From NCBI GenBank assembly GCA_016935015.1, contig JAFGRT010000029.1, positions 1 through 64,000 on the forward strand: DNA of 64,000 nt, read 5' to 3'. Position numbers and translations under genes: made by a program. Below are positions 1 through 64,000 of this stretch, piece after piece. The DNA comes from Acidobacteriota bacterium (GTDB lineage: Bacteria; Acidobacteriota; JAAYUB01). Position 1 is the stretch's first letter, and each line of letters opens with the position of its first letter. The notes under the pieces were generated by a model. That model saw only the letters and a list, made by a program, of their open reading frames with translations. It had not been told where the DNA came from and did no database searches.

Positions 1-174
1 CGGTGCGCTCACCTCTCCAATCGTCTCGAAGACTTCTGGGCACAACAGGCCTCCGCTTAAAAACCCTCTTTTATGTCGCAGGCCCGAGCCAGACCCTTGA
101 CGCGTCCGGGCCTGTTGCCTCGGCACGCATCTGCTTGTCTGTCGACAAGGCCACAACTGCGGCGTGTGCGAACG

Positions 175-813
175 TTACGGGATGCCGTGCTCCCGCTTAT
201 AGGCGGACCAGTTGTCCTTCAACCAGCAAAAGGAGGTGAAGTCATCGAGGCGCTGGCAAAACGGATTGGTCTCCCGTTCCTCGTCGATGGTACTCGAAGA
301 CCGGACACCATAATCATGCCCCGGCCAGACACTGATCTCAGCGGGCAGCGTCATCAACCGTCGCAGGCTTTCGAACTCCTGGCGGGTCGCTTCGCGGCTG
401 TGGGTGCCGCCCACTTTGCCGACAAAAAGCGTGTCACCGGTCATCAGCCGGTTACCGCTCAGAACACACATGGCGTCCGGGGTGTGGCCCGGCGTGAGCA
501 GGAATTGCAGCCTCACCTCACCCAGCGGGAGCACGTCGCCGTCGGCGACCTGGATATCGCCTTTACCCGTCACCCTGCTGAATACGGTTTTGACCCCAGA
601 AACCGCCTGTACCCGAGGGATTCCGGCAGTGTGGTCGAAATGATCATGCGTAGCAATGGCATAGAGGATGTCAAGGTCGCGATCCCTCACTTCCCGCAAA
701 ACCGGTTCCGGATCCGGTGAGGGATCCACCAGAGCACAAACGTGGGTCGATTCATCCGCCAGGAGGTAACCGAAATTCCGATCACCGCCGCATCGTATCT
801 GCTTGAAAATCAT
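175..813 (-). CDS. MBL-fold metal hydrolase, glyoxalase II / persulfide dioxygenase-like
   Basis: A 212-residue single-domain metallo-beta-lactamase protein, cytoplasmic since no signal peptide is seen. The metal ligands are all visible: THDHFDH near residue 60, a histidine in TPGHTPD, the bridging aspartate in GDTLF and the last histidine in PGHDYG. This set is typical of hydroxyacylglutathione hydrolases and of ETHE1-like persulfide dioxygenases, which the motifs alone do not separate. ATG 813 is preferred over the in-frame ATG at 825 because GGAG lies six bases upstream. The genome encodes bacillithiol synthesis further on, so the thiol substrate may be a bacillithiol adduct; that is inference. 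The gene is separated from the upstream kinase gene by about 90 bases and could share its transcript. Confidence 0.85.
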   Translation of the reverse strand: MIFKQIRCGGDRNFGYLLADESTHVCALVDPSPDPEPVLREVRDRDLDILYAIATHDHFDHTAGIPRVQAVSGVKTVFSRVTGKGDIQVADGDVLPLGEVRLQFLLTPGHTPDAMCVLSGNRLMTGDTLFVGKVGGTHSREATRQEFESLRRLMTLPAEISVWPGHDYGVRSSSTIDEERETNPFCQRLDDFTSFCWLKDNWSAYKREHGIP

Positions 814-906
814 GGCTCGCTCCATATTCGTTTTCTTCTTTCGACGAATAGAACGGATCCATGGTTTCCGTATCCGCTCAGTTTTTGGTGGAATTCACGT
901 CGCTTT

Positions 907-1902
907 TTAGTGCCGACGGATGACCTGGATGAGTTCCGCCGGAGTGACGGAGGCGGTTCCCAGTTTGCCCACCACGATGCCGGCGGCGAAATTGGCCAGA
1001 ATCGCGGCCTCCTCCGGATTGGCCCCGGCGCTCATGGCCAGCGTCATGCAGGCGATGACCGTGTCACCCGCACCCGTCACGTCGAATACTTCGCGGGCGC
1101 TGGTGGGAATGTGACGGGAGTAGCCGGTGGGACGGAAAAGACTCATGCCGTCTTCGCCGCGCGTGATGAGGAGGTTGTCGGCCTGGGTTTTCTTGAGAAT
1201 CCGCTCGGCGGCCTGCTTCAGGCTTTGTTCATTGCGGATCCGCAACCGCGAGGCAAATTCACTTTCTTTTTTGTTCGGAGTCAGGATGGTACAGGGACTA
1301 TAAATCCGGTAGTCCTGGAACTTGGGATCCACGGCCACGATTTTCCCCATTTTCTTGGCTTTGGGTAAAACATCCACCAGCAATTTCCGGTTGATAAATC
1401 CCTTGCCGTAATCAGACACCAGCAGGGCGTCGGTTTCCGCCAGATTGATATCCAGACAGTTGCCGGCCTTGTCGAACAACTCCTCCGACATGGGCGCGCG
1501 GGCTTCCTGATCCACCCGGCATACCTGCTGGTGACCGGCGATGATTCGGGTCTTCATGGTGGTGGGCCGACCCAGATCCAGCAGCAGGCCGGAGGTCTTC
1601 ATCGCCAGGCGCTCCATCTCCTGCTCGATCTTTTCCCCGGCCTCGTCGTTGCTGATCACCCCCACCAGCAAGGGGGAGCCACCCAAGGCCCGAATATTGG
1701 CGGCCACGTTGCCGGCGCCGCCCAGCCGCACTTCCTCACGGGAGACCACTACCACCGGCACCGGTGCCTCCGGTGAGATCCGGCTGACCCCCCCCCATAC
1801 AAACCGGTCCAGTATCAGATCTCCCATCACCAGGACCCGCCGATTGCTGAAATCCTTGATGAGTTCGATCAGTTTGTCCTTCAGTTTCTCCGTGAGTTCC
1901 AT
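907..1902 (-). CDS. hldE: D-glycero-beta-D-manno-heptose-7-phosphate kinase (HldE kinase domain only)
   Basis: A PfkB/ribokinase-family kinase of 331 residues that matches the RfaE domain I enzymes, which phosphorylate heptose 7-phosphate at C1 on the way to ADP-heptose for the LPS inner core. Seen are the N-terminal GDLILDRFVWG, the substrate segment RLGGAGNVAANI and the anion-hole/base motif DVTGAGDTV near residue 270. The adenylyltransferase domain found fused in E. coli HldE is absent, so that step must be encoded elsewhere. The start at 1902 has AGGA about six bases upstream; an ORF extension to 1980 has no support. It follows a family 9 glycosyltransferase on the same strand, which fits a heptose/LPS role. 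The hldA name would also apply. Confidence 0.87.
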   Translation of the reverse strand: MELTEKLKDKLIELIKDFSNRRVLVMGDLILDRFVWGGVSRISPEAPVPVVVVSREEVRLGGAGNVAANIRALGGSPLLVGVISNDEAGEKIEQEMERLAMKTSGLLLDLGRPTTMKTRIIAGHQQVCRVDQEARAPMSEELFDKAGNCLDINLAETDALLVSDYGKGFINRKLLVDVLPKAKKMGKIVAVDPKFQDYRIYSPCTILTPNKKESEFASRLRIRNEQSLKQAAERILKKTQADNLLITRGEDGMSLFRPTGYSRHIPTSAREVFDVTGAGDTVIACMTLAMSAGANPEEAAILANFAAGIVVGKLGTASVTPAELIQVIRRH

Positions 1903-2033
1903 ATTTCCTACCTTTTTCCGGGTCCGCTCCGGCTGCTCCGGCGAAACATTCGCCGCCAGGCCCACATGAAAGATCAGCAAGAATCCGCCATCTTTTCCCG
2001 TTGGCAGGCCAATTCTACACTACGGCCACGTGT

Positions 2034-3041
2034 TTACGAAATCAATTCCCGCACGGCGTCGAAGACCATGTCCGGCTCGATCTCGAGAATGCATCGAGGT
2101 CGCCCGAAGACTTCACAGCGGTACCCCGGGCAGGGGTTACAGGGGAAGGCCAACTGCACCAGCCGGTATTCGGTCTGCCAGGGATGCCAGGCCCGCGCAT
2201 TGGAAGACCCGAAAATCACGCAGCTTTTCTTGCCCAGCGCCGCCGCCAGGTGGGCGGGCCCGCTGTCGCAGCCGATGAACAGGTGCGCTGCTTCGATGAC
2301 TGCGGCCAGTTCCATCACCGTCAGCCGCGAAAGAAAACGAACCGGCGACGGTAATCCTGCATTGATGCCGGCCGGGATTTCTTCCTCGCCCGGTCCGCAG
2401 GTCATGAGTACCGGCCGTTCGAACTCCCGCTGAATCATCTCGATGATGCGGGCAAACTGATCCTCGGGCCATCGTTTGGTTTCCTGCGTCGCGGTGGGAT
2501 GCACAAGGATAAATTCACCCGGGGAATACCCTTCACCAGTCAGGCGGTTTCGGACCTGCGAGCGGATATCCGGCCGGATGTGCATCTCCAGCGGTGGGAT
2601 TCTGTCTGGCACTGGCACCCCCAGGGCGAACAGGAGCGCCGCCTGGTATTCCGCGGTATGCAAGGGTCGGCCGCCAAAAAACGTTTCCGGCGATTCGACG
2701 AGATGCGTATAGCGCCGCGGACTGCGAAAACGGGCATAGCCCGCCCGGTAGCGAGCCCCGCTGGCGGTCATCAGCAGCAGGCTGGTGGACCCGCCGTGAT
2801 AGTTCAGCACCAGATCGTAATGCGCCCGGCGCAGCCGTCGCGCCATGGCCAGGCGGTGGCAATACGTCCCCACCCTCGTCCGGCCGCGGTCGAGTACCAG
2901 CAATTCATCCAGTAGAGGATGGGCGGAAAATACATCACGGAAAGGACGTTCCACGAGAACGGAGAGACGCAGGTGGGGGTAGTGCTCCTTGAGCAACCGG
3001 AGCGCCGGCGTCATCAGGATGCAGTCCCCCAGGGAACGCAT
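2034..3041 (-). CDS. Glycosyltransferase family 9 (heptosyltransferase-like)
   Basis: A GT-B fold enzyme of the ADP-heptose:LPS heptosyltransferase family, expected at the inner face of the inner membrane where it extends the lipid A core. Visible are the N-terminal MRSLGDCILMTPAL, the mid-protein VHPTATQETKRWP, and the donor-site block IGCDSGPAHLAAALG near residue 255, followed by a cysteine-containing tail (CNPCPGYRCE). Family members normally begin with a beta strand such as ILxIRLRSLGD. In this frame the codons just upstream of ATG 3041 read VLFLR, so the true start is probably further upstream at a non-ATG codon; no ATG, GTG or TTG occurs in frame before the stop at 3120-3122. The adjacent heptose kinase supports the LPS role. 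Acceptor sugar is not known. Confidence 0.85.
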   Translation of the reverse strand: MRSLGDCILMTPALRLLKEHYPHLRLSVLVERPFRDVFSAHPLLDELLVLDRGRTRVGTYCHRLAMARRLRRAHYDLVLNYHGGSTSLLLMTASGARYRAGYARFRSPRRYTHLVESPETFFGGRPLHTAEYQAALLFALGVPVPDRIPPLEMHIRPDIRSQVRNRLTGEGYSPGEFILVHPTATQETKRWPEDQFARIIEMIQREFERPVLMTCGPGEEEIPAGINAGLPSPVRFLSRLTVMELAAVIEAAHLFIGCDSGPAHLAAALGKKSCVIFGSSNARAWHPWQTEYRLVQLAFPCNPCPGYRCEVFGRPRCILEIEPDMVFDAVRELIS

Positions 3042-3097
3042 GCGCAGAAAGAGAACACGCTGAATCGTGGCAAAATCAGGCGGAGAGATAAGGCCCC

Positions 3098-3292
3098 CTA
3101 CTCTTTGACCTGGATCTCGTCATTCTCATCCACGGTGGCCTCATCCACCAGCATGACCGGGATATCCTCCCGAATGGGATAGACCCGCCGGCATTGCTTG
3201 CATTTCAGGGCCGAATCATCAATGGTCAGGAAGACCGGTTCCTTGCACATGGGACAAGCCAGGATATCCAGTAAATCTTTAGATATGGTCAT
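3098..3292 (-). CDS. Trm112/YcaR-like small zinc-binding protein
   Basis: A 64-residue protein with two cysteine pairs, ACPMCK and CKQCRRVYP, followed by IREDIPVML. This is the complete Trm112/UPF0434 signature; members bind one zinc and, in eukaryotes and archaea, activate methyltransferases, while the bacterial role is poorly defined. ATG 3292 shares one base with the TGA of the upstream plsY, showing translational coupling. A GTG at 3295 is also in frame. The gene sits between plsY and the family 9 glycosyltransferase, as small YcaR-type genes often sit near envelope lipid genes. The acidic tail (ATVDENDEIQVKE) is slightly longer than in most members. Confidence 0.87.
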   Translation of the reverse strand: MTISKDLLDILACPMCKEPVFLTIDDSALKCKQCRRVYPIREDIPVMLVDEATVDENDEIQVKE

Positions 3293-3924
3293 CACTCACC
3301 TCGGGATGAAAGTTTCATTCGATTCTCGTTCCCCTGGATCAGCCGCATGATATTTTCCCGGTGACGGGAGATGATCAGCAAGGCGCCGCCGATCCCGCAC
3401 CAGATGATAAACATGCTGATTTCGCCATAGCCGAAAAGGTAGGCCCAGAGAGGGAAAAGCCCCGTTGCCAGGATGGACCCCAGCGAGACATAGCGGGTCA
3501 GCAGCACCACCAGCGCGAATACAACCAGGGTTGTCAGTACGGCGAGGGGGATGATGGCCATATAGGCGCCACAGCCCGTGGCAACGCCCTTTCCGCCATG
3601 GAAACTCAGGAACACGGGGAAAATGTGCCCAAAGACGGCCGCCACCGCCGCCAGGGATTGCCAGACGGCGATCCATTCCGGCGATGATCCGGTCAGTACC
3701 CAGCCGGTCAGCAGCACCGCCAGGGCGCCTTTGCCGGCGTCCAGCAGTAGGGTGATTATTCCCTGCACTTTTTTGCCGGACCGGAGCACGTTGGTGGCGC
3801 CGATATTACCGCTGCCGATGGTCCGGATATCCTGGCGCTGGATCAATTTCACGATGATAAAGCCGAAAGGGACGGCGCCCAGGATGTAGGCGACGATCAG
3901 CATCAGGATTTCAAGGTACATCAT
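3292..3924 (-). CDS. plsY: Acyl-phosphate:glycerol-3-phosphate acyltransferase PlsY
   Basis: An integral inner-membrane enzyme of 210 residues that transfers an acyl group from acyl-phosphate to glycerol 3-phosphate, the first step in phospholipid synthesis. The three family motifs are present: GSGNIGATNVLR near residue 37, FHGGKGVATG near residue 108 and RHRENIMRL near residue 186. At least five strongly hydrophobic segments are evident. Two consecutive ATG codons (3924 and 3921) are possible starts; both overlap the stop of the upstream thpR gene, and the stop of plsY overlaps the start of the Trm112-like gene. The acyl-phosphate supplier PlsX is not in this window. Confidence 0.95.
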   Translation of the reverse strand: MMYLEILMLIVAYILGAVPFGFIIVKLIQRQDIRTIGSGNIGATNVLRSGKKVQGIITLLLDAGKGALAVLLTGWVLTGSSPEWIAVWQSLAAVAAVFGHIFPVFLSFHGGKGVATGCGAYMAIIPLAVLTTLVVFALVVLLTRYVSLGSILATGLFPLWAYLFGYGEISMFIIWCGIGGALLIISRHRENIMRLIQGNENRMKLSSRGE

Positions 3925-4484
3925 GAATCTCCTTTCAGCGGAAAGTGATGCAACGCCCTGTATTCGGCCCCATTGGGCCGGAGTATGCTCTGGAAAAGGG
4001 TAAATTGCCCCGCCGTGAATTTACCCAGATCCACTTGCTCCCGCTGGGCATGCATGTACGTGACCAACGGTTCGAGATCTTGCGGCTGCCGGACACGGCC
4101 CAGGGTCAGGTGGGGTTTGAAGGCCCGCGTTTCGGGCGGGAACCCGAGAGGCTCCACGGCCCGCTCGATTCGTCGCTGGAGGATCTCCAGATGCGGCGCC
4201 TCGGTATCAACGCCGACCCAGATCACCCGCGGATTTCTCCAGCCGGGGAAAACGCCCAACCCGTGGACCCGTAATACGAACCGCGGCGTGCTGGCCGTTT
4301 CCAGCCGGGCCACAAGCCGCGACAACTTCTCTTCCTCCATCTCGCCCAGAAATTTCAGTGTGCAGTGAATGCCCGCCACGTTGCCCCACCGGACACCACG
4401 GCCCAACGCCCTCATTTTTTCCTGCAACTCGGCCAGACCGGCACGGATCTCCGGTGGCAGATCCACTGCCACAAACAAACGCAT
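3921..4484 (-). CDS. thpR: RNA 2',3'-cyclic phosphodiesterase (2H family)
   Basis: A 187-residue 2H-superfamily phosphodiesterase, historically called 2'-5' RNA ligase. Both catalytic H-x-T motifs are clear: HCTLKFLG at about residue 40 and HLTLGR at about residue 125. The family hydrolyses 2',3'-cyclic phosphate ends to 2'-phosphate; the physiological RNA is usually unknown. An AGGAGG seven bases before ATG 4484 is a strong ribosome-binding site. The gene follows cinA by 18 bases and overlaps plsY, so the three are almost certainly one transcript; cinA-thpR neighbourhoods are common in bacteria. Confidence 0.92.
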   Translation of the reverse strand: MRLFVAVDLPPEIRAGLAELQEKMRALGRGVRWGNVAGIHCTLKFLGEMEEEKLSRLVARLETASTPRFVLRVHGLGVFPGWRNPRVIWVGVDTEAPHLEILQRRIERAVEPLGFPPETRAFKPHLTLGRVRQPQDLEPLVTYMHAQREQVDLGKFTAGQFTLFQSILRPNGAEYRALHHFPLKGDS

Positions 4485-4502
4485 GTCCCAACCTCCTCAC
4501 AT

Positions 4503-5732
4503 CTAGTCCGACAGCATCCGCCGCAGGACATCCAGCGCGGCTTGCGTGCTTTGATAGCGAACCATTTCCCGGTCACCGAAAAACTGGTATTTCTTGATTT
4601 CCCGCCGTTCCCCGACCACCACGCCGATATAGACCAGACCCACGGGTTTGTCTGTCGTTCCTCCGCCGGGCCCGGCAATACCCGTCACGGATAACGCTGA
4701 ATCGGCGCCGAAGCGGATTTTCACCGTCGCCGCCAGCGCCGCGGCCGTGGCCGGGCTGACGGCACCATGCCGCTCGATGATGTCGCGCGGCACACCCACC
4801 TGGGCGATCTTTGATTCATTGCTGTAGCAGACAACACCACCCAAGAAATAGACGGAGGAGCCGGGTATGTCCGTCATCCGTTTCGACAGCAACCCCCCGG
4901 TACAGCTCTCGGCTGTGCTGAGCGTCAGCCGCCGCTGCACCAGCAGACGGCCGACCTCTTCCTCCAGGGGTGCTCCCTGTTCGGAATAGATGAAATCACC
5001 GAGCTTGGCACGAATTTCTCCGCACAGGACTTCCAGGCCTCCAGCGCAGTCCTCGTCCCGGCCCGTGAAAATCAGTTCGATATCACCCGGCCGTGACAAC
5101 ACCGTCGTCTGGATATCCGCATACTTTTGGTAAAGCGGCGCGGCCGCCTGATCGAGTACCGACTCGGGAATACCCGTCATTCGGAAATGCTTCCGGCAGA
5201 AAACCGGCTTGCCGAACCGCTTCAACAATTCGGGCAACACCTGCTCCTCGAACATGGGTTGCATTTCCCGCGGTGGTCCGGGGAGTAAGACGTAGAGGCG
5301 GTTTTTATCGTCCATGATGATGCCCGGCGCCGTTCCCACATGGTTTTTCAACACTTTCCCCCCTTGGGGGATCAACGCCTGTCGCAGGCAGTTATCGGGC
5401 ATGACGCGGTGACGGGCCACAAAAAAGTGTTCCAGATCCCGTTTCACATCTTCATTGTACTGCAGGGTGCGGTTCAGGTGACGGGCCACTGCTTTTTTGG
5501 TGATGTCGTCTTCGGTGGGTCCCAATCCCCCCGTCATGATTATCACCCGCACCGTTGGCGCGACCGACTCCAGCACCCGCATCAAGGGCATCTCTTCATC
5601 TCCCACGGCTGAAATGCCCTCCACCGGTATGCCGATCTCAAACAGGCGGTTTTTAAGATAAATGGCATTGGCATCGTCGTGTCCGGGATACAGCAGCTCC
5701 GATCCGATGGCAATGAGATACGCCCTGAGCAA
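4503..5732 (-). CDS. cinA: CinA: nicotinamide-nucleotide amidase / competence-damage-inducible protein
   Basis: A two-domain protein of 409 residues. The N-terminal MoCF-like domain (IAIGSELL at the start, then MTGGLGPTEDD near residue 66) has ADP-ribose pyrophosphatase activity in characterised members. The C-terminal CinA domain (STAESCTGGLLS near residue 274, SVTGIAGPGGGTTDKPVG near residue 348) is an NMN deamidase of pyridine nucleotide salvage. Both domains look intact. The start codon is TTG at 5732, with GGAGGAGG eight bases upstream. It leads the cinA-thpR-plsY-Trm112-GT9 group and is preceded by a 270-base gap from the TolC-like gene. Confidence 0.94.
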   Translation of the reverse strand: MLRAYLIAIGSELLYPGHDDANAIYLKNRLFEIGIPVEGISAVGDEEMPLMRVLESVAPTVRVIIMTGGLGPTEDDITKKAVARHLNRTLQYNEDVKRDLEHFFVARHRVMPDNCLRQALIPQGGKVLKNHVGTAPGIIMDDKNRLYVLLPGPPREMQPMFEEQVLPELLKRFGKPVFCRKHFRMTGIPESVLDQAAAPLYQKYADIQTTVLSRPGDIELIFTGRDEDCAGGLEVLCGEIRAKLGDFIYSEQGAPLEEEVGRLLVQRRLTLSTAESCTGGLLSKRMTDIPGSSVYFLGGVVCYSNESKIAQVGVPRDIIERHGAVSPATAAALAATVKIRFGADSALSVTGIAGPGGGTTDKPVGLVYIGVVVGERREIKKYQFFGDREMVRYQSTQAALDVLRRMLSD

Positions 5733-6002
5733 TACCGGTGCCTCCTCCGGCTGATTTTCCTGAAAAGTGTACTTCCAGTAAGGGAAAATAGCAAGAGGCG
5801 GTTCGGAGAAATGAAGTGACGACCCGGATTACCGGTCGAAGCCGGTACGCGAGGATCAGCCCGCATAACCAGGTGAAACGATTTTCAATGAGGATCGTTT
5901 TTGGATCAGCAAAGAAACTGAAGAGAATCAACCAGTCACGACTCGAAATCCCCGCCGGCGGGAGATTTCCGGCGACGACGCCAGGGTGATTCCATGAAAT
6001 GC
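5733..6002. other. Gap between cinA and the TolC-like gene
   Basis: No gene is recognised here. Minus-strand frames through it (for example 5653-5931) show no family motif. It probably carries the leader of the cinA group, but no convincing promoter or terminator could be picked out by eye. Confidence 0.4.
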
Positions 6003-7625
6003 CTAAAATTCGATGTTGTATTTGTCCAGATTGGTGAACATATAGCGCTGCAATGCCACGATGGCCTGCTTCAGCTCTATCCGGGCCGACAACTCGGCGG
6101 CGCGGGACTGGGCCAGATCGCGCTGGGCCTGTAAAACCTCGAAGTTGGTGGCCAATCCGGCCTGGAAGCGCTTGGTCTCCCCATCCAGCTGTTCTTCGCG
6201 GAACTGGCGGGCGATGATGGCCGACTCCAGATTCTGCTGCGATGTCCGCAAGGTGTATATGGCGCTGACCACTTCCACCCGAATACCCTGTAGAGTCTGC
6301 TGCATGGTGGTTATATTGATATCTTTCTGAATTTTGGCACTGGCCAGGTTGGCCTTGGCGGTATTATTCCCGAAGTAATACCGAAAGTTCAGGGCTACGG
6401 TCACACCCGGATAGTTCTGTTTGAAAACCTGTTCGTAAACTGTGCCCCATCCACCCTGGAATGGATTCGGGATGATTTCGCCTCCGGGTCCGACACCATC
6501 CGTGAAATTGGGACCGGCGGTACCCTGTGTAGTATAGCTGGCCTCCAAATCGAGCTGTGGTTTGCTCTGGTTCTCGTAGTACTCGATGTCGGTATCGTTC
6601 TTTTCCAGGTTGATCTGCAAGTTCTTGATTTCCGGACGCCGCTGGCTGGCGACTTCCAGGGCTTCCTGCTCCGTAGGGATCTGTTCCGTGATCACCGGGC
6701 GGTCCACCGGAATCAGCACCTGCTGCCACAATGTGTCGGCGGAATCTTTGAGGATCAGATTCTTCAGGCGGTTCATGGACTGAATGATGCTGGATTCAGC
6801 GGCGATAACGCCCTGTTCGGCCTGGGCCACCTCCGACTTGGTCCGGGTGATCTCGATGGGCGCCAGGGTTCCGATCTCCACCCGCTTCTGATTGTCACGC
6901 AACTGGACCAGGGCCAGTTCCCGACTCTGCAACTGGATGTTCTGCTGTTCGATGGCGTTGACCAGCCCCCAGTAGACATCTTCCACGGTGCGGACCGTTT
7001 CCGAGACCTGGTCCTGGAACTGAATCTCGGAAATTTGCAGATCCCGGCGGGCCTGGATGATGGATCGGCGCGTGCTGTCGATGCGGAAATTTTTCCACAA
7101 TGGCTGAACAAAATTGGCCTGGATTTGGGATGCGTATACCGGGTCGGTGGTGTTGAATGACGACGTCGTGCGGTTGTCGCTCATGGAAAGCGTCAGGCTG
7201 CCGCCCGTAGACAATGCTTTTGAAAACGAAACATCGAACGAGTAGCCATCCCTCACGATTTCGTTACCGATGAAAGCGGCGTTGACAACATTGGTGTTGG
7301 GGGATTCGAACCGTTGATAGCCGATGCTGGAATCCATCACAAAATCATAAGCCCCCAAGGCGGCGTTGAGCGTTTCCTGACTGAGAAAGGGCTGATATCG
7401 AACAAGTTCGATTTCCAGATTGTTCTCGAGCGCCATGCGGATACACTCGTCAAGGGTCAGATCGCGAGTGATACCTTCTTCCCTGGCTCGCTCGATGATC
7501 GTCTTGTAAGATGTCGGGGTGGTGGATTCCTGTCCGTACATCATGAAGGGAACGGCGTCAGCCATTACCAGCAGCGTGAGAGTAGCCAATACCAGAATTT
7601 GCTTGCACATTTTCTTTCGTTCCAT
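6003..7625 (-). CDS. TolC-like outer membrane efflux protein
   Basis: A 540-residue outer-membrane channel subunit. A signal peptide spans about residues 1-30 (hydrophobic run ILVLATLTLLVMADAVPF). Two outer-membrane-efflux repeats follow, rich in long helices with regular heptads; the first contains LTLDECIRMALENN, the typical opening of the family, and the second ends with LEVLQAQRDLAQSRAAEL and LQRYMFTNLD. The family forms trimeric tunnels docking with inner-membrane pumps. No membrane-fusion protein or pump gene adjoins it, so its partner is unknown. AGGAG lies seven bases before ATG 7625; an alternative in-frame ATG is at 7610. Confidence 0.88.
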   Translation of the reverse strand: MERKKMCKQILVLATLTLLVMADAVPFMMYGQESTTPTSYKTIIERAREEGITRDLTLDECIRMALENNLEIELVRYQPFLSQETLNAALGAYDFVMDSSIGYQRFESPNTNVVNAAFIGNEIVRDGYSFDVSFSKALSTGGSLTLSMSDNRTTSSFNTTDPVYASQIQANFVQPLWKNFRIDSTRRSIIQARRDLQISEIQFQDQVSETVRTVEDVYWGLVNAIEQQNIQLQSRELALVQLRDNQKRVEIGTLAPIEITRTKSEVAQAEQGVIAAESSIIQSMNRLKNLILKDSADTLWQQVLIPVDRPVITEQIPTEQEALEVASQRRPEIKNLQINLEKNDTDIEYYENQSKPQLDLEASYTTQGTAGPNFTDGVGPGGEIIPNPFQGGWGTVYEQVFKQNYPGVTVALNFRYYFGNNTAKANLASAKIQKDINITTMQQTLQGIRVEVVSAIYTLRTSQQNLESAIIARQFREEQLDGETKRFQAGLATNFEVLQAQRDLAQSRAAELSARIELKQAIVALQRYMFTNLDKYNIEF

Positions 7626-7874
7626 GATTTCTCCTAACCACCAAGAATCAAAAGTTGCTCGTTACGAGACTTAAATACGTCAATCGACGTCAGAAAGTTT
7701 CATGCCCCGCCGTCTCTTCACCCGACTTCTTCGCTCCGCCGAAGCGTCGTTGCGGGCGTAACAGAAGAAAAAATTTACCGCTTGTTCCACGGAGCGGCAC
7801 CCGATCATCCCGGGGGAACACGTCTCCTGAATCACCGGCAACATATCATCGTTTTTTTTCTCTCGTATTTCAAC

Positions 7875-7902
7875 ATTGTATCAATATGTAACATCTGTAC
7901 AA
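7875..7902 (-). promoter_or_regulatory. Possible promoter for the TolC-like gene
   Basis: On the minus strand TTGTAC (three of six consensus bases) and TACAAT (five of six) are separated by 16 bases. It would give a long leader of about 245 bases to the TolC-like start. Weak evidence, by eye only. Confidence 0.25.
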
Positions 7903-7948
7903 CTTGAAACGGTTAGGGCATGGGCCAGATCCGTCCATGACAAGAGCA

Positions 7949-7977
7949 TTGAGCCCATACCCGGCTTGTGCTATGAT
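7949..7977 (+). promoter_or_regulatory. Candidate sigma70-type promoter of the HExxH-TPR gene
   Basis: TTGAGC (four of six) and TATGAT (five of six) are spaced by 17 bases. Transcription would begin near 7984, giving a leader of roughly 23 bases that includes the AGGAG ribosome-binding site before ATG 8007. Confidence 0.5.
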
Positions 7978-8006
7978 CCGACTTTTATTTCACCAGGAGA
8001 AAATCC

Positions 8007-9533
8007 ATGAACCGGATTCTTCCCGTGCTGATGCTGTCTTTGCTGTTTGTTTTGGTTATGGACGATCTATATCCCCAGAGCGTGGATAACATCGCCAACG
8101 TCGAATTCCAGCCGGACGAACGCGTGTTCACCGTTATGTGCGCCATTCACGTGGGGGGCTATGATTACGGCCTGCAGGCTGAAGCCCCTGACTCCTTTCG
8201 CCGGCGCGTTCTGGAAGACATCCGCCGTCAGAATTTGCCTGCAGATTTGGTGAAGCGCCTCCGGGATTTTTACAGCCGCCATAACACGGAAATGGATTCC
8301 GCGGCCCAGCAACCGAAATACGTCAGCTTTGCCCTTCTCCTCGGTCCGCCGCCCCAGTTCCGGAGAAGCTCCAGAATCCCCCAGGCACCGCCGCAGGTGA
8401 CCTCCCTGCTGGGTTTTGAAACCCTGGTGGCCGAATTCTATTCTGCCGCCCGCATCCGTTCCCTCTGGGAAAAATGGCGCCCGGCCCTCATCGCCGATCT
8501 GAACCAGACACGCGACCATCTGCGCACGGCGATCCAGGATGTGTTGGAATTCGCCCGCATCCCGGCCCGTCTCTACCTGAACCGTCGCCTGGTCGTCATT
8601 CCCGATCTTATCGACAAGCCCAATGCATTCAACGTAGTCCACCTGGAGGAGAACTATTACCTGTTCTTGTCGCCCACCGTCGACCCGCAGAACTATCACT
8701 CCTTTTTCGTGCATGAATACCTGCATTATCTCCTTGATCCAACCATGGATGCCTTCGAAGAGAAATTTGTCGCTGCCGATGATCTGCGGGAAATGATCCA
8801 ACAGTCACCCCATTACGGCCGTTACATCAGTGATCGTTTTCTGCTGATCAGGAAATCCATCATCAACGCCTTGCAACTGCAGTTTCCCGGGATTGAGCCC
8901 GAAAGTTCGAAAGACGCCCGACGGAAGATGATGCGTCGCGATTCTCCCTTCCTGCCCTTTTTCGAAAACCAGCTGTCCAACTATACTCGGTCGGACCTGC
9001 CATTGACAGAGTATGTCCATGCTATGCTGGAGGAAACGCAGACCCGCCAACTCCTGGCATCCTACCGGAAGGATACGGTCCCCTTTCTGGCGACGGAAAC
9101 GACGGCCAAGGAATCCGAAGGAGCGGTCGCCCTGGTGTCTCCATCGAAACGCCAACAGGAACTTGAACTGGCCGGCGAGCTGCTCCAGGCCGGCCGTCTT
9201 GATCAGGCGGAGGAGATTCTTTTACGAGTCCTGGCCATAGATCCCGAGGATCCGAATGCCCTGTTCGGCATGGGACAGGTAAAATACAACCGCCAGGATT
9301 ATGCCGCGGCGCTGGCGTTCTACAAAAAAACGCTTGCCGCGGGCGATACTCCGGATTGGATTCGGGTTTGGTCGATGCTTAAAAGCGGCAATTGCCACGT
9401 TCACCGCGAAGAATTCGACCAAGCCCTGTCTTATTTTCAACAAGCTGCCGATTTCCGCGGGGACGACCGGGGGGCCTCCGCTGCTGCCCAGCGCGCTCTG
9501 GAGCAGCTGCGGGACAGGCAATCCCCCCGCTGA
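8007..9533 (+). CDS. Exported HExxH putative metalloprotease with C-terminal TPR repeats
   Basis: A 508-residue protein not assigned to a named family. A hydrophobic signal segment covers residues 1-24. Near residue 235 the sequence FFVHEYLHYLLDP contains a HExxH zinc motif within a helix, as in gluzincin/MA-clan peptidases; the third ligand was not identified. From about residue 380 to the end there are TPR-like repeats (LAGELLQAGRLDQAEEIL, ALFGMGQVKYNRQDYAAAL). The layout suggests a periplasmic peptidase or a peptidase-fold scaffold with a protein-binding tail. AGGAG precedes the start. The next gene is also an exported TPR protein, so both may act together in the envelope. The enzymatic activity is inferred from one motif only. 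Confidence 0.7.
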   Translation: MNRILPVLMLSLLFVLVMDDLYPQSVDNIANVEFQPDERVFTVMCAIHVGGYDYGLQAEAPDSFRRRVLEDIRRQNLPADLVKRLRDFYSRHNTEMDSAAQQPKYVSFALLLGPPPQFRRSSRIPQAPPQVTSLLGFETLVAEFYSAARIRSLWEKWRPALIADLNQTRDHLRTAIQDVLEFARIPARLYLNRRLVVIPDLIDKPNAFNVVHLEENYYLFLSPTVDPQNYHSFFVHEYLHYLLDPTMDAFEEKFVAADDLREMIQQSPHYGRYISDRFLLIRKSIINALQLQFPGIEPESSKDARRKMMRRDSPFLPFFENQLSNYTRSDLPLTEYVHAMLEETQTRQLLASYRKDTVPFLATETTAKESEGAVALVSPSKRQQELELAGELLQAGRLDQAEEILLRVLAIDPEDPNALFGMGQVKYNRQDYAAALAFYKKTLAAGDTPDWIRVWSMLKSGNCHVHREEFDQALSYFQQAADFRGDDRGASAAAQRALEQLRDRQSPR

Positions 9534-9693
9534 TACCTTATCGTCCGGTCAGAAACGCATCGTCGCATCCGTAAAATCGCTTGCAGGCTATTTACATTAT
9601 GGATATACTGGCACTTTTATTGGATGGGTTCTCTCTGAAACAATCATCCAATTTGGCAATCTTTAAAAATTGAACATTCTTTGGAGGTCAATA

Positions 9694-10542
9694 ATGAAGA
9701 AGATCGGTTCCACCCTGTTGTTTCTGGTACTCGTTCTCGGATTGACAACGCTGTCTATGGCGCAGGAAACGCAGCAGCAGTCCGGCCAGGATCAGCCCAT
9801 GAGCCCCGAAGGGGAACTTTTCCTTCAACTTCAGCAGAATCAGAATAATCCTGCGAAATTTGTCGAACTGGCTGAGGAATTCATAGAAAAGTACCCCGAT
9901 TCACCCAATATGCCGTACATCCGTTTCAGCGCCACCATGGCCTATCAGACGCTGAACAATATGGAAAGGATGATCGAGCACGGGGAAGCTTTCATGGAAC
10001 TCATCCCCAACAACCCTGTCATCCCGGCCACTTTGGCCAATGCGTATGCCGAGGATCATCAGATCGAGCGGGCGGAAAAACTGGCCAATACTTCCATCGC
10101 CATCATCGACTCCCTGGAAAAACCGGCCCAGGTGGATCAGGCCCAGTGGGAACAGCAACTGAACCAGCTCAAGTGCGCCGTCCACGCCACACTCGGTTAT
10201 GTTCATCTGCAAAAAGCTTCGGCCCTGGACAAGGAAAAAGATGAGGAGGCACGGTTCAAGGAACTGGACAAGAGCATTGACGAATTCAAGACCGCCATCA
10301 AAGCGAACAACCGGGACAGCATTTCCTACTATCGGCTGGGACTGTCCTATGCCCTGAGGGACGAGGTGGAAGAAAGCCTGAAAACTTACGCCAAAGCGGT
10401 CGTTCTCGGCGGCGCCGGCTCTGCGGAGGCCAAAACGGATATGGAGCAGATATTGACCAAGCTCGAAGAGAACAACTTGCTCGAGGGCCGTTCCATAGAC
10501 AAGTACCTGGCAGAGGCGAAGAACGATCTCGGCCTGCAATAG
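9694..10542 (+). CDS. Exported TPR-repeat protein of unknown function
   Basis: A 282-residue protein with a clear signal peptide (KKIGSTLLFLVLVLGLTTLSMAQ, cleavage likely after the AQ region). The mature part is helical and built of TPR-like units, for example FVELAEEFIEKYPDSPNMPY, IPATLANAYAEDHQIERAEKL and SISYYRLGLSYALRDEVEESLKTYAKAV. It is acidic and glutamine-rich after the signal. It probably works in the periplasm as a protein-interaction module; no catalytic motif is seen. GGAGG stands seven bases before ATG 9694; the longer frame from 9670 lacks a ribosome-binding site. A strong terminator follows immediately, so the gene ends its own transcript. Confidence 0.8.
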   Translation: MKKIGSTLLFLVLVLGLTTLSMAQETQQQSGQDQPMSPEGELFLQLQQNQNNPAKFVELAEEFIEKYPDSPNMPYIRFSATMAYQTLNNMERMIEHGEAFMELIPNNPVIPATLANAYAEDHQIERAEKLANTSIAIIDSLEKPAQVDQAQWEQQLNQLKCAVHATLGYVHLQKASALDKEKDEEARFKELDKSIDEFKTAIKANNRDSISYYRLGLSYALRDEVEESLKTYAKAVVLGGAGSAEAKTDMEQILTKLEENNLLEGRSIDKYLAEAKNDLGLQ

Positions 10543-10552
10543 CCAAACCACA

Positions 10553-10588
10553 GGGGCTCCCTTCACGGGGGCCCCGTTGTTTTTTTTC
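10553..10588 (+). terminator. Rho-independent terminator after the TPR gene
   Basis: A nine-pair stem (GGGGCTCCC with GGGGGCCCC, one G-T pair) closes a five-base loop and is followed by GTTGTTTTTTTTC. It lies ten bases after the stop codon. Confidence 0.9.
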
Positions 10589-10630
10589 GTAACACCTGCC
10601 TTTTCTTTTTGATCATCATTACCGTCTGTT

Positions 10631-11359
10631 ATGGAAGAAGGTCAGCTGCTGGAGTATCTGAAACAATTATCAGCCCTGGAGAAGGCGCTGGGCTATTCAT
10701 TCCGTCAGAAAACACTGCTGCGGCAGGCGCTGACCCATCGATCGTTCGTCAACGAAAATCAGGATCTGGGTCTTCGACACAACGAATCTCTTGAATTTTT
10801 GGGGGATTCCGTACTGGGCTTCGTGATCAGCACCCACCTTTTCCAGATCTTCCCCAATTCCAGTGAAGGACAGCTATCCCGTTACCGGAGCTTTCTGGTG
10901 AGCGGCAATCACCTGATTCAGCTGGCCCGCGATCTGGACCTGGGCCGGTACCTTCTTCTGGGGCGGGGCGAGACCAAAACCCTGGGTTATGAGAAAAAGA
11001 GCATCCTCACCGATACACTGGAAGCCATCATCGCGGCCATGTATCTGGATGGAGGCCTCCGGTCCGCCCGTTCCTTCATCCGCCGTATTTTCCGGAAGGC
11101 ATTCCGGGAATTGCAGGAAGATGAGATGTGCCTTCACGACTACAAGACCCAGCTGCAGGAATACCTGGCCGAGACGCTCAACCAGGCACCGCGATATGTG
11201 ACCATCGGCGAAGAAGGACCGGATCACGACAAGATTTTTTATGTACAGATCGAAGTAAACGGCGAATTACTTGGACGTGGCCATGGCCAATCCAAGAAAG
11301 AAGCCCAGCGCATGGCGGCCCGAGAGACCCTTGCCTTGCTGAAAAAACAGAAAAAATAA
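10631..11359 (+). CDS. rnc: Ribonuclease III
   Basis: A 242-residue double-strand-specific endoribonuclease. The RNase III signature reads HNESLEFLGDSVLG near residue 51 (the usual NERLEFLGDxVL with serine for arginine), and the second acidic cluster is TDTLEAIIAAMYLDGG near residue 126; the metal-binding Glu/Asp residues are therefore kept. A double-stranded RNA-binding domain occupies the C-terminal third (DYKTQLQEYLAETL to QSKKEAQRMAARETLALL). Role: maturation of rRNA precursors and processing of structured mRNA. It stands between a terminator and the convergent rpiB, so it is probably monocistronic. Confidence 0.95.
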   Translation: MEEGQLLEYLKQLSALEKALGYSFRQKTLLRQALTHRSFVNENQDLGLRHNESLEFLGDSVLGFVISTHLFQIFPNSSEGQLSRYRSFLVSGNHLIQLARDLDLGRYLLLGRGETKTLGYEKKSILTDTLEAIIAAMYLDGGLRSARSFIRRIFRKAFRELQEDEMCLHDYKTQLQEYLAETLNQAPRYVTIGEEGPDHDKIFYVQIEVNGELLGRGHGQSKKEAQRMAARETLALLKKQKK

Positions 11360-11404
11360 CCAGCCGGTCTCCCCTCCTCTGCCGACAGATGAGACCTTAC
11401 ACCT

Positions 11405-11848
11405 TCAATCCGTAGCCGATCCCTGCTCCATTTTTTGCACCCGCCGGCTGTGACGCCCCTCTTCAAAAGGAGTGGTCATCCATCGGCGAACCATTTTCAC
11501 GGCCTGGCCGATGGGGATGCATCGCCCGGGCAGAACCAGTATATTGGCGTCGTTGTGTTGGCGGCTGAGTTCGGCCATTTCCTCGTTGAAGCAAAGAGCG
11601 GCGCGGACACCGGCATAACGGTTGGCCACAATGGACATGCCGATGCCTGTTCCACAAATGAGGATCCCCCGTTCGCATTCCCCTTTTGCGACTCGTTCGG
11701 CAACGGCCCGCCCGTAATCCGGGTAATCCACGGCGCCGGAACCATGGGTCCCACAGTCCAGCAGGTCCTCCCCCCATTTGTCAAATTCACTCTTGATGGC
11801 TTCCTTCATTCCAAAGCCAGCATGATCACATCCGATGGCATATTTCAT
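11405..11848 (-). CDS. rpiB: Ribose-5-phosphate isomerase B
   Basis: A 147-residue RpiB/LacAB-family isomerase interconverting ribose 5-phosphate and ribulose 5-phosphate in the pentose phosphate pathway. Hallmarks are the opening MKYAIGCDHAGFGMK, the DYPDYGRAVAERV segment and the active-site region GILICGTGIGMSIVANR with its catalytic cysteine; HNDANILVLPGR follows. AGGAGG upstream of ATG 11848 supports the start. It is convergent with rnc, 45 bases apart. The xylulokinase further along the window feeds the same pathway, although the genes are not linked. Confidence 0.95.
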   Translation of the reverse strand: MKYAIGCDHAGFGMKEAIKSEFDKWGEDLLDCGTHGSGAVDYPDYGRAVAERVAKGECERGILICGTGIGMSIVANRYAGVRAALCFNEEMAELSRQHNDANILVLPGRCIPIGQAVKMVRRWMTTPFEEGRHSRRVQKMEQGSATD

Positions 11849-11956
11849 CCCTTGATGATCCTCCTTCTATATATCACGAGCCACTATACCCCAGGCCTCC
11901 GACAAGCTCAATGCCGAAATGCTCCGCCCTGCCTTCTATCTGCCCTGGCATTCTGT

Positions 11957-11962
11957 TACAAT
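11957..11962 (+). promoter_or_regulatory. Possible -10 element before the GIY-YIG gene
   Basis: TACAAT (five of six) is located about 30 bases before GTG 11991, a suitable distance for a short leader. The -35 match (TTCTAT at 11934-11939, 17-base spacer) is poor. Confidence 0.25.
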
Positions 11963-11990
11963 GGGATATTCTCACGACGAGGATTTGCAC

Positions 11991-13460
11991 GTGCCGCCGT
12001 TGATCAAACGACTTGAAGACAGAATCTACAACCACTTGGCTACAAGGGGCGAAGCCGTACCCAGTGCGGAACTGGCCCGTGAATTCATGAGCCTGGCCGG
12101 AGGCTCCACCGCCGCCGACCAGGTGCTGGACGCCGTATTGCGGCAGGATCCGCGCTTCCAGCGTTTCGCCGGCGGCTGGACAGCCCGGCGGGCAGCACCC
12201 GCCTGGCAGCCCCTGGCCGATCTGCCCTGGTTTGTGCTGGTGGCCGACAACAAGGCGGTGGGAAACCATGTGATTCGCTTGCTGGCTGTCCACGAATTCC
12301 ATTCCGGCGCCGAGTCTTCCCCCCGCCTCGCCATGCTCATGGTGGGCCCGGATGCGGCCACCCAAATCGTCGGCGAGGAGATCCGGCAGGTCATAGATAC
12401 ACAGCCGGTTCATGTGCCGGTCATCAAGGCCCTCCGCTATCTGGACGAACTCTGCCGGCGACCGGGAATATTTCTTCGAGGTTTCCGTCGTCAGGACCTG
12501 GCCTGGTTTTTGCATGAGGCGGAAAATACAGGGACTCCTTTACCCGAGTCCTGTTTCTCGGCAGCCGATCTGCTGCGACTGCTTCAACCGGGCAGCGGAC
12601 CGGGCAAGCTGGAAGACCTCCTGATTTACGGCAATGTCTCCATCCGGCGCGATTCTGCCTTTCTTACGGAAGTGGATGCCTGGTCGCAATGCCTTCCCCT
12701 CCTGCAGCAGGAATTGTTGTTGACGGGCATTGAACGCCTGGACGAATTGCAGGCGGCGATCACCCATCTACGCAAGCCCTTCACTTTCTCGGACTGTGCC
12801 TTCAACGCCCGGGATCTGGAAAAGGTCCCGGCCGTCCCGGGAGTATATTTCCTGAAAAACAGTGGAGACGAAATTATTTATATCGGGAAGAGCGTCAACC
12901 TGAACCGCAGATTAAACAGCTACTTCCGCTGGCAGGAAGAATGTGACCCGAAGTTGCAGCGCATCCAGGCGGAGACCCGGCGGTTTTCCCTGATTCGCTG
13001 CGGTTCCGATCTGGAAGCCTTGCTGGAAGAGTCCCGTTTCATCGAAAAGCACCAGCCGGCCATCAACATTCATCTGGAAATTCACGAACCGCCGGCGGAG
13101 AAAAACCTGGCGGATCCATTGCTGGTCCTGCTGCCTCATGCCGATGCGCAAATCATCAATCTGTTTATTCTGGAACCGGCCGGCCGGATCTATTGCCTGC
13201 CGATTTCCCGGACAGCGCCGGATACAGTTCTATTGGACAAAACACTGGATCGGATTGCGGCAGATACCAAACTCCTCCCGAGTGAGATCCTCGCCTATCC
13301 CCCCCGCCTCGCCCCGCTGGCTTTGCGCTGGTTACGCAAAAACAGCCAGCAACTCACCTTTTTCAAGTTGCACGATTACCCCGATCGGACCGCTCTTCGT
13401 CATGCCATCCTCGATGGCATCCGGCATTTCGACAATAACGAAAAAAATGTCTTCGTTTGA
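11991..13460 (+). CDS. GIY-YIG nuclease-domain protein (UvrC N-terminal-like)
   Basis: A 489-residue protein with a GIY-YIG domain at about residues 280-360: VPGVYFLKNSGDEIIYIGK, then the arginine-bearing SVNLNRRLNSYF and a glutamate in LLEESRFIEKHQP. This arrangement is closest to UvrC-type domains fused to DNA polymerase III epsilon-like exonucleases, but no exonuclease motifs (DxE, HNAxFD) occur in the N-terminal part, which starts with a winged-helix-like stretch. Role in DNA repair is likely but not shown. GTG 11991 is chosen because GAGGA lies seven bases upstream; in-frame ATG codons at 11919 and 11961 lack such a site. A perfect terminator follows. Confidence 0.72.
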   Translation: MPPLIKRLEDRIYNHLATRGEAVPSAELAREFMSLAGGSTAADQVLDAVLRQDPRFQRFAGGWTARRAAPAWQPLADLPWFVLVADNKAVGNHVIRLLAVHEFHSGAESSPRLAMLMVGPDAATQIVGEEIRQVIDTQPVHVPVIKALRYLDELCRRPGIFLRGFRRQDLAWFLHEAENTGTPLPESCFSAADLLRLLQPGSGPGKLEDLLIYGNVSIRRDSAFLTEVDAWSQCLPLLQQELLLTGIERLDELQAAITHLRKPFTFSDCAFNARDLEKVPAVPGVYFLKNSGDEIIYIGKSVNLNRRLNSYFRWQEECDPKLQRIQAETRRFSLIRCGSDLEALLEESRFIEKHQPAINIHLEIHEPPAEKNLADPLLVLLPHADAQIINLFILEPAGRIYCLPISRTAPDTVLLDKTLDRIAADTKLLPSEILAYPPRLAPLALRWLRKNSQQLTFFKLHDYPDRTALRHAILDGIRHFDNNEKNVFV

Positions 13461-13530
13461 ATCCAATTTCCCTCTTCTCAAGTCTAATTAATTGCTACAC
13501 ACATTACCCCTTTACTAACCCCATCCAGCG

Positions 13531-13562
13531 AGGGATTGTCAAATGACAATCCCTTTTTTTTA
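13531..13562 (+). terminator. Rho-independent terminator after the GIY-YIG gene
   Basis: A perfect ten-pair stem, AGGGATTGTC with GACAATCCCT around the loop AAAT, runs directly into a T tract. Confidence 0.93.
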
Positions 13563-13688
13563 TTACATTCTCTTACAATTCATTACAAGATATGAAATCC
13601 TGCGGTGCCCTCTCATGGTAGCATAGAACATCGACCTTCATTCAAAGGTGAAACGGACAGGACGTTACGTCAAGAAAAGGAAGATGTT

Positions 13689-15296
13689 ATGCTCTCCAGT
13701 GGCCTGACGGTACTCGCCTCTTCGGGCAATATCTACGAGCTCTATGAGAAAGTCTCCCAAACTGACAACCTGTCCTTCCTCTATCAATATACGTGGTTCG
13801 ATTATTTCGTTCTGCTCACCTATTTCGGATCGCTGCTCCTTCTGGCCCTGTACGGATTGCGGCGCCTGTACTATGTCCACCTTTTCAATCGGTACCGGGA
13901 TGTGCGTCCGGAACCGACCGGTCTGTTCACACCCTTGCCGCTGGTGACGGTGCAGCTCCCCATGTACAACGAAATGTACGTCGGGACTCGCATTCTGGAA
14001 TCCATTTGTAATTTTGATTATCCCAAAGACAAGCTTCACATCCAGGTCCTGGATGATTCAACAGACGAAACCAGGGAGATCATGGAACGGGCCGTGGCCT
14101 ACTGGCAACAGCGTGGTTTCATGATGGAATACATCCATCGTGTGGACCGAACCGGTTACAAGGCCGGCGCCCTGGAGAACGGTATGCGTACGGCCCGCGG
14201 CGAAATTATCGCCATCTTTGATGCCGATTTCGTGCCGAATCCTGATTTTCTGCAAAAGACCGTTCATTACTTCACCGACCCCGCCGTGGGGATTGTTCAA
14301 ACCCGCTGGACGCACCTGAACACCGATTACTCATTGTTGACACGCTGCCAAAGCATTTTTCTCGACGGACATTTCATGATGGAAAGCCTGCCCCGCAACC
14401 GCGGCGGCTATTATGTCAACTTCAATGGAACGGCCGGTCTGTGGCGGCGGGCGGCTATCATCGAGGCCGGCGGCTGGGAACATGACACCATCACCGAGGA
14501 TCTCGATCTCAGCCTGCGCGCCCAGATGAAAGGCTGGAACATGGTATTTCTGCCGCACATCGAGTGTCCGGCGGAATTACCCGTTGAGATGAACGCCTTC
14601 AAAAATCAGCAAAATCGCTGGGCCAAAGGCTCAACCCAGGTCTGTATCAAACTGCTGTGGCGCGTGTTGACCGCGGACATCCCACGTCGGATTAAAACCG
14701 AGGTCTTCTTTCATCTGACCGCGAACTTCGCCTATCCGTTAATGATCATTCTGGCAGCCATCCTGATTCCAGCCAACATCGTCCGCTATCATATGGGTCT
14801 TACTGAGATGATTCTGCTGGATCTGCCGATTTTTCTGGCGACAACCGGCAGCATGTTCCTTTTTTACAAGGAGTCCCAGAAAGCGCTCTACCCGGACTGG
14901 AAAAAAAGACTCCGCCTCCTGCCGTTTTTGATGGCGGTTGGCATCGGGTTGTCGGTCACCAATGCCAAGGCCGTGATGGAAGCCGTGTTCAGAATTCCCT
15001 CTGCGTTTATTCGTACGCCCAAATTCAAGGTGATCCTGCGATCCGACGGCTGGACAAAAAAGCGTTACCGGGGCAAACTGGGGCTTTCGCCTCTGGTGGA
15101 GATCGGCGTCGGTTTCTTTTTTATCTGGGGCATATTCTACAATACCTTGGTCATGAATTTCGGCGTTCTTCCCTTTCTGCTTCTTTTCGTCATCGGCTAT
15201 CTTTACACCGGTTTCTGTTCATTGGCACACAATCTTTCCCGGTGGCCGATCCTTGACATGCCTCTTCGCAAACTGCGGATTCGCGCCACCGACTGA
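13689..15296 (+). CDS. Membrane glycosyltransferase family 2, cellulose synthase/CslA-like
   Basis: A processive-type GT2 of 535 residues. Membrane segments are seen near residue 35 and as a cluster from about residue 345 to 515. The cytoplasmic catalytic domain keeps the full D,D,D,QxxRW set: [24 protein letters not shown] and QQNRWAKGS. Such enzymes polymerise beta-linked polysaccharides (glucan, mannan or N-acetylglucosamine) and pass them through the inner membrane. No PilZ tail, BcsB-like partner or deacetylase is adjacent, so product and export route are open. AAGGAAG lies before ATG 13689; the ORF extension to 13605 has no support. A lone PilZ-like gene lies 10 kb away, not obviously related. 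Confidence 0.88.
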
Positions 15297-15467
15297 TATC
15301 GATACCGCTTGTTCATCACCGGTGCGGCGGGGCGCTCAATCGCCCGTTGACCGGATCCGAAAATCAATCCTATCCTTTGGATCCCAAATTATCAACCATA
15401 TTGCCGTGTCGCGAATCTAACCTATCTATGCTATAGTGTGCACTGAATTTTTCGAGAAGGATATTCA

Positions 15468-16544
15468 ATGCGAAAAAAACAACCGACGCGAATGCTCATG
15501 ATCTGGCTGGGAATCATCATCTCCGCCTGGCTGCCGCAGGCTCAAGAAGCAACACCGACACCCGCCACCGATATGCCGGAAGCGGCCATTATCGTCAACG
15601 GCCGCAGCATTCCCAAGAATCATGTGGAAATGGAAGCCAGGCTGATGGGCTACCGCATGGAGCAATCCGGAGCACAAATTCCCGGCAAGAATCCCATGAT
15701 ACTCTACCGTAAAGAGTCCGCGTCCAACCTCATAAAAATTGAACTGATCCTTGAACTGGCGGGGCAAGCGGGATTGAGCGTTCCCCCGGAATCCGTTGAC
15801 TTGGCGTTCAACCAGGTCCAGCAAAAACTGGGATCTCCGGAAAAACTGGATCAGCTTTGCCAGGAACTGGACGTGACCAAGGATTTTCTGCACAAACAGG
15901 TCCAGGACAACCTGCTGGTCAACATGTACATTAAAAAGGTGGCCGACGGGCTCTCTCCCGTCCAGGAGGAAGGAGCGCGTCAGTATTATGACGAGCATCC
16001 GGACGAATTTGAAAATCCGGAGGAAATCCGGGCCAGTCACATTCTGCTTACTGTCGCCGCCGATGCCGGCGAAGAGGAATGGGAGAATGCCCGCCAAAAA
16101 GCGGAGTCGATCCTCCAGCGCTTGCAGACTGGGGAAGAATTCGCGGCAGTGGCAAAGGCGGAATCCGATTGCCAGAGTGCTTCCCAAGGCGGAGATCTGG
16201 GATTTTTCGGCAAGGGAAGAATGATCCCCGCATTTGAACAAGCCGCCTTCGCCCTGGAGGTGGGAGCCATTTCGCCCGTCGTAAAAACCGATTTCGGATA
16301 TCACATCATCAAGGTCACCGACAAGAAAGCGGGTGGCAAGATGAATTTCGACGAGATCAAGAACCAGCTTATCCAGTATCTGAATCAGAGCCAGATTCGC
16401 CTGGAGATGGAACGGATCTTTGAGGAAGCCAAGGCCAAGGCGACCATCGAATATGTGGACGAATCCCTGACACCTGTTCAAGTGCATACCGTGGATCCGT
16501 TCGCCAATCAGCAGAAAAAAGAGAAAGAGCCGGAAACGGAATAA
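15468..16544 (+). CDS. Periplasmic peptidyl-prolyl isomerase, SurA/PrsA type
   Basis: A 358-residue foldase with a signal peptide (MLMIWLGIIISAWLPQAQ, about residues 9-26). A SurA-N-like helical chaperone region spans residues 40-165, and one parvulin domain follows at about residues 180-285 (IRASHILLTVAADAG, QSASQGGDLGFFGKGRMIPAFE, VKTDFGYHIIKV). The C-terminal tail is charged and lysine-rich. It is expected to assist folding of exported or outer-membrane proteins. There is one parvulin domain, not two as in E. coli SurA. AAGGA precedes ATG 15468 at a suitable distance. Confidence 0.9.
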   Translation: MRKKQPTRMLMIWLGIIISAWLPQAQEATPTPATDMPEAAIIVNGRSIPKNHVEMEARLMGYRMEQSGAQIPGKNPMILYRKESASNLIKIELILELAGQAGLSVPPESVDLAFNQVQQKLGSPEKLDQLCQELDVTKDFLHKQVQDNLLVNMYIKKVADGLSPVQEEGARQYYDEHPDEFENPEEIRASHILLTVAADAGEEEWENARQKAESILQRLQTGEEFAAVAKAESDCQSASQGGDLGFFGKGRMIPAFEQAAFALEVGAISPVVKTDFGYHIIKVTDKKAGGKMNFDEIKNQLIQYLNQSQIRLEMERIFEEAKAKATIEYVDESLTPVQVHTVDPFANQQKKEKEPETE

Positions 16545-16612
16545 TCCCCCGGTCATGACCGGCGCCATGTGCCGCCCGGACCGGCAAGCCGAAGATATTC
16601 CATCAGGAGCAG

Positions 16613-17272
16613 GTGACCGTGCAATTACCTTACCGGGATCAGCCGTTTGATTTATGCCCCACCAAGATCGTGGCCGTCGCCAAGAATTACCGGGCGCATG
16701 CAGCGGAAATGAATTCGAACGTCCCGTTTGAACCCCGTTTCTTTCTAAAGCCGCCTTCCGCGCTGCTGGCGCCGGGCGGGCAAGTTCGCCGCCCGGTCAT
16801 GTCCCGTCGCATCGAACATGAAGTGGAGCTGGCTGTAATCATGGGGCGGCGCGGCCGGGACATTCCCGAAGAAGAAGCGCTGGAGTACGTGGCGGGCTAT
16901 ACCATTCTGGTGGATGTCACAGCCCGTGATCTTCAGCAGCAAGCCAAGGAACAGGGAATGCCCTGGACCATAGCCAAAGGCTTCGATACCTTCGCGCCCG
17001 TGGGCCCTTGTATTATCCCCGCCGCCGGTATTGATCCCCAGATCCTGGACATATGGCTCAAGGTTAACGATGAATTCCGGCAAAACAGCAATACCCGCCA
17101 CATGGTGTTTACCGTGGCCCGCCTGATTGCCTATATATCCCGCATCATGACGCTGGAGTCACAGGATATCATCGCCACCGGGACACCTGAGGGTGTGGGC
17201 CCGTTGGAACCCGGTGATTCCGTGGCCGCCGGTATTGAATCCATCGGGATCCTGAAATTTACGGTAGTCTGA
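16613..17272 (+). CDS. Fumarylacetoacetate hydrolase-family protein (FAHD1/HpcE-like)
   Basis: A 219-residue enzyme of the FAH superfamily. Seen are the entry motif VAVAKNYRAHAAEM, the metal ligands in HEVELAVIMG and the aspartate in VDVTARDLQ, the loop MPWTIAKGFDTFAPVGP, and the C-terminal ATGTPEGVGPLEPGD. Members decarboxylate oxaloacetate, hydrolyse acylpyruvates or isomerise ring-cleavage products; small proteins of this type are most often acylpyruvase/oxaloacetate decarboxylase. Start is a GTG: AGGAG lies three bases before GTG 16613 and nine before the in-frame GTG at 16619, so the latter may be the real start. No aromatic degradation genes adjoin it. Confidence 0.87.
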   Translation: MTVQLPYRDQPFDLCPTKIVAVAKNYRAHAAEMNSNVPFEPRFFLKPPSALLAPGGQVRRPVMSRRIEHEVELAVIMGRRGRDIPEEEALEYVAGYTILVDVTARDLQQQAKEQGMPWTIAKGFDTFAPVGPCIIPAAGIDPQILDIWLKVNDEFRQNSNTRHMVFTVARLIAYISRIMTLESQDIIATGTPEGVGPLEPGDSVAAGIESIGILKFTVV

Positions 17273-17279
17273 GTCCGAA

Positions 17280-19205
17280 TCAATCGATATCGTCCGGTGA
17301 TTCTTCCTCGGCAGGGATTTTCCGTTTTACATATCGTGCCTGTTCCAGCATATAGTACATGTTGCGCCCATTGGTGATGTTGACAAATCGTAGAATTTTT
17401 TTGCCCTCGGATGCCGTTAGCAGTTCGTTTCGCTCCAGAATCCGGATCACCTGAGGCGCATGATTCCGAACCAGCACCCGCGACAGGCGCAGGCTCACCT
17501 TTTGCAAACGGTCGGAATACTTGTCCCGATAAAAGCTGAACTCCAGCAAATCCAGCAGAGTTTTCCCATCGAGCAACTTGTCGCCTATCTCTCGCATCAC
17601 CGCTTCCATCCGGTTGATGAGCAGACGGTTCTCCATATTCTCCAGGTCATAGTCCTCGTCTGTGACCCCGATTTCAAGGATCAGATCGTCCTTGGGACCG
17701 ATTTTCACCTGCCACAGGGAGCGGACCGATTCTGGCGTCGCGTCAAAATTGAAAATGTAATCCGGATCATCCATTTGTTGAAGAGCAGGCAACTCACCGC
17801 TGACGGGACGACTCACAAAAAGATGGGCGCTGCCCAAAGCGAACTGGAATTCACGCCGTGTCTGAATCCCGCTATTGACAAAATCCGCGGTCACCTGATC
17901 GGTCTGCGCCCGGAACCGGTCCCATGCCGCATGAATGTCGGCCGAAGAAGACAGTTCGTCCTCTGTTGAATTCTCTGCCATCTCTCCGCCGATGAGGATT
18001 TCACTCGTTACCAGCCCCTGATAGTTCAACAGGGTGGGGATGATGGACAGGGAATATATATACTCCCGCGCCCGATGCAAGGTCGGCGCATCCTTTTCCG
18101 ACCGATCCACGTGCAACGGGTCAACGATTATCCAGCGTCCGTCGCCGTCGCGCAGGGGCAGATAGACTTCCAGCCAAGTGCCGGGATGAAGGGATTGGAA
18201 ATCATATCTCTCCCGAGCCATGACCTGACAAGGGATACCCCGGATGCGAAGGAAGGCGGCCATGATCGCGCACAAATCGTCTTCATCACCTGTTTTTTCG
18301 GTAAGTATCTGGAGAGGCGTCCGGGTCATCGTGTTGGTGAATGGCTTGATTCGTTCGCGTAAGAAATCGGCCACGCTTCGGATCATGGCCATCGGATCGG
18401 AGTCGTCCTTCAGTAAGCGATCCGCGAGACCTTCCATAATTTCGAGTTCATCGGATGTGGCGTAGTCTCGCCCCGGCACCGGGCGGGCCAAGGATGACCA
18501 TCGGGCAATGTCCGCCCTCTCTCCGGTAATGGGTTCGAATGCATCGCCGAAAGGTCCCGGATACGAGTCCAGTTTGATCAGCCCCTGCACGAACAAATCC
18601 GGTGGGGATGATTTTTTCAGGCTTTCATTCCCTTCGATGTGCAGGATATAATGCCCGGGCTCTGCATCATCCTCCGCCAGATTGTATGTCGCGGGCCGGT
18701 TCCCCCATAAAACCTGCCGGATCCGGAGCTGCGGCTGTAAAACAGCCGGCAAGCGCAGATAGACCAGAAAGGTCGGTTCGTGCCCGCTGTTCCAGGCAGA
18801 AGAGAACGACGCCCGCAGCCGGATGGGGACCTGCTGGTTCCCGTCAATGGGCCGGATGCGGATCTGGGGCATGGTTTCCCATTCGTACGGCGATTCATAA
18901 TTGATGAACACCTTCCCCTGTTGCAGCACGAGATTCATCTTGTCCCGGCGGAAAAGCCGCTTGGAAAACATTCGGATATATGCCGGGGCATCCGCTTGCA
19001 ACACCGGTCGGATCGCAGCAGCATGCGCCTGATCGGTAAGCATCAGGCCGTCGTTCACCGGCTGATGCGGATCAGGTTGTGCAGAGTTGTGCTCCTGGGA
19101 GGTTTGACGGGAAACATCACGCGACTGCAACGACGCGGGTGCGGCATCAAAACCCCACCCTGACAGCGTCAGCAGCGTGAGAAATATAACGAATTGTCGG
19201 TGCAT
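17280..19205 (-). CDS. Exported transglutaminase-fold protein, probably catalytically inactive
   Basis: A 641-residue protein starting with a signal peptide (HRQFVIFLTLLTLSGWGF). Residues about 60-240 are beta-rich and unassigned. A transglutaminase-like core lies near residues 270-380: the line LTEKTGDEDDLCAIMAAF then RIRGIPCQVM and TWLEVYLPLRDGDG and WIIVDPL matches the family closely. The catalytic cysteine of the usual GDCxD motif is replaced by glutamate (GDEDD) and the histidine of HxWxEVY is glycine (GTWLEVY); only the aspartate of VDP remains. It is therefore likely a binding or structural protein. The last 150 residues are charged helices. ATG 19205 gives the best signal peptide; an upstream ATG at 19235 is possible. 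It ends 7 bases from the convergent FAH gene. Confidence 0.75.
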   Translation of the reverse strand: MHRQFVIFLTLLTLSGWGFDAAPASLQSRDVSRQTSQEHNSAQPDPHQPVNDGLMLTDQAHAAAIRPVLQADAPAYIRMFSKRLFRRDKMNLVLQQGKVFINYESPYEWETMPQIRIRPIDGNQQVPIRLRASFSSAWNSGHEPTFLVYLRLPAVLQPQLRIRQVLWGNRPATYNLAEDDAEPGHYILHIEGNESLKKSSPPDLFVQGLIKLDSYPGPFGDAFEPITGERADIARWSSLARPVPGRDYATSDELEIMEGLADRLLKDDSDPMAMIRSVADFLRERIKPFTNTMTRTPLQILTEKTGDEDDLCAIMAAFLRIRGIPCQVMARERYDFQSLHPGTWLEVYLPLRDGDGRWIIVDPLHVDRSEKDAPTLHRAREYIYSLSIIPTLLNYQGLVTSEILIGGEMAENSTEDELSSSADIHAAWDRFRAQTDQVTADFVNSGIQTRREFQFALGSAHLFVSRPVSGELPALQQMDDPDYIFNFDATPESVRSLWQVKIGPKDDLILEIGVTDEDYDLENMENRLLINRMEAVMREIGDKLLDGKTLLDLLEFSFYRDKYSDRLQKVSLRLSRVLVRNHAPQVIRILERNELLTASEGKKILRFVNITNGRNMYYMLEQARYVKRKIPAEEESPDDID

Positions 19206-19327
19206 GGAATTGAGGCCCTTCAGTGTTTGTTGCATCGATTACTCATTGGTCCCGGGACGGAACATACAGCTTTTGATGGCCTATCCGGTGAGAACTGTTC
19301 ATTCAATTCGATTCCGGCGCTGTTCAG

Positions 19328-19987
19328 TTATACGATCCAGCCATCCAAAAGATTGATAATCCGGTTACCATAGGCTGCGTTTCTTTCGGAATGGGTGACC
19401 TGAATGATGGTTGTGCCCTCCTCGTTGAGCTGTTTGAACAGGCCCATGATTTCGCCACCCTGCTTGGAATTCAGGTTACCGGTGGGTTCATCGGCCAGAA
19501 TGAGTCTTGGTTTGATGATCAAGGCCCGGGCCACGGCCACCAACTGCTGCTGACCGCCGGACAACTGATTGGGGAAAAGATCTTTTTTGGCTACGATCTG
19601 AAAGCGGTCCAGCATATCGGCCACCATGCTTTTTCGTTCTGCGGCCTTTATTTTCTTGTAAAGAAGAGGCGTTTCCAGGTTTTCATATACCGTCAGGTCG
19701 TCAATGAGATGGTAACTTTGAAAGACAAATCCGATATTCTGCTGGTGGAGTTCGGTGCGGTGTCTTTCGCTCAGTTTGTGTACTGGCTGATCATAAAAAA
19801 AGTACTCGCCACTGGAGGCCGTATCCAGCATACCGATGATATGAAGCAGCGTGGATTTGCCCGCGCCCGAAGGCCCCATGATGGTCAGAAATTCTCCCTC
19901 TTCCAGACGCAGTTCGATGTTTCTGAGGACAAATGTCTTGATGAAACCGGTTGTATAGTATCGGGTTATTTTTTGAAGACGGATCAT
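19328..19987 (-). CDS. ABC transporter ATPase, LolD/MacB type, without a linked permease
   Basis: A 219-residue nucleotide-binding subunit. Walker A is GPSGAGKST near residue 40, the Q loop is FVFQSYHLIDDLTVYEN, the signature is LSGGQQQ (glutamine-rich variant), Walker B is LILADEPTGNL and the switch histidine is in THSERNA. These belong to the LolD/MacB/FtsE branch that partners FtsX-like permeases in lipoprotein release, efflux or peptide export. No permease gene is adjacent. ATG 19987 (MIRLQKI) is chosen because the domain begins there; the ORF runs on to 20377 without any domain. A tandem palindrome lies about 250 bases upstream and may regulate it. Confidence 0.85.
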   Translation of the reverse strand: MIRLQKITRYYTTGFIKTFVLRNIELRLEEGEFLTIMGPSGAGKSTLLHIIGMLDTASSGEYFFYDQPVHKLSERHRTELHQQNIGFVFQSYHLIDDLTVYENLETPLLYKKIKAAERKSMVADMLDRFQIVAKKDLFPNQLSGGQQQLVAVARALIIKPRLILADEPTGNLNSKQGGEIMGLFKQLNEEGTTIIQVTHSERNAAYGNRIINLLDGWIV

Positions 19988-20373
19988 GGTCCAGCCAGCC
20001 TCCCCTATTAAATGTGCACCTTCATGATGCCGCGGTATCCCGGTGTGCGGCCCGCTACCGTCGACATCCGGTTCCATGGATGTTGCCATCATTCTAGCAG
20101 ATGGAATGCCAGATTCCATCCTGAACCTGCTCCGGCCCGGCGAAGATTGGCGTCGTACAAATACCCACCATTCCGCATTTATGGAAAAGGCGATCCTCAA
20201 TCTCCTGATCCAGAAGTGGATAGACAAATCAATTGTCCGCCAACGAACAATTCTGTCCGTTATCGGACAGTCGCTGGTACAAAGCGCCGGCCCCGACAGC
20301 CAAGTCAGGGCCGATCCACCATGACTCAACAGGATCTCCGTCCTGGTTTGCAATACCCAAGAGTCCTGGTTCG
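19988..20373. other. Intergenic region carrying two palindromes
   Basis: No gene is supported; open frames on both strands show no family motif. The notable content is a pair of near-identical dyads at 20234-20269, listed separately. On the minus strand this is the leader of the ABC ATPase gene. Confidence 0.45.
20234..20269. promoter_or_regulatory. Tandem palindrome TGTCCG-N4-CG(G/A)ACA, candidate operator
   Basis: Two 16-base dyads occur: TGTCCGCCAACGAACA at 20234-20249 and TGTCCGTTATCGGACA at 20254-20269. Each has six-base arms around a four-base spacer, and the second is perfect. Their centres are exactly 20 bases apart, close to two helical turns, as expected for side-by-side binding of a dimeric repressor or activator. 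There is no T tract, so a terminator is unlikely. The likely target is the minus-strand ABC ATPase gene. Confidence 0.55.
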
Positions 20374-21720
20374 TCACCGGCTCAGCTGGATTTCGCGGGC
20401 GGCCGCCTGATGCGCCCGCCGCAGGGCGGCCAGATCAAACCCGGGAATCGTACCGTCCTCGACCACCCATTTCCCGGCCACCATGACACGGTCGGCCTGA
20501 TGGGCGCCGCAAATGACCAGCGCAGCCAATGGATCGCCGGCTCCTGAGAAGCGGAATTCGTCCAGAGTGAACATGGCCAGGTCCGCTTCCTGACCCGGCA
20601 TGATCCGGCCGATATCATCGCGGCCGAGACAACGGGCCGATCCGACGGTGGCCCAGCGCAGGACATCTTCATGACCGATCCGGAAACGGTGCGGTGACAC
20701 CCGGTTCAACAGGAACGCCTGCCGCACCTCCTGCATCATGTTGGACGCGTCGTTGGAGGCGGCACCATCTACCGCCAGGCCCAGCGGGCAGCCTGCATCT
20801 TCCAGATCCCTGGTCCGGCAGAAACCAGAGGCAAGGATCATGTTGGAAGCAGGGCAGTGGGCAATTCCGACTCCGGCTTGTCCCAGGTGTGCAACCTCTT
20901 CGTCCTCGAACCAAATACCATGCGCCAGCCAGACTCGGGAATTCACCCAGCCGAGACGGTCCAGGTACTCCAGCGGGCGACATCCGTGGATGGAGGAACA
21001 ATAGTCCGTTTCGTCCCTGGTTTCGGCCAGGTGTGTATGCAACCGGACATCCAGCCTTTCGGCCAGCTGCCGGGACTCCTCCATGAGGCGCCTGGATACG
21101 GAGAAAGGCGAACAGGGCGCCAGTGCAATCTGCACCATGGCCCCGGGACCGGGATCATGGTAGCGCTGCACCACCCGCTCACAATCCGCCAGTATGGCGT
21201 CGGTGGATTGCACCACTTCCACCGGCGGCAGGCCGCCATCGGCCACCGACAGGTCCATGGCCCCCCGGGTCAGCATCACCCGCATGCCCAGTCCGCGGGC
21301 TTCTTCGGCCTGGAGATCGATGGCGTGTTCGAGACCGGCAGGGAACACGTAATGATGATCAACGGTCGTGGTGCAGCCTGACAGGAGCAATTCCGCCATC
21401 GCCACTCTCGTCGCCAGCCGCAAACGGTCGGAGGTGAGCCCCTTCCACACCGGGTACAGGGTTTTTAACCAATCGAAAAGCTCCTTATCCAGAGAAGGGC
21501 CGAAGGACCGCGTGAGCGTCTGATAGAAATGATGGTGGGTGTTGATCAAGCCCGGAATGAGCACATGCCGGGCGGCATCGAAAACCCACGTGACAGGCTC
21601 CTGTGGCTCGCGCCCGGCGGGCACACACTCCACAATCCGGCTGTCGCGAACCACGACGCCCCGTTGGCTGTTCTCGGCCAGAATGGCGAGGGGATCCTTG
21701 ATCCAGATGGAATCACACAC
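20374..21720 (-). CDS. Amidohydrolase, probable 8-oxoguanine deaminase
   Basis: A 448-residue cytoplasmic metal-dependent amidohydrolase. Metal ligands are seen in NTHHHFYQTLTR, HTHLAETRDE, AHGIWFEDEE and VDGAASNDASNM, with CPASNMILASG between. The HHHFYQTLTR and DHHYVFP blocks match the 8-oxoguanine deaminases (PA0142-like) more closely than atrazine chlorohydrolases or SAH deaminases; they convert 8-oxoguanine to urate. GTG 21720 is preferred: GGAGG lies six bases upstream and the protein then begins with the usual IWIKDPLAI. The GTG at 21750 has no ribosome-binding site. Substrate choice is from motif similarity only. No purine-catabolism neighbour is present. Confidence 0.85.
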   Translation of the reverse strand: MCDSIWIKDPLAILAENSQRGVVVRDSRIVECVPAGREPQEPVTWVFDAARHVLIPGLINTHHHFYQTLTRSFGPSLDKELFDWLKTLYPVWKGLTSDRLRLATRVAMAELLLSGCTTTVDHHYVFPAGLEHAIDLQAEEARGLGMRVMLTRGAMDLSVADGGLPPVEVVQSTDAILADCERVVQRYHDPGPGAMVQIALAPCSPFSVSRRLMEESRQLAERLDVRLHTHLAETRDETDYCSSIHGCRPLEYLDRLGWVNSRVWLAHGIWFEDEEVAHLGQAGVGIAHCPASNMILASGFCRTRDLEDAGCPLGLAVDGAASNDASNMMQEVRQAFLLNRVSPHRFRIGHEDVLRWATVGSARCLGRDDIGRIMPGQEADLAMFTLDEFRFSGAGDPLAALVICGAHQADRVMVAGKWVVEDGTIPGFDLAALRRAHQAAAREIQLSR

Positions 21721-21873
21721 TTTCACCCTCCATGGAAATGGTGACTTCACCGTTCAGTTGAGGGGAGCCTGCGGCCAAATGGTAGGCACGCCACTCCGGT
21801 AAAGTCAAGTCGAAACCGGCAAGTGTACAAAATCGAAAGCCCATAGCCTGTCACTCCCGGTGGGAATGGGGCG

Positions 21874-22944
21874 CTATGATCGCCGTCCGTTGTGAATCTT
21901 CCCCCCGGGGTCGAATCGCCGTTGAAGGACCCGAACCTGGCGGCAAAAGTGCGGATATGCCCACAACTGATCATATTCATCCAGCAGGCGCCCCAGCAGG
22001 CGAATCGCCGCCGGAATATACTGCCGGAAATGGTCCTTCTTCACATGCCGGGTCAAATAACCGTAAGCGCCCAGCGTCTGCATCAGACGATGGACGGCCA
22101 CAAAGGGAAACCCGGCCCGAAAAGCGGCCTCATCGAAGGCAGCGTCCTCCCGCGAAGCTGTATCCAGATAAATCGCCATCAGGTTTTTCTGGATCGGAGT
22201 TGGAATCTCCAGATAGGGATCGAAGACCAGTGAAGCGAGATCATACTGGCGGGGACCCCGCCGGGCGCCCTGGAAATCGAAATAACGAAGGCGTCCGTCC
22301 TTCAGGGCGATATTCTGACTCTGAAAATCGCGGTACAAAAAGTGTGGCGTCCAGCAGTCCCGCAGGCGCCTGGCGAGGTCATCCAGGTCATCATCCAGCG
22401 GTCGCGGATCGAGGCCCAGCTCCTCCCGAAGAAAGTTCTGCTGAAAATAGCCCGACTCCCGTTGCCGGGCAAATTCGGCCGTGTAATCCTCGTTGTGGGT
22501 CTGTTCCGTGGCGAACCCCCGGCTGGCGTGAACATGAATCAGGACCAGGTTACGGACCGCCTCCGACAGCAAAGTCTGTGTGTTTTCCATACTGGCCGTC
22601 CGGACACGCTCGTACAGCAGCTCATTTCCCAGGTCCTCCAGCACAAACCATCCCCGCGACAAGTCCGCTTCCAGAACCCGGGGCACCGCAATGCCGCTGG
22701 CTTCCAGGTGTCGCTGCACATAGAGGAAGGCATCATTCTCACTGACACCGGCCTCGCTGACGGGCGGATCGGGATGAAACATTCCTACCAGTGAGTGGGG
22801 GATGTTACCGATGCGCCAGAAACGGCGGGGTGATCCGCCCCGACCAATCTCAACCAGAGGTGGAGAGGTGGCGGCCGAAACCGGACCGTATTTCCGGTAG
22901 GTTACATGCAAAAAATGCACGAAATCACTCACGTTACTGGTCAT
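21874..22944 (-). CDS. APH-fold phosphotransferase, AmgK-like sugar kinase
   Basis: A 356-residue kinase of the aminoglycoside phosphotransferase/choline kinase fold. The catalytic loop is LYRDFQSQNIAL near residue 205 and the metal-binding DFG-equivalent is YFDFQGARRGPRQYDLASL, a block typical of the COG3178 group that includes AmgK, the anomeric MurNAc/GlcNAc kinase of peptidoglycan recycling. The N lobe contains the ATP-binding lysine-poor strand region FVLEDLGNELLYE. ATG 22944 has AAGGA upstream; the ORF extension to 23043 overlaps the neighbour without support. It lies 95 bases after the DUF4922-SpoIID gene on the same strand, which suggests a linked role in cell-wall sugar salvage (inference). 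Confidence 0.77.
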   Translation of the reverse strand: MTSNVSDFVHFLHVTYRKYGPVSAATSPPLVEIGRGGSPRRFWRIGNIPHSLVGMFHPDPPVSEAGVSENDAFLYVQRHLEASGIAVPRVLEADLSRGWFVLEDLGNELLYERVRTASMENTQTLLSEAVRNLVLIHVHASRGFATEQTHNEDYTAEFARQRESGYFQQNFLREELGLDPRPLDDDLDDLARRLRDCWTPHFLYRDFQSQNIALKDGRLRYFDFQGARRGPRQYDLASLVFDPYLEIPTPIQKNLMAIYLDTASREDAAFDEAAFRAGFPFVAVHRLMQTLGAYGYLTRHVKKDHFRQYIPAAIRLLGRLLDEYDQLWAYPHFCRQVRVLQRRFDPGGKIHNGRRS

Positions 22945-23039
22945 CGGCAATTCCTTGCCTGATCGACTGCACCCTCCGCTTCCAACACGCGGCAAAGTGG
23001 ACAGCGGGCGCTTCGGACATCCTGAAGATATCGGTCGGA

Positions 23040-25469
23040 TCAATCATACCATCGCACCAGGCGAGCTTCCGGAAAGTAATGACGGAGGATTTGTGGAGCG
23101 GTAAAACCTTGGCGAGCCATTACGGCCGCCCCAATCTGGCAAAGTCCTGCGCCGTGTCCCCAGCCGGCGCCCCTGAACTCGAACACATCCGGCAGTACGG
23201 AACCGGCCGGCTCCCCCCGGACGATGAACGCGGAACTGTACAGATGACTTGCCGACAACGCCCGCCGGATTTCCAGCTCCTTGCCGATCAGCAACCGGTC
23301 GCGCGAACCGACCAGCAGAACCCGGGCCAGCCGGCCGGAATGCCCGCGCAACACGGGCCGAATGGCTACCAGTTCACCCGGGTTCCAACCGGTTTTCCGT
23401 CGAATGACGTCTTCCAGCTCGATCCTCGGTATCCGGACCTGCCAACGGTAAAAATCACGGGTTTGCTGGTCAAAGTCCGGCAAAATCGAAGACAATATTT
23501 CGGGATCGGACGTATTGCAGTACGCGGGCGGATCATCCAGAATCCAGCGGCGGGCGGCCTCCTCCAGCCAAAGATGTTCCACAGCACTCTCCGACGGCTG
23601 TCGATCCGGAACCGAATCGATACCCGGTGGATTCAGATCCCCCCAGGCGATACGGTATCGTTCACTGACGCCACCGCAGCATTTGGAAAAACGGGTGTCG
23701 CAAACATGCTCGCCCACCGCCAGTACCATGCCGCGGGTCGCCTTCACCGCCCGCCGGACCTCCGGATGGCGGATATGCACCACACCCTGATAGCGCTGGC
23801 AATGGTCATCGGCGCAGACGTCAAACGACTCGTGCCGGCTGCGTTCGGTCCAGTGCAGGACCTGCCCCGGAAAGGAGGGATAACGATCCGGAAGTAGCGG
23901 GCGGTGCTGGCCCCGGATGGCCAGCTGAGCCAGCAGCCAGCTGCGGGAGATAATGGCATGGGCGCGAAGAAATTCATCCGACGCTGCGGCGCTCATTTCC
24001 GAGGCGACCACACAGGCCAGATATTCCTCCAGCGGCAGGTGATTCACTACCGTCAACCGGCGGCTGTCGACGGGTCTGATCTCCAGATCGCCGGGAAACG
24101 AAAAATCCCGCTGCTGCTGCCAGTGAAAATCAATGCCGATGGTGACATCCCGCAGGGTAATCGCCTGACCGGTGCCGGCTTTCAGGCGCAGCGATCGCCG
24201 GTGAAAAATCTGCTCTTTGCCGGAGGATAGCTGCCGCAGGGTCAGGCCGTCTCCGCTTCCTTCCGCGCGGAACCAGCCCGCTAACACTGGCTGGCCCTCG
24301 GTTTCAACCGCTTTTGGCAGGCAGAATTCCACGACCGCCCGGTTTTCCATGATACCGACGGCCAGCTCCGGTTCGACCCGGTCGCGGAGTGGAACATTGA
24401 CCGTACCTGCGCCAACACCCCGACGATCGATGGGAACCTGCCGGGAAGTCGCTCCTTCATCCGGCCATCCGGTCAATTCTTGGCTGACCTCTCGGAATAT
24501 GTCCCGAATCAGCCCCGGGGTCAGGCGTTCATAATCGGCTAGTCGGGGTGTAATCAGCAATCCACCCATATCGATGGCCCCCGGGCTCAGAAGAATACCC
24601 TTGCCGGGCTCGACGGAATAGATGGATGGCCGATGTTTGCGACGGGGAAACAGGCACAGGCACCACTCGTCGTCCTCGTACCAGACCAACACATTAATCA
24701 TGGGCTCTGTCTCTTCAGTTCCGCCGGGCATTTTCTGCAGGAGGCTCTCGAATTCGGCATGGAGGTGCTCCTGATGGCGGGATATCATGACAATGACCGT
24801 CCGGCCGTATTCACGCACAGAGAACATTTCCACGGCCGGCCGACGGGTCCATGAATCCCGCAGATGATGGAAACGGGGGTCGTGACGCACGGTGTGCACA
24901 TCGGCTTCCACCGGCAAGCGGTAACGTGGAATACCCTGAAAATGTAAATGATCCGGTGCCGATGCTCCACAACGGGGCCCGTTATACAGCATGGTGAATT
25001 CCCCCCGGCACTCCCGCGCCAGGAACAGCATGGCCTGGAAACAGCCGGCGATCCGTTGCGGAACGTGATGACGATGCACGATCACCGGATGGGGATACAG
25101 GATGGGATACGGATTCAGAAACAGGGCAAAGTCCTCGTACACGGCCAGGCCTCTCTCGGCGGGGGGCATGTTTTCGGGACAAAGAAAACATGGTCGCTGG
25201 GCGATGCTCTGCCGGTCCACCCGCGCGGACACGCTCTCCTCGCGCATGGCATTGTGTTGCAGCAATACGGAAAAGGACCCCAGCGGCACCTCGCGATAAA
25301 TGGACCGGAACCAATGCTCCCGTGCCGCCGGCAGGCGCGGCCACGTATCCTCCTGTTGACGGACAAGGGCGCGGATCGCCCGTCCCAAGGGTGGATCTCC
25401 GGAAGAGACATCCGCCAGGTCAAGCGTGGATTCATCGAGCAGACTCCGATCAAACGCATCCATGGTCAT
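23040..25469 (-). CDS. DUF4922 (HIT-like) domain fused to a SpoIID/LytB-type domain
   Basis: An 809-residue two-part protein. Residues about 30-310 resemble DUF4922 proteins: CFLCPENMP, the NPYPILYPHPVIVHRHHVPQ block and the histidine triad-like CGASAPDHLHFQ, which relate to GDP-L-galactose phosphorylase/GalT nucleotidyl-transfer enzymes. From about residue 370 a SpoIID region follows: VVNHLPLEEYLACVVASEM, LRAHAIISRSWLL, DTRFSKCCGGVSE and the C-terminal GAGWGHGAGLCQIGA. SpoIID proteins cleave denuded peptidoglycan glycans or stimulate amidases, normally outside the cytoplasm, but no signal peptide is seen. GGAG sits five bases before ATG 25469. The fusion with an AmgK-like kinase next door points to glycan salvage; unproven. 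Confidence 0.82.
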   Translation of the reverse strand: MTMDAFDRSLLDESTLDLADVSSGDPPLGRAIRALVRQQEDTWPRLPAAREHWFRSIYREVPLGSFSVLLQHNAMREESVSARVDRQSIAQRPCFLCPENMPPAERGLAVYEDFALFLNPYPILYPHPVIVHRHHVPQRIAGCFQAMLFLARECRGEFTMLYNGPRCGASAPDHLHFQGIPRYRLPVEADVHTVRHDPRFHHLRDSWTRRPAVEMFSVREYGRTVIVMISRHQEHLHAEFESLLQKMPGGTEETEPMINVLVWYEDDEWCLCLFPRRKHRPSIYSVEPGKGILLSPGAIDMGGLLITPRLADYERLTPGLIRDIFREVSQELTGWPDEGATSRQVPIDRRGVGAGTVNVPLRDRVEPELAVGIMENRAVVEFCLPKAVETEGQPVLAGWFRAEGSGDGLTLRQLSSGKEQIFHRRSLRLKAGTGQAITLRDVTIGIDFHWQQQRDFSFPGDLEIRPVDSRRLTVVNHLPLEEYLACVVASEMSAAASDEFLRAHAIISRSWLLAQLAIRGQHRPLLPDRYPSFPGQVLHWTERSRHESFDVCADDHCQRYQGVVHIRHPEVRRAVKATRGMVLAVGEHVCDTRFSKCCGGVSERYRIAWGDLNPPGIDSVPDRQPSESAVEHLWLEEAARRWILDDPPAYCNTSDPEILSSILPDFDQQTRDFYRWQVRIPRIELEDVIRRKTGWNPGELVAIRPVLRGHSGRLARVLLVGSRDRLLIGKELEIRRALSASHLYSSAFIVRGEPAGSVLPDVFEFRGAGWGHGAGLCQIGAAVMARQGFTAPQILRHYFPEARLVRWYD

Positions 25470-25661
25470 CCGGTCTCCATTTCAGGCGACTCATCATCAC
25501 CTTCCCCTGAATCATCCCAGAAAACAGCCGGATTTTCAACTGACGAAAGGATTCCACAGCCGGCACCTGGTTTCTGAACACCATCCGTATTCCCAACAAT
25601 TTCCTTGATTTTGCGTTCAAGCGTTCCGTAGAATAGGGGAAAATTCTAGGGAGAACGAAAC

Positions 25662-25955
25662 GTGAACAGTGAAAAAGATCTCCGGCAAAACAAACGGGTA
25701 AAAGCAAGTTTTTATATCCGCGTGGAAGGGAAAGATGCCGCCGGCGTACCTTTTTCGGAGATCGTCCGTGCCTCCGACTTCAGCAAGGCCGGGACCTCCT
25801 TCGTTCTGGATCGTGATATCCCCATCGGTGAAAAATTGCACATTTCGGTCCCCCTGCCGTCTGTGGTGGTCCGGATTGAAAACTTTGCCGATTCCCGGGA
25901 AAAGAAATATGCCGTGGTTTTTCGCCCCTATCATCCGGAAAAAGAAGAAGAATAG
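25662..25955 (+). CDS. Small PilZ-like domain protein
   Basis: A 97-residue cytoplasmic protein consisting of one beta-barrel-like domain. The N-terminal KRVKASFYIRVEG and the later SDFSKAGTSFVLD recall the RxxxR and D/NxSxxG parts of PilZ domains that bind cyclic-di-GMP, but the arginine motif is degenerate, so nucleotide binding is doubtful. Start is GTG 25662 with GGGAGA upstream. It stands alone between two minus-strand genes and ends in a strong bidirectional terminator. A diguanylate cyclase is encoded elsewhere in the window. Confidence 0.7.
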   Translation: MNSEKDLRQNKRVKASFYIRVEGKDAAGVPFSEIVRASDFSKAGTSFVLDRDIPIGEKLHISVPLPSVVVRIENFADSREKKYAVVFRPYHPEKEEE

Positions 25956-26036
25956 AACATCGCTTTGATGGATGATCGTGGTGGGAAGTCGTCTGAATTT
26001 GGGTGAACGGATCGGGAGAAATCGTCGGAAAAAGAA

Positions 26037-26063
26037 GGAGCTGCCGAGGCAGCTCCTTTTTTT
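26037..26063. terminator. Bidirectional terminator between the PilZ-like gene and groEL
   Basis: GGAGCTGCC and GGCAGCTCC form a perfect nine-pair stem with a two-base apex (GA). Seven T follow on the plus strand and an A-rich run precedes it, so it can also end groEL transcription on the minus strand, 11 bases after its stop. Confidence 0.9.
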
Positions 26064-26074
26064 ATAGTCGCGGA

Positions 26075-28020
<1,946 letters not shown>

Positions 28021-28305
28021 TGGCGATCTCCTTCTATTAAAATTTGTTCAGCTTTCCGTAAAAAGACACGTGGAGCAATGCAACTGTAATGCCAATCACC
28101 ATTTCTCCCTTTACCGCACTGCCCGTCGACGAACCGTTGATGGACAGCCCGGTGGATGGTTTCAGCAAAACCCTTATTCTTTTGCGATTATCTATGCAGA
28201 TGCGACCGGTCGACAGAACTCCTTTCACCATAAGAACAGTCGTCAGCACACCGCAGAATGCTGGAGAATTCCGCTTCCTCTGGTGAATTATTCCCCGATG
28301 CGTAT

Positions 28306-29442
28306 TCAGAAGGATGATTGATCAATTACCCGGCGGTACAGTCTTTCGTATTGAGACACCACCCGTTCATGGGAAAACACCTTGCTGGCCCGCTGGCGGG
28401 CGGCAACAGAATAGGATGCCCGCAATTCATCATCCTGTAGCAGACGAGCGGCGGCCCGGCCCAATTCCGCGATGTCATCTTTCGACACCAGCAAACCGGT
28501 CACTCCCTCGGCCACCACCTCCGGCACTCCGCCCACCCGGTAGGCCACCACCGGCAGTCCGCAAGCCATGGCTTCCAAGGCCGACAGGCCAAAGCTCTCG
28601 GTCTGGCTGGCCATAATATACAGATCCGCGACACTTAAAAATTCCACGATGTTGGACCGCATGCCGGGGAACACCACGTGATCGCGAATCCCGAGTGTTT
28701 TACAAAGATGTTCCGCGGCGGAACGCTCCGGTCCGTCGCCAATCAGGACCAGCCGGGCCGGCACCTGCTGGTGGAGATTGGCAAACATTTCGATAATGTG
28801 CGGAATGTTTTTCACCGGTCGAAAGTTAGAGGCATGCACCAGAATCTTCTCATCTTCTTTTGCCAGCCGCTGACGCAGACTGGAATTATGCTGCGGATGA
28901 AAAACCTCCGGATCGATAAAGTTGGGGATGACATCAATGGCACAATTCATACAAAAATACTTGTTGGTTTCCTCACGCAGATACTCGCTTACGGAGGACA
29001 CGGCGTCTGCTTGCTGGAGGATATAGCGGGTGACGCGTGACATGGCCGGTTCCATGCCGACGATGGTGATGTCCGTACCGTGCAGTGTAATGACAAAAGG
29101 GAGACGTAAGCCGTCATTCTCCAGAATCATCCGGGCGTTCAAGGCACTCATGCCGTGCGGTATGGCATAATGGGCGTGCACCACATCGAGTCCCTCCTCC
29201 CGAGCCACGTCCACAATGGTGGCCGTAATTTCCAGGGAATACGGCGGATAGCGAAACAGGGGATAGGCATTGACCTCGACCTTGTGAAAAATTACATTTT
29301 CGCACATTTCAAACATGCGGATGGGCTGCGCATAGCTGATGAGATGTACCCGGTGACCCCGACGGGCCAGGTTCTTGCCCAGTTCCGTCGCGGCGATGCC
29401 ACTGCCGCCGTAGGTGGGATAACAGACAATACCGATGTTCAT
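28306..29442 (-). CDS. bshA: BshA, N-acetyl-alpha-D-glucosaminyl L-malate synthase
   Basis: A 378-residue GT4 retaining glycosyltransferase that joins GlcNAc from UDP-GlcNAc to L-malate, the first step of bacillithiol synthesis. The opening CYPTYGGSGIAATELG is diagnostic, HAHYAIPHGMSA and TLHGTDITIVG follow, and the donor site is ESFGLSALEAMACG near residue 285. ATG 29442 overlaps the TGA of bshB1 (ATGA), with GGGGGAGG five bases upstream. In transcript order it is the last gene of bshC-bshB1-bshA. Confidence 0.95.
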   Translation of the reverse strand: MNIGIVCYPTYGGSGIAATELGKNLARRGHRVHLISYAQPIRMFEMCENVIFHKVEVNAYPLFRYPPYSLEITATIVDVAREEGLDVVHAHYAIPHGMSALNARMILENDGLRLPFVITLHGTDITIVGMEPAMSRVTRYILQQADAVSSVSEYLREETNKYFCMNCAIDVIPNFIDPEVFHPQHNSSLRQRLAKEDEKILVHASNFRPVKNIPHIIEMFANLHQQVPARLVLIGDGPERSAAEHLCKTLGIRDHVVFPGMRSNIVEFLSVADLYIMASQTESFGLSALEAMACGLPVVAYRVGGVPEVVAEGVTGLLVSKDDIAELGRAAARLLQDDELRASYSVAARQRASKVFSHERVVSQYERLYRRVIDQSSF

Positions 29443-30191
29443 AAAAACCTCCCCCGCTTTGGTTTGAAGGCTTCGATGGGATCCGCCACCAACAGCATGA
29501 TTTCCGTGTGGAAGTACTCGGCATGCGTCACACCCACCAGACTGCCATAACTGCGGGACTGGGCATCCAGGGAATCGAGGAAGCCGGGATCCCCCAGGTA
29601 GGTCTCCGGTTCACCCGGACGGAGCGGTGACACCTGGGAATGGAAACAGCGCACAGCCGCGATCTTCTGTTCCCAGTATTGACTGACGTCCACCAAGAAG
29701 GATGGCTGCCAGCGATGGGGCATACCAAACGTGAACAGATATTTGGGCCGGAACGGCGGCAATCCCTCGTCCAGTTTCCCCAGACCGGCGTTGTGAGCGG
29801 CCTGACGGACCAGTTGATACGCGGCCGTGTGATCGGGATGCGGATCCCGAAGATGATGAGTGAAAATGAACAGCGGCCGATAGCTGCGCAACACCCGGAC
29901 CAGTTCCAGACGCGCGGTGGCTTCCGGTTGCAAGAACCCGTCCGGTAAGCCCATGTTCAGACGCACCGCGATGCCCAACGTTTTAGACGCGGTCCGGCTT
30001 TCCTCAAGCCGTTGCTCCGGTGTGCCCCGGCTGGCCATCTCCCCGCGGGTCAGGTCAAGAATACCGACCCGATACCCCCGATCGACCAGCAAGGCGATGG
30101 TCCCCCCCATACCGATTTCGGCATCGTCGGGATGAGCCACCACTGTTAGGGCATCCAGTTCCGTCGTATCCGGAGTTTCATAGATAATCAT
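29439..30191 (-). CDS. bshB1: BshB1, N-acetylglucosaminyl-malate deacetylase
   Basis: A 250-residue LmbE/PIG-L family zinc deacetylase that removes the acetyl group from GlcNAc-malate, giving GlcN-malate for cysteine ligation. The zinc motif is VVAHPDDAEIGMGG near residue 17 and the distal part is THHLRDPHPDHTAA near residue 110; the DITRGE-like segment reads DLTRGEMASRG. ATG 30191 has GGAGG eight bases upstream; the ORF extension to 30305 is unsupported. The stop overlaps bshA. Confidence 0.94.
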   Translation of the reverse strand: MIIYETPDTTELDALTVVAHPDDAEIGMGGTIALLVDRGYRVGILDLTRGEMASRGTPEQRLEESRTASKTLGIAVRLNMGLPDGFLQPEATARLELVRVLRSYRPLFIFTHHLRDPHPDHTAAYQLVRQAAHNAGLGKLDEGLPPFRPKYLFTFGMPHRWQPSFLVDVSQYWEQKIAAVRCFHSQVSPLRPGEPETYLGDPGFLDSLDAQSRSYGSLVGVTHAEYFHTEIMLLVADPIEAFKPKRGRFL

Positions 30192-30264
30192 CTCGTTTTC
30201 CTCCGGTCGGCCGGTTATGGCCGACAAATCCACATCGCGCGTCAACCATGACCGGCACCGTCGT

Positions 30265-31914
30265 TCATTCCGGCATAACGTCCGATTCCCAGGCGGCGAT
30301 CTCAATCAGATTATGAACCACCCGAAACGGATCCAATTCCTGCATCATCATTGGTAACAGCGCCGGCCCCGCAAACATCAGAAAGGATCCGACGTTAAAA
30401 ACCCGCTCCTGCATGCGCCCGCCGGGCAGGACCTCCTCCAGAACCGCCGCCAGGGCGCCGACCAGATCTTCATTGTCCTTCTTGAGCTGGCGCTGAACCC
30501 GCTCCTCCAGCTTGCTCAGCAGGCCCTGCACCTTGCCGATGGTGGATTCGGCCGAACGAATCATGGGTTCCGGGAAATGTTTCAGTGACAACAGTATATC
30601 GTCCAGTTTCGACTCCAGCGCGGCATAGGCATGCCGGAATTCTTCAAGTTGCTGATCGGCGCCGACTTTCAGCAGCAGATTCCGGGTCAGGGTCGTTTTG
30701 TCCTCAAACAGGCAGTCCGGTGTCAGGTCCAGTTTCTCTAGCTTGCGCAGGGCGGACGGACCCAGCAGGGTGGCCGTAATCCGGGGCCACAACACCGGCG
30801 CCGGGATCCGCCACAGGGGATACAGTTCGCGAATCTGCAACTGGTAGGCCATTTCCGCCGGCCCGCCCACATACAACGCCGTCGGGAAAATGGCATCCTG
30901 GAGCAAAGGCCGTAAGAGCACGTCCGGTGAAAAGCACTCCGGTTCCTCTCGCAGGGCGGACCGGTAGCCAGCCTCATCCCAGACGATATCCGTACCGTCC
31001 ACGGCGAAACGGCCGTCGGAAGATGTCAGCACCCGCCGTCGCCCCTGTTCCGGGTGGAGATAGAACAGGCAACACCGCTCGCGCTGCAGTGCCACTGGGG
31101 CCGGAAAACCATGCTCGACCAAGCGACGGCTGCTGCTCTGAACCCGTTCCGGAATTTCCGCCCGCAGGTCAGCCAGCGGTTGCAGGAAATCTGCCATCAT
31201 GGCCCGGCGATCGGCGGCCATGGGATCGAAAAAGAGCAGGCCGAAGCGGGCGAACCAGCGCTGCATCAGTCTACGGAATGATCGGCCGAATGTCATATCC
31301 GGCCTTACCCCCTCTGCCACCTGGGCCAGAAACTCCCGGCCGGCGGCGGAATCGGGTGTCATTCGCCGCAACTCCTCCAGCACTGAGTGAATCTCTTTCC
31401 CCAGGCGAACCAGTGAGACCGGCCGCATGTCGCCGTTCTCAGGCTGCAGCGTGAAGGTTTGTTGCCGCCCGCCCGGACCAAGGATGGTTGCGGCGGACAC
31501 CTCCGCCAGATCATGATCCTCGCCGGCCACCCAGAAAAGGCCGACTGCCGGAATATTTTCCTTCTGCAGCTCGTTCACCAGTCGCAGCACCGTTATGGCT
31601 TTATAGACCGTGTACAAGGGTCCGCCCAGAAAACCGGCTTGCTGGCCGGTAATCACAAAAACCGCCTTCCCGTCGGCGGCCGTCGCCAGTGCCGCCTTGA
31701 CAGCTGGTTCATCCGCGGGATTCTGATGACAGAGATCCGTCATCACCCGCGGGATGAATGCCGGCCGCTGTGCTGCCGCCAGCAGTCCGGCACGGTTCCA
31801 GCCCGGCACTCCCAGCCACTCCGGAACAGCCTGCCGGTCCTCCAGTATCGCGAACAGGGAATCTCGCAAGGGAGTGTAACGATAGTCCAGGGAACGTACA
31901 TGATAATCCAACAT
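30265..31914 (-). CDS. bshC: BshC, putative bacillithiol cysteine ligase
   Basis: A 549-residue protein with the BshC hallmarks FVITGQQAGFLGGPLYTVYK near residue 85, FWVAGEDHDLAEV near residue 120, and FPTALYVGGPAEMAYQLQ near residue 345; the C-terminal part is a long coiled coil (LEEFRHAYAALESKLDDILL, KLEERVQRQLKKDNEDL). BshC adds cysteine to GlcN-malate in the last step of bacillithiol synthesis. ATG 31914 begins MLDYHVRS as in other members; GGAG lies ten bases upstream and the ORF extension to 32154 is not supported. It opens the bsh operon and is divergent from the helical-repeat gene at 32008. Confidence 0.93.
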   Translation of the reverse strand: MLDYHVRSLDYRYTPLRDSLFAILEDRQAVPEWLGVPGWNRAGLLAAAQRPAFIPRVMTDLCHQNPADEPAVKAALATAADGKAVFVITGQQAGFLGGPLYTVYKAITVLRLVNELQKENIPAVGLFWVAGEDHDLAEVSAATILGPGGRQQTFTLQPENGDMRPVSLVRLGKEIHSVLEELRRMTPDSAAGREFLAQVAEGVRPDMTFGRSFRRLMQRWFARFGLLFFDPMAADRRAMMADFLQPLADLRAEIPERVQSSSRRLVEHGFPAPVALQRERCCLFYLHPEQGRRRVLTSSDGRFAVDGTDIVWDEAGYRSALREEPECFSPDVLLRPLLQDAIFPTALYVGGPAEMAYQLQIRELYPLWRIPAPVLWPRITATLLGPSALRKLEKLDLTPDCLFEDKTTLTRNLLLKVGADQQLEEFRHAYAALESKLDDILLSLKHFPEPMIRSAESTIGKVQGLLSKLEERVQRQLKKDNEDLVGALAAVLEEVLPGGRMQERVFNVGSFLMFAGPALLPMMMQELDPFRVVHNLIEIAAWESDVMPE

Positions 31915-32007
31915 AACAGGCCAGCTCCGGGGAAAGTTTGACGGAACCCGGCGGTCAGGGAGATCCGCCTTGATTCTATGCTTTTCTTCAGCTAATCTTA
32001 GCGTATC

Positions 32008-32814
32008 ATGGCCGACCGAAAAACAAAAAATATTACCAGGTCTGCCGACAACCGAAAACGATTGCGACATAATCTGGAGCAGCGCATTACCTATGCCCTG
32101 AAGATCCAGGACGGCGATATCCACAAGCGAATCATGCTGGAAAAATTCTCCCAACTGACGGCCGAAGAACTATCGGAAGCCCTTCACTTTATCCTGCACG
32201 AAGCGGCCCGCGGGCGCAAGGATTTCCAGAATATTCTGCCGGCTATTTCCGATCTGGATCCCCTTGTGGCGGATAAAGGCTACGATTTTATCAGCCAGGT
32301 CTGTTACCTGGCATCGCTCAGTGGCTACGAAAACGTCACCCGGTTTTTGTGCCGCCCACGCCGGCAACAAGTGCCGAAACTGGATTTTCCGGCGGATTCC
32401 GACCAGCTGGCCCACGAAATGACTCTGGGCGAGCGCAAGGCCCTGGCCATGAGCCCCGCCAGGGCGACACTGGATCGGTTGCTGTTCGATCCTGAGCCTA
32501 TGGTTATCGAAAAATTGCTCAAGAATCCCCGTCTGACATTGGAAATGGTGGTCCGGATAGCAGCGCGGCGCCCCAACCGCCCGTCCATTTTACGCACCGT
32601 GTTCCACTCTTCCCGCTGGAGCCCCCAGTACGAGGTCAAACTGGCCCTGGCCCGCAATCCGTACACGTCGCCGGAAATCACTTTTCGTCTGCTTCCGGCC
32701 TTGCACAGCCAGGATTTACGCGACGTCGCCGCCGACACCAGCCTGATGCCGGAAATCCGGGACGCGGCCCGGAAAATGTCCATCGAGCGGAAAGATCATG
32801 AATCCAAACACTGA
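32008..32814 (+). CDS. Uncharacterised helical-repeat protein
   Basis: A 268-residue protein with no signal peptide or membrane segment. The N-terminal 60 residues are basic and helical. The C-terminal half has repeats resembling HEAT/DUF2336-type units, for example PMVIEKLLKNPRLTLEMVVRI, YEVKLALARNPYTSPEITFRL and LRDVAADTSLMPEIRDAARK. I do not recognise a characterised member. The last 17 bases overlap the start of the sensor kinase, so the two are translated together and may act together. Possibly a scaffold or anti-adaptor for the kinase; this is inference. Confidence 0.72.
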   Translation: MADRKTKNITRSADNRKRLRHNLEQRITYALKIQDGDIHKRIMLEKFSQLTAEELSEALHFILHEAARGRKDFQNILPAISDLDPLVADKGYDFISQVCYLASLSGYENVTRFLCRPRRQQVPKLDFPADSDQLAHEMTLGERKALAMSPARATLDRLLFDPEPMVIEKLLKNPRLTLEMVVRIAARRPNRPSILRTVFHSSRWSPQYEVKLALARNPYTSPEITFRLLPALHSQDLRDVAADTSLMPEIRDAARKMSIERKDHESKH

Positions 32815-34399
32815 TTCCGCCAGCCCGTCCACCGGGCAATCCTCCCGCTTGGGCTCTCTCTTTTCCAATATCAAGTTGTTTGCCATCGCCACGTTTATTC
32901 TGGTGTTTTCGACGCTCACCGTCGGCGTACTGACCACCCGCTACATAACCGAAAAAGAAGGTGTGCTGGAGATTTCGCTCATCCAGAGCAACATCCGCCT
33001 GGTGAACCAGACATTGGAAAACATAGAGCAGCAGATCCTCAAGGAAGACCGTCGTCTGTACGAACTGACCGCCATCCTGGGATGGGAAGATCTTTCTCAG
33101 AAACTGGAGGAGCAATCCATCACCCGATCCCCCCTGGTCAAGCACCTCTATCTCTTCGATCCCCAAGGCAACATCCTCTTTTCCGATTGCGAAGACCACC
33201 CTCATCGTCGTCTCATCCAGCAGCGGATCTATCCGCAGATGGCCCGCAAACGAATTCCACTGCAGAGTATTCACCATCTGCACACCTCGGTGAATGCCGT
33301 CTACTATCTGTTCTCCATTCTCAAGTTCCAAGCCGCCACCCAGCAGATGGTCTACACGCTGGTCATGGAATTCAATCTCGAAAACCTGGGGGCATTTTTC
33401 GACCCCTTCATCCATGATCTGGCAAAAAACTACCAGATCTGCATCCAGGACTATGAAAACAACGTCATCTATGGCGAGGCCATCGAGGACCCTCGGAAAT
33501 ATTTTGCCGAACAGCGCTTCCCCAATACCTTCTACCGCTGGATGTTCCAGCTCTCCCCACGTAACGCCGCCGAAATCGAGCAGGACGAACGGAATCGCCG
33601 TGCGCTCACTGTTGCCCTGATCGTCATCAATCTGGTCCTGATCCTCTCCGCGTGGTTCCTTGTGTACATGGGACGCAAACGCGAGGTTCGCCTCACCCGA
33701 CAGAAGGAAGAATTTATCCGTAACGTGTCTCACGAAATGAAAACGCCCCTGTCCCTGATCAAAATGTTCAGTGAAATTCTCATTCTGGGTCGCAAGCGGG
33801 ACGAAATCACCCGCCAGGAGTACCTGGGCATCATTTTTGCCGAGACCGAGCGCCTGACATTCCTGGTGAACAACGTACTTGACTTCTCCAATCTGGAACG
33901 CGGCCTCCAGAAATTCTGCTTCGAGGAGATGGATCTAGCGGCCTTGGTGAGCAAGCACCTTGAAGTTTTCGACTATCGTATTAAAAAGGAAAACGTTCAC
34001 CTGCACGTTGACATCGCTCCGGATTTACCCTCCATCGAAGGAGACTCCAATGCCTTGGCCCTGGTCCTGCTGAACTTGCTGGACAACGCCATCAAATACA
34101 GCTCCGACGGCCGCAAGGATGTACACATCCGTCTGTTTCGCGAAGAAAATGATGTGGTGCTTGTCGTCAGGGATTACGGCATCGGCATCTCCCCCCAGGA
34201 TTTGCCCCGTATTTTCGAGAAATTTTACCGCAGCAATCACTTATCCGTCCGCCGCATCCGCGGCAGCGGCATCGGCCTGAGCCTGGTTCGGTATATCGTC
34301 GATGCCCATAACGGTCGCATCGCAGTGGAGAGCACGCCGGATCAGGGCACCGAATTTACCATTCGTATCCCCCGCTACTCACCACCGTCCGAGACCTGA
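32798..34399 (+). CDS. Membrane sensor histidine kinase
   Basis: A 533-residue two-pass sensor kinase. Membrane segments are near residues 26-48 and 270-290, bracketing a periplasmic sensor domain of about 220 residues with no named family (it contains LVNQTLENIEQQILKEDRRL). The HisKA box is VSHEMKTPLSLIK near residue 312, and the ATPase domain has NLLDNAIKYS, RDYGIGISPQDLPRIFEKFY and GSGIGLSLVRYI. The phosphoacceptor and ATP-binding residues are intact. No response regulator adjoins it, so its partner is unknown. It overlaps the helical-repeat gene upstream and, tail to tail, the small minus-strand gene by 25 bases. Confidence 0.92.
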   Translation: MNPNTDSASPSTGQSSRLGSLFSNIKLFAIATFILVFSTLTVGVLTTRYITEKEGVLEISLIQSNIRLVNQTLENIEQQILKEDRRLYELTAILGWEDLSQKLEEQSITRSPLVKHLYLFDPQGNILFSDCEDHPHRRLIQQRIYPQMARKRIPLQSIHHLHTSVNAVYYLFSILKFQAATQQMVYTLVMEFNLENLGAFFDPFIHDLAKNYQICIQDYENNVIYGEAIEDPRKYFAEQRFPNTFYRWMFQLSPRNAAEIEQDERNRRALTVALIVINLVLILSAWFLVYMGRKREVRLTRQKEEFIRNVSHEMKTPLSLIKMFSEILILGRKRDEITRQEYLGIIFAETERLTFLVNNVLDFSNLERGLQKFCFEEMDLAALVSKHLEVFDYRIKKENVHLHVDIAPDLPSIEGDSNALALVLLNLLDNAIKYSSDGRKDVHIRLFREENDVVLVVRDYGIGISPQDLPRIFEKFYRSNHLSVRRIRGSGIGLSLVRYIVDAHNGRIAVESTPDQGTEFTIRIPRYSPPSET

Positions 34400-34683
34400 T
34401 GCTTCATGTAGTAGCCGTAACTGATCTTGATGAGGATCTCCCGGGGATTCCGGGGAGGAAGGAAATTTTCTTCCTTCAGGATCAGCAGAAAACGATCGAG
34501 ATACTTCTGCTCCAGGCCCGGACTTGACCGGGCGTCCTGTCCCAACAGGGAATCAAAATAGCGGATGGCGTCCTCGAAAAGTTGGTTGAAAGACGCCATG
34601 CGGCTGCCGAGTTCGGCTTCCAGTTCCTCATATGTGGTGGGGAATATTTTCTCTGCCTTCATCGCTGTTCCATTATACACCAC
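34375..34683 (-). CDS. Small conserved-looking helical protein, function unknown
   Basis: A 102-residue acidic protein (FPTTYEELEAELGSRMASFN, LEQKYLDRFLLILKEENFLP) with no signal or known motif. A start at GTG 34683 or GTG 34680 has GGAAGG upstream; an internal ATG at 34662 is another choice, although a TATAAT hexamer on the minus strand at 34672-34677 would place a transcript start just before it. Its 3' end overlaps the sensor kinase gene. It follows sucrose synthase by about 50 bases. Confidence 0.5.
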   Translation of the reverse strand: MVYNGTAMKAEKIFPTTYEELEAELGSRMASFNQLFEDAIRYFDSLLGQDARSSPGLEQKYLDRFLLILKEENFLPPRNPREILIKISYGYYMKHQVSDGGE

Positions 34684-34731
34684 ATCCCTTCCGGAAAAAA
34701 CCAGGATATCCCCAACCGCATCCCTGATTCA

Positions 34732-37122
34732 TCAGGAAGAAATTCGCGCCGCCAGAGGACGATACATCAGCCCGAAAAACATTTCCAGATAGCGGTTCGT
34801 TTCCCGCCGTTCCAGGTTGGACACAAACTTCCAGAAACCGTAAATCCGGGATAGACTCATCAACCGGGCGGCGTAGCGCCGCCAGGTATAGCGGGATTCG
34901 ATCCGCTGGATGGACGCCCGTGACATGCGTTCCCACATCTCAGGAGCCGCCGCGCATTGGCGGAAGAATTCCGTCAGCAGGGACGTCACCCGATCCCCCC
35001 GGTTTGGATCGATATGGTAGCCGGAAATCCCATGTTCGATGATCTCACGCGGTCCGCCATATAGGGTCGCAAACGTCGGCAGCCCAGAGGCCATGGCCTC
35101 TATCACCGTTAGTCCGAAGGCTTCGAAAAGGGCCGGCTGCACAAAGACCCCTCGTTGATCGGCGACATATCGGTACAGCTCCCCCGCGAAATTCTTGTCG
35201 AGCTGACGGCCCATCCAGCGGACACTCCCCTCCAACTGGTATTCATCGAACAAGCGATGCATCCGCTCGATCTGGGCCCGCTCCTCATCGTCATTGGACT
35301 GATGGACGTCCACATGACCGGCCACCAGCACCAGATTCGCCAGGTTGCGCAAATCGTCATCCTCGCCATACCAGCGCATCAGGCCAGTCATGTTTTTAAT
35401 ATAGTCGAGCCGGGACATGGAGAAGATGACCGGCTTGTCCGAATCATCGATCCGGCCGCGAGTGTCGGCCGAAATCCCGCCAAATATCATCGTCTCCAAT
35501 TCTTCCTGCAGATCGGCAAGGCGCCGCTCCTTTTCGGAGTACGGGAAGAAAATACTGGCATCAGCGCCAGGCGATACGATATTGAATTTGGGATCGAACA
35601 CATCGATGCCGTGCACCACCCGATAGAGTCCCGGCATGGTGAATGTGGCGTAGCTCTCGTACTGGCCGATCATGTCCCGGGTACCGGCAATCTCCTGGTA
35701 CGTGCTAGTGATAATGAAATCAGCCGAGTTCATGGCGATCAGATCGGCGGTGAATTGGGGGGGGAAATGATACTGTTCCTCGTTTTCTTGCCAGTACAAG
35801 GCCGAAAAGAGATACTTGGTCTTTTCCAGCGCATGGGCGATATTGCACTGGGTTACGCCCAGCCGATTGGACAGCAAGGTGGCGACCAGATTGCCGTCGG
35901 AATAATTACCGATGATCAGGTCCGGCCGGCCGCCCAGCTCGGCCAGAATCTCCTTTTCCGCCTCCACCGCGAATGACTCCAGATAGGGCCAGATTCGAAA
36001 TCTGGAAATCCAGTGTTTCACCACGTCTCCGTTGGCATGACGCACCGGGACCCGGAGAATCCGCGCCTGTTCCGTCCCGTTGATCCTCTCCAGTCGCTGG
36101 TTACAGGTCGTCTCCTGTGCCTCAGGGATCAGACGGGTAACCACCAGGATGTCCGGTTCGATATCGAGTCCTTGGCGGTGCAACTGCTCCCGCATCTCCT
36201 TTTCCAAAGCCCGGACCTGATCAAGAATATAGACCACCTGGCCGCCGGTGTCGGGCAATCCCAACACGTTGGATTGGCCGAAATAGCCATGTGGCGACAG
36301 GATGACCAGCGAGAAGACCATGGGGATGCGGCTGAGAAATGCCTCCATCCGTTCATGGTCCGGCGCTTCGAGGATATCCACACACAGCCGCATGCCCTCC
36401 CCGATCCGGCCGGCATCGCGGCCCCATCCCGGTTCGAATCCCAATTCCTGCAACCGGTGCCCCACCGTGTCCCACTCACTGGCCGGATCCACTTCTTTCA
36501 GATACTCCAGTGCTTCTCGCAAAGCGAGCAGCAGGCCATCCACGCCGTCGACACGGTCATTCAGCATCAACTGACGGCCCCGACAGGTATGAACCTGCAG
36601 AAACTCGAACAGGGCTCGCTCACCGACTCCGTCCTCCCGGAAGAGAATTCTGGACAGATGACGATTCAGAAATTCCACGCCCCGGCCGATGGAACCTGTC
36701 TCCTTCAGGCGGGGGAAGCCCCGGTTGAACGGCTTCATGTCGACCTCCAGCACCCAGTCGCTCTCCTGCTGGGCGGGATTGACCAGCTTTTCCTGGAACT
36801 GCAGGTATTCGGCGATACTGACTTCATGAAAATACACATCTTCCAGATGAAAAGCAAAGAACTGCCACCGGGCGATATCAGGACGATACGACAGGTAGAT
36901 CCAGGGCTCACGGAGCGCCGCCACCTGGGAACGCTTCATCAATACTTCCAGAACCGAGTTCCTCAGTTCGGCGCCGGTTTCCGTTTTTTCATATTGCTCA
37001 AACGCATACTGAAGATCGGACTGGAGCAGGAAGGGCCGTTCCAGCTGGACCAACCGCCGGAACAGCAGATGGGTGGCCTTGCGGTTCTCCCGGGCAAGTG
37101 TATTCAACCTGTCGATCATCAT
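34732..37122 (-). CDS. susy: Sucrose synthase
   Basis: A 796-residue GT4-family enzyme that reversibly converts sucrose and a nucleoside diphosphate to NDP-glucose and fructose. Diagnostic segments: [20 protein letters not shown] near residue 275, [53 protein letters not shown], and the GT-B donor site [20 protein letters not shown]. The N-terminal 240-residue regulatory region of the plant/cyanobacterial enzyme is present. The start is the first ATG of ATGATG (37122) with GGAGG before it; it overlaps the stop of the phosphatase gene. The overlap with the phosphatase and fructokinase genes marks one operon. Confidence 0.95.
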
Positions 37123-37922
37123 CGTCCTCCCGGTTTCCGGTATTCCGCGTTCAGAAAGCCGTAATAGTCCAGGCCGTCGCAGATTCCGGCGGCATATTTT
37201 CCGGGTGCGAAAAAGACACGGGGCTTGCCCCGCAGCCATTCCAGCTCCGGGCTGTGATTGCCCACCGCCACGCCCCGGTAGCCACCCTGCAGCATATCCG
37301 CATCATTGCCCGAATCGCCGGCCACCAGAATGTGCTCGGGCGGCCAGTGCCAGCGCCCGGCCAGATAGCGGATGGCCGCGCCCTTGCCCGCATCGGCCGG
37401 CAGGATATCCAGGAATCGACCGTGAGAAAAAACAGCTTTGGCGAATAACCCCCGTTTCGGTAACAATTTTTCCACCTGTCGAACGCAGCCGCTCTTGTCG
37501 GGCGATATCACATAACTGATCTTGAATGACCGCTGGTTTTTCGGCGCCTGCAAACGCAGGTCGGACATCTCCGCCAGGACTTCCCGGATTTTATCAGGCT
37601 CCCATTGCCGTGCGATCTGTTCTGACCAACCGGAATCAGGTTGCAGATGCGGTCCGTAATAAATCTCGGTTCCCACTGCCGTCACCAAAACATCCGGCAA
37701 CGGCACTCCCCACTCTTCCAGAACCTCCAGCGTGATTTCCAGGTGCCGCCCCGTGGCGATGCCAAAGCAGACGTGAACCTCGCTTCCCGCCAAGCGCCGC
37801 AGCAAACGGTCCAGCGCGGCCGGGTCCCCGATGAGAGTATTGTCGATATCGCTGATGAGCGCGCGGTCCATGTGCTGCAAATGCCGGCGAACATCATCAT
37901 CCAATTTCCTATTTCCAGCCAT
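37119..37922 (-). CDS. HAD hydrolase, sucrose-6-phosphate phosphatase-like
   Basis: A 267-residue Cof-type HAD phosphatase. Motif I is [12 protein letters not shown] near residue 22, motif II is the ATGR region ([11 protein letters not shown]), the cap holds [13 protein letters not shown], and motif IV is [12 protein letters not shown] near residue 208. TEIYYG and SGNDADML match cyanobacterial and plant sucrose-phosphatases, which release free sucrose from sucrose 6-phosphate. ATG 37922 overlaps the end of the fructokinase gene by 14 bases and AAGGGGG stands before it. No sucrose-phosphate synthase is present in the window, so substrate is inferred from context and motifs. Confidence 0.85.
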
Positions 37923-38826
37923 CAGCCCCCTTTTCCCACCCGGCAACCTGCCGCCGGTAAAGCTCCCGGTCCGTGGTAGTCGCTCCCTGGATTTCACACA
38001 TCCGGGCGGCAAATTCCACGGCCCGTTGAAGAGTCAACCCCGGCGGCCAGTCATGCAGCAATCCCCACAACGCCACCGCACTGAACGCATCCCCCGCCCC
38101 GACGGTATCCACCAAATTTGTCACTGGTGGCGGCGACTCCTGCGCGAGGAAATCATCACTACCTGTAACCATGGCACCTTCCCGACCCAACGTGACCCAG
38201 AGCCACTCCACCGCCAGGTTCCGTCGCAACCGGCGCGCCTTCTCCGCCACCGATGCGTGCTCAGGAGCAGTGTCATGGGAAAGAATCTGCAATTCGTCCG
38301 CGTTCAACTTCAACCAGCGCGCCCGGCCGGCCCATTCCCGAACAATGCCCCATTCCCACCAGGGGCTCCTCAAATTGATATCCAAAAAGGCCGGCACCCG
38401 GTGATTCCGGTGAAGTTGTCCCAGCGCCCGGCGTGACACGTTGTGTCGGACGGCCAGCGTGCCATGACACAGAATGGCGGGAGAGAGAGGGGCCAACAGT
38501 GACTCGGCCTGATCCAGATCGATATAATCGTACGCCTGGTAGGGCACGATATTGAATCGTGGCTGATCTTTTTGCATCACCACCTGGACACGTCCGGTAG
38601 GATGCGACGGATCTCGCTGAATTCCCGCAATCGTCATGCCCCACTCGCGCATGGCCTCCAGGACGGCATCGCCGGCCTCGTCCCGGCCGACACGGCTGAT
38701 CATTACCGGCGCCAGCCCAAAGCCCTGCAGATGCCAGGCGACATTAAAGGGTGCCCCGCCCATAACGCGGTTCCCATCGGGGAACTCATCAAATAACACT
38801 TCTCCAAAAATGACGATTTCATTCAT
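37909..38826 (-). CDS. PfkB-family fructokinase
   Basis: A 305-residue ribokinase-family sugar kinase. It starts IVIFGEVLFDEFPDG, contains MGGAPFNVAWHLQGFGLAPV and ISRVGRDEAGDAVLEAM, and ends with the catalytic VDTVGAGDAFSAVALWGLL near residue 245. The FDxFPDG start and GGAPFNVAWHL are fructokinase features; fructose 6-phosphate would be made from the fructose released by sucrose synthase. It is the first gene of the operon and its 3' end overlaps the phosphatase gene by 14 bases. ATG 38826 fits the domain; the frame upstream is not coding. Confidence 0.9.
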   Translation of the reverse strand: MNEIVIFGEVLFDEFPDGNRVMGGAPFNVAWHLQGFGLAPVMISRVGRDEAGDAVLEAMREWGMTIAGIQRDPSHPTGRVQVVMQKDQPRFNIVPYQAYDYIDLDQAESLLAPLSPAILCHGTLAVRHNVSRRALGQLHRNHRVPAFLDINLRSPWWEWGIVREWAGRARWLKLNADELQILSHDTAPEHASVAEKARRLRRNLAVEWLWVTLGREGAMVTGSDDFLAQESPPPVTNLVDTVGAGDAFSAVALWGLLHDWPPGLTLQRAVEFAARMCEIQGATTTDRELYRRQVAGWEKGADGWK

Positions 38827-39250
38827 CCCAATCTTCCGTTTTCTCCAGCAGGCGGATTTCCACGTGTGTCGCAGTGGATTCGTCACCCCGGCCGGGATAT
38901 CCGATGATCCGCTAACAACTGGTGCCCAAGGGGGATGGTGCGAATTCTCCGTGAGGAAGCGCTTCACTAGAGCCTTCACCGGGGAGAAGGAGCTGAAAAC
39001 CATTATCCATTCAAGCGTCATTCATCATGAGCATCACGTTCTCTCACTCTTTGTGATGCACGAAGCCCCATGAGGGATTTAGCCGTTGGGCCAGATGATC
39101 CGCGGCCGGCGGTACCATGAGGAACGGCGAGGATATGTTCATCATCCTCACCCAAGGCATCCCCAGATCAGTCATTTCGTGGATTCTTTCGACAGGAAAG
39201 CCCCGCTGCGGCGGCCGGGCGCTTCTCCGGAATTCATGGTCGGTGATCGC
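38827..39250. other. Intergenic region upstream of the sucrose operon
   Basis: No gene is supported; the plus-strand frames here have no motif. On the minus strand it must contain the promoter of the fructokinase-phosphatase-sucrose synthase operon, but no convincing -35/-10 pair was identified. It also holds the 3' side of the GGDEF gene, with no clear terminator. Confidence 0.4.
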
Positions 39251-40174
39251 CTATCCGATAACGACGCAGTTGCGCCCGCCATTCTTGCACCGGTACAACA
39301 ACCGGTCGGCACGCTGCAGTATTTTTTTCACCGAATCGTCTGAACGGGCCAGGGTGCAGCCCATTGAAAGGGTTACGGATAACTTCTCACCATCCAGGAT
39401 CAGAAAAGAATTCTGCACCATGATTCGCAGTCGTTGGGCGATTTCAGTCAGCGTCACTTCATCCAGATGGAGCAGGAGACCGACAAATTCCTCGCCGCCC
39501 CAGCGGCCGATGATATCATACGGCCGTGAACTGCTGGACAGGGTTCGTCCCACCATCTGGAGCATGCGATCACCCATCTCATGCCCGTAGCGATCATTGA
39601 TCTCCTTGAAATGATCGACATCGGCCATAATAAAGCCGAAGGACCAACCGAACCGCCGAACCTCGTGAAACCGTTGATCCAAGGCGGCTTCGATGTAGCG
39701 CCGGTTGGCCAGGCCGGTCAGTGGATCCAGATAGGCCATTTTTTCCAGGTCCCGGACGCGGCGTTGCAGGCTCTCCCGCCCCATTCTTTCGTTGAACAGT
39801 TCCAGCGCACCAACAATCCCGCCTTGTTCATCACGAAGAATGGATGTGCGAACCCGCACCGGCAAGCGATGACCCAATTTGTGGTGGAGAAAAACTTCCA
39901 CTTCGCGGTTCTGACCATCCCGGATGGTTTGGGCCAGCGGACAATCATGCCGGCACAGACTGACGCCCGAACCGTTCACATGCTGCAGAATGTTGTCGGC
40001 ACAGCAACTGCCCAAGACTTCATCGGCACTGAAACCAGTGATTTTTTCCGCCGCGGTATTCCAGTACACGATCCGCCGATTCATGTCGACGGCGTAGGCG
40101 CCCTCGAACAGGTTATCCAGATATTGTCGAAGTATAAGACTGTCAGGTTTCATTTTTACCATTACCGAATTCAT
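39251..40174 (-). CDS. PAS-GGDEF diguanylate cyclase
   Basis: A 307-residue soluble protein. A PAS domain (residues about 15-130) begins ILRQYLDNLFEGAYAVDMNR and contains cysteine-rich segments LGSCCADNIL and SLCRHDCPLAQTI. The GGDEF domain has DPLTGLANRRYIEAAL, the FIMADVDHFKEINDRYGHE block and the active-site GGEEF near residue 233. An RPYD inhibition (I) site is five residues before it, suggesting product feedback by cyclic-di-GMP. It lacks membrane segments, so the signal is intracellular; cysteines may bind a cofactor or sense redox. ATG 40174 or 40162 can start it. Confidence 0.9.
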   Translation of the reverse strand: MNSVMVKMKPDSLILRQYLDNLFEGAYAVDMNRRIVYWNTAAEKITGFSADEVLGSCCADNILQHVNGSGVSLCRHDCPLAQTIRDGQNREVEVFLHHKLGHRLPVRVRTSILRDEQGGIVGALELFNERMGRESLQRRVRDLEKMAYLDPLTGLANRRYIEAALDQRFHEVRRFGWSFGFIMADVDHFKEINDRYGHEMGDRMLQMVGRTLSSSSRPYDIIGRWGGEEFVGLLLHLDEVTLTEIAQRLRIMVQNSFLILDGEKLSVTLSMGCTLARSDDSVKKILQRADRLLYRCKNGGRNCVVIG

Positions 40175-40411
40175 CGCCTTGGGCCACCCAACATAACATC
40201 ACCGAATTATATATTTTAACAAAACCCGGCCGACCGTGTGGATTCTTTTTTCTCACTATCATCCGTTGGAGAACAAGAATTTTTTCCGGAATCCCGTCTC
40301 GCCATGCGGCGAATCTTGGACGCGTCTATAGCCAGGATCATTCATCCGCGCTATAATACATCCAACCCGTCGCCAGTCTCGGGTCAAATCCGCCAGAGGG
40401 GATCGTTGTTG

Positions 40412-43400
40412 ATGTCCAGACCTTTTGTTCATTTACATGTGCATTCCGATTATTCTTTGCTTGACGGGGCATGCAACCTGGACAGACTGGTCCAGAAGGC
40501 TGCTGCCATGAGTATGCCGGCGCTCGCCGTTACCGATCACGGCAACCTGTTCGGTGCCGTCCAGTTTTACCAAAAGGCCAAGGCAGCCGGGATCAAGCCC
40601 ATTATCGGCTGCGAGGTCTACATCGTCCCCGGGAGCCGTCATCAAAAGGATGCCGGTCAGGAGAAACGTCATCATCTGATCCTGCTGGTTCGTGACCAGG
40701 AAGGCTATCGCAACCTCTCCCATCTGGTTTCCCGGGGATTTCTGGAAGGGTTTTATTATAAACCACGCATCGATTATGAATTGCTGGAGCAGCATGCCGC
40801 CGGTCTCATCGGCCTGTCCTCCTGCCTGCAAGGCGAGATCCCGTACCACCTGGCCATGGGCGATGAAGACACTGCCGAACGAATCGCCCGCCGCTATGAG
40901 ACCATCTTCGGCCCGGGGAATTTTTACCTGGAACTCCAGGACCACGGTTTGCCGGAGCAGAAGACCGTCAACGAGCGGATGCTGGCTCTGGCCCGCAAAA
41001 CAGATCTGCCCCTGGTGGCGACCAATGACTGTCATTATCTGGAAGCCGAGGATTATCTGGCCCAGGAGGTACTGCTTTGCATTCAGACCGGTAAAACCCT
41101 GGATGACAACAGCCGGATGCGGTTTCCAACCCAGGAATTTTACCTGAAAAGTCCGCAGCAAATGGAGTTGCTGTTCGATCACATCCCGGCGGCGCTGGAA
41201 AACACCATGCGTATCGCCGAGGCTTGCCAGTTCGAATTCAATCTCCAAAGCCAGCATTACCCCCAATTTGATATCCCCGCCGGATTTTCCCGCGAAGAAT
41301 ATTTCGAACATGTCACTCGCCAGGGATTCAGAAACCGGCTGGAATTGCTCCGTCCCATGGCTGACAGCGGTCAGCTGAAATATCCGCTGGACAAATATGA
41401 AAAGAGGCTCGATTTCGAAATCGATGTCATCAAGAACCAGAACTATGCCGGTTATTTTCTCATCGTCTGGGATTTCATTCGCTATGCCAAGGATAACGGT
41501 ATCCCGGTGGGACCCGGTCGCGGCTCGGCGGCCGGCAGCTTGGTGGCCTACTCCCTGAAAATCACCGACATCGATCCGCTGCAGTATGACCTCCTTTTCG
41601 AGCGTTTTCTGAATCCCGAACGTATATCGCCGCCGGATATCGATATTGATTTCTGCACCCGGCGCCGGGAAGAAGTCATCCGCTACGTCACCGAAAAATA
41701 CGGCAAGGAATCGGTGTGCCAAATCTCCACATTCGGCACCATGAAGGCCCGGGCGGTGATTCGGGACGTGGGGCGAGTCCTGGGCATGCCTTACGGTGAC
41801 GTGGACCGCATCGCCAAACTCGTCCCCCAAGGGATTAATATCACCCTGCAGGATGCGCTGGACCAGGAAGAAAAGCTCCGCCAGGCCATGGCCGACGATC
41901 CCCAGATCAGGAAACTTATCGAAATCTCCCTGCGGCTGGAGGGGCTCAGCCGTCACAGCTCCATTCACGCCGCCGGGGTCGTCATCGCCCCCGGGAAGCT
42001 CATGGATCTCATTCCCCTGGCCGTGGGCAACGACAGCGAGGTCGTGACCCAGTACAACATGAAGGACGTGGAGAATCTTGGCCTGTTGAAGATGGACTTC
42101 CTGGGGCTGATCACCCTGACCGTCATCGAAGACACCGTCAACATGATCCGGCGCAATCACGATCAAACCCTGGATATAAACCGCATTCCCCTTGATGACG
42201 CCAAAACATACGAGCTGTTCTCCGAAGGCGCCACGGCGGGCATCTTCCAGTTTGAAAGCGCCGGCATGCGGAACTACCTGCGTCGTCTACGCCCCTCACG
42301 GTTCGAGGACCTGATCGCCATGAACGCCCTCTACCGGCCCGGTCCCATGAAAGGGGGCATGGTGGACCGTTTCATCAACCGTAAGCATGGTTTAGAGCCG
42401 ATCAGGTATTCGTTACGGCAACTCGAGTCCATCCTCAAGGACACCTACGGCGTGTTCGTCTATCAGGAACAGGTCATGCAGGTGGCGTCGGAAGTCGCCG
42501 GCCTGACACTCGGCAAAGCCGATACGTTGCGTAAGGCCATGGGCAAGAAAATCCGCCATCTAATGGACAAAATGGGGGCGGAGTTCGTCGCCGGCTGTGT
42601 CGCCCTGGGCATCCCGCGCCGCGACGCCGAAAAACTGTTCGAGGACATGGAGGGCTTTGCCGAGTACGGTTTCAACAAGTCCCACTCGGCGGCCTATGCC
42701 TGGGTGGCCTACCAGACCGCCTATCTCAAGGCCCATTATCCCTATGAATTCATGGCCGCCCTGCTGACCAGTGAAAAAAATGACACCAAGAAAGTGGTGC
42801 AGTACATATCCGAGTGCAAGCGGATGGGCATACCTGTCCTGCCGCCTTCCATCAATGACAGTGTGTTGGACTTTCTGGCCACACCGGACGGAATCCGCTT
42901 CGGGCTCGGTGCCCTGAAGAATGTCGGAGCATCCGCCATCGAAGTGATTCTGAACGCTCGCCGGGATGGCCCTTTCCAGTCATTCACCGATTTCTGCTGC
43001 CGGGTCGATCTGCGGGCGGTCAATGCCCGGGTCATCGAAAGCTGCATCAAGGCCGGGGTTTTCGACGAGCTGGGTTACCGGCGCAGCCAGCTGGCCGTCG
43101 TCACAGAGAAAACGGTGGAATACGCCCAGCGCCGCCAGCGCGACCAAGCGGTGGGGCAAAAAAGCCTGTTCGGCCTCATTCCCCAGGAAGAGGAGGCCGA
43201 TCCTTCCCGGGAGGTCGAGAGCCTGCCCCCCATCGACGAATGGGATCGCAAGATGATCCTGACCACCGAGAAGGAAATACTGGGTTTCTATATTTCGGGA
43301 AATCCTCTGGATGAGTTTAGTGAAATTATTGGCCGGTACACCGACATGACCATCGATCACCTCGCTCGGGAGAACCGGGGCAAGAAATTCCGGATCGGCT

Positions 43401-43885
43401 GTGTTTTCACGGACATCAAGCCCCGCCGGACCAAGCGGGGTGACAACATGTGCACCGGCCTGCTGGAGGACATGACGGGAACCATTGATTTTGTGATTTT
43501 TCCCGAGGCATTTCACAAATACCAGGATTTCATCCAACCGGATCTGCCCTTGCTCCTCATCGGTATGTGCGAAGTGGAAGAGGATGAATCCCTCAAAATG
43601 GTGGTGGATGAAATCCATCCCCTGGCCAACGCCCCTGACCTGAAGGTTTCCCTGGTTCGTTTGGAAATCGACGTGGAACGCCTGTCGGAGAGACAGGCCC
43701 GGGAACTGGCCGAAGTACTGATGACCAGCAACGGGGACTGCAGTGTGGAAATCTTCCTGCACAAGGGCGGGCTGGGCACGGCCGTGCTTCGCTCCAACGG
43801 TTTTTTACAGGTGAATTGGACATCAGACCTGAAACAGCGGATCGAGGAACTCACCTATACCGGAGTGGTTCATTACGTTCGATGA
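40412..43885 (+). CDS. dnaE: DNA polymerase III alpha subunit
   Basis: The 1157-residue replicative polymerase subunit. The N-terminal PHP domain begins HLHVHSDYSLLDGACNL; the palm contains PVGPGRGSAAGSLVAY near residue 370 and the acidic PPDIDIDFCTRRREEVIRYV; a tandem HhH and beta-clamp-binding region follows, and the C-terminal OB fold begins KKFRIGCVFTDIKPRRTKRG. Length and layout match DnaE1 rather than the error-prone DnaE2. ATG 40412 starts the conserved SRPFVHLHVHSDY; TTG codons at 40406-40411 are possible. The ORF upstream from 40238 has no family support. The gene is flanked by gaps and likely monocistronic. Confidence 0.97.
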   Translation: MSRPFVHLHVHSDYSLLDGACNLDRLVQKAAAMSMPALAVTDHGNLFGAVQFYQKAKAAGIKPIIGCEVYIVPGSRHQKDAGQEKRHHLILLVRDQEGYRNLSHLVSRGFLEGFYYKPRIDYELLEQHAAGLIGLSSCLQGEIPYHLAMGDEDTAERIARRYETIFGPGNFYLELQDHGLPEQKTVNERMLALARKTDLPLVATNDCHYLEAEDYLAQEVLLCIQTGKTLDDNSRMRFPTQEFYLKSPQQMELLFDHIPAALENTMRIAEACQFEFNLQSQHYPQFDIPAGFSREEYFEHVTRQGFRNRLELLRPMADSGQLKYPLDKYEKRLDFEIDVIKNQNYAGYFLIVWDFIRYAKDNGIPVGPGRGSAAGSLVAYSLKITDIDPLQYDLLFERFLNPERISPPDIDIDFCTRRREEVIRYVTEKYGKESVCQISTFGTMKARAVIRDVGRVLGMPYGDVDRIAKLVPQGINITLQDALDQEEKLRQAMADDPQIRKLIEISLRLEGLSRHSSIHAAGVVIAPGKLMDLIPLAVGNDSEVVTQYNMKDVENLGLLKMDFLGLITLTVIEDTVNMIRRNHDQTLDINRIPLDDAKTYELFSEGATAGIFQFESAGMRNYLRRLRPSRFEDLIAMNALYRPGPMKGGMVDRFINRKHGLEPIRYSLRQLESILKDTYGVFVYQEQVMQVASEVAGLTLGKADTLRKAMGKKIRHLMDKMGAEFVAGCVALGIPRRDAEKLFEDMEGFAEYGFNKSHSAAYAWVAYQTAYLKAHYPYEFMAALLTSEKNDTKKVVQYISECKRMGIPVLPPSINDSVLDFLATPDGIRFGLGALKNVGASAIEVILNARRDGPFQSFTDFCCRVDLRAVNARVIESCIKAGVFDELGYRRSQLAVVTEKTVEYAQRRQRDQAVGQKSLFGLIPQEEEADPSREVESLPPIDEWDRKMILTTEKEILGFYISGNPLDEFSEIIGRYTDMTIDHLARENRGKKFRIGCVFTDIKPRRTKRGDNMCTGLLEDMTGTIDFVIFPEAFHKYQDFIQPDLPLLLIGMCEVEEDESLKMVVDEIHPLANAPDLKVSLVRLEIDVERLSERQARELAEVLMTSNGDCSVEIFLHKGGLGTAVLRSNGFLQVNWTSDLKQRIEELTYTGVVHYVR

Positions 43886-44223
43886 CAGTATCGTCACGAG
43901 GAATGAAGGCTCGGTACCGGTGCTCATCGAACGACGGATCACTCCGCCGCGTTCCATACCGCGTGATGTCCCGCCTCACCCGCCGCCTCCACCACCCAGG
44001 AAAAAATGTCTTAAAAAAGTACGCCGATTCTGGTAATAATACAGTATTGAAACGGGAACAATTTCGCTGGTCGTCACCACTTCTCTTTCAGAGGAAAAAG
44101 AAGCCGTGCCTGAAGAGCGGGAGACTGATCCTGCATCCCAAGAATGAATGCCGCTGACGGAATGGCAGGTCCGATGTTGTTCCCGGATTCGATTTGTGAT
44201 GAAATCGTCAACAGGAGGTTATC
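43886..44223. other. Intergenic region upstream of aconitase
   Basis: No gene is supported. It carries a possible promoter at 44011-44040 and the AGGAGG of acnA at its end. A terminator for dnaE is not evident. Confidence 0.45.
44011..44040 (+). promoter_or_regulatory. Possible promoter of acnA
   Basis: TTAAAA (four of six) and AATAAT (five of six) are separated by 18 bases in an A/T-rich patch. The predicted leader would be about 175 bases. Confidence 0.35.
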
Positions 44224-46932
<2,709 letters not shown>

Positions 46933-46973
46933 CGGGGATCCGCCGGGCCCCTTCTCTGACAGATTCCCCCCAA

Positions 46974-47005
46974 CCGGAGCGCCGCGAGGCGCTTCGGCTT
47001 TGTTT
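46974..47005 (+). terminator. Rho-independent terminator after acnA
   Basis: CCGGAGCGCC and GGCGCTTCGG pair over ten positions (one G-T) with the loop GCGA, followed by CTTTGTTT. The T tract is interrupted. Confidence 0.65.
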
Positions 47006-47181
47006 GTCGCCTCTTCGCCGGTCCCGATTTGTCTGCATCCGCAGGACGTTGTGGGCCATGGAGATCACGCCGCGAGCCACCTTCGTCTCCGCCGTGGTCC
47101 CATGAGAAATAAATCGTCATCGAACGGCTCTCCGTAAAACCTACCTACTGCACAGGATTCGGCCGGCCGGCCGGTTTTTTC

Positions 47182-47210
47182 TTGACCGACGGCGCCGACC
47201 ATAGTATAAA
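47182..47210 (+). promoter_or_regulatory. Sigma70-type promoter of the envelope cluster
   Basis: TTGACC (five of six) and TATAAA (five of six) are spaced by 17 bases, the best promoter seen in the window. Transcription would begin near 47217, 66 bases before ATG 47283, which has GGAGGAGCAGG directly upstream. All ten genes to 61141 run in this direction. Confidence 0.75.
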
Positions 47211-47282
47211 AAATTGTTCTTAATAAACGACTTAACTTTTTCATTTTCGGGAACCAATGGGATTTCCGTGAGGAGGAGCAGG

Positions 47283-49124
47283 ATGAAATACAGGATGTTC
47301 CTGACGGTTTGCATGCTGGCCCTGGGCCTGGGATCAACCGGATATCTCCGGGGACAGCAGAACTTCAAGGATCTGGTGGGTCCTGTTCAGGTTGGCCCCG
47401 TTCGGCAGACATCGCCAATGGCGGTTCCCTTCATCACCTGGGGGGGTGATATGGCCACGTTCTATGCCAATGGCGGCCTGACAACCCGCTCCGGCACCAT
47501 CTTCAATAAACAGGGGCTGAATCTGAAACTGGAGTCGGGCGACAATTTCATTCAGCAGGTTCGCGATTACATGTCCGGCAAAACCCCGTTTCTGCGAGGC
47601 ACTTTCCGCATGATCGGCATGGCCTCTGAAGTCATCGGCTCCGATCCGCGAACCCAGGGCGTGGTGATCATGCAAATGACCTGGTCGGCGGGCGATCACA
47701 TGGTCGTGCGACCCCACCTGAAAACCATCAGCGATCTAAAAGGAAAAACCGTGGTTCTGCAGCAGGGGGGCCCCCATGTCGGCATGCTGGACGATATTCT
47801 GAAAACAGCCCGTCTCGGCTGGAACGACATCAAGATAATCTGGGCCAAGGAGTTGACCGGTTCCCCCCAGAGTCCGGCGGAAATGTTCCGCAAGGATGCC
47901 AATATCGCCGCCTGTTTCGTCATTACGCCGGACATGATCGGCCTGTGCGGCGGTTTGCAGAACACCGGCTCCGGCGCCGAAGGCACCGTTCGCGGTGCCC
48001 GGGTACTGGTCTCCACCGCCGAGCTATCGCGCTCCATCGCCGACGTGTACGTCTGCCGCAAGGATTTTTACGACGAGAACACCGCGGTCGTGCTCAAATT
48101 CGTGGCCGGATATTTCAAGGCCTGTGAGGAAGTCCTGAAACTGAAAAGGGACTATGAATCCAAGGGCTCCCCCCAGTACATGGACCTGCTTCGTCTCACC
48201 CAGTCCATATACGGCAAGGATGTGATCCCCACCCTGGAGGAAGACGCCCACGGTTTGCTGTCCGACTGCACCTTTGTCGGCTATCCGGGCAATGTGGAAT
48301 TCTTCACCAAGAAGAACAACCTGCATGGTTTTGAGGCATTTTTGAAATCATCCCTCGACCTGGCGGTGGGTCAGGGTTACGCGCGCCAACGATCGGCGTT
48401 TCTCTCCTCGGGTTTTGATTATTCCCTGCCCATTTTCACTGATTACCTGGCCACTATCACCATCCAGAAGCGGGAGCGTTTCCGCGCCGAGGTTGTCCAG
48501 AAAGAGATCGAGGAGTTGAGTGCAGGCGGAGCCCTCGACGAACGGACCATCATCACCTTCACCATCAACTTCGAACCCAACCAGACCGATTTCAGCACCA
48601 ACCGCTACGGATCGGAATATCAGCGTGTCGTGGAGATGGCCGACAAGTATGCCAATGCCGTGATTGCCATCCGCGGGCACTCCGATCCGACCAAAACCCT
48701 GTATGACCTGGTGAAGGCCGGCATCGCCAAGGGAGTGCTGCAGCAGTCGGGCAGCCGTGGCAATTATCGCTATTCCTTTAAGGGCAAACCGCTGGATATC
48801 ACCGAGACTGAAAACATCCTGAAGCTTATCGAAGCGGGTGCCTTTGATGGCGTCCAGGACTACAATCCCCGCCAGACCATGCAGGCGGCGCTGAACCTTT
48901 CCCGAAAGCGGGCGGAGGAAGTGCGGGATACCATTATTGCCTATTGCCGCGGCAAAGGTCTGGAGCTGGACCAGAGCCAGATCCAGGCCGTGGGAGTGGG
49001 CATTCGTGAACCGTTCATCGCCAAACCGGGCAACATGGAGGAAGCCCGCCAGAACATGCGCGTGGAGTTTCGTCTGATCCGGATCACGGCCGAAGCCGAA
49101 TCCAGCACGGTTTTCGATTTTTAG
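47283..49124 (+). CDS. Exported solute-binding domain fused to an OmpA-type domain
   Basis: A 613-residue protein with a signal peptide (MKYRMFLTVCMLALGLGSTG). Residues about 35-400 form a type 2 periplasmic binding fold of the NMT1/NitT/TauT kind: TWGGDMATFYANGG at the ligand cleft start, ISDLKGKTVVLQQGGPHVGM, and VVLKFVAGYFKACEEVLKL. From about residue 420 an OmpA-C-like domain follows (FTINFEPNQTDFS, IAIRGHSDPTK, LSRKRAEEVRDTI), broken by an insertion of about 50 residues (residues 485-545). The OmpA part would hold the protein to peptidoglycan. First gene of the cluster; no lipobox is seen. Ligand unknown. Confidence 0.83.
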   Translation: MKYRMFLTVCMLALGLGSTGYLRGQQNFKDLVGPVQVGPVRQTSPMAVPFITWGGDMATFYANGGLTTRSGTIFNKQGLNLKLESGDNFIQQVRDYMSGKTPFLRGTFRMIGMASEVIGSDPRTQGVVIMQMTWSAGDHMVVRPHLKTISDLKGKTVVLQQGGPHVGMLDDILKTARLGWNDIKIIWAKELTGSPQSPAEMFRKDANIAACFVITPDMIGLCGGLQNTGSGAEGTVRGARVLVSTAELSRSIADVYVCRKDFYDENTAVVLKFVAGYFKACEEVLKLKRDYESKGSPQYMDLLRLTQSIYGKDVIPTLEEDAHGLLSDCTFVGYPGNVEFFTKKNNLHGFEAFLKSSLDLAVGQGYARQRSAFLSSGFDYSLPIFTDYLATITIQKRERFRAEVVQKEIEELSAGGALDERTIITFTINFEPNQTDFSTNRYGSEYQRVVEMADKYANAVIAIRGHSDPTKTLYDLVKAGIAKGVLQQSGSRGNYRYSFKGKPLDITETENILKLIEAGAFDGVQDYNPRQTMQAALNLSRKRAEEVRDTIIAYCRGKGLELDQSQIQAVGVGIREPFIAKPGNMEEARQNMRVEFRLIRITAEAESSTVFDF

Positions 49125-49187
49125 CGGATACACCGGCGGCCGGGCCGCCATGTATGAACAGGTAAGTCACCCGACGGGAAAGAGACA

Positions 49188-50108
49188 ATGCCGTTGAAAA
49201 ATTTCAAGATAATCCATCTCACCCAAGCAGCCGTGATCCTGCTCTCACTGGCGATGGGTGTCGGACAGGCGGCGGTGGACGATCACAACGTGGTCATCGT
49301 GCTGGATGCCTCGGGGTCCATGGGCGGCAAAATGCCCGGCAGTTCCGTCATGAAGATGGATGCCGCCAAGTCCGCCCTCAAGCAGGTCATCCGCGAAGTG
49401 CCGTGGGATACCAACATCGGCCTGCTGGTGTTCAGCGCCGGTAACCTTGACGTCGACTGGGTGTATCCGCTGGGTCCGCGGAACGACGACAAGCTGTTGG
49501 CGGCCATCGATCGCCCCGAACCTTTCGGGGGAACGCCACTGGGCGAATATCTCAAAATGGGGGCCGATCGCCTTCTGAAACAGCGGGCGGAGCAATACGG
49601 CTACGGAACCTACCGGCTGCTGGTGGTCACCGACGGTGAAGCCGGCGATCCCGACATGGTAGAACGTTTCGTCCCCGAGATCATCGCCCGGGGAATCATC
49701 ATCGACGTCATCGGGGTGGATATGGCCGGTCAGCACACCCTGGCCACCAAGGTGCACTCGTATCGCTCCGCCGACAACCCTGGCGCGCTGAAGACCGCCA
49801 TCGCCGATGTCTTCGCCGAGGTGGCCGCCGCCGGAACCGACGGTTTCGGCGAAGACGCCTTCGCCGTGATCGAGCCCATCCCGCAGGAGATGGCGGTCAG
49901 CATGCTGAAAGCCCTTTCCTCGAGCGGCAATCAACCCATCGGCGAGGGTCCGGGGGCGACCGGGGACGATGGGCGGTACGGCGATTCCGCGTCCTCATCC
50001 TCCTCGAGCTGCCTGACGGTGCTGACCTCGTTTTTCGCGGTGCTCATCATCGGCCTGGTGGTGTTCATCATGATCATCATCCTCATCGTCCGGGCGCGAC
50101 GATCCTGA
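49188..50108 (+). CDS. Membrane-anchored von Willebrand A (vWA) protein
   Basis: A 306-residue protein. A signal sequence covers residues 1-28. The vWA domain (about 33-215) has a complete MIDAS: LDASGSMGG, the threonine in FGGTPLGEY and the aspartate in VVTDGEAGD. After a serine-rich linker, a C-terminal hydrophobic helix (VLTSFFAVLIIGLVVFIMII) anchors it, leaving the vWA domain in the periplasm. Metal-dependent binding of a partner is expected. It sits between the two SBP-OmpA genes in the cluster, 63 bases after the first; a ribosome-binding site is weak (GGGAAAGAG). Confidence 0.88.
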   Translation: MPLKNFKIIHLTQAAVILLSLAMGVGQAAVDDHNVVIVLDASGSMGGKMPGSSVMKMDAAKSALKQVIREVPWDTNIGLLVFSAGNLDVDWVYPLGPRNDDKLLAAIDRPEPFGGTPLGEYLKMGADRLLKQRAEQYGYGTYRLLVVTDGEAGDPDMVERFVPEIIARGIIIDVIGVDMAGQHTLATKVHSYRSADNPGALKTAIADVFAEVAAAGTDGFGEDAFAVIEPIPQEMAVSMLKALSSSGNQPIGEGPGATGDDGRYGDSASSSSSSCLTVLTSFFAVLIIGLVVFIMIIILIVRARRS

Positions 50109-50246
50109 GCGCCGGACGGAAAGGATGAAACTTCGCCGGTGGCGGCTACCGGAGGGAACCGCCGATGTTGCACAGGGATGAATGGGGCCTGACCCCCTCG
50201 GTTCATATTCAGGGGGCGACTTCATGAAGAATGAGGACAATAGCTG

Positions 50247-51827
50247 ATGAGCCAACGGAAAGCCACAGGAATCCTGATTGCCGCCCTGATCTGGGTGATC
50301 ATCATTGCTGGCCTGGCTGTTGCCGCCAAGTATCTGATTTTGCCATATTTCGAAGAGAAACTTGAAGAAAATACGGGGTCTGACGGTCTTTTTAAACATG
50401 AGATCCGGCTGGCGCTGGACTCCTTTTCGGGTTATTGCATTCTGCGGTCCGACGCCATGAAGAGAGATTTACAAGGTCGCGGCATCCGGCTGAGCCTGCT
50501 GGACGACAAAGCCAATTACGAACAGCGGATGACCGCTCTGATAAACAAAGAGATCCACATGGCCGTATTCACCGTGGATTCCTTCGTTCTGACCGGTGCC
50601 CGGCATGATAGTTATCCGGCCACCATCGTGATGGTCATCGACGAGACCAAGGGGGCCGACGCCATCGTTGCCTACAAGGATGCCGTGTCCAACGTGCAAG
50701 ACCTCGACGATCCCCAGGCCCGCATCGTCCTCACCCCTTCCTCCCCCAGCGAATTCCTGGCCCGTACCGTCATCGCTCATTTCAGCCTGCCCCGGCTACC
50801 GACCCAGTGGTGGGAAGCCGCCGACGGCTCCGGCGATGTTTACCAGCGCTTTGTCGCTGCCGACCCGAAGGCGCGCCGGGCCTACGTGCTCTGGGAGCCT
50901 TGGGTTTCCCGGGCACTGGAGCGGGAAGGCGCCCACCTGCTGCTGGACAGCTCCCGCCTCAAGGGCTACATCGTGGATGTGCTGGTGGCCGAGCGCAAGT
51001 TTCTGCGGGACCATCCGGACCTTGCCCGCGACGTGACCGAGGCGTATCTGCGGGCCGCCTTCGCCTACTCCCAGACGGAGGAAGACCTGATCGCGTTGGT
51101 GAGTAAAGACTCCGAGAGCGCCGGCGCCCTGGCTCTGAGCGAGGAACAGGCCAAGAAACTGGTGACCGGCATCGAGTGGAAGAACACTCTGGAAAATTAT
51201 GCCTATTTCGGCCTGGCACCGGCGGATCGGAACCGGAACCTGCAGCACATCGAGGAGGTCATCGGCAATATCACCGACGTCCTGGTGAAAACGGAGGCCC
51301 TGAACCGGAATCCGCTGGAGGGCCGGACCAACATCATTTACTACGACCAGATTCTGAAGGAATTGCAGGCCGCTGATTTCCACCCCGGCAAGAAAGTGAA
51401 CCTCATCGAAAACCTGGGGTCGGGCACGGAAAACCTCAACGAGCGCCTCCCCGAAGCGGGCTTGCGCGAATTGACGGTCGAGGAATGGGAGACGCTGGTT
51501 CCCGTCGGGACGCTCCGCATCAATCCCATCAGCTTCGCCCGGGGCACGGCCCGCATCAATATCCAGAGCCGGCGGGAGATGGCCCGACTGGCCAAAAACA
51601 TGGAGGCCTGGCCCAAATATTACGTCCTCATCACCGGCCATGCCCGGGCCGAGGGTGAGCCCCAGGCCAATCTGCGCCTGGCCCGGCAGCGGGCCGAGGC
51701 CAGCCGGAGTTTTCTTATCGACGCCGGCGTCGCCGAGAAACGCATTCGCGTCTTGGCGGCGCCGTCCAAAACCCGCGGCGGTTCGGCCCAGTCCGTATCA
51801 TTCGAGCTGCTTCAGCTGCCTTACTGA
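50247..51827 (+). CDS. Membrane-anchored solute-binding/OmpA fusion protein
   Basis: A 526-residue protein. The N-terminal ILIAALIWVIIIAGLAVAAK is an uncleaved anchor candidate, with the rest outside. Residues about 50-300 show a periplasmic binding fold (HEIRLALDSFSGYCILRSDA, YVLWEPWVSRALEREG), and residues about 420-526 an OmpA-C domain (RINPISFARGTARINIQSRR, YYVLITGHARAEGEPQANLR, LARQRAEASRSFLIDAGV). In public databases, proteins of this layout are named phosphate ABC transporter substrate-binding/OmpA family protein. It could link the inner membrane to peptidoglycan while sampling a ligand. GAGGA precedes ATG 50247. Confidence 0.83.
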   Translation: MSQRKATGILIAALIWVIIIAGLAVAAKYLILPYFEEKLEENTGSDGLFKHEIRLALDSFSGYCILRSDAMKRDLQGRGIRLSLLDDKANYEQRMTALINKEIHMAVFTVDSFVLTGARHDSYPATIVMVIDETKGADAIVAYKDAVSNVQDLDDPQARIVLTPSSPSEFLARTVIAHFSLPRLPTQWWEAADGSGDVYQRFVAADPKARRAYVLWEPWVSRALEREGAHLLLDSSRLKGYIVDVLVAERKFLRDHPDLARDVTEAYLRAAFAYSQTEEDLIALVSKDSESAGALALSEEQAKKLVTGIEWKNTLENYAYFGLAPADRNRNLQHIEEVIGNITDVLVKTEALNRNPLEGRTNIIYYDQILKELQAADFHPGKKVNLIENLGSGTENLNERLPEAGLRELTVEEWETLVPVGTLRINPISFARGTARINIQSRREMARLAKNMEAWPKYYVLITGHARAEGEPQANLRLARQRAEASRSFLIDAGVAEKRIRVLAAPSKTRGGSAQSVSFELLQLPY

Positions 51828-51876
51828 CGGGGCGGGCAGTGACGAATGCGGACCGTCGTGCGGACGACGAGAGATC

Positions 51877-52662
51877 ATGAAGAACGACGGCAAGGCACAA
51901 CCCGATCTCTGGCGAAGGAACATCCTGGACAGGTCTGTTTTCACCAGACGATTCATTTCGAGACTGGCGTCGCATCCCTGGACCCTGCTGCCGTTTCTGG
52001 GAGGAATCACTGATTTGCTGGCCCTGTGGACCTTCAGCATCCAGTCGCCGCCCGCCGTATTCGCCGGCCTGGCAGCGGTGTTCCTCTCCGTGGGAGTCTT
52101 CCTGACCCGGCTGATCACGGGCAGCGAAGGCGTAGCCAAACTGGTCCTGGAGGAAATGGAACAGGAAGCCATCCGCAAGCGCGAGCGCACCCTCGACGAA
52201 CTGGACCGAAAGTTGACCGCCGACGGAGATTCGCGCACGGAAAAATGCCTGCGGGATTTACGAACCCTCGCCCGGGCATTCCAGCAGGACAAGGCATGGC
52301 TGTCGACCCTCAACACACGGTCGACCTTCGACATCCTCTCGGGAGTTGAGCAACTGTTCATGCGCTGCGTGCACTATCTTGAGAAAACCCTCCAACTCTG
52401 GTACACTGCCCGCGATATGTCCACCCCTGAAGCCAGGGACGCCATTCTCGCCGAGCGGGAGCGAATCCTCGAGGATGTCACCGCCAGCGTTCGCCAGCTG
52501 GGCAAAATTCTGGCCGGCATCCAGCGCCTGGGCGTATCCGAGGGCGAAGCCGGTTCCGATCTGGCGCACATCCGAGATGAAATGGACCAGAGCCTCGCAG
52601 TCGCCAAGGCCGTGGAGAAGCGGATGACAGACCTGGAGCGTGAACTGGACACCGAGGTCTGA
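51877..52662 (+). CDS. Membrane protein with long cytoplasmic coiled coil, unknown
   Basis: A 261-residue protein. Two hydrophobic helices lie near residues 31-50 and 54-75 (LLPFLGGITDLLALW, AGLAAVFLSVGVFLTRLITG). The rest is helical and charged (VLEEMEQEAIRKRERTLDEL, LRDLRTLARAFQQDKAWLST, ILEDVTASVRQLGKILAG). The layout recalls XpaC-like proteins that accompany TelA/PspA genes, but I cannot assign a family. ATG 51877 is chosen; the ORF from 51640 is another frame of the upstream gene. Its place before the PspA-like gene suggests a membrane adaptor. Confidence 0.7.
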   Translation: MKNDGKAQPDLWRRNILDRSVFTRRFISRLASHPWTLLPFLGGITDLLALWTFSIQSPPAVFAGLAAVFLSVGVFLTRLITGSEGVAKLVLEEMEQEAIRKRERTLDELDRKLTADGDSRTEKCLRDLRTLARAFQQDKAWLSTLNTRSTFDILSGVEQLFMRCVHYLEKTLQLWYTARDMSTPEARDAILAERERILEDVTASVRQLGKILAGIQRLGVSEGEAGSDLAHIRDEMDQSLAVAKAVEKRMTDLERELDTEV

Positions 52663-52793
52663 TTCAAGGTACGGATAAGGTTGGGGTCACGCGGCCCAGC
52701 ACCACCGGACCAGAACGAGATCGGGGTGGTGCCCTTGAAACGAATATCGTCCTCTCGCCGGGACGCCCGCAGAGAGGCAGAAGGAGAAAACCT

Positions 52794-53633
52794 ATGTTCA
52801 AGGCAATTGCACGCTGGTTCAAGGCTTTTGGGTATTTGTTGACCGGGCAGATCGACGCCGCCCGGCGGACGCTGGATACCAATCCCCACGTCGTTCGTGC
52901 CAAGTATGACGAGATCATTCGGGAAAAGACCAGCCGGATCCAGCAGTACAAGCAGGCGGTGGCCGGGTTGATCGCTCAGCAGGAAAACAAGATCGCCAAA
53001 GTCAAGAACCTGACGGAAGAGGTTCAGCGCCTGCAGCGCCTCAAGGCGGGCGCCCTGGCCAAGGCCAAGCAGCTGGTCCAGAAACTCCAGGAGCAGGGCC
53101 AGAGCAAGGAGGAGATTCAGGGCGACGGCGAATACCAGAAATGCCTGACGGCCTACAATGATTTTTCATCCACCCTCGCCGAAAAGAACGAACGGATCAT
53201 CGAACTTGAGAACGATATCGGGACATACAGCACACGTATTCAGGAGCACAAGGTCCAGCTGCAACACTTGCTGCGCGATATCGAACACGTCAAATCCGAA
53301 GCATCCGACGCTGTGGCTGATATCATCACCGCCAAGCAGGAACAGGAGCTGGCCGACGCTTTCGCCGGGATTGCCGAGGATGGAACCGCGCGGGAACTAC
53401 AGGAGTTGCGACAGCTGCGGCAGGAGGTCAAAGCCGAGGCGCGGATTTCCAAGGAACTGGCCGGCACCGATTCACGGGCCCAGGAAGTCGAATTCCTGGA
53501 GTATGCCCGCAAGTCCGCCGTCAACGAGGAATTTGACGCCCTCGTCGGTTTGGCGGAGGAAAAAGACACGGCGGAGACACCCAAGGAAAAAGCCGGCTCG
53601 GACGAGGAAAAAACTTCCTCCCTGCCGGAGTAG
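52794..53633 (+). CDS. PspA/IM30-like membrane-remodelling protein
   Basis: A 279-residue helical protein. It starts with an amphipathic segment (MFKAIARWFKAFGYLLTG) like the membrane-binding helix of PspA, followed by long coiled coils (IREKTSRIQQYKQAVAGLIA, KVKNLTEEVQRLQRLKAGAL, IIELENDIGTYSTRIQEH). PspA/Vipp1 are ESCRT-III-like proteins that oligomerise on and repair the inner membrane. The acidic tail is longer than in E. coli PspA. AAGGAG lies seven bases before its ATG. Confidence 0.82.
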   Translation: MFKAIARWFKAFGYLLTGQIDAARRTLDTNPHVVRAKYDEIIREKTSRIQQYKQAVAGLIAQQENKIAKVKNLTEEVQRLQRLKAGALAKAKQLVQKLQEQGQSKEEIQGDGEYQKCLTAYNDFSSTLAEKNERIIELENDIGTYSTRIQEHKVQLQHLLRDIEHVKSEASDAVADIITAKQEQELADAFAGIAEDGTARELQELRQLRQEVKAEARISKELAGTDSRAQEVEFLEYARKSAVNEEFDALVGLAEEKDTAETPKEKAGSDEEKTSSLPE

Positions 53634-53693
53634 TCGCCCCGAAAGTGGTGACGAGAATACCGTCATATTTCACAGATCACAAAGGAGGCGTTT

Positions 53694-54779
53694 ATGAAGA
53701 CTCGCACATCCAGATATATCCTGATTGCAGCCGCGCTGGCGGTGATTCTGGCCGTTCCGGCGATCTGGATCATGATCCGGGCGGATGAGGTCCCCACGTT
53801 CAGTCTGGCCTGGAGTGAATACCCGTCCTGGAGCGCATTCGGCGTAGCCCATGAGTTCGGCTTTATCAACGGCAAGAAGGGCGAAATCGGCCCCATCGAG
53901 AAAAAGTGGGGCGTCGATATCGAACTGAAGGAAGCCGACTATGACACCTGCCTGGTGATGTACGGCTCGGGCAAATGCGACGCCGTCTGTATCACCAACA
54001 TGGACGCCCTGATCCCCTGCCTGACCCGCAAATCCGTCGGAATACTGCCCACATCCACCAGTTTCGGCGCGGACGCCTGCATCGTAGACGCCCGCATCAC
54101 CGACATCCAGCAACTGCGGGGCAAAAAGGTGTACGGCCTGGCCAAAACGGTGTCCGAATACTGCTTTGTCCGGAATGTCGAGATCCTGGGTGAGAAGGAA
54201 GCCGATTTCCGGTTCACCAACATGGATCCGGCGGCGGCGGCGCTGGCCATGCAGCAGAAGCGGGATGGCTTCGACGCCATTGTGGTCTGGAATCCTTTCG
54301 TGCTCGAGACGCTCAACAAGCGGAAGGACGCCCGCGTGCTGTTCGACTCCACCACTATTCCCGGTGAAATTATCGACATGGTGGTCATGACTCAGGAATC
54401 ACTCGACAAACCGGGCGGCGACAAGTTCGCCTGGGCGGTCATCGATGCCTTTTATACCATCAACCAGCAGATGGCCAAGTCTGAAACCCGGGATGAAACC
54501 CTCATCGCCCTAGGTGAGAAGTTCTCCAACCTCGACCTGAACTCCATGCGCAAAGTGGTGCAGCAGACCCGTTTTTACTCCTCACCGGAAGAGGGCATCA
54601 AGGTGCTCGGCAAGGAAGCCACCGCCGGCATCATGGAAAAAGTGGTCGCGTTCTGTGTTTCTCACGAAATCGTGCCCGAAGCCCCAGCCGTCGGCTTCGG
54701 CAGCCGGGCCGAGGCGAAAGAGGTGGCGTTCCGGCTCGATCCGGCCTACATCAAGGGATATGTCGCCAAATCCAAATAA
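53694..54779 (+). CDS. ABC transporter solute-binding protein, NitT/TauT type
   Basis: A 361-residue type 2 periplasmic binding protein. An N-terminal hydrophobic segment (YILIAAALAVILAVPAIWIM) is a signal peptide or anchor. The ligand domain begins TFSLAWSEYPSWSAFGVAHE and includes VMYGSGKCDAVCITNMDALI and QQLRGKKVYGLAKTVSEYC. The related NMT1/SsuA proteins bind nitrate, taurine, sulfonates or thiamine precursors; here the ligand is not known. AAGGAGG supports ATG 53694. The permease and ATPase follow directly. Confidence 0.9.
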   Translation: MKTRTSRYILIAAALAVILAVPAIWIMIRADEVPTFSLAWSEYPSWSAFGVAHEFGFINGKKGEIGPIEKKWGVDIELKEADYDTCLVMYGSGKCDAVCITNMDALIPCLTRKSVGILPTSTSFGADACIVDARITDIQQLRGKKVYGLAKTVSEYCFVRNVEILGEKEADFRFTNMDPAAAALAMQQKRDGFDAIVVWNPFVLETLNKRKDARVLFDSTTIPGEIIDMVVMTQESLDKPGGDKFAWAVIDAFYTINQQMAKSETRDETLIALGEKFSNLDLNSMRKVVQQTRFYSSPEEGIKVLGKEATAGIMEKVVAFCVSHEIVPEAPAVGFGSRAEAKEVAFRLDPAYIKGYVAKSK

Positions 54780-54788
54780 GGGCACGGC

Positions 54789-55595
54789 ATGATTCGTCAA
54801 CCCATCAGCACCCGTCTGACCGTCCTGCTGGGGATTATTTCCGTCGTCGCCCTGCTGGCGGGCTACACCTTGTTGTCCTCCATGCAGCACCTGGACAATC
54901 CGGACGACACCACCATTCCCACCTGGTCACAGCTCGGGGAAGGTCTGCAACGCTTGATCGAGGCCAATCCCCGGACCGGCGAGCGCTGGTTGCTCCTCGA
55001 TGCCGAGGCCACCGCCACCCGGCTGTTCCTGGGCCTGTTTTGTGGCATCCTCGGCGCCATCATCCTGGGCCTGCTGATGGGCTGCTATGCCCCCATCGAG
55101 GCGCTGCTGGTGCCGCCGATGTCGCTGCTGGCCAAGATTCCGCCTACCGCCGCTCTGGCCGTCTTTTTCGTACTGGTGGGCACGGACACCGAAATGTACG
55201 TGGCCATGATTGCCTTCGGCGTACTACCCACCCTCGCCCAGTCCGTTTACCTGGCGGTCCATGACGTACCCCGGGAGATGCTGTACAAGGCTTACACCCT
55301 GGGCGCCTCCCAGATGGAATTGATCTGGAACATCATCGTACGGGCGGTGTTCCCCCGGCTGATCGATGCCGTCCGGCTCCAGATCGGACCGGCCATGGTC
55401 TATCTCATCGCGGCGGAAATGATTCTGGGCGACGTGGGCTTCGGCTACCGCATCCGGTTGCAAATGCGCCTGCTGAACATGAACGTGGTGTATCCCTATC
55501 TGACGTTTCTGGCCGTGTTCGGTTTCACCATGGATTACTGCCTGCGCCTGCTCCAGCGGGTAACCTGCCCCTGGTTCGTCCGGCATGGAAGGTGA
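54789..55595 (+). CDS. ABC transporter permease, NitT/TauT type
   Basis: A 268-residue permease with about six membrane segments. The coupling (EAA) motif is EMLYKAYTLGASQMELIWNI near residue 165, which docks with the ATPase. It belongs to the BPD_transp_1/SsuC group that imports small anions. A periplasmic loop of about 50 residues (residues 33-80) between the first two segments is longer than usual. The gene starts nine bases after the solute-binding gene. Confidence 0.93.
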   Translation: MIRQPISTRLTVLLGIISVVALLAGYTLLSSMQHLDNPDDTTIPTWSQLGEGLQRLIEANPRTGERWLLLDAEATATRLFLGLFCGILGAIILGLLMGCYAPIEALLVPPMSLLAKIPPTAALAVFFVLVGTDTEMYVAMIAFGVLPTLAQSVYLAVHDVPREMLYKAYTLGASQMELIWNIIVRAVFPRLIDAVRLQIGPAMVYLIAAEMILGDVGFGYRIRLQMRLLNMNVVYPYLTFLAVFGFTMDYCLRLLQRVTCPWFVRHGR

Positions 55596-55599
55596 GCAG

Positions 55600-56550
55600 A
55601 TGGAGCATCCGCTCGTACTCGAAATCCAGAAACTGTCCCACTGGTTCGGCGACAACCTCGTGCTGCACAATCTGGACCTGAATATCATCCGCGGCGAAAT
55701 TGTCTCGCTGGTGGGGCCCAGTGGTTGCGGCAAGTCCACCCTGCTGCGGGCCATCGTCGGCACGCACCCCCCCTGTCGTGGGCAAGTGGCGGTCTACGCC
55801 TTGGGCGCCACCACGCCCACGGTCGTGGTCAATCCCAGCCGCGACCGGGGGATCGTCTACCAGCAATATTCCCTGTTCCCTTTTCTGACCGCCGCACAGA
55901 ACGTGGCCATGGGGCTGATGCTGGATCAGACCAGCCTCCCTTTCCGGTTCTTCCGCCACATGTCCTGGCGAAATCTCCGGCGGCGCCACCTGGAGGAAGC
56001 GGAGGCCCTGCTGGAAAAGCTCAAGCTGGCAAACGCCATCCGCCTGTACCCGCACGAGATGTCCGGCGGCATGTGTCAGCGGGTGGCCATCGCCCAGGCC
56101 CTGATCATGAAACCGGAGATCCTCTTGCTGGACGAACCCTTCGGCGCGCTGGACGAAGCCACGCGAGAGGAACTGCAGCGCATGCTGCTGACTCTGTACC
56201 AGGAAAATATCGACGCCCGGGCGAAGGGAGAGGATTCGCCCTATACCATCATGATCGTCACTCACGAACTCAACGAGGCCATTTACGTAGGTGATCGGGT
56301 GGTGGCTCTTTCCCAGTTTTGGAACTGGCAGGAACAGGGGCACCTGCGGTGCCCGGGGGCCACTATCGTGCTGGACCAACCCGTTCCGGTCTACCATCCC
56401 GATGAGGAACGAAATTTTGAGACCTTCATTCAGGTCCGCCGGCGAATCCGCCAGGCGGCGTTCGAATCCTCGGTTCTTCAGGATCCGCGGGAATATAAAA
56501 CCTTTGCGGCGGATCTGGCATCCGGCCGCGGCGAAGGCGTGCTGCGATGA
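55600..56550 (+). CDS. ABC transporter ATPase, NitT/TauT type, with C-terminal extension
   Basis: A 316-residue nucleotide-binding subunit. Walker A is GPSGCGKST, Q loop VYQQYSLFPFLTA, signature MSGGMCQRVAIA, Walker B ILLLDEPFGALD and H loop VTHELNEA. It differs from simple SsuB/NrtD proteins by an insert (LPFRFFRHMSWRNLRRRHL) and about 65 residues after the last conserved strand (VYHPDEERNFETFIQVRRRI onward). ATG 55600 follows AAGG by seven bases; the ATG at 55585 overlaps the permease. Its TGA overlaps the AAA+ gene (ATGA). Confidence 0.93.
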   Translation: MEHPLVLEIQKLSHWFGDNLVLHNLDLNIIRGEIVSLVGPSGCGKSTLLRAIVGTHPPCRGQVAVYALGATTPTVVVNPSRDRGIVYQQYSLFPFLTAAQNVAMGLMLDQTSLPFRFFRHMSWRNLRRRHLEEAEALLEKLKLANAIRLYPHEMSGGMCQRVAIAQALIMKPEILLLDEPFGALDEATREELQRMLLTLYQENIDARAKGEDSPYTIMIVTHELNEAIYVGDRVVALSQFWNWQEQGHLRCPGATIVLDQPVPVYHPDEERNFETFIQVRRRIRQAAFESSVLQDPREYKTFAADLASGRGEGVLR

Positions 56551-58370
56551 GTACTTTATCGGACGACTCCTTTCTGAAAACGGCTGGCCGGATTCTGAAT
56601 TCCGGCCAGTCGCGCACCCTGATCTTCACCGGGAATATTCACGACCTGTTCCGCCAGTCACAGGTCGACAGCACCGAGTATGTCCCCCTGCAGCAGTTGC
56701 TGTGCACCAAATGGCAGGTTCCGCAGCGGATCCTCATCGTCTACGAGCTGAACGGCCCCATCCGATTCGTCAGCGAGTCGGATCGGGACAAAGTGCGCGA
56801 AGCGTGGTTGCGCTGGCGCACCGGACTGGACAGCAATGACCTGGCTATCAAGACGATGCTCAGCCCGACTCGGGAGCAGTCCCGCCTGGACCAGCTGGGG
56901 CGGTCATTCGACAGCAACCTGACTTCCGCCATCGGCAAACCGACTCTGGCCCTGGAGATGCTCCGCCAGATCTGCCTCTGCTCTCGGACGATCCTGGACG
57001 GAAAGCCCATTCTATCCCAGGATCTCATCATTCTGATCGAAGCCGCCGACATGCTGATCCCCGAGGGCGAGATCAGCCGGCTGTCCGATGCCGACCGTCA
57101 CCGGGTCAGCATCTGCCACGACTGGTTTTCCGATCCCGAATTCGCCCGTCACAGCGACGCCGTCATTCTCCTGGCGGAGTCCCGCAGCCTGTTGAACCAG
57201 CGGGTGGCCATGCTGCCGCCCGTCCTCGAGATCAACATCCCCGCCCCCGGTCATGAAGACCGCCTGGCGTTCATCCGGTGGTTCCAGGAACGCCAGGAGC
57301 CGGGCCAAAGCCTGCGCCTCTGGTCCACTGACGACGAGCTGGCCCGGTTCACCGCCGGATTGAGCATTCACGCCCTCATGCAGCTGCTCAAGGGAGCGGT
57401 GCACGAGAAACGGCCGATCGGCCTGACCGATGTGGTGGCCAAGGTAGAGGAATTCATCCAGCGTCAGCTGGGCGAGGACATCGTCGAATTCAAGAAACCC
57501 AGCCACACTCTGGAGCAGGTAGTGGGATTCACCCACCTCAAGGATTTCCTGCGGCGGGAGCTCATCCCCCGCTTCCTTTCCACCGGCACCGACGCCTTGC
57601 CCGGCGCGGCCGTCTGCGGGCCCATCGGCAGTGGCAAAACGTTCATCTTCGAAGCCGTGGCCAATGAGCTGGACATGGTGGTGCTCGTTCTGAAGAATAT
57701 TCGCAGCATGTGGTACGGCCAGACAGATGTCGTCTTCGAACGCCTGCGCCGGGTCCTGGACGCCCTCACCAAGGTGTTGATCTTTGTGGACGAAGCCGAC
57801 ACCCAGTTCGGGGGTATCGGGCCTGAAACCCATTCCACCGAGCGGCGCCTCACTGGCAAGATTCAGGCCATGATGTCCGATCCCCAATTGCGCGGACGGG
57901 TAATCTGGCTGCTCATGACGGCCCGCATTCATCTGCTATCGCCCGATATCCGTCGGCCGGGCCGGGTGGGCGACCTGATCATCCCCGTCCTGGATCCGAC
58001 GGGTGAGGACCGCGAGAAATTCGTGCGCTGGACGATCGGGGTAGCCCTCGGCAAGGCCCCCACAAAAACGGCCCTGGAGCAGACCACTCCGCTGATGTAC
58101 GACTATTCCGCCGCCAGTTTTGCCTCGCTCCGGTCGGAATTAAAGGCCCATGTGGTGATGAAAAAAGGCGCTCTGACGCTCACAGAGATCCAGGCCATCA
58201 TCCGCGACCACATTCCGCCGGCCATCGGGGAAATGCGCCGCTTCCAGACCCTGCAGGCCCTGGTAAACTGCACCCGGCGCAGCCTGTTGCCTGATCCCGA
58301 CGTCACCGCGGAACAGCGTTCGGATTGGGAACGGGAGATCCGGGCCCTCGAGGCCAAGGGAATCCGATGA
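56547..58370 (+). CDS. AAA+ ATPase, Ycf46-like
   Basis: A 607-residue ATPase. The N-terminal 300 residues form a P-loop-like domain without a Walker A (RTLIFTGNIHDLF; LIILIEAADMLI). The C-terminal AAA+ domain has Walker A GPIGSGKT near residue 357, Walker B LIFVDEAD near residue 410, sensor 1 WLLMTAR and the arginine-finger region RRPGRVGD. Two-domain Ycf46-like proteins have this layout. It is translated through an ATGA overlap with the ABC ATPase, so it belongs to the same operon. It may remodel the PspA oligomer or the transporter; that is inference. Confidence 0.87.
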   Translation: MSTLSDDSFLKTAGRILNSGQSRTLIFTGNIHDLFRQSQVDSTEYVPLQQLLCTKWQVPQRILIVYELNGPIRFVSESDRDKVREAWLRWRTGLDSNDLAIKTMLSPTREQSRLDQLGRSFDSNLTSAIGKPTLALEMLRQICLCSRTILDGKPILSQDLIILIEAADMLIPEGEISRLSDADRHRVSICHDWFSDPEFARHSDAVILLAESRSLLNQRVAMLPPVLEINIPAPGHEDRLAFIRWFQERQEPGQSLRLWSTDDELARFTAGLSIHALMQLLKGAVHEKRPIGLTDVVAKVEEFIQRQLGEDIVEFKKPSHTLEQVVGFTHLKDFLRRELIPRFLSTGTDALPGAAVCGPIGSGKTFIFEAVANELDMVVLVLKNIRSMWYGQTDVVFERLRRVLDALTKVLIFVDEADTQFGGIGPETHSTERRLTGKIQAMMSDPQLRGRVIWLLMTARIHLLSPDIRRPGRVGDLIIPVLDPTGEDREKFVRWTIGVALGKAPTKTALEQTTPLMYDYSAASFASLRSELKAHVVMKKGALTLTEIQAIIRDHIPPAIGEMRRFQTLQALVNCTRRSLLPDPDVTAEQRSDWEREIRALEAKGIR

Positions 58371-61141
58371 TCGATCCACCGGGCCACAACATTTCCGCCG
58401 ATCCATCCCGTAAAAAATTTTACACTTATGACCACAAGCACTCCGTCGAAGATTACGCCGATCTCTGGTTTCAGGAATCGGAGGAGGGCCGGATTCTGTT
58501 CGTGGTGTTCTACACCCTGGCCTGCCGCTGGGGTCGCTGTCTCGGCTGCAACCTGCCGGCCCGCAGTTCGCCCGTCCATATCGGCTACCGGGCGCTTCTC
58601 AGGCAGATCGACGGAGTCTTCGGATCACCGGCGGTTCTCGCCCGCCGCCGGGAGATCCGCAAGGTCATTCTGAGCAACAACGGCTCCATCCTGGATGAAG
58701 CCACATTTTCATCTACCGCCCTACTTTATTTCCTGGCGCAATTGAACATCCATTTTCCCCGGCTTTCGGTGCTGAGCATTGAAACCCGGCCAGAGTACGT
58801 GGATCTCGCCGAACTGGAATTCATCGCCCGGGCGCTGGCCGAAGGTGACACCCCGACACAGCTAGAGCTGGCCATCGGCTTCGAAGCGTTCGACGATAGG
58901 ATCCGCAACAACATTTTCCAGAAAGGTCTCGACAAGAAAAATTTCGAAGGGCTGGTGGAGAAAGCGGCGCGGTACGGATTTCACCTCAAATGCTATTTCA
59001 TGCAGAAACCGGTCCCTGGACTCAGCGATGCCGAAGCGATAGCCGATATCCATCGGGCCGTGGATTATCTCGCCGACCTGGCGATCCGGGAGAACGCCCG
59101 TATCAATCTGCATCTGAACCCGACATTCGCCGCCCGGGGAACTCCGCTGGCAACCGCTTTCCGGAAGGGCGAATTCCGGCCGCCCCGGCTGCTGGATGTG
59201 GCCCGGGCGGCGCTGCACGCCGCCGGAAAACCCCTTTCCGTTTTCATTGGGCTCTCCGATGAGGGGCTGGCCGTCGATGGGGGGTCGTTTTTGTTGCCGG
59301 GTGAGGAGCCGCTGGCGGCACAACTCGAGGCATTCAACCGTACCCAGAACCATGAAATCCTGGTGAAGATGGTAACCGGCAGTGGAACGACAGCCCTCGA
59401 TCCGTCCGCGTCAGCCGGAACAGGTACTATTCCGGATAAACACCACCATCGGCCTGCCATTGCCTACGGCCGGAAGGACGGAATGACATCCTCTCTCCAA
59501 AAAGGACAGGACCCGGACCTGGAAGAGATCTCGCATGCCCCCGTCAGGAGAGATGCCGCATCGAATCTGTTCGCCGGACTGGACGTTTCGACGCAGAGCT
59601 GCAAACTGGTGGTTATTGATCCCGCCGTCGGGGATGTCCTCCTGGTGGAGACCGTCAACTACGACCGGGATCTTCCCCATTACGGCACGCGCGACGGAGT
59701 GATCCCCGAACTGGGCCCGGGCGTAGCCGAATCCGACCCCCGCATGTGGCTCGAGGCGGTGGACAGCGTTCTTCAGCGGCTGGCGGATTCGTCCGTTCCC
59801 CAGGCCCGAATACGCGGCCTGTCCGTCTCGGGCCAGCAACACGGCCTGGTGGCCCTTGACGCCGCCGGCCGTCTCACTCGTTCACGCAGCAAGCTCTGGA
59901 ACGACGTCTCCACCCATGAAGAGTGCCGCTGGCTCACCGAGCAGGTGGGCGGCCCGGCGGCCATGCTTCAGGAAATCGGCAATCGGCAGCGGCCGGGGTA
60001 CACCGCCGGTAAGATTCTCCACCTGATCCGCCAGGAACCCGCCGCCTTCGAACAAGCAGCCACCCTGTTCATCGTCCACAATTTCATCAACTGGTATCTG
60101 ACCGGGGGGCCTGAGGGCGGCGTCCGCTGTTTGGATCCCGGCGAGGCCTCGGGGCTGGGCCTCTGGAATCCACGCACCGGCGACTGGTCGCGCCGGTTGA
60201 TCTCGGCCATTCATCCCGACCTCGCCGGAAAGCTGCCCCCCCTCTTGCCGGCCGATGCCGTCATCGGGACTATCTCCCCTCAATTGGCCCACCGGTTCGA
60301 TCTGTCAACCGAGTGCCTGATTGCCGCCGGCAGTGGAGACAACCAGCTGGCCGCCCTGGGCACCGGCCATACCGGTCCCGGCCGGGTAACGGTTTCCCTG
60401 GGGACCAGCGGCACGGTTTGTACCGTCTACGAGACGCCACCACCGGCCGACGACGGCGCCATCGCCCTTTACCGTGACAGTACCGGGCGGTATTTATCCC
60501 TGCTCTGCGTGTCCAACCTGGCCAACGGTTACAACGCCTTGCGGCGCGAATACGGCCTCATTCACGCCGATTTCGAGCGACTGGTGGCGCACACTCCGCC
60601 GGGCAACGGCGGGCGTCTGCTCATCCCCTGGCATGACGGGGAGCGGACACCGGACCTGCCCCTGGCGGTGCCTGTGCACTTCGGGTTCGGCCTGGCGGAT
60701 TTTACGCCGGAAATCCTCTGCCGGGCCGTTCTCGAAGGCCATGTCCTGAACCTGTACGAGGGTTATCGCCTGATGAACCTGACGCCGGGGGAAATCCGAC
60801 TGACGGGCGGCCTGGCACGATCGGCGGCGTGGGGCCAGTGTATCGCCGATGTTTTTGCCGTCGACTCCATTCCGGTGGAGGGAGAGGGTGCCGCCCTGGG
60901 GGCCGCCCTGCACGCCGCCTGGATTTGGGAGAGGAATCATCACAGCGGACGGGCGTTATCTGAAATCGTGGATCCTTTCATCATCATGGACGAAACCCGG
61001 CGGTGCCGGCCCCACCCCGAACTGGCGGAAATAGTCGAACTGCAGCGACGGCTGTTCCGGGCGGTGAGCCGCCGGATTCGCGGGGAAAGCGGCGAGGATC
61101 CCTTCCGCCTGGGTCACGAGTTACGTTCGCGATCGACCTGA
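58367..61141 (+). CDS. Radical SAM domain running in frame into a xylulokinase
   Basis: A 924-residue frame with two complete halves. Residues 1-345 are a radical SAM enzyme: cysteines C53, C58 and C61 (ACRWGRCLGCN) bind the cluster; SNNGSILDEATF, SIETRPEYVD and IGFEAFDDRIRN follow. These match the RaSEA/TIGR01210-like tRNA-type radical SAM proteins. Residues about 400-900 are a FGGY kinase: GLDVSTQSCK, SGQQHGLVALD, SGDNQLAALG and GGLARSAAWGQCIADVFAVD, closest to xylulokinase. The linker (residues 346-395) is low in complexity. ATG 59483, with GGAAGG before it, could start the kinase separately. ATG 58367 overlaps the AAA+ stop. Fusion or missing stop cannot be told apart here. Confidence 0.85.
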   Translation: MIDPPGHNISADPSRKKFYTYDHKHSVEDYADLWFQESEEGRILFVVFYTLACRWGRCLGCNLPARSSPVHIGYRALLRQIDGVFGSPAVLARRREIRKVILSNNGSILDEATFSSTALLYFLAQLNIHFPRLSVLSIETRPEYVDLAELEFIARALAEGDTPTQLELAIGFEAFDDRIRNNIFQKGLDKKNFEGLVEKAARYGFHLKCYFMQKPVPGLSDAEAIADIHRAVDYLADLAIRENARINLHLNPTFAARGTPLATAFRKGEFRPPRLLDVARAALHAAGKPLSVFIGLSDEGLAVDGGSFLLPGEEPLAAQLEAFNRTQNHEILVKMVTGSGTTALDPSASAGTGTIPDKHHHRPAIAYGRKDGMTSSLQKGQDPDLEEISHAPVRRDAASNLFAGLDVSTQSCKLVVIDPAVGDVLLVETVNYDRDLPHYGTRDGVIPELGPGVAESDPRMWLEAVDSVLQRLADSSVPQARIRGLSVSGQQHGLVALDAAGRLTRSRSKLWNDVSTHEECRWLTEQVGGPAAMLQEIGNRQRPGYTAGKILHLIRQEPAAFEQAATLFIVHNFINWYLTGGPEGGVRCLDPGEASGLGLWNPRTGDWSRRLISAIHPDLAGKLPPLLPADAVIGTISPQLAHRFDLSTECLIAAGSGDNQLAALGTGHTGPGRVTVSLGTSGTVCTVYETPPPADDGAIALYRDSTGRYLSLLCVSNLANGYNALRREYGLIHADFERLVAHTPPGNGGRLLIPWHDGERTPDLPLAVPVHFGFGLADFTPEILCRAVLEGHVLNLYEGYRLMNLTPGEIRLTGGLARSAAWGQCIADVFAVDSIPVEGEGAALGAALHAAWIWERNHHSGRALSEIVDPFIIMDETRRCRPHPELAEIVELQRRLFRAVSRRIRGESGEDPFRLGHELRSRST

Positions 61142-61151
61142 ACACCGCTCT

Positions 61152-62321
61152 TCAGTCATTCGTCCGTCCCAGTCGTTCGTGCACGGCTTTGAGCTGGCGG
61201 ATGATTTCGATGCCCTGGGGGCAATGCTCCAGACACGCCCCGCAGGCCTGGCAATTGGACGCCTTTTGCTCCGGCGACAAGAGCTGGTTGTACAGGCGAT
61301 AGGCCATGCTGCTGTCCGCGAACATGAACGTGTCGTTGTACAGGGAAAAATTGAGGGGGATATTGACCCCGTGGGGACAGGGCATGCAGTAGGCACAACT
61401 GGTGCATTCGATCTGTTGCAGGTTCCGATAATAGTCGCTAACCATGTCCACCAGGGCCAGTTCCTCCGGCTGCAGGACAGGCGGAGTGGCTTGGTCCGCC
61501 AGATCCAGGTTTTCTTCGAGCTGGGCCAGGTTGTTCATGCCGCTGAGCACGGTGGACACCTCGGGATGGTTCCATACCCAGCGCAAGGCCCATTCGGCCG
61601 GCGTCCGCTTCACCGGTGCCATATTCCACAAACGGCGAACCGCCGGCGGGATGGCGTCTGTCAGCTTGCCGCCGCGTAGCGGTTCCATGACCACCACGCC
61701 GAGACCGCGCTCGGCAGCGTATGTCATCCCCGCCAGGCCGGCCTGGAACTGGCGGTCCAGGTAGTTGAGCTGGATCTGGGCCACATCCCATGGAAAGGCG
61801 TCCATCACCTCCCGGAAAAGGCCGATGTCGTCATGAAAGGAAAACCCCACGTGACGGGCGCGGCCGTCGCTGACGATCCGCTCGAGAAATTGGAGCATCT
61901 TCAGCTCCCTGATCCGTGGCCAGCGCTCCCGGTTGAGGCTGTGCAGCAGGTACACATCCACCCACGACGTATCCAGCCGGGCCAATTGCTGGTCCAGAAA
62001 GCGGTCACAGTCATCGGGGGAGAAAACCAGCCAGGTCGGCAGCTTGGTAGCCAGGAGCACGTCGCCACGGCAATGCTTCACCGCACGGCCCAGCAGCGGT
62101 TCGCTGCGGCCAGCATGGTAGGGATAGGCCGTATCGAAATAATTCACGCCGCGCTCCACCGCCTGCCGGATCATCCGGACGGCCTGCTCCTCGTCGATGA
62201 CCCGCTCGGGATCGAAGATGTCGGCCGCCGAACGCACCGGTGGATCGGTGGGCAGGCGCATGCACCCGAAACCCAGCGCCGAAACCTGACGCCCTGTTTT
62301 CCCCAACGGGCGATACTGCAT
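61152..62321 (-). CDS. Aldo/keto reductase with C-terminal 4Fe-4S domain
   Basis: A 389-residue protein. The aldo/keto reductase barrel (residues about 1-290) has GFGCMRLP, the catalytic tyrosine region NYFDTAYPYH and YLLHSLNRE. The tail binds two iron-sulfur clusters: CTSCAYCMPCP and CQACGACLEHCPQG. Such proteins are widespread in anaerobes and have largely unknown substrates. AAGGAGG before the ATG supports the start. It converges with the radical SAM/kinase gene, 10 bases away. Confidence 0.93.
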   Translation of the reverse strand: MQYRPLGKTGRQVSALGFGCMRLPTDPPVRSAADIFDPERVIDEEQAVRMIRQAVERGVNYFDTAYPYHAGRSEPLLGRAVKHCRGDVLLATKLPTWLVFSPDDCDRFLDQQLARLDTSWVDVYLLHSLNRERWPRIRELKMLQFLERIVSDGRARHVGFSFHDDIGLFREVMDAFPWDVAQIQLNYLDRQFQAGLAGMTYAAERGLGVVVMEPLRGGKLTDAIPPAVRRLWNMAPVKRTPAEWALRWVWNHPEVSTVLSGMNNLAQLEENLDLADQATPPVLQPEELALVDMVSDYYRNLQQIECTSCAYCMPCPHGVNIPLNFSLYNDTFMFADSSMAYRLYNQLLSPEQKASNCQACGACLEHCPQGIEIIRQLKAVHERLGRTND

Positions 62322-62558
62322 GTGCCGCCTCCTTTACCGATGGAATGTCCTCCGCCGGCCATTCATTCTACCTGAAACGGGTGGGCATTGCCAAGCCGGG
62401 GACAACCGGCCGTTTCCTCCCGCACTGGAGGGCCACGGTCAGGGGGAGATTCAGTGATCGCGGCGCGCGGCAACCGGCCTCTCCCTCCGGCACACAGTCA
62501 TGGCCTCCGCGCATGGTCCCGAACGACCCGCACCGGGCAGCGTTGGATCGGATGGTGG

Positions 62559-62921
62559 TCATTCGTCCCGGTGAACGGTTTCGGGGCTGAACGCCGGCCG
62601 GCAGACGGCGATGTAGCGGGCGCCACCCGCGTGGGAGGTACTGTACCGCACCCACTCATTCCGCGGGGCCATCACGGCCTGACCGGCCGTTGCCTCCAAC
62701 ACGCCGTCTCTCGTCTCCACCCGCAACGTTCCGTCCAGAACCAGCGTGAATTCGTCGAACTCGGGGGTCTGGCCAGGCCCGGACCAGCCTGCCGGACTGT
62801 CCATCCGGGCAAGGCTCAGGTCCGACGTGCCACTGTGCACCCGCCCGATGTACTCCAGAATGATTTTCTCACGGGTTCCCACAGCAGTGATGCGGGCCGG
62901 GGCTTCAATCAGACGGGCCAT
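62559..62921 (-). CDS. Small cupin-domain protein
   Basis: A 120-residue single cupin. The barrel motifs are partly degenerate: EFDEFTLVLDGTLRVETRDG, GQAVMAPRNEWVRYSTSHAG. Histidine ligands of the usual metal site are mostly absent (the G(X)5HXH motif reads PGQTPEFDEF), so metal binding is uncertain; such proteins often bind a sugar or amine derivative. GGAGG lies before ATG 62921. It stands between the aldo/keto reductase and PAS genes, same strand. Confidence 0.82.
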   Translation of the reverse strand: MARLIEAPARITAVGTREKIILEYIGRVHSGTSDLSLARMDSPAGWSGPGQTPEFDEFTLVLDGTLRVETRDGVLEATAGQAVMAPRNEWVRYSTSHAGGARYIAVCRPAFSPETVHRDE

Positions 62922-63081
62922 GTTTCCTCCGTTGATATGCGTCTGGCACGAGGGATCGTTGTCTTCACTCAGGTTTCAACCATGTATTCCTCACCGGCAT
63001 GATATCCGGGCAGGGTTGCGTTACCGGGCTTGATCCGAGTCAGTCTGTACGGCAGGATGGCTGTCATAGAAGGAACAGGAA

Positions 63082-63614
63082 TCATTCCGGTTCGGCGGTC
63101 CCGACGGTCTCCCGGAATTCATCCACCTGGAGCAGTACGGCATCGCCCACCTTCTCCGTGGTGATTTCGATGGAAAATGTCTTGACGGCCCGCCCCATCT
63201 GGATATCCGGATAGGCCTTGACCCGGATGCAGCTTTCGCCGGACTGGAATGTCTCCAGAACTGTGTTGCGGATCGTGCAGGACTTGCAGTGAACCTGCTC
63301 GCCACAGCCGCCCGGTCGGCCGGCATGCACGCATTCGATCACGTCCCCGCCCCGCCGCGGCCCTCGATGGCCGGCAACTCCTTGCCCAGCAGCAGGCGCG
63401 CTGCCTCGTTGGCAGTGAATACCCGTGGTTCGGGCTCGATGACCAGCACCGGCGCCGGCGGACGGTCCAGAAAGGAACCGAGTGATGCCGGATAGCGGGC
63501 CAGCAACGACTGGGCACAACGGACACAAATTCCATGCGTCACCTGGTGTTGCCGTTCGTCCTTTTCGGACGCGGTGGAGAGAGGCCGATTACACCAGGCA
63601 CATATTTTTCTCAT
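63082..63614 (-). pseudogene. PAS-domain protein with cysteine motifs, broken by a frameshift
   Basis: Two overlapping minus-strand frames join into one protein of about 178 residues. The first frame (63614 to 63339) holds CAWCNRPL, ICVRCAQSLL and a PAS-like segment PVLVIEPEPRVFTANEAARL, then ends in GRGGAGT. The second frame continues GGDVIECVHAG and ECVHAG-rich CGEQVHCKSCTIRNTVLETF, ending at 63082. A one-base loss in the GC-rich run at about 63350-63365 would explain it. It may be a sequencing error or a real inactivation. The intact form looks like a sensor of the PAS/cysteine-cluster type. The start is supported by the CAWC motif at residue 5. Confidence 0.7.
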
Positions 63615-63941
63615 TTGGCTATACGCTCCGCCCGCCGGCGTTTGCTCCGGCCTTGCCCCATTGCGTACGGGCAGGGATCCTCCGGCACCGCCAGGCCATC
63701 CTTTTTTTATAAAAATGCAATTCTAGGACTTGGCCCCTGCGCAGGACAAAACACATTCACCGGCCACCCTCATGAAACTGACAGAGGTTACGTCCCGAGC
63801 CGGCGTCGCCATCCGCCGGGGATGATGCAGCGGTGGCGTGGTCATCGACCCGTCACAAGCAGACGAAAAGACCGGCCGGGCTGGATGACCGCTACGGCCG
63901 AATCCCCTCGGCTGATCCGTGGCCATTGCCGGAACGTCGTC
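63615..63941. other. Gap between the PAS protein and RidA-like genes
   Basis: No gene is supported; the frame at 63723-63926 lacks family motifs. The only feature is an A/T-rich patch at 63699-63722 that may contain a promoter for the PAS gene, without a clear -35. Confidence 0.4.
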
Positions 63942-64000
63942 TCAGTGTTCGGAGCTGTCCCCGACCACGGCGATGCATTCGATTTCAACGCGGGCGTTCA
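63942..64000 (-). CDS. RidA-family protein, C-terminal end only
   Basis: Only the last 19 codons are present because the window ends. They read NARVEIECIAVVGDSSEH and a TGA. The ARVEIExxAVV end is the usual last strand of RidA/YjgF enamine deaminases, which remove reactive imines from PLP-enzyme reactions. The rest of the gene is outside the window. Confidence 0.6.
   Translation of the reverse strand, partial: NARVEIECIAVVGDSSEH

Follow-up and report, generated by a model that had tools for sequence, protein, structure and literature searches.

The nine-gene cluster and its borders

The window, i.e., the whole stretch of 64,000 nucleotides of an Acidobacteriota genome that was analyzed here, carries on its forward strand a run of genes, g1 to g9, that ends at position 58370, and the nine open reading frames reported in a first-pass annotation are all present. 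The first three encode a 613-residue protein that combines solute-binding protein (SBP) and OmpA profile matches (g1, 47283-49124), a vWA protein (g2, 49188-50108) and a membrane-anchored SBP-OmpA protein of 526 residues (g3, 50247-51827). A protein predicted to consist of a membrane hairpin and a helical bundle, which belongs to no known family (g4, 51877-52662), and a divergent PspA/Vipp1-like protein of the ESCRT-III superfamily, assigned by sequence and fold comparison (g5, 52794-53633), are followed by a third, NitT/TauT-like SBP (g6, 53694-54779), by the permease (g7, 54789-55595) and the ATPase (g8, 55603-56550) of an ABC importer, both recognized by profile matches, and by an AAA+ ATPase (g9, 56547-58370). 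The intergenic gaps from g1 to g8 are of 63, 138, 49, 131, 60, 9 and 7 bases, and g8 and g9 overlap by 4 bases.

A tenth gene on the same strand, which encodes a radical-SAM (RaSEA-like) and xylulokinase fusion (58367-61141) and overlaps g9 by 4 bases, had been counted as part of the unit. We rejected it as a member of the conserved unit, because a stand-alone radical-SAM gene 3′ of g9 was found in three relatives only (L011, L012 and L106), so that the unit comprises nine genes (47283-58370). The "good promoter" assigned to the cluster does exist as a site, TTGACC-N17-TATAAA (47182-47210, forward strand; 10/12), but its strength was discarded as an argument, since such matches are no commoner than chance in the window (1.46 expected, 2 observed) and only the position just 5′ of g1 speaks for it. 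Directly before this site lies a terminator-like hairpin followed by a T run (47159-47176), probably the terminator of acnA. An Rfam search gave no match anywhere in the window, and thus no riboswitch or other RNA upstream of the cluster.

Periplasmic and membrane components

Of the two SBP-OmpA fusions, g3 has an SBP match and an OmpA match (44 bits); in g1, the NMT1 match (19.6 bits) falls just below the cut-off and the OmpA match (18.7 bits) is also below it. The g1 protein is probably exported, and its OmpA domain is a predicted peptidoglycan binder through the pair Asp468/Arg543, each residue of which is present in 43/43 relatives. In g3, which has an N-terminal hydrophobic segment (residues 3-36), the peptidoglycan-binding Asp is missing (0/32) and the Arg is kept (32/32). 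The assignment of g2 as a membrane vWA protein was confirmed by a VWA profile match of 46 bits and by hydrophobic segments at residues 6-26 and 270-306, i.e., an N-terminal signal or anchor and a C-terminal transmembrane helix; its MIDAS is retained in relatives (DxSxS in 45/45, Thr in 44/45 and Asp in 45/45). The g4 protein, with its predicted membrane hairpin and helices, gave a structure model of pLDDT 84.5. A fold search with this model gave no convincing match, and none to the ESCRT-III fold, and g4 had no homology to g5 by hhalign, so that a place of g4 among the ESCRT-III proteins is not supported.

As to the importer, the closest model to g6 is the urea-type SBP family TIGR03427 (150.5 bits, below the equivalog cut-off of 333.9), and because a PDB sequence search with g6 gave one weak match, no substrate is proposed for the SBPs.

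g5 is a divergent PspA-like protein with a conserved C-terminal tail

The g5 protein had been described as PspA/IM30-like. By the Pfam threshold this does not hold (PF04012, 12 vs 33.9 bits), but the wider sequence and fold evidence supports the likeness. Thirteen of 25 g5 relatives matched PF04012 at E<=0.1, the best at 3.6e-5, and one relative, in genome G782, clears the threshold at 34.2 bits. In the AF2 model, g5 forms a long helical hairpin (helices 31-100 and 112-193), whose best PDB fold match is Vipp1 (6zvr, E 3.2e-4), although the structures matched are extended hairpins of helices and their TM-scores are modest. Vipp1 is also the best PDB match of g5 by sequence. The N-terminal helix is amphipathic by computation, with a hydrophobic moment of 0.56 that was reached by 0.5% of shuffles. 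On the basis of the predicted structure, g5 is a divergent PspA/ESCRT-III-like protein, related to PspA and Vipp1 at the level of the fold.

Downstream of the hairpin, g5 of the window has a disordered linker and ends in SLPE, the Leu-Pro-Glu codons of which lie at 53622-53630. A variable linker with a terminal [LI]PE was observed in 67/72 g5 relatives (47/52 and then 20/20 more) and in 0/20 canonical PspA proteins, and the majority-residue conservation was 0.92 in the last three residues vs 0.38 in the linker. The tail is retained in minimal g5-g9 pairs. In a remote subtype, whose g9 is highly dissimilar, g5 ends in RPxI rather than in [LI]PE (3/3). By analogy with ESCRT-III/Vps4, the [LI]PE tail looks like a docking site for the AAA+ motor, although it could serve a partner other than g9.

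g9 is an AAA+ ATPase and the proposed partner of g5

The AAA profile (55.7 bits) recognizes the C-terminal AAA domain of g9 only, and the N-terminal half is devoid of a Walker A motif. In the former, Walker A (GxxGxGKT) and Walker B (DEA) are intact in 84/84 relatives, the aromatic pore loop [WY][FY]G is conserved and the arginine-finger motif RPGR is present in 81-82/84, so that, as judged from sequence, g9 has all the catalytic motifs of an AAA+ ATPase in intact form. In a PDB sequence search, it matched Cdc48/VCP-type AAA domains best. No Pfam match to the MIT or Vps4_C domains was found at E<=1, and recognition of the tail would therefore need another surface. The absence of an MIT domain, together with the facts that no partner pocket was identified and that binding of the tail to g9 is only predicted, leaves room for a different role of [LI]PE, as a degradation tag or a ligand of a housekeeping protein, with g4, the permease or a DUF3686 ATPase as the substrate of g9. 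We consider this unlikely, since g9 is the sole partner common to all arrangements, including the minimal tail-bearing pairs, the tail is missing both from the canonical PspA proteins and from the one g5 homologue of our g5-led search that has no g9 nearby (L112, see below), and the RPxI ending goes with the very different g9.

Conservation and variants of the gene set

When the co-occurrence of the nine genes was tabulated across phyla, as the first-pass annotation had suggested, all nine were found together in 31 other loci, with identical order in 21 of them. These loci span at least six named phyla and differ in their flanking genes; the counts ignore relatedness, and L059 and L113 are perhaps one assembly counted twice. 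The carriers are mostly metagenome bins; the culturable Aeoliella straminimaris (L057) and Botrimarina colliarenosi (L083) are also among them. The set is rare, being present in ~0.5-4% of the genomes of four phyla (5/297, 9/246, 5/241 and 1/198). In a g5-led search of three phylum samples, 14/15 g5 homologues adjoin g9 or share its cluster, and the one outlier, L112, is weakly related and also has no tail.

The set also occurs in split and reduced forms. It is split in Pirellula-type Planctomycetota, where the second locus is usually g3-g4-g5-g6-g7. Among genomes with a detached g9, g5 was retained elsewhere in 22/24, vs 9/246 in the phylum sample; two genomes bear g9 and no detectable g5, and locus L008 has no g9 on its contig. 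The pairwise distances among the nine genes correlate at 0.74-0.94.

A grouping by chance, with homologues usually separate in related genomes, had been named as the outcome that would undo the proposed unit; with 31 complete loci elsewhere, the result favours the unit instead. The rare and patchy spread of the set would fit genes that are adjacent by chance, or a mobile island whose genes share no function. So would the fact that the window copy has nearer relatives in other phyla than among the Acidobacteriota, its own phylum, and the set probably moves horizontally. However, the gene order is held even where a very long branch separates the g9 proteins (L007 vs the rest), and the genes are co-retained in a genome even when unlinked, so that this explanation is close to refuted.

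Clusters of g1-g2-g3-g4-g5-g9 without the importer were found in L114 and L115, the importer is also missing from the linked cluster in L009, and the g6 homologues elsewhere in these genomes are only distant. In addition, the g5-g9 pair alone was found in genomes that have neither g1 nor a close relative of g6. The core is the g5-g9 pair, and the importer is optional. These forms bear on the view that the locus is mainly an ABC importer operon, in which all three SBPs deliver to a single importer of the NitT/TauT type, and the role of the PspA-like and AAA+ proteins is limited to the upkeep or assembly of that membrane complex. The intact g6-g8 genes, present in most complete loci, the relation of g6 to TIGR03427, and the suggestion by Ravi et al. 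2024 (PMC11237479) that the solute moved by the linked importer is what the binding domain recognizes are all in its favour, but it accounts poorly for the importer-free clusters and the g5-g9 pairs, and we give it little credence. Since the importer is optional, it is also unlikely that g1 and g3 are simply extra binding proteins for it.

We also discarded the idea that the set replaces canonical PspA: PF04012 is missing in 25/31 carriers, yet only 25/241 Verrucomicrobiota have it above the cut-off, and its absence in carriers is therefore uninformative.

A model for the nine-gene unit

Membrane remodelling in which a PspA-like protein works with its AAA+ ATPase, combined with periplasmic sensing, is the function that we infer as the best reading of the locus, in agreement with Ravi et al. 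2024. We lean slightly towards the view that the nine genes form one unit, an ESCRT-III/Vps4-like membrane-remodelling machine with a connection through the inner membrane to binding proteins and to the cell wall. In such a machine, g5 would use its amphipathic N-terminal helix to polymerize at the inner membrane face, and a g9 hexamer would capture the free [LI]PE tail and thread g5 through its aromatic pore loops, so that the polymer would be disassembled or reshaped. The g4 protein probably links the polymer to the membrane. The wall-bound g1, the vWA protein g2 and the membrane-anchored g3, whose OmpA domain is devoid of the wall-binding Asp, might together act as a periplasmic sensor or tether that reports a ligand or the distance between wall and membrane, and the optional importer g6-g8 might supply or clear the same small ligand. 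The stricter proposal, which we put forward only tentatively and hold to be somewhat doubtful, is that g5-g9 is a true bacterial ESCRT-III/Vps4 machine, whose AAA+ ATPase reads the Leu/Ile-Pro-Glu tail, an equivalent of the MIT-interacting motif that arose by convergence. In the nine-gene version, the activity of this machine would be gated across the membrane by the vWA protein and the peptidoglycan-anchored and membrane-anchored binding proteins g1 and g3.

Comparison with known systems

The operon type is already known, since Ravi et al. 2024 (mSystems, PMC11237479) reported operons of PspA, AAA+, ABC importer and PBPB-OmpA genes (e.g., OGG56892.1) and proposed a membrane remodelling that is ATP-dependent and tied to solute transport. 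Those operons and the window have in common a PspA-family gene, an AAA+ gene, the ABC ATPase, the permease and an SBP-OmpA gene in one same-strand run. The AAA+ protein of the former has two AAA domains, the N-terminal one inactive, to which the N-terminal half of g9 without Walker A may correspond. Both also encode a transmembrane helical partner, which is a Snf7 homologue in the former and g4, with no ESCRT-III fold match and no profile homology to g5, in the window. The main text of that paper is silent on the vWA protein, the third SBP and a pair of SBP-OmpA proteins that differ in wall binding, as well as on the C-terminal tail, importer-free versions and split genomes. No experimental work on this operon was found in the literature searched. 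What is new here, as far as checkable for the conserved tail, is that tail, the hierarchy of core and accessory genes and their co-retention when unlinked.

In three loci (L108, L110 and L111) the minimal g5-g9 pair lies next to genes for a giant ATPase and for a YqiJ-like protein, as in flotillin/YqiJ/DUF3686-ATPase operons (DUF3686 was tested in L108, and YqiJ_N matched weakly in L108 and L111). Similar PspA-linked flotillin operons are described by Ravi et al. 2024 (PMC11237479); unlike the nine-gene set, operons of this kind have no SBP-OmpA, vWA or importer genes. With canonical PspA/Vipp1, g5 shares the predicted hairpin fold and the amphipathic N-terminal helix, but it differs from PspA of pspFABC in its sub-threshold Pfam score, in its [LI]PE end and in that PspB, PspC and PspF are not its neighbours.

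In ESCRT-III systems, the AAA+ ATPase Vps4 binds short C-terminal motifs of ESCRT-III proteins (PMC7618577). As in the archaeal and eukaryotic systems, a helical-hairpin remodeller with a flexible linker and a short C-terminal motif is accompanied here by a dedicated AAA+ ATPase, which by its sequence motifs has an active-type AAA domain with an aromatic pore loop like that of Vps4. Unlike Vps4, g9 has neither MIT nor Vps4_C and is nearest in the PDB to Cdc48/VCP-type AAA domains; unlike in ESCRT-III proteins, the tail of g5 consists of three residues at the extreme end. Nothing in ESCRT systems corresponds to the periplasmic parts. The short tail makes a small deletion a direct test of the g5-g9 pairing, and the SBP-OmpA pair, with and without the wall-binding Asp, offers a testable route from the periplasmic state to a cytoplasmic remodelling machine. 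Liu et al. 2021 (PMC8281802) noted that it is unclear whether PspF plays the part of Vps4 for PspA or any equivalent ATPase assists Vipp1, and that the C-terminal elements shared with ESCRT-III may be homologous or convergent. The pairing of a PspA-like protein with an AAA+ ATPase, which persists in linked, reduced and split arrangements, bears on these questions.

Organization of the gene cluster and its edges

Nine genes (g1 to g9) occupy positions 47283-58370 on the + strand, downstream of acnA (44224-46932). Within g1-g8 they are separated, in order, by 63, 138, 49, 131, 60, 9 and 7 bases, and g8 and g9 overlap by 4 bases. The first-pass annotation had placed a good promoter ahead of them; a promoter-like site, TTGACC-17-TATAAA, does lie upstream at 47182-47210, but 2 matches of this quality are present in the window, with 1.46 expected by chance, so that its position is the one point in its favour. 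Family profiles matched g1 and g3 (each a solute-binding domain plus OmpA), g2 (vWA), g6 (solute-binding protein), g7 (permease), g8 (ABC ATPase) and g9 (AAA+); g5 gave a PspA-like match below threshold, and g4 was assigned no family in these searches.

The tenth gene (58367-61141), which overlaps g9 and had been counted in the unit, is a radical-SAM/xylulokinase fusion in one ORF, with a RaSEA-like part (TIGR01210, 97.9 bits, below the cut-off) and a XylB part (313 bits). A separate radical-SAM gene directly follows g9 only in the related loci L011, L012 and L106, so that the tenth gene accompanies the block only occasionally. As the genes outside the block vary from locus to locus, the conserved block is bounded by the ends of g1 and g9. 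Elsewhere in the window (28306-30305), neighbouring glycosyltransferase-like and deacetylase-like genes look, judging by their sequence, like a bacillithiol BshA/BshB pair.

The nine-gene set is conserved across phyla but rare

A g9 alignment was scanned against 84,980 species genomes, which gave 131 relatives (80 kept), and profiles from the nine genes were used to look for clusters around them. All nine genes were found in one cluster in 31 loci, a count that includes a search of the window's own phylum and unbiased g5 searches, so that the co-occurrence by which the first-pass annotation had proposed to judge the grouping is borne out. Gene order was identical in 21 of these loci and 3 others differed by a wider gap only; in the remaining 7, of Planctomycetota type, g9 was shifted to the front, with g8 on the other strand in five. 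Complete sets are labelled Verrucomicrobiota, Planctomycetota, Thermodesulfobacteriota, Hydrogenedentota, Pseudomonadota and CSSED10-310, besides the window's own phylum, and partial or reduced sets additionally Myxococcota, Lentisphaerota and Acidobacteriota; the carriers are mostly metagenome bins, and some of these labels may be mistaken (those of L048 and L052 read candidate-phylum bacteria). Pairwise distances of the nine proteins correlated at 0.74-0.94 (30 clusters), partly because of the genomes' common descent.

As an unbiased check, g5 instead of g9 was used as the query in phylum samples. Homologues were present in 5/297 genomes of the window's own phylum, 9/246 of Planctomycetota, 5/241 of Verrucomicrobiota and 1/198 of Desulfobacterota, and the window's own family, represented by three genomes, had no copy. 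Planctomycetota, Verrucomicrobiota and Desulfobacterota together gave 15 g5 homologues, of which 14 (L012, L018, L043 and L057 among them) adjoined g9 or shared its cluster. The exception, L112:9528-10301, is a lone, weak and distant relative; its neighbours are Mur-like genes for cell-wall synthesis, and it has neither a nearby g9 nor the C-terminal [LI]PE tail described below. The window g9 is 67% identical to that of L011, from another phylum, versus 47% (L006) and 31% (L007) within its own. That the window copy has its closer relatives outside its own phylum suggests that the unit moved horizontally as a whole, or that the copies are old duplicates.

g5 and g9 as the core of the system

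Across the carrier phyla g5 shares 45-71% identity with its relatives, among which PspA_IM30 was the commonest Pfam match (13/25 at E<=0.1, best 3.6e-5); one relative passed the Pfam threshold. Vipp1 was the best PDB sequence match (E 0.0028), and Vipp1 structures were the best fold matches of the AlphaFold2 model (pLDDT 78), in which a long hairpin and additional helices follow an amphipathic helix. On these Pfam matches, the Vipp1 sequence match and the Vipp1-like model, g5 is predicted to be a divergent PspA/ESCRT-III-like protein; the earlier PspA/IM30-like call thus agrees with the Vipp1 sequence and fold matches, but by the Pfam rule the window g5 is not a PspA family member.

Past the last helix, residues 255-275 form a predicted disordered linker (pLDDT below 50) followed by SLPE. 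Majority-residue conservation fell from 0.69 in the final helix to 0.38 across the linker and rose to 0.92 over the three terminal residues. [LI]PE plus at most one further residue ends 47/52 g5 relatives of the first set; 3/52 end in RPxI and 2/52 in neither. Such an end was seen in 0/20 canonical PspA proteins, and among the nine cluster proteins g5 alone has it. The RPxI proteins (L007, L008 and L009, in the window's own phylum) represent another, highly divergent form of the system, in which the PspA-like protein lacks the LPE end and the AAA+ branch is very long.

g9 has an aromatic pore loop, [WY][FY]G, as is typical of AAA+ proteins that thread their substrates. Walker A and B are retained in 84/84 relatives and the RPGR arginine-finger region in 81-82/84; the N-terminal half is without Walker A. 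No MIT or Vps4_C domain was matched in profile searches, so that g9 falls outside the Vps4 family, whether or not it works in a Vps4-like way. By analogy with ESCRT-III systems, in which the AAA+ Vps4 binds short C-terminal motifs of its substrates (PMC7618577), we infer that g9 may grip the g5 tail.

Reduced and split arrangements

Three arrangements recur: the full nine, g1-g2-g3-g4-g5-g9 without the importer, and g5-g9 alone. The second was found in L114 and L115, and in similar form in L009, whose g1 is weak and sits at the end of the contig; the g6 homologues detected in these genomes were all distant ones. The pair alone occurs, for example, in L108, L110 and L111, whose genomes gave no g1 match; such pairs retain the g5 tail, with g9 as its only constant partner. 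Minimal pairs adjoin very large ATPases (L108, L110, L111, L066, L085 and L016; DUF3686 was confirmed in that of L108), and YqiJ-like and flotillin-like membrane proteins lie nearby in L108, L110 and L111. These neighbourhoods suggest that two distinct envelope systems make use of one AAA+ core. Pirellula-type genomes carry the set in pieces, either g9-g1-g2 and g3-g4-g5-g6-g7 at separate sites or g9 and g5 each alone. Genomes with a detached g9 retained g5 in 22/24 cases, as against 9/246 genomes of the phylum sample (p of about 5e-23 by Fisher's test, relatedness ignored), and 20/20 g5 proteins of split genomes carry a C-terminal [LI]PE plus one residue.

Proposed mechanism

Among the other proteins, the OmpA domain of g1 carries the peptidoglycan-binding Asp and Arg in 43/43 cases, and the g3 OmpA domain keeps the Arg but is without the Asp in 32/32. 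The vWA MIDAS residues of g2 are intact. g4 is a membrane hairpin plus helical bundle, with no known relative by fold match or profile comparison. In the most likely mechanism, built on the conservation, co-retention, motifs and fold similarity, g5 would polymerise on the inner membrane face and g9 would remodel the polymer by pulling on the g5 tail; g4 would act as an anchor, wall-borne g1 and membrane-borne g3/g2 would sense a ligand or the wall-membrane spacing, and g6-g8 would be an optional importer. Polymerisation, tail capture, sensing and the direction of control are what we infer here.

Relation to known systems

The cluster is a member of the operon kind described by Ravi et al. 2024 (PMC11237479), in which PspA accompanies a two-domain AAA+ with an inactive N-terminal copy, and longer operons add a transmembrane Snf7-like protein, an ABC ATPase, a permease and PBPB-OmpA proteins; solute transport was proposed there to be linked to ATP-dependent membrane remodelling. 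Its main text does not mention vWA, a C-terminal motif, MIM, Planctomycetes or Verrucomicrobia. According to Liu et al. 2021 (PMC8281802), it is unclear whether PspA/Vipp1 have an equivalent of Vps4, and deletion of the last three residues of g5 makes this question testable.
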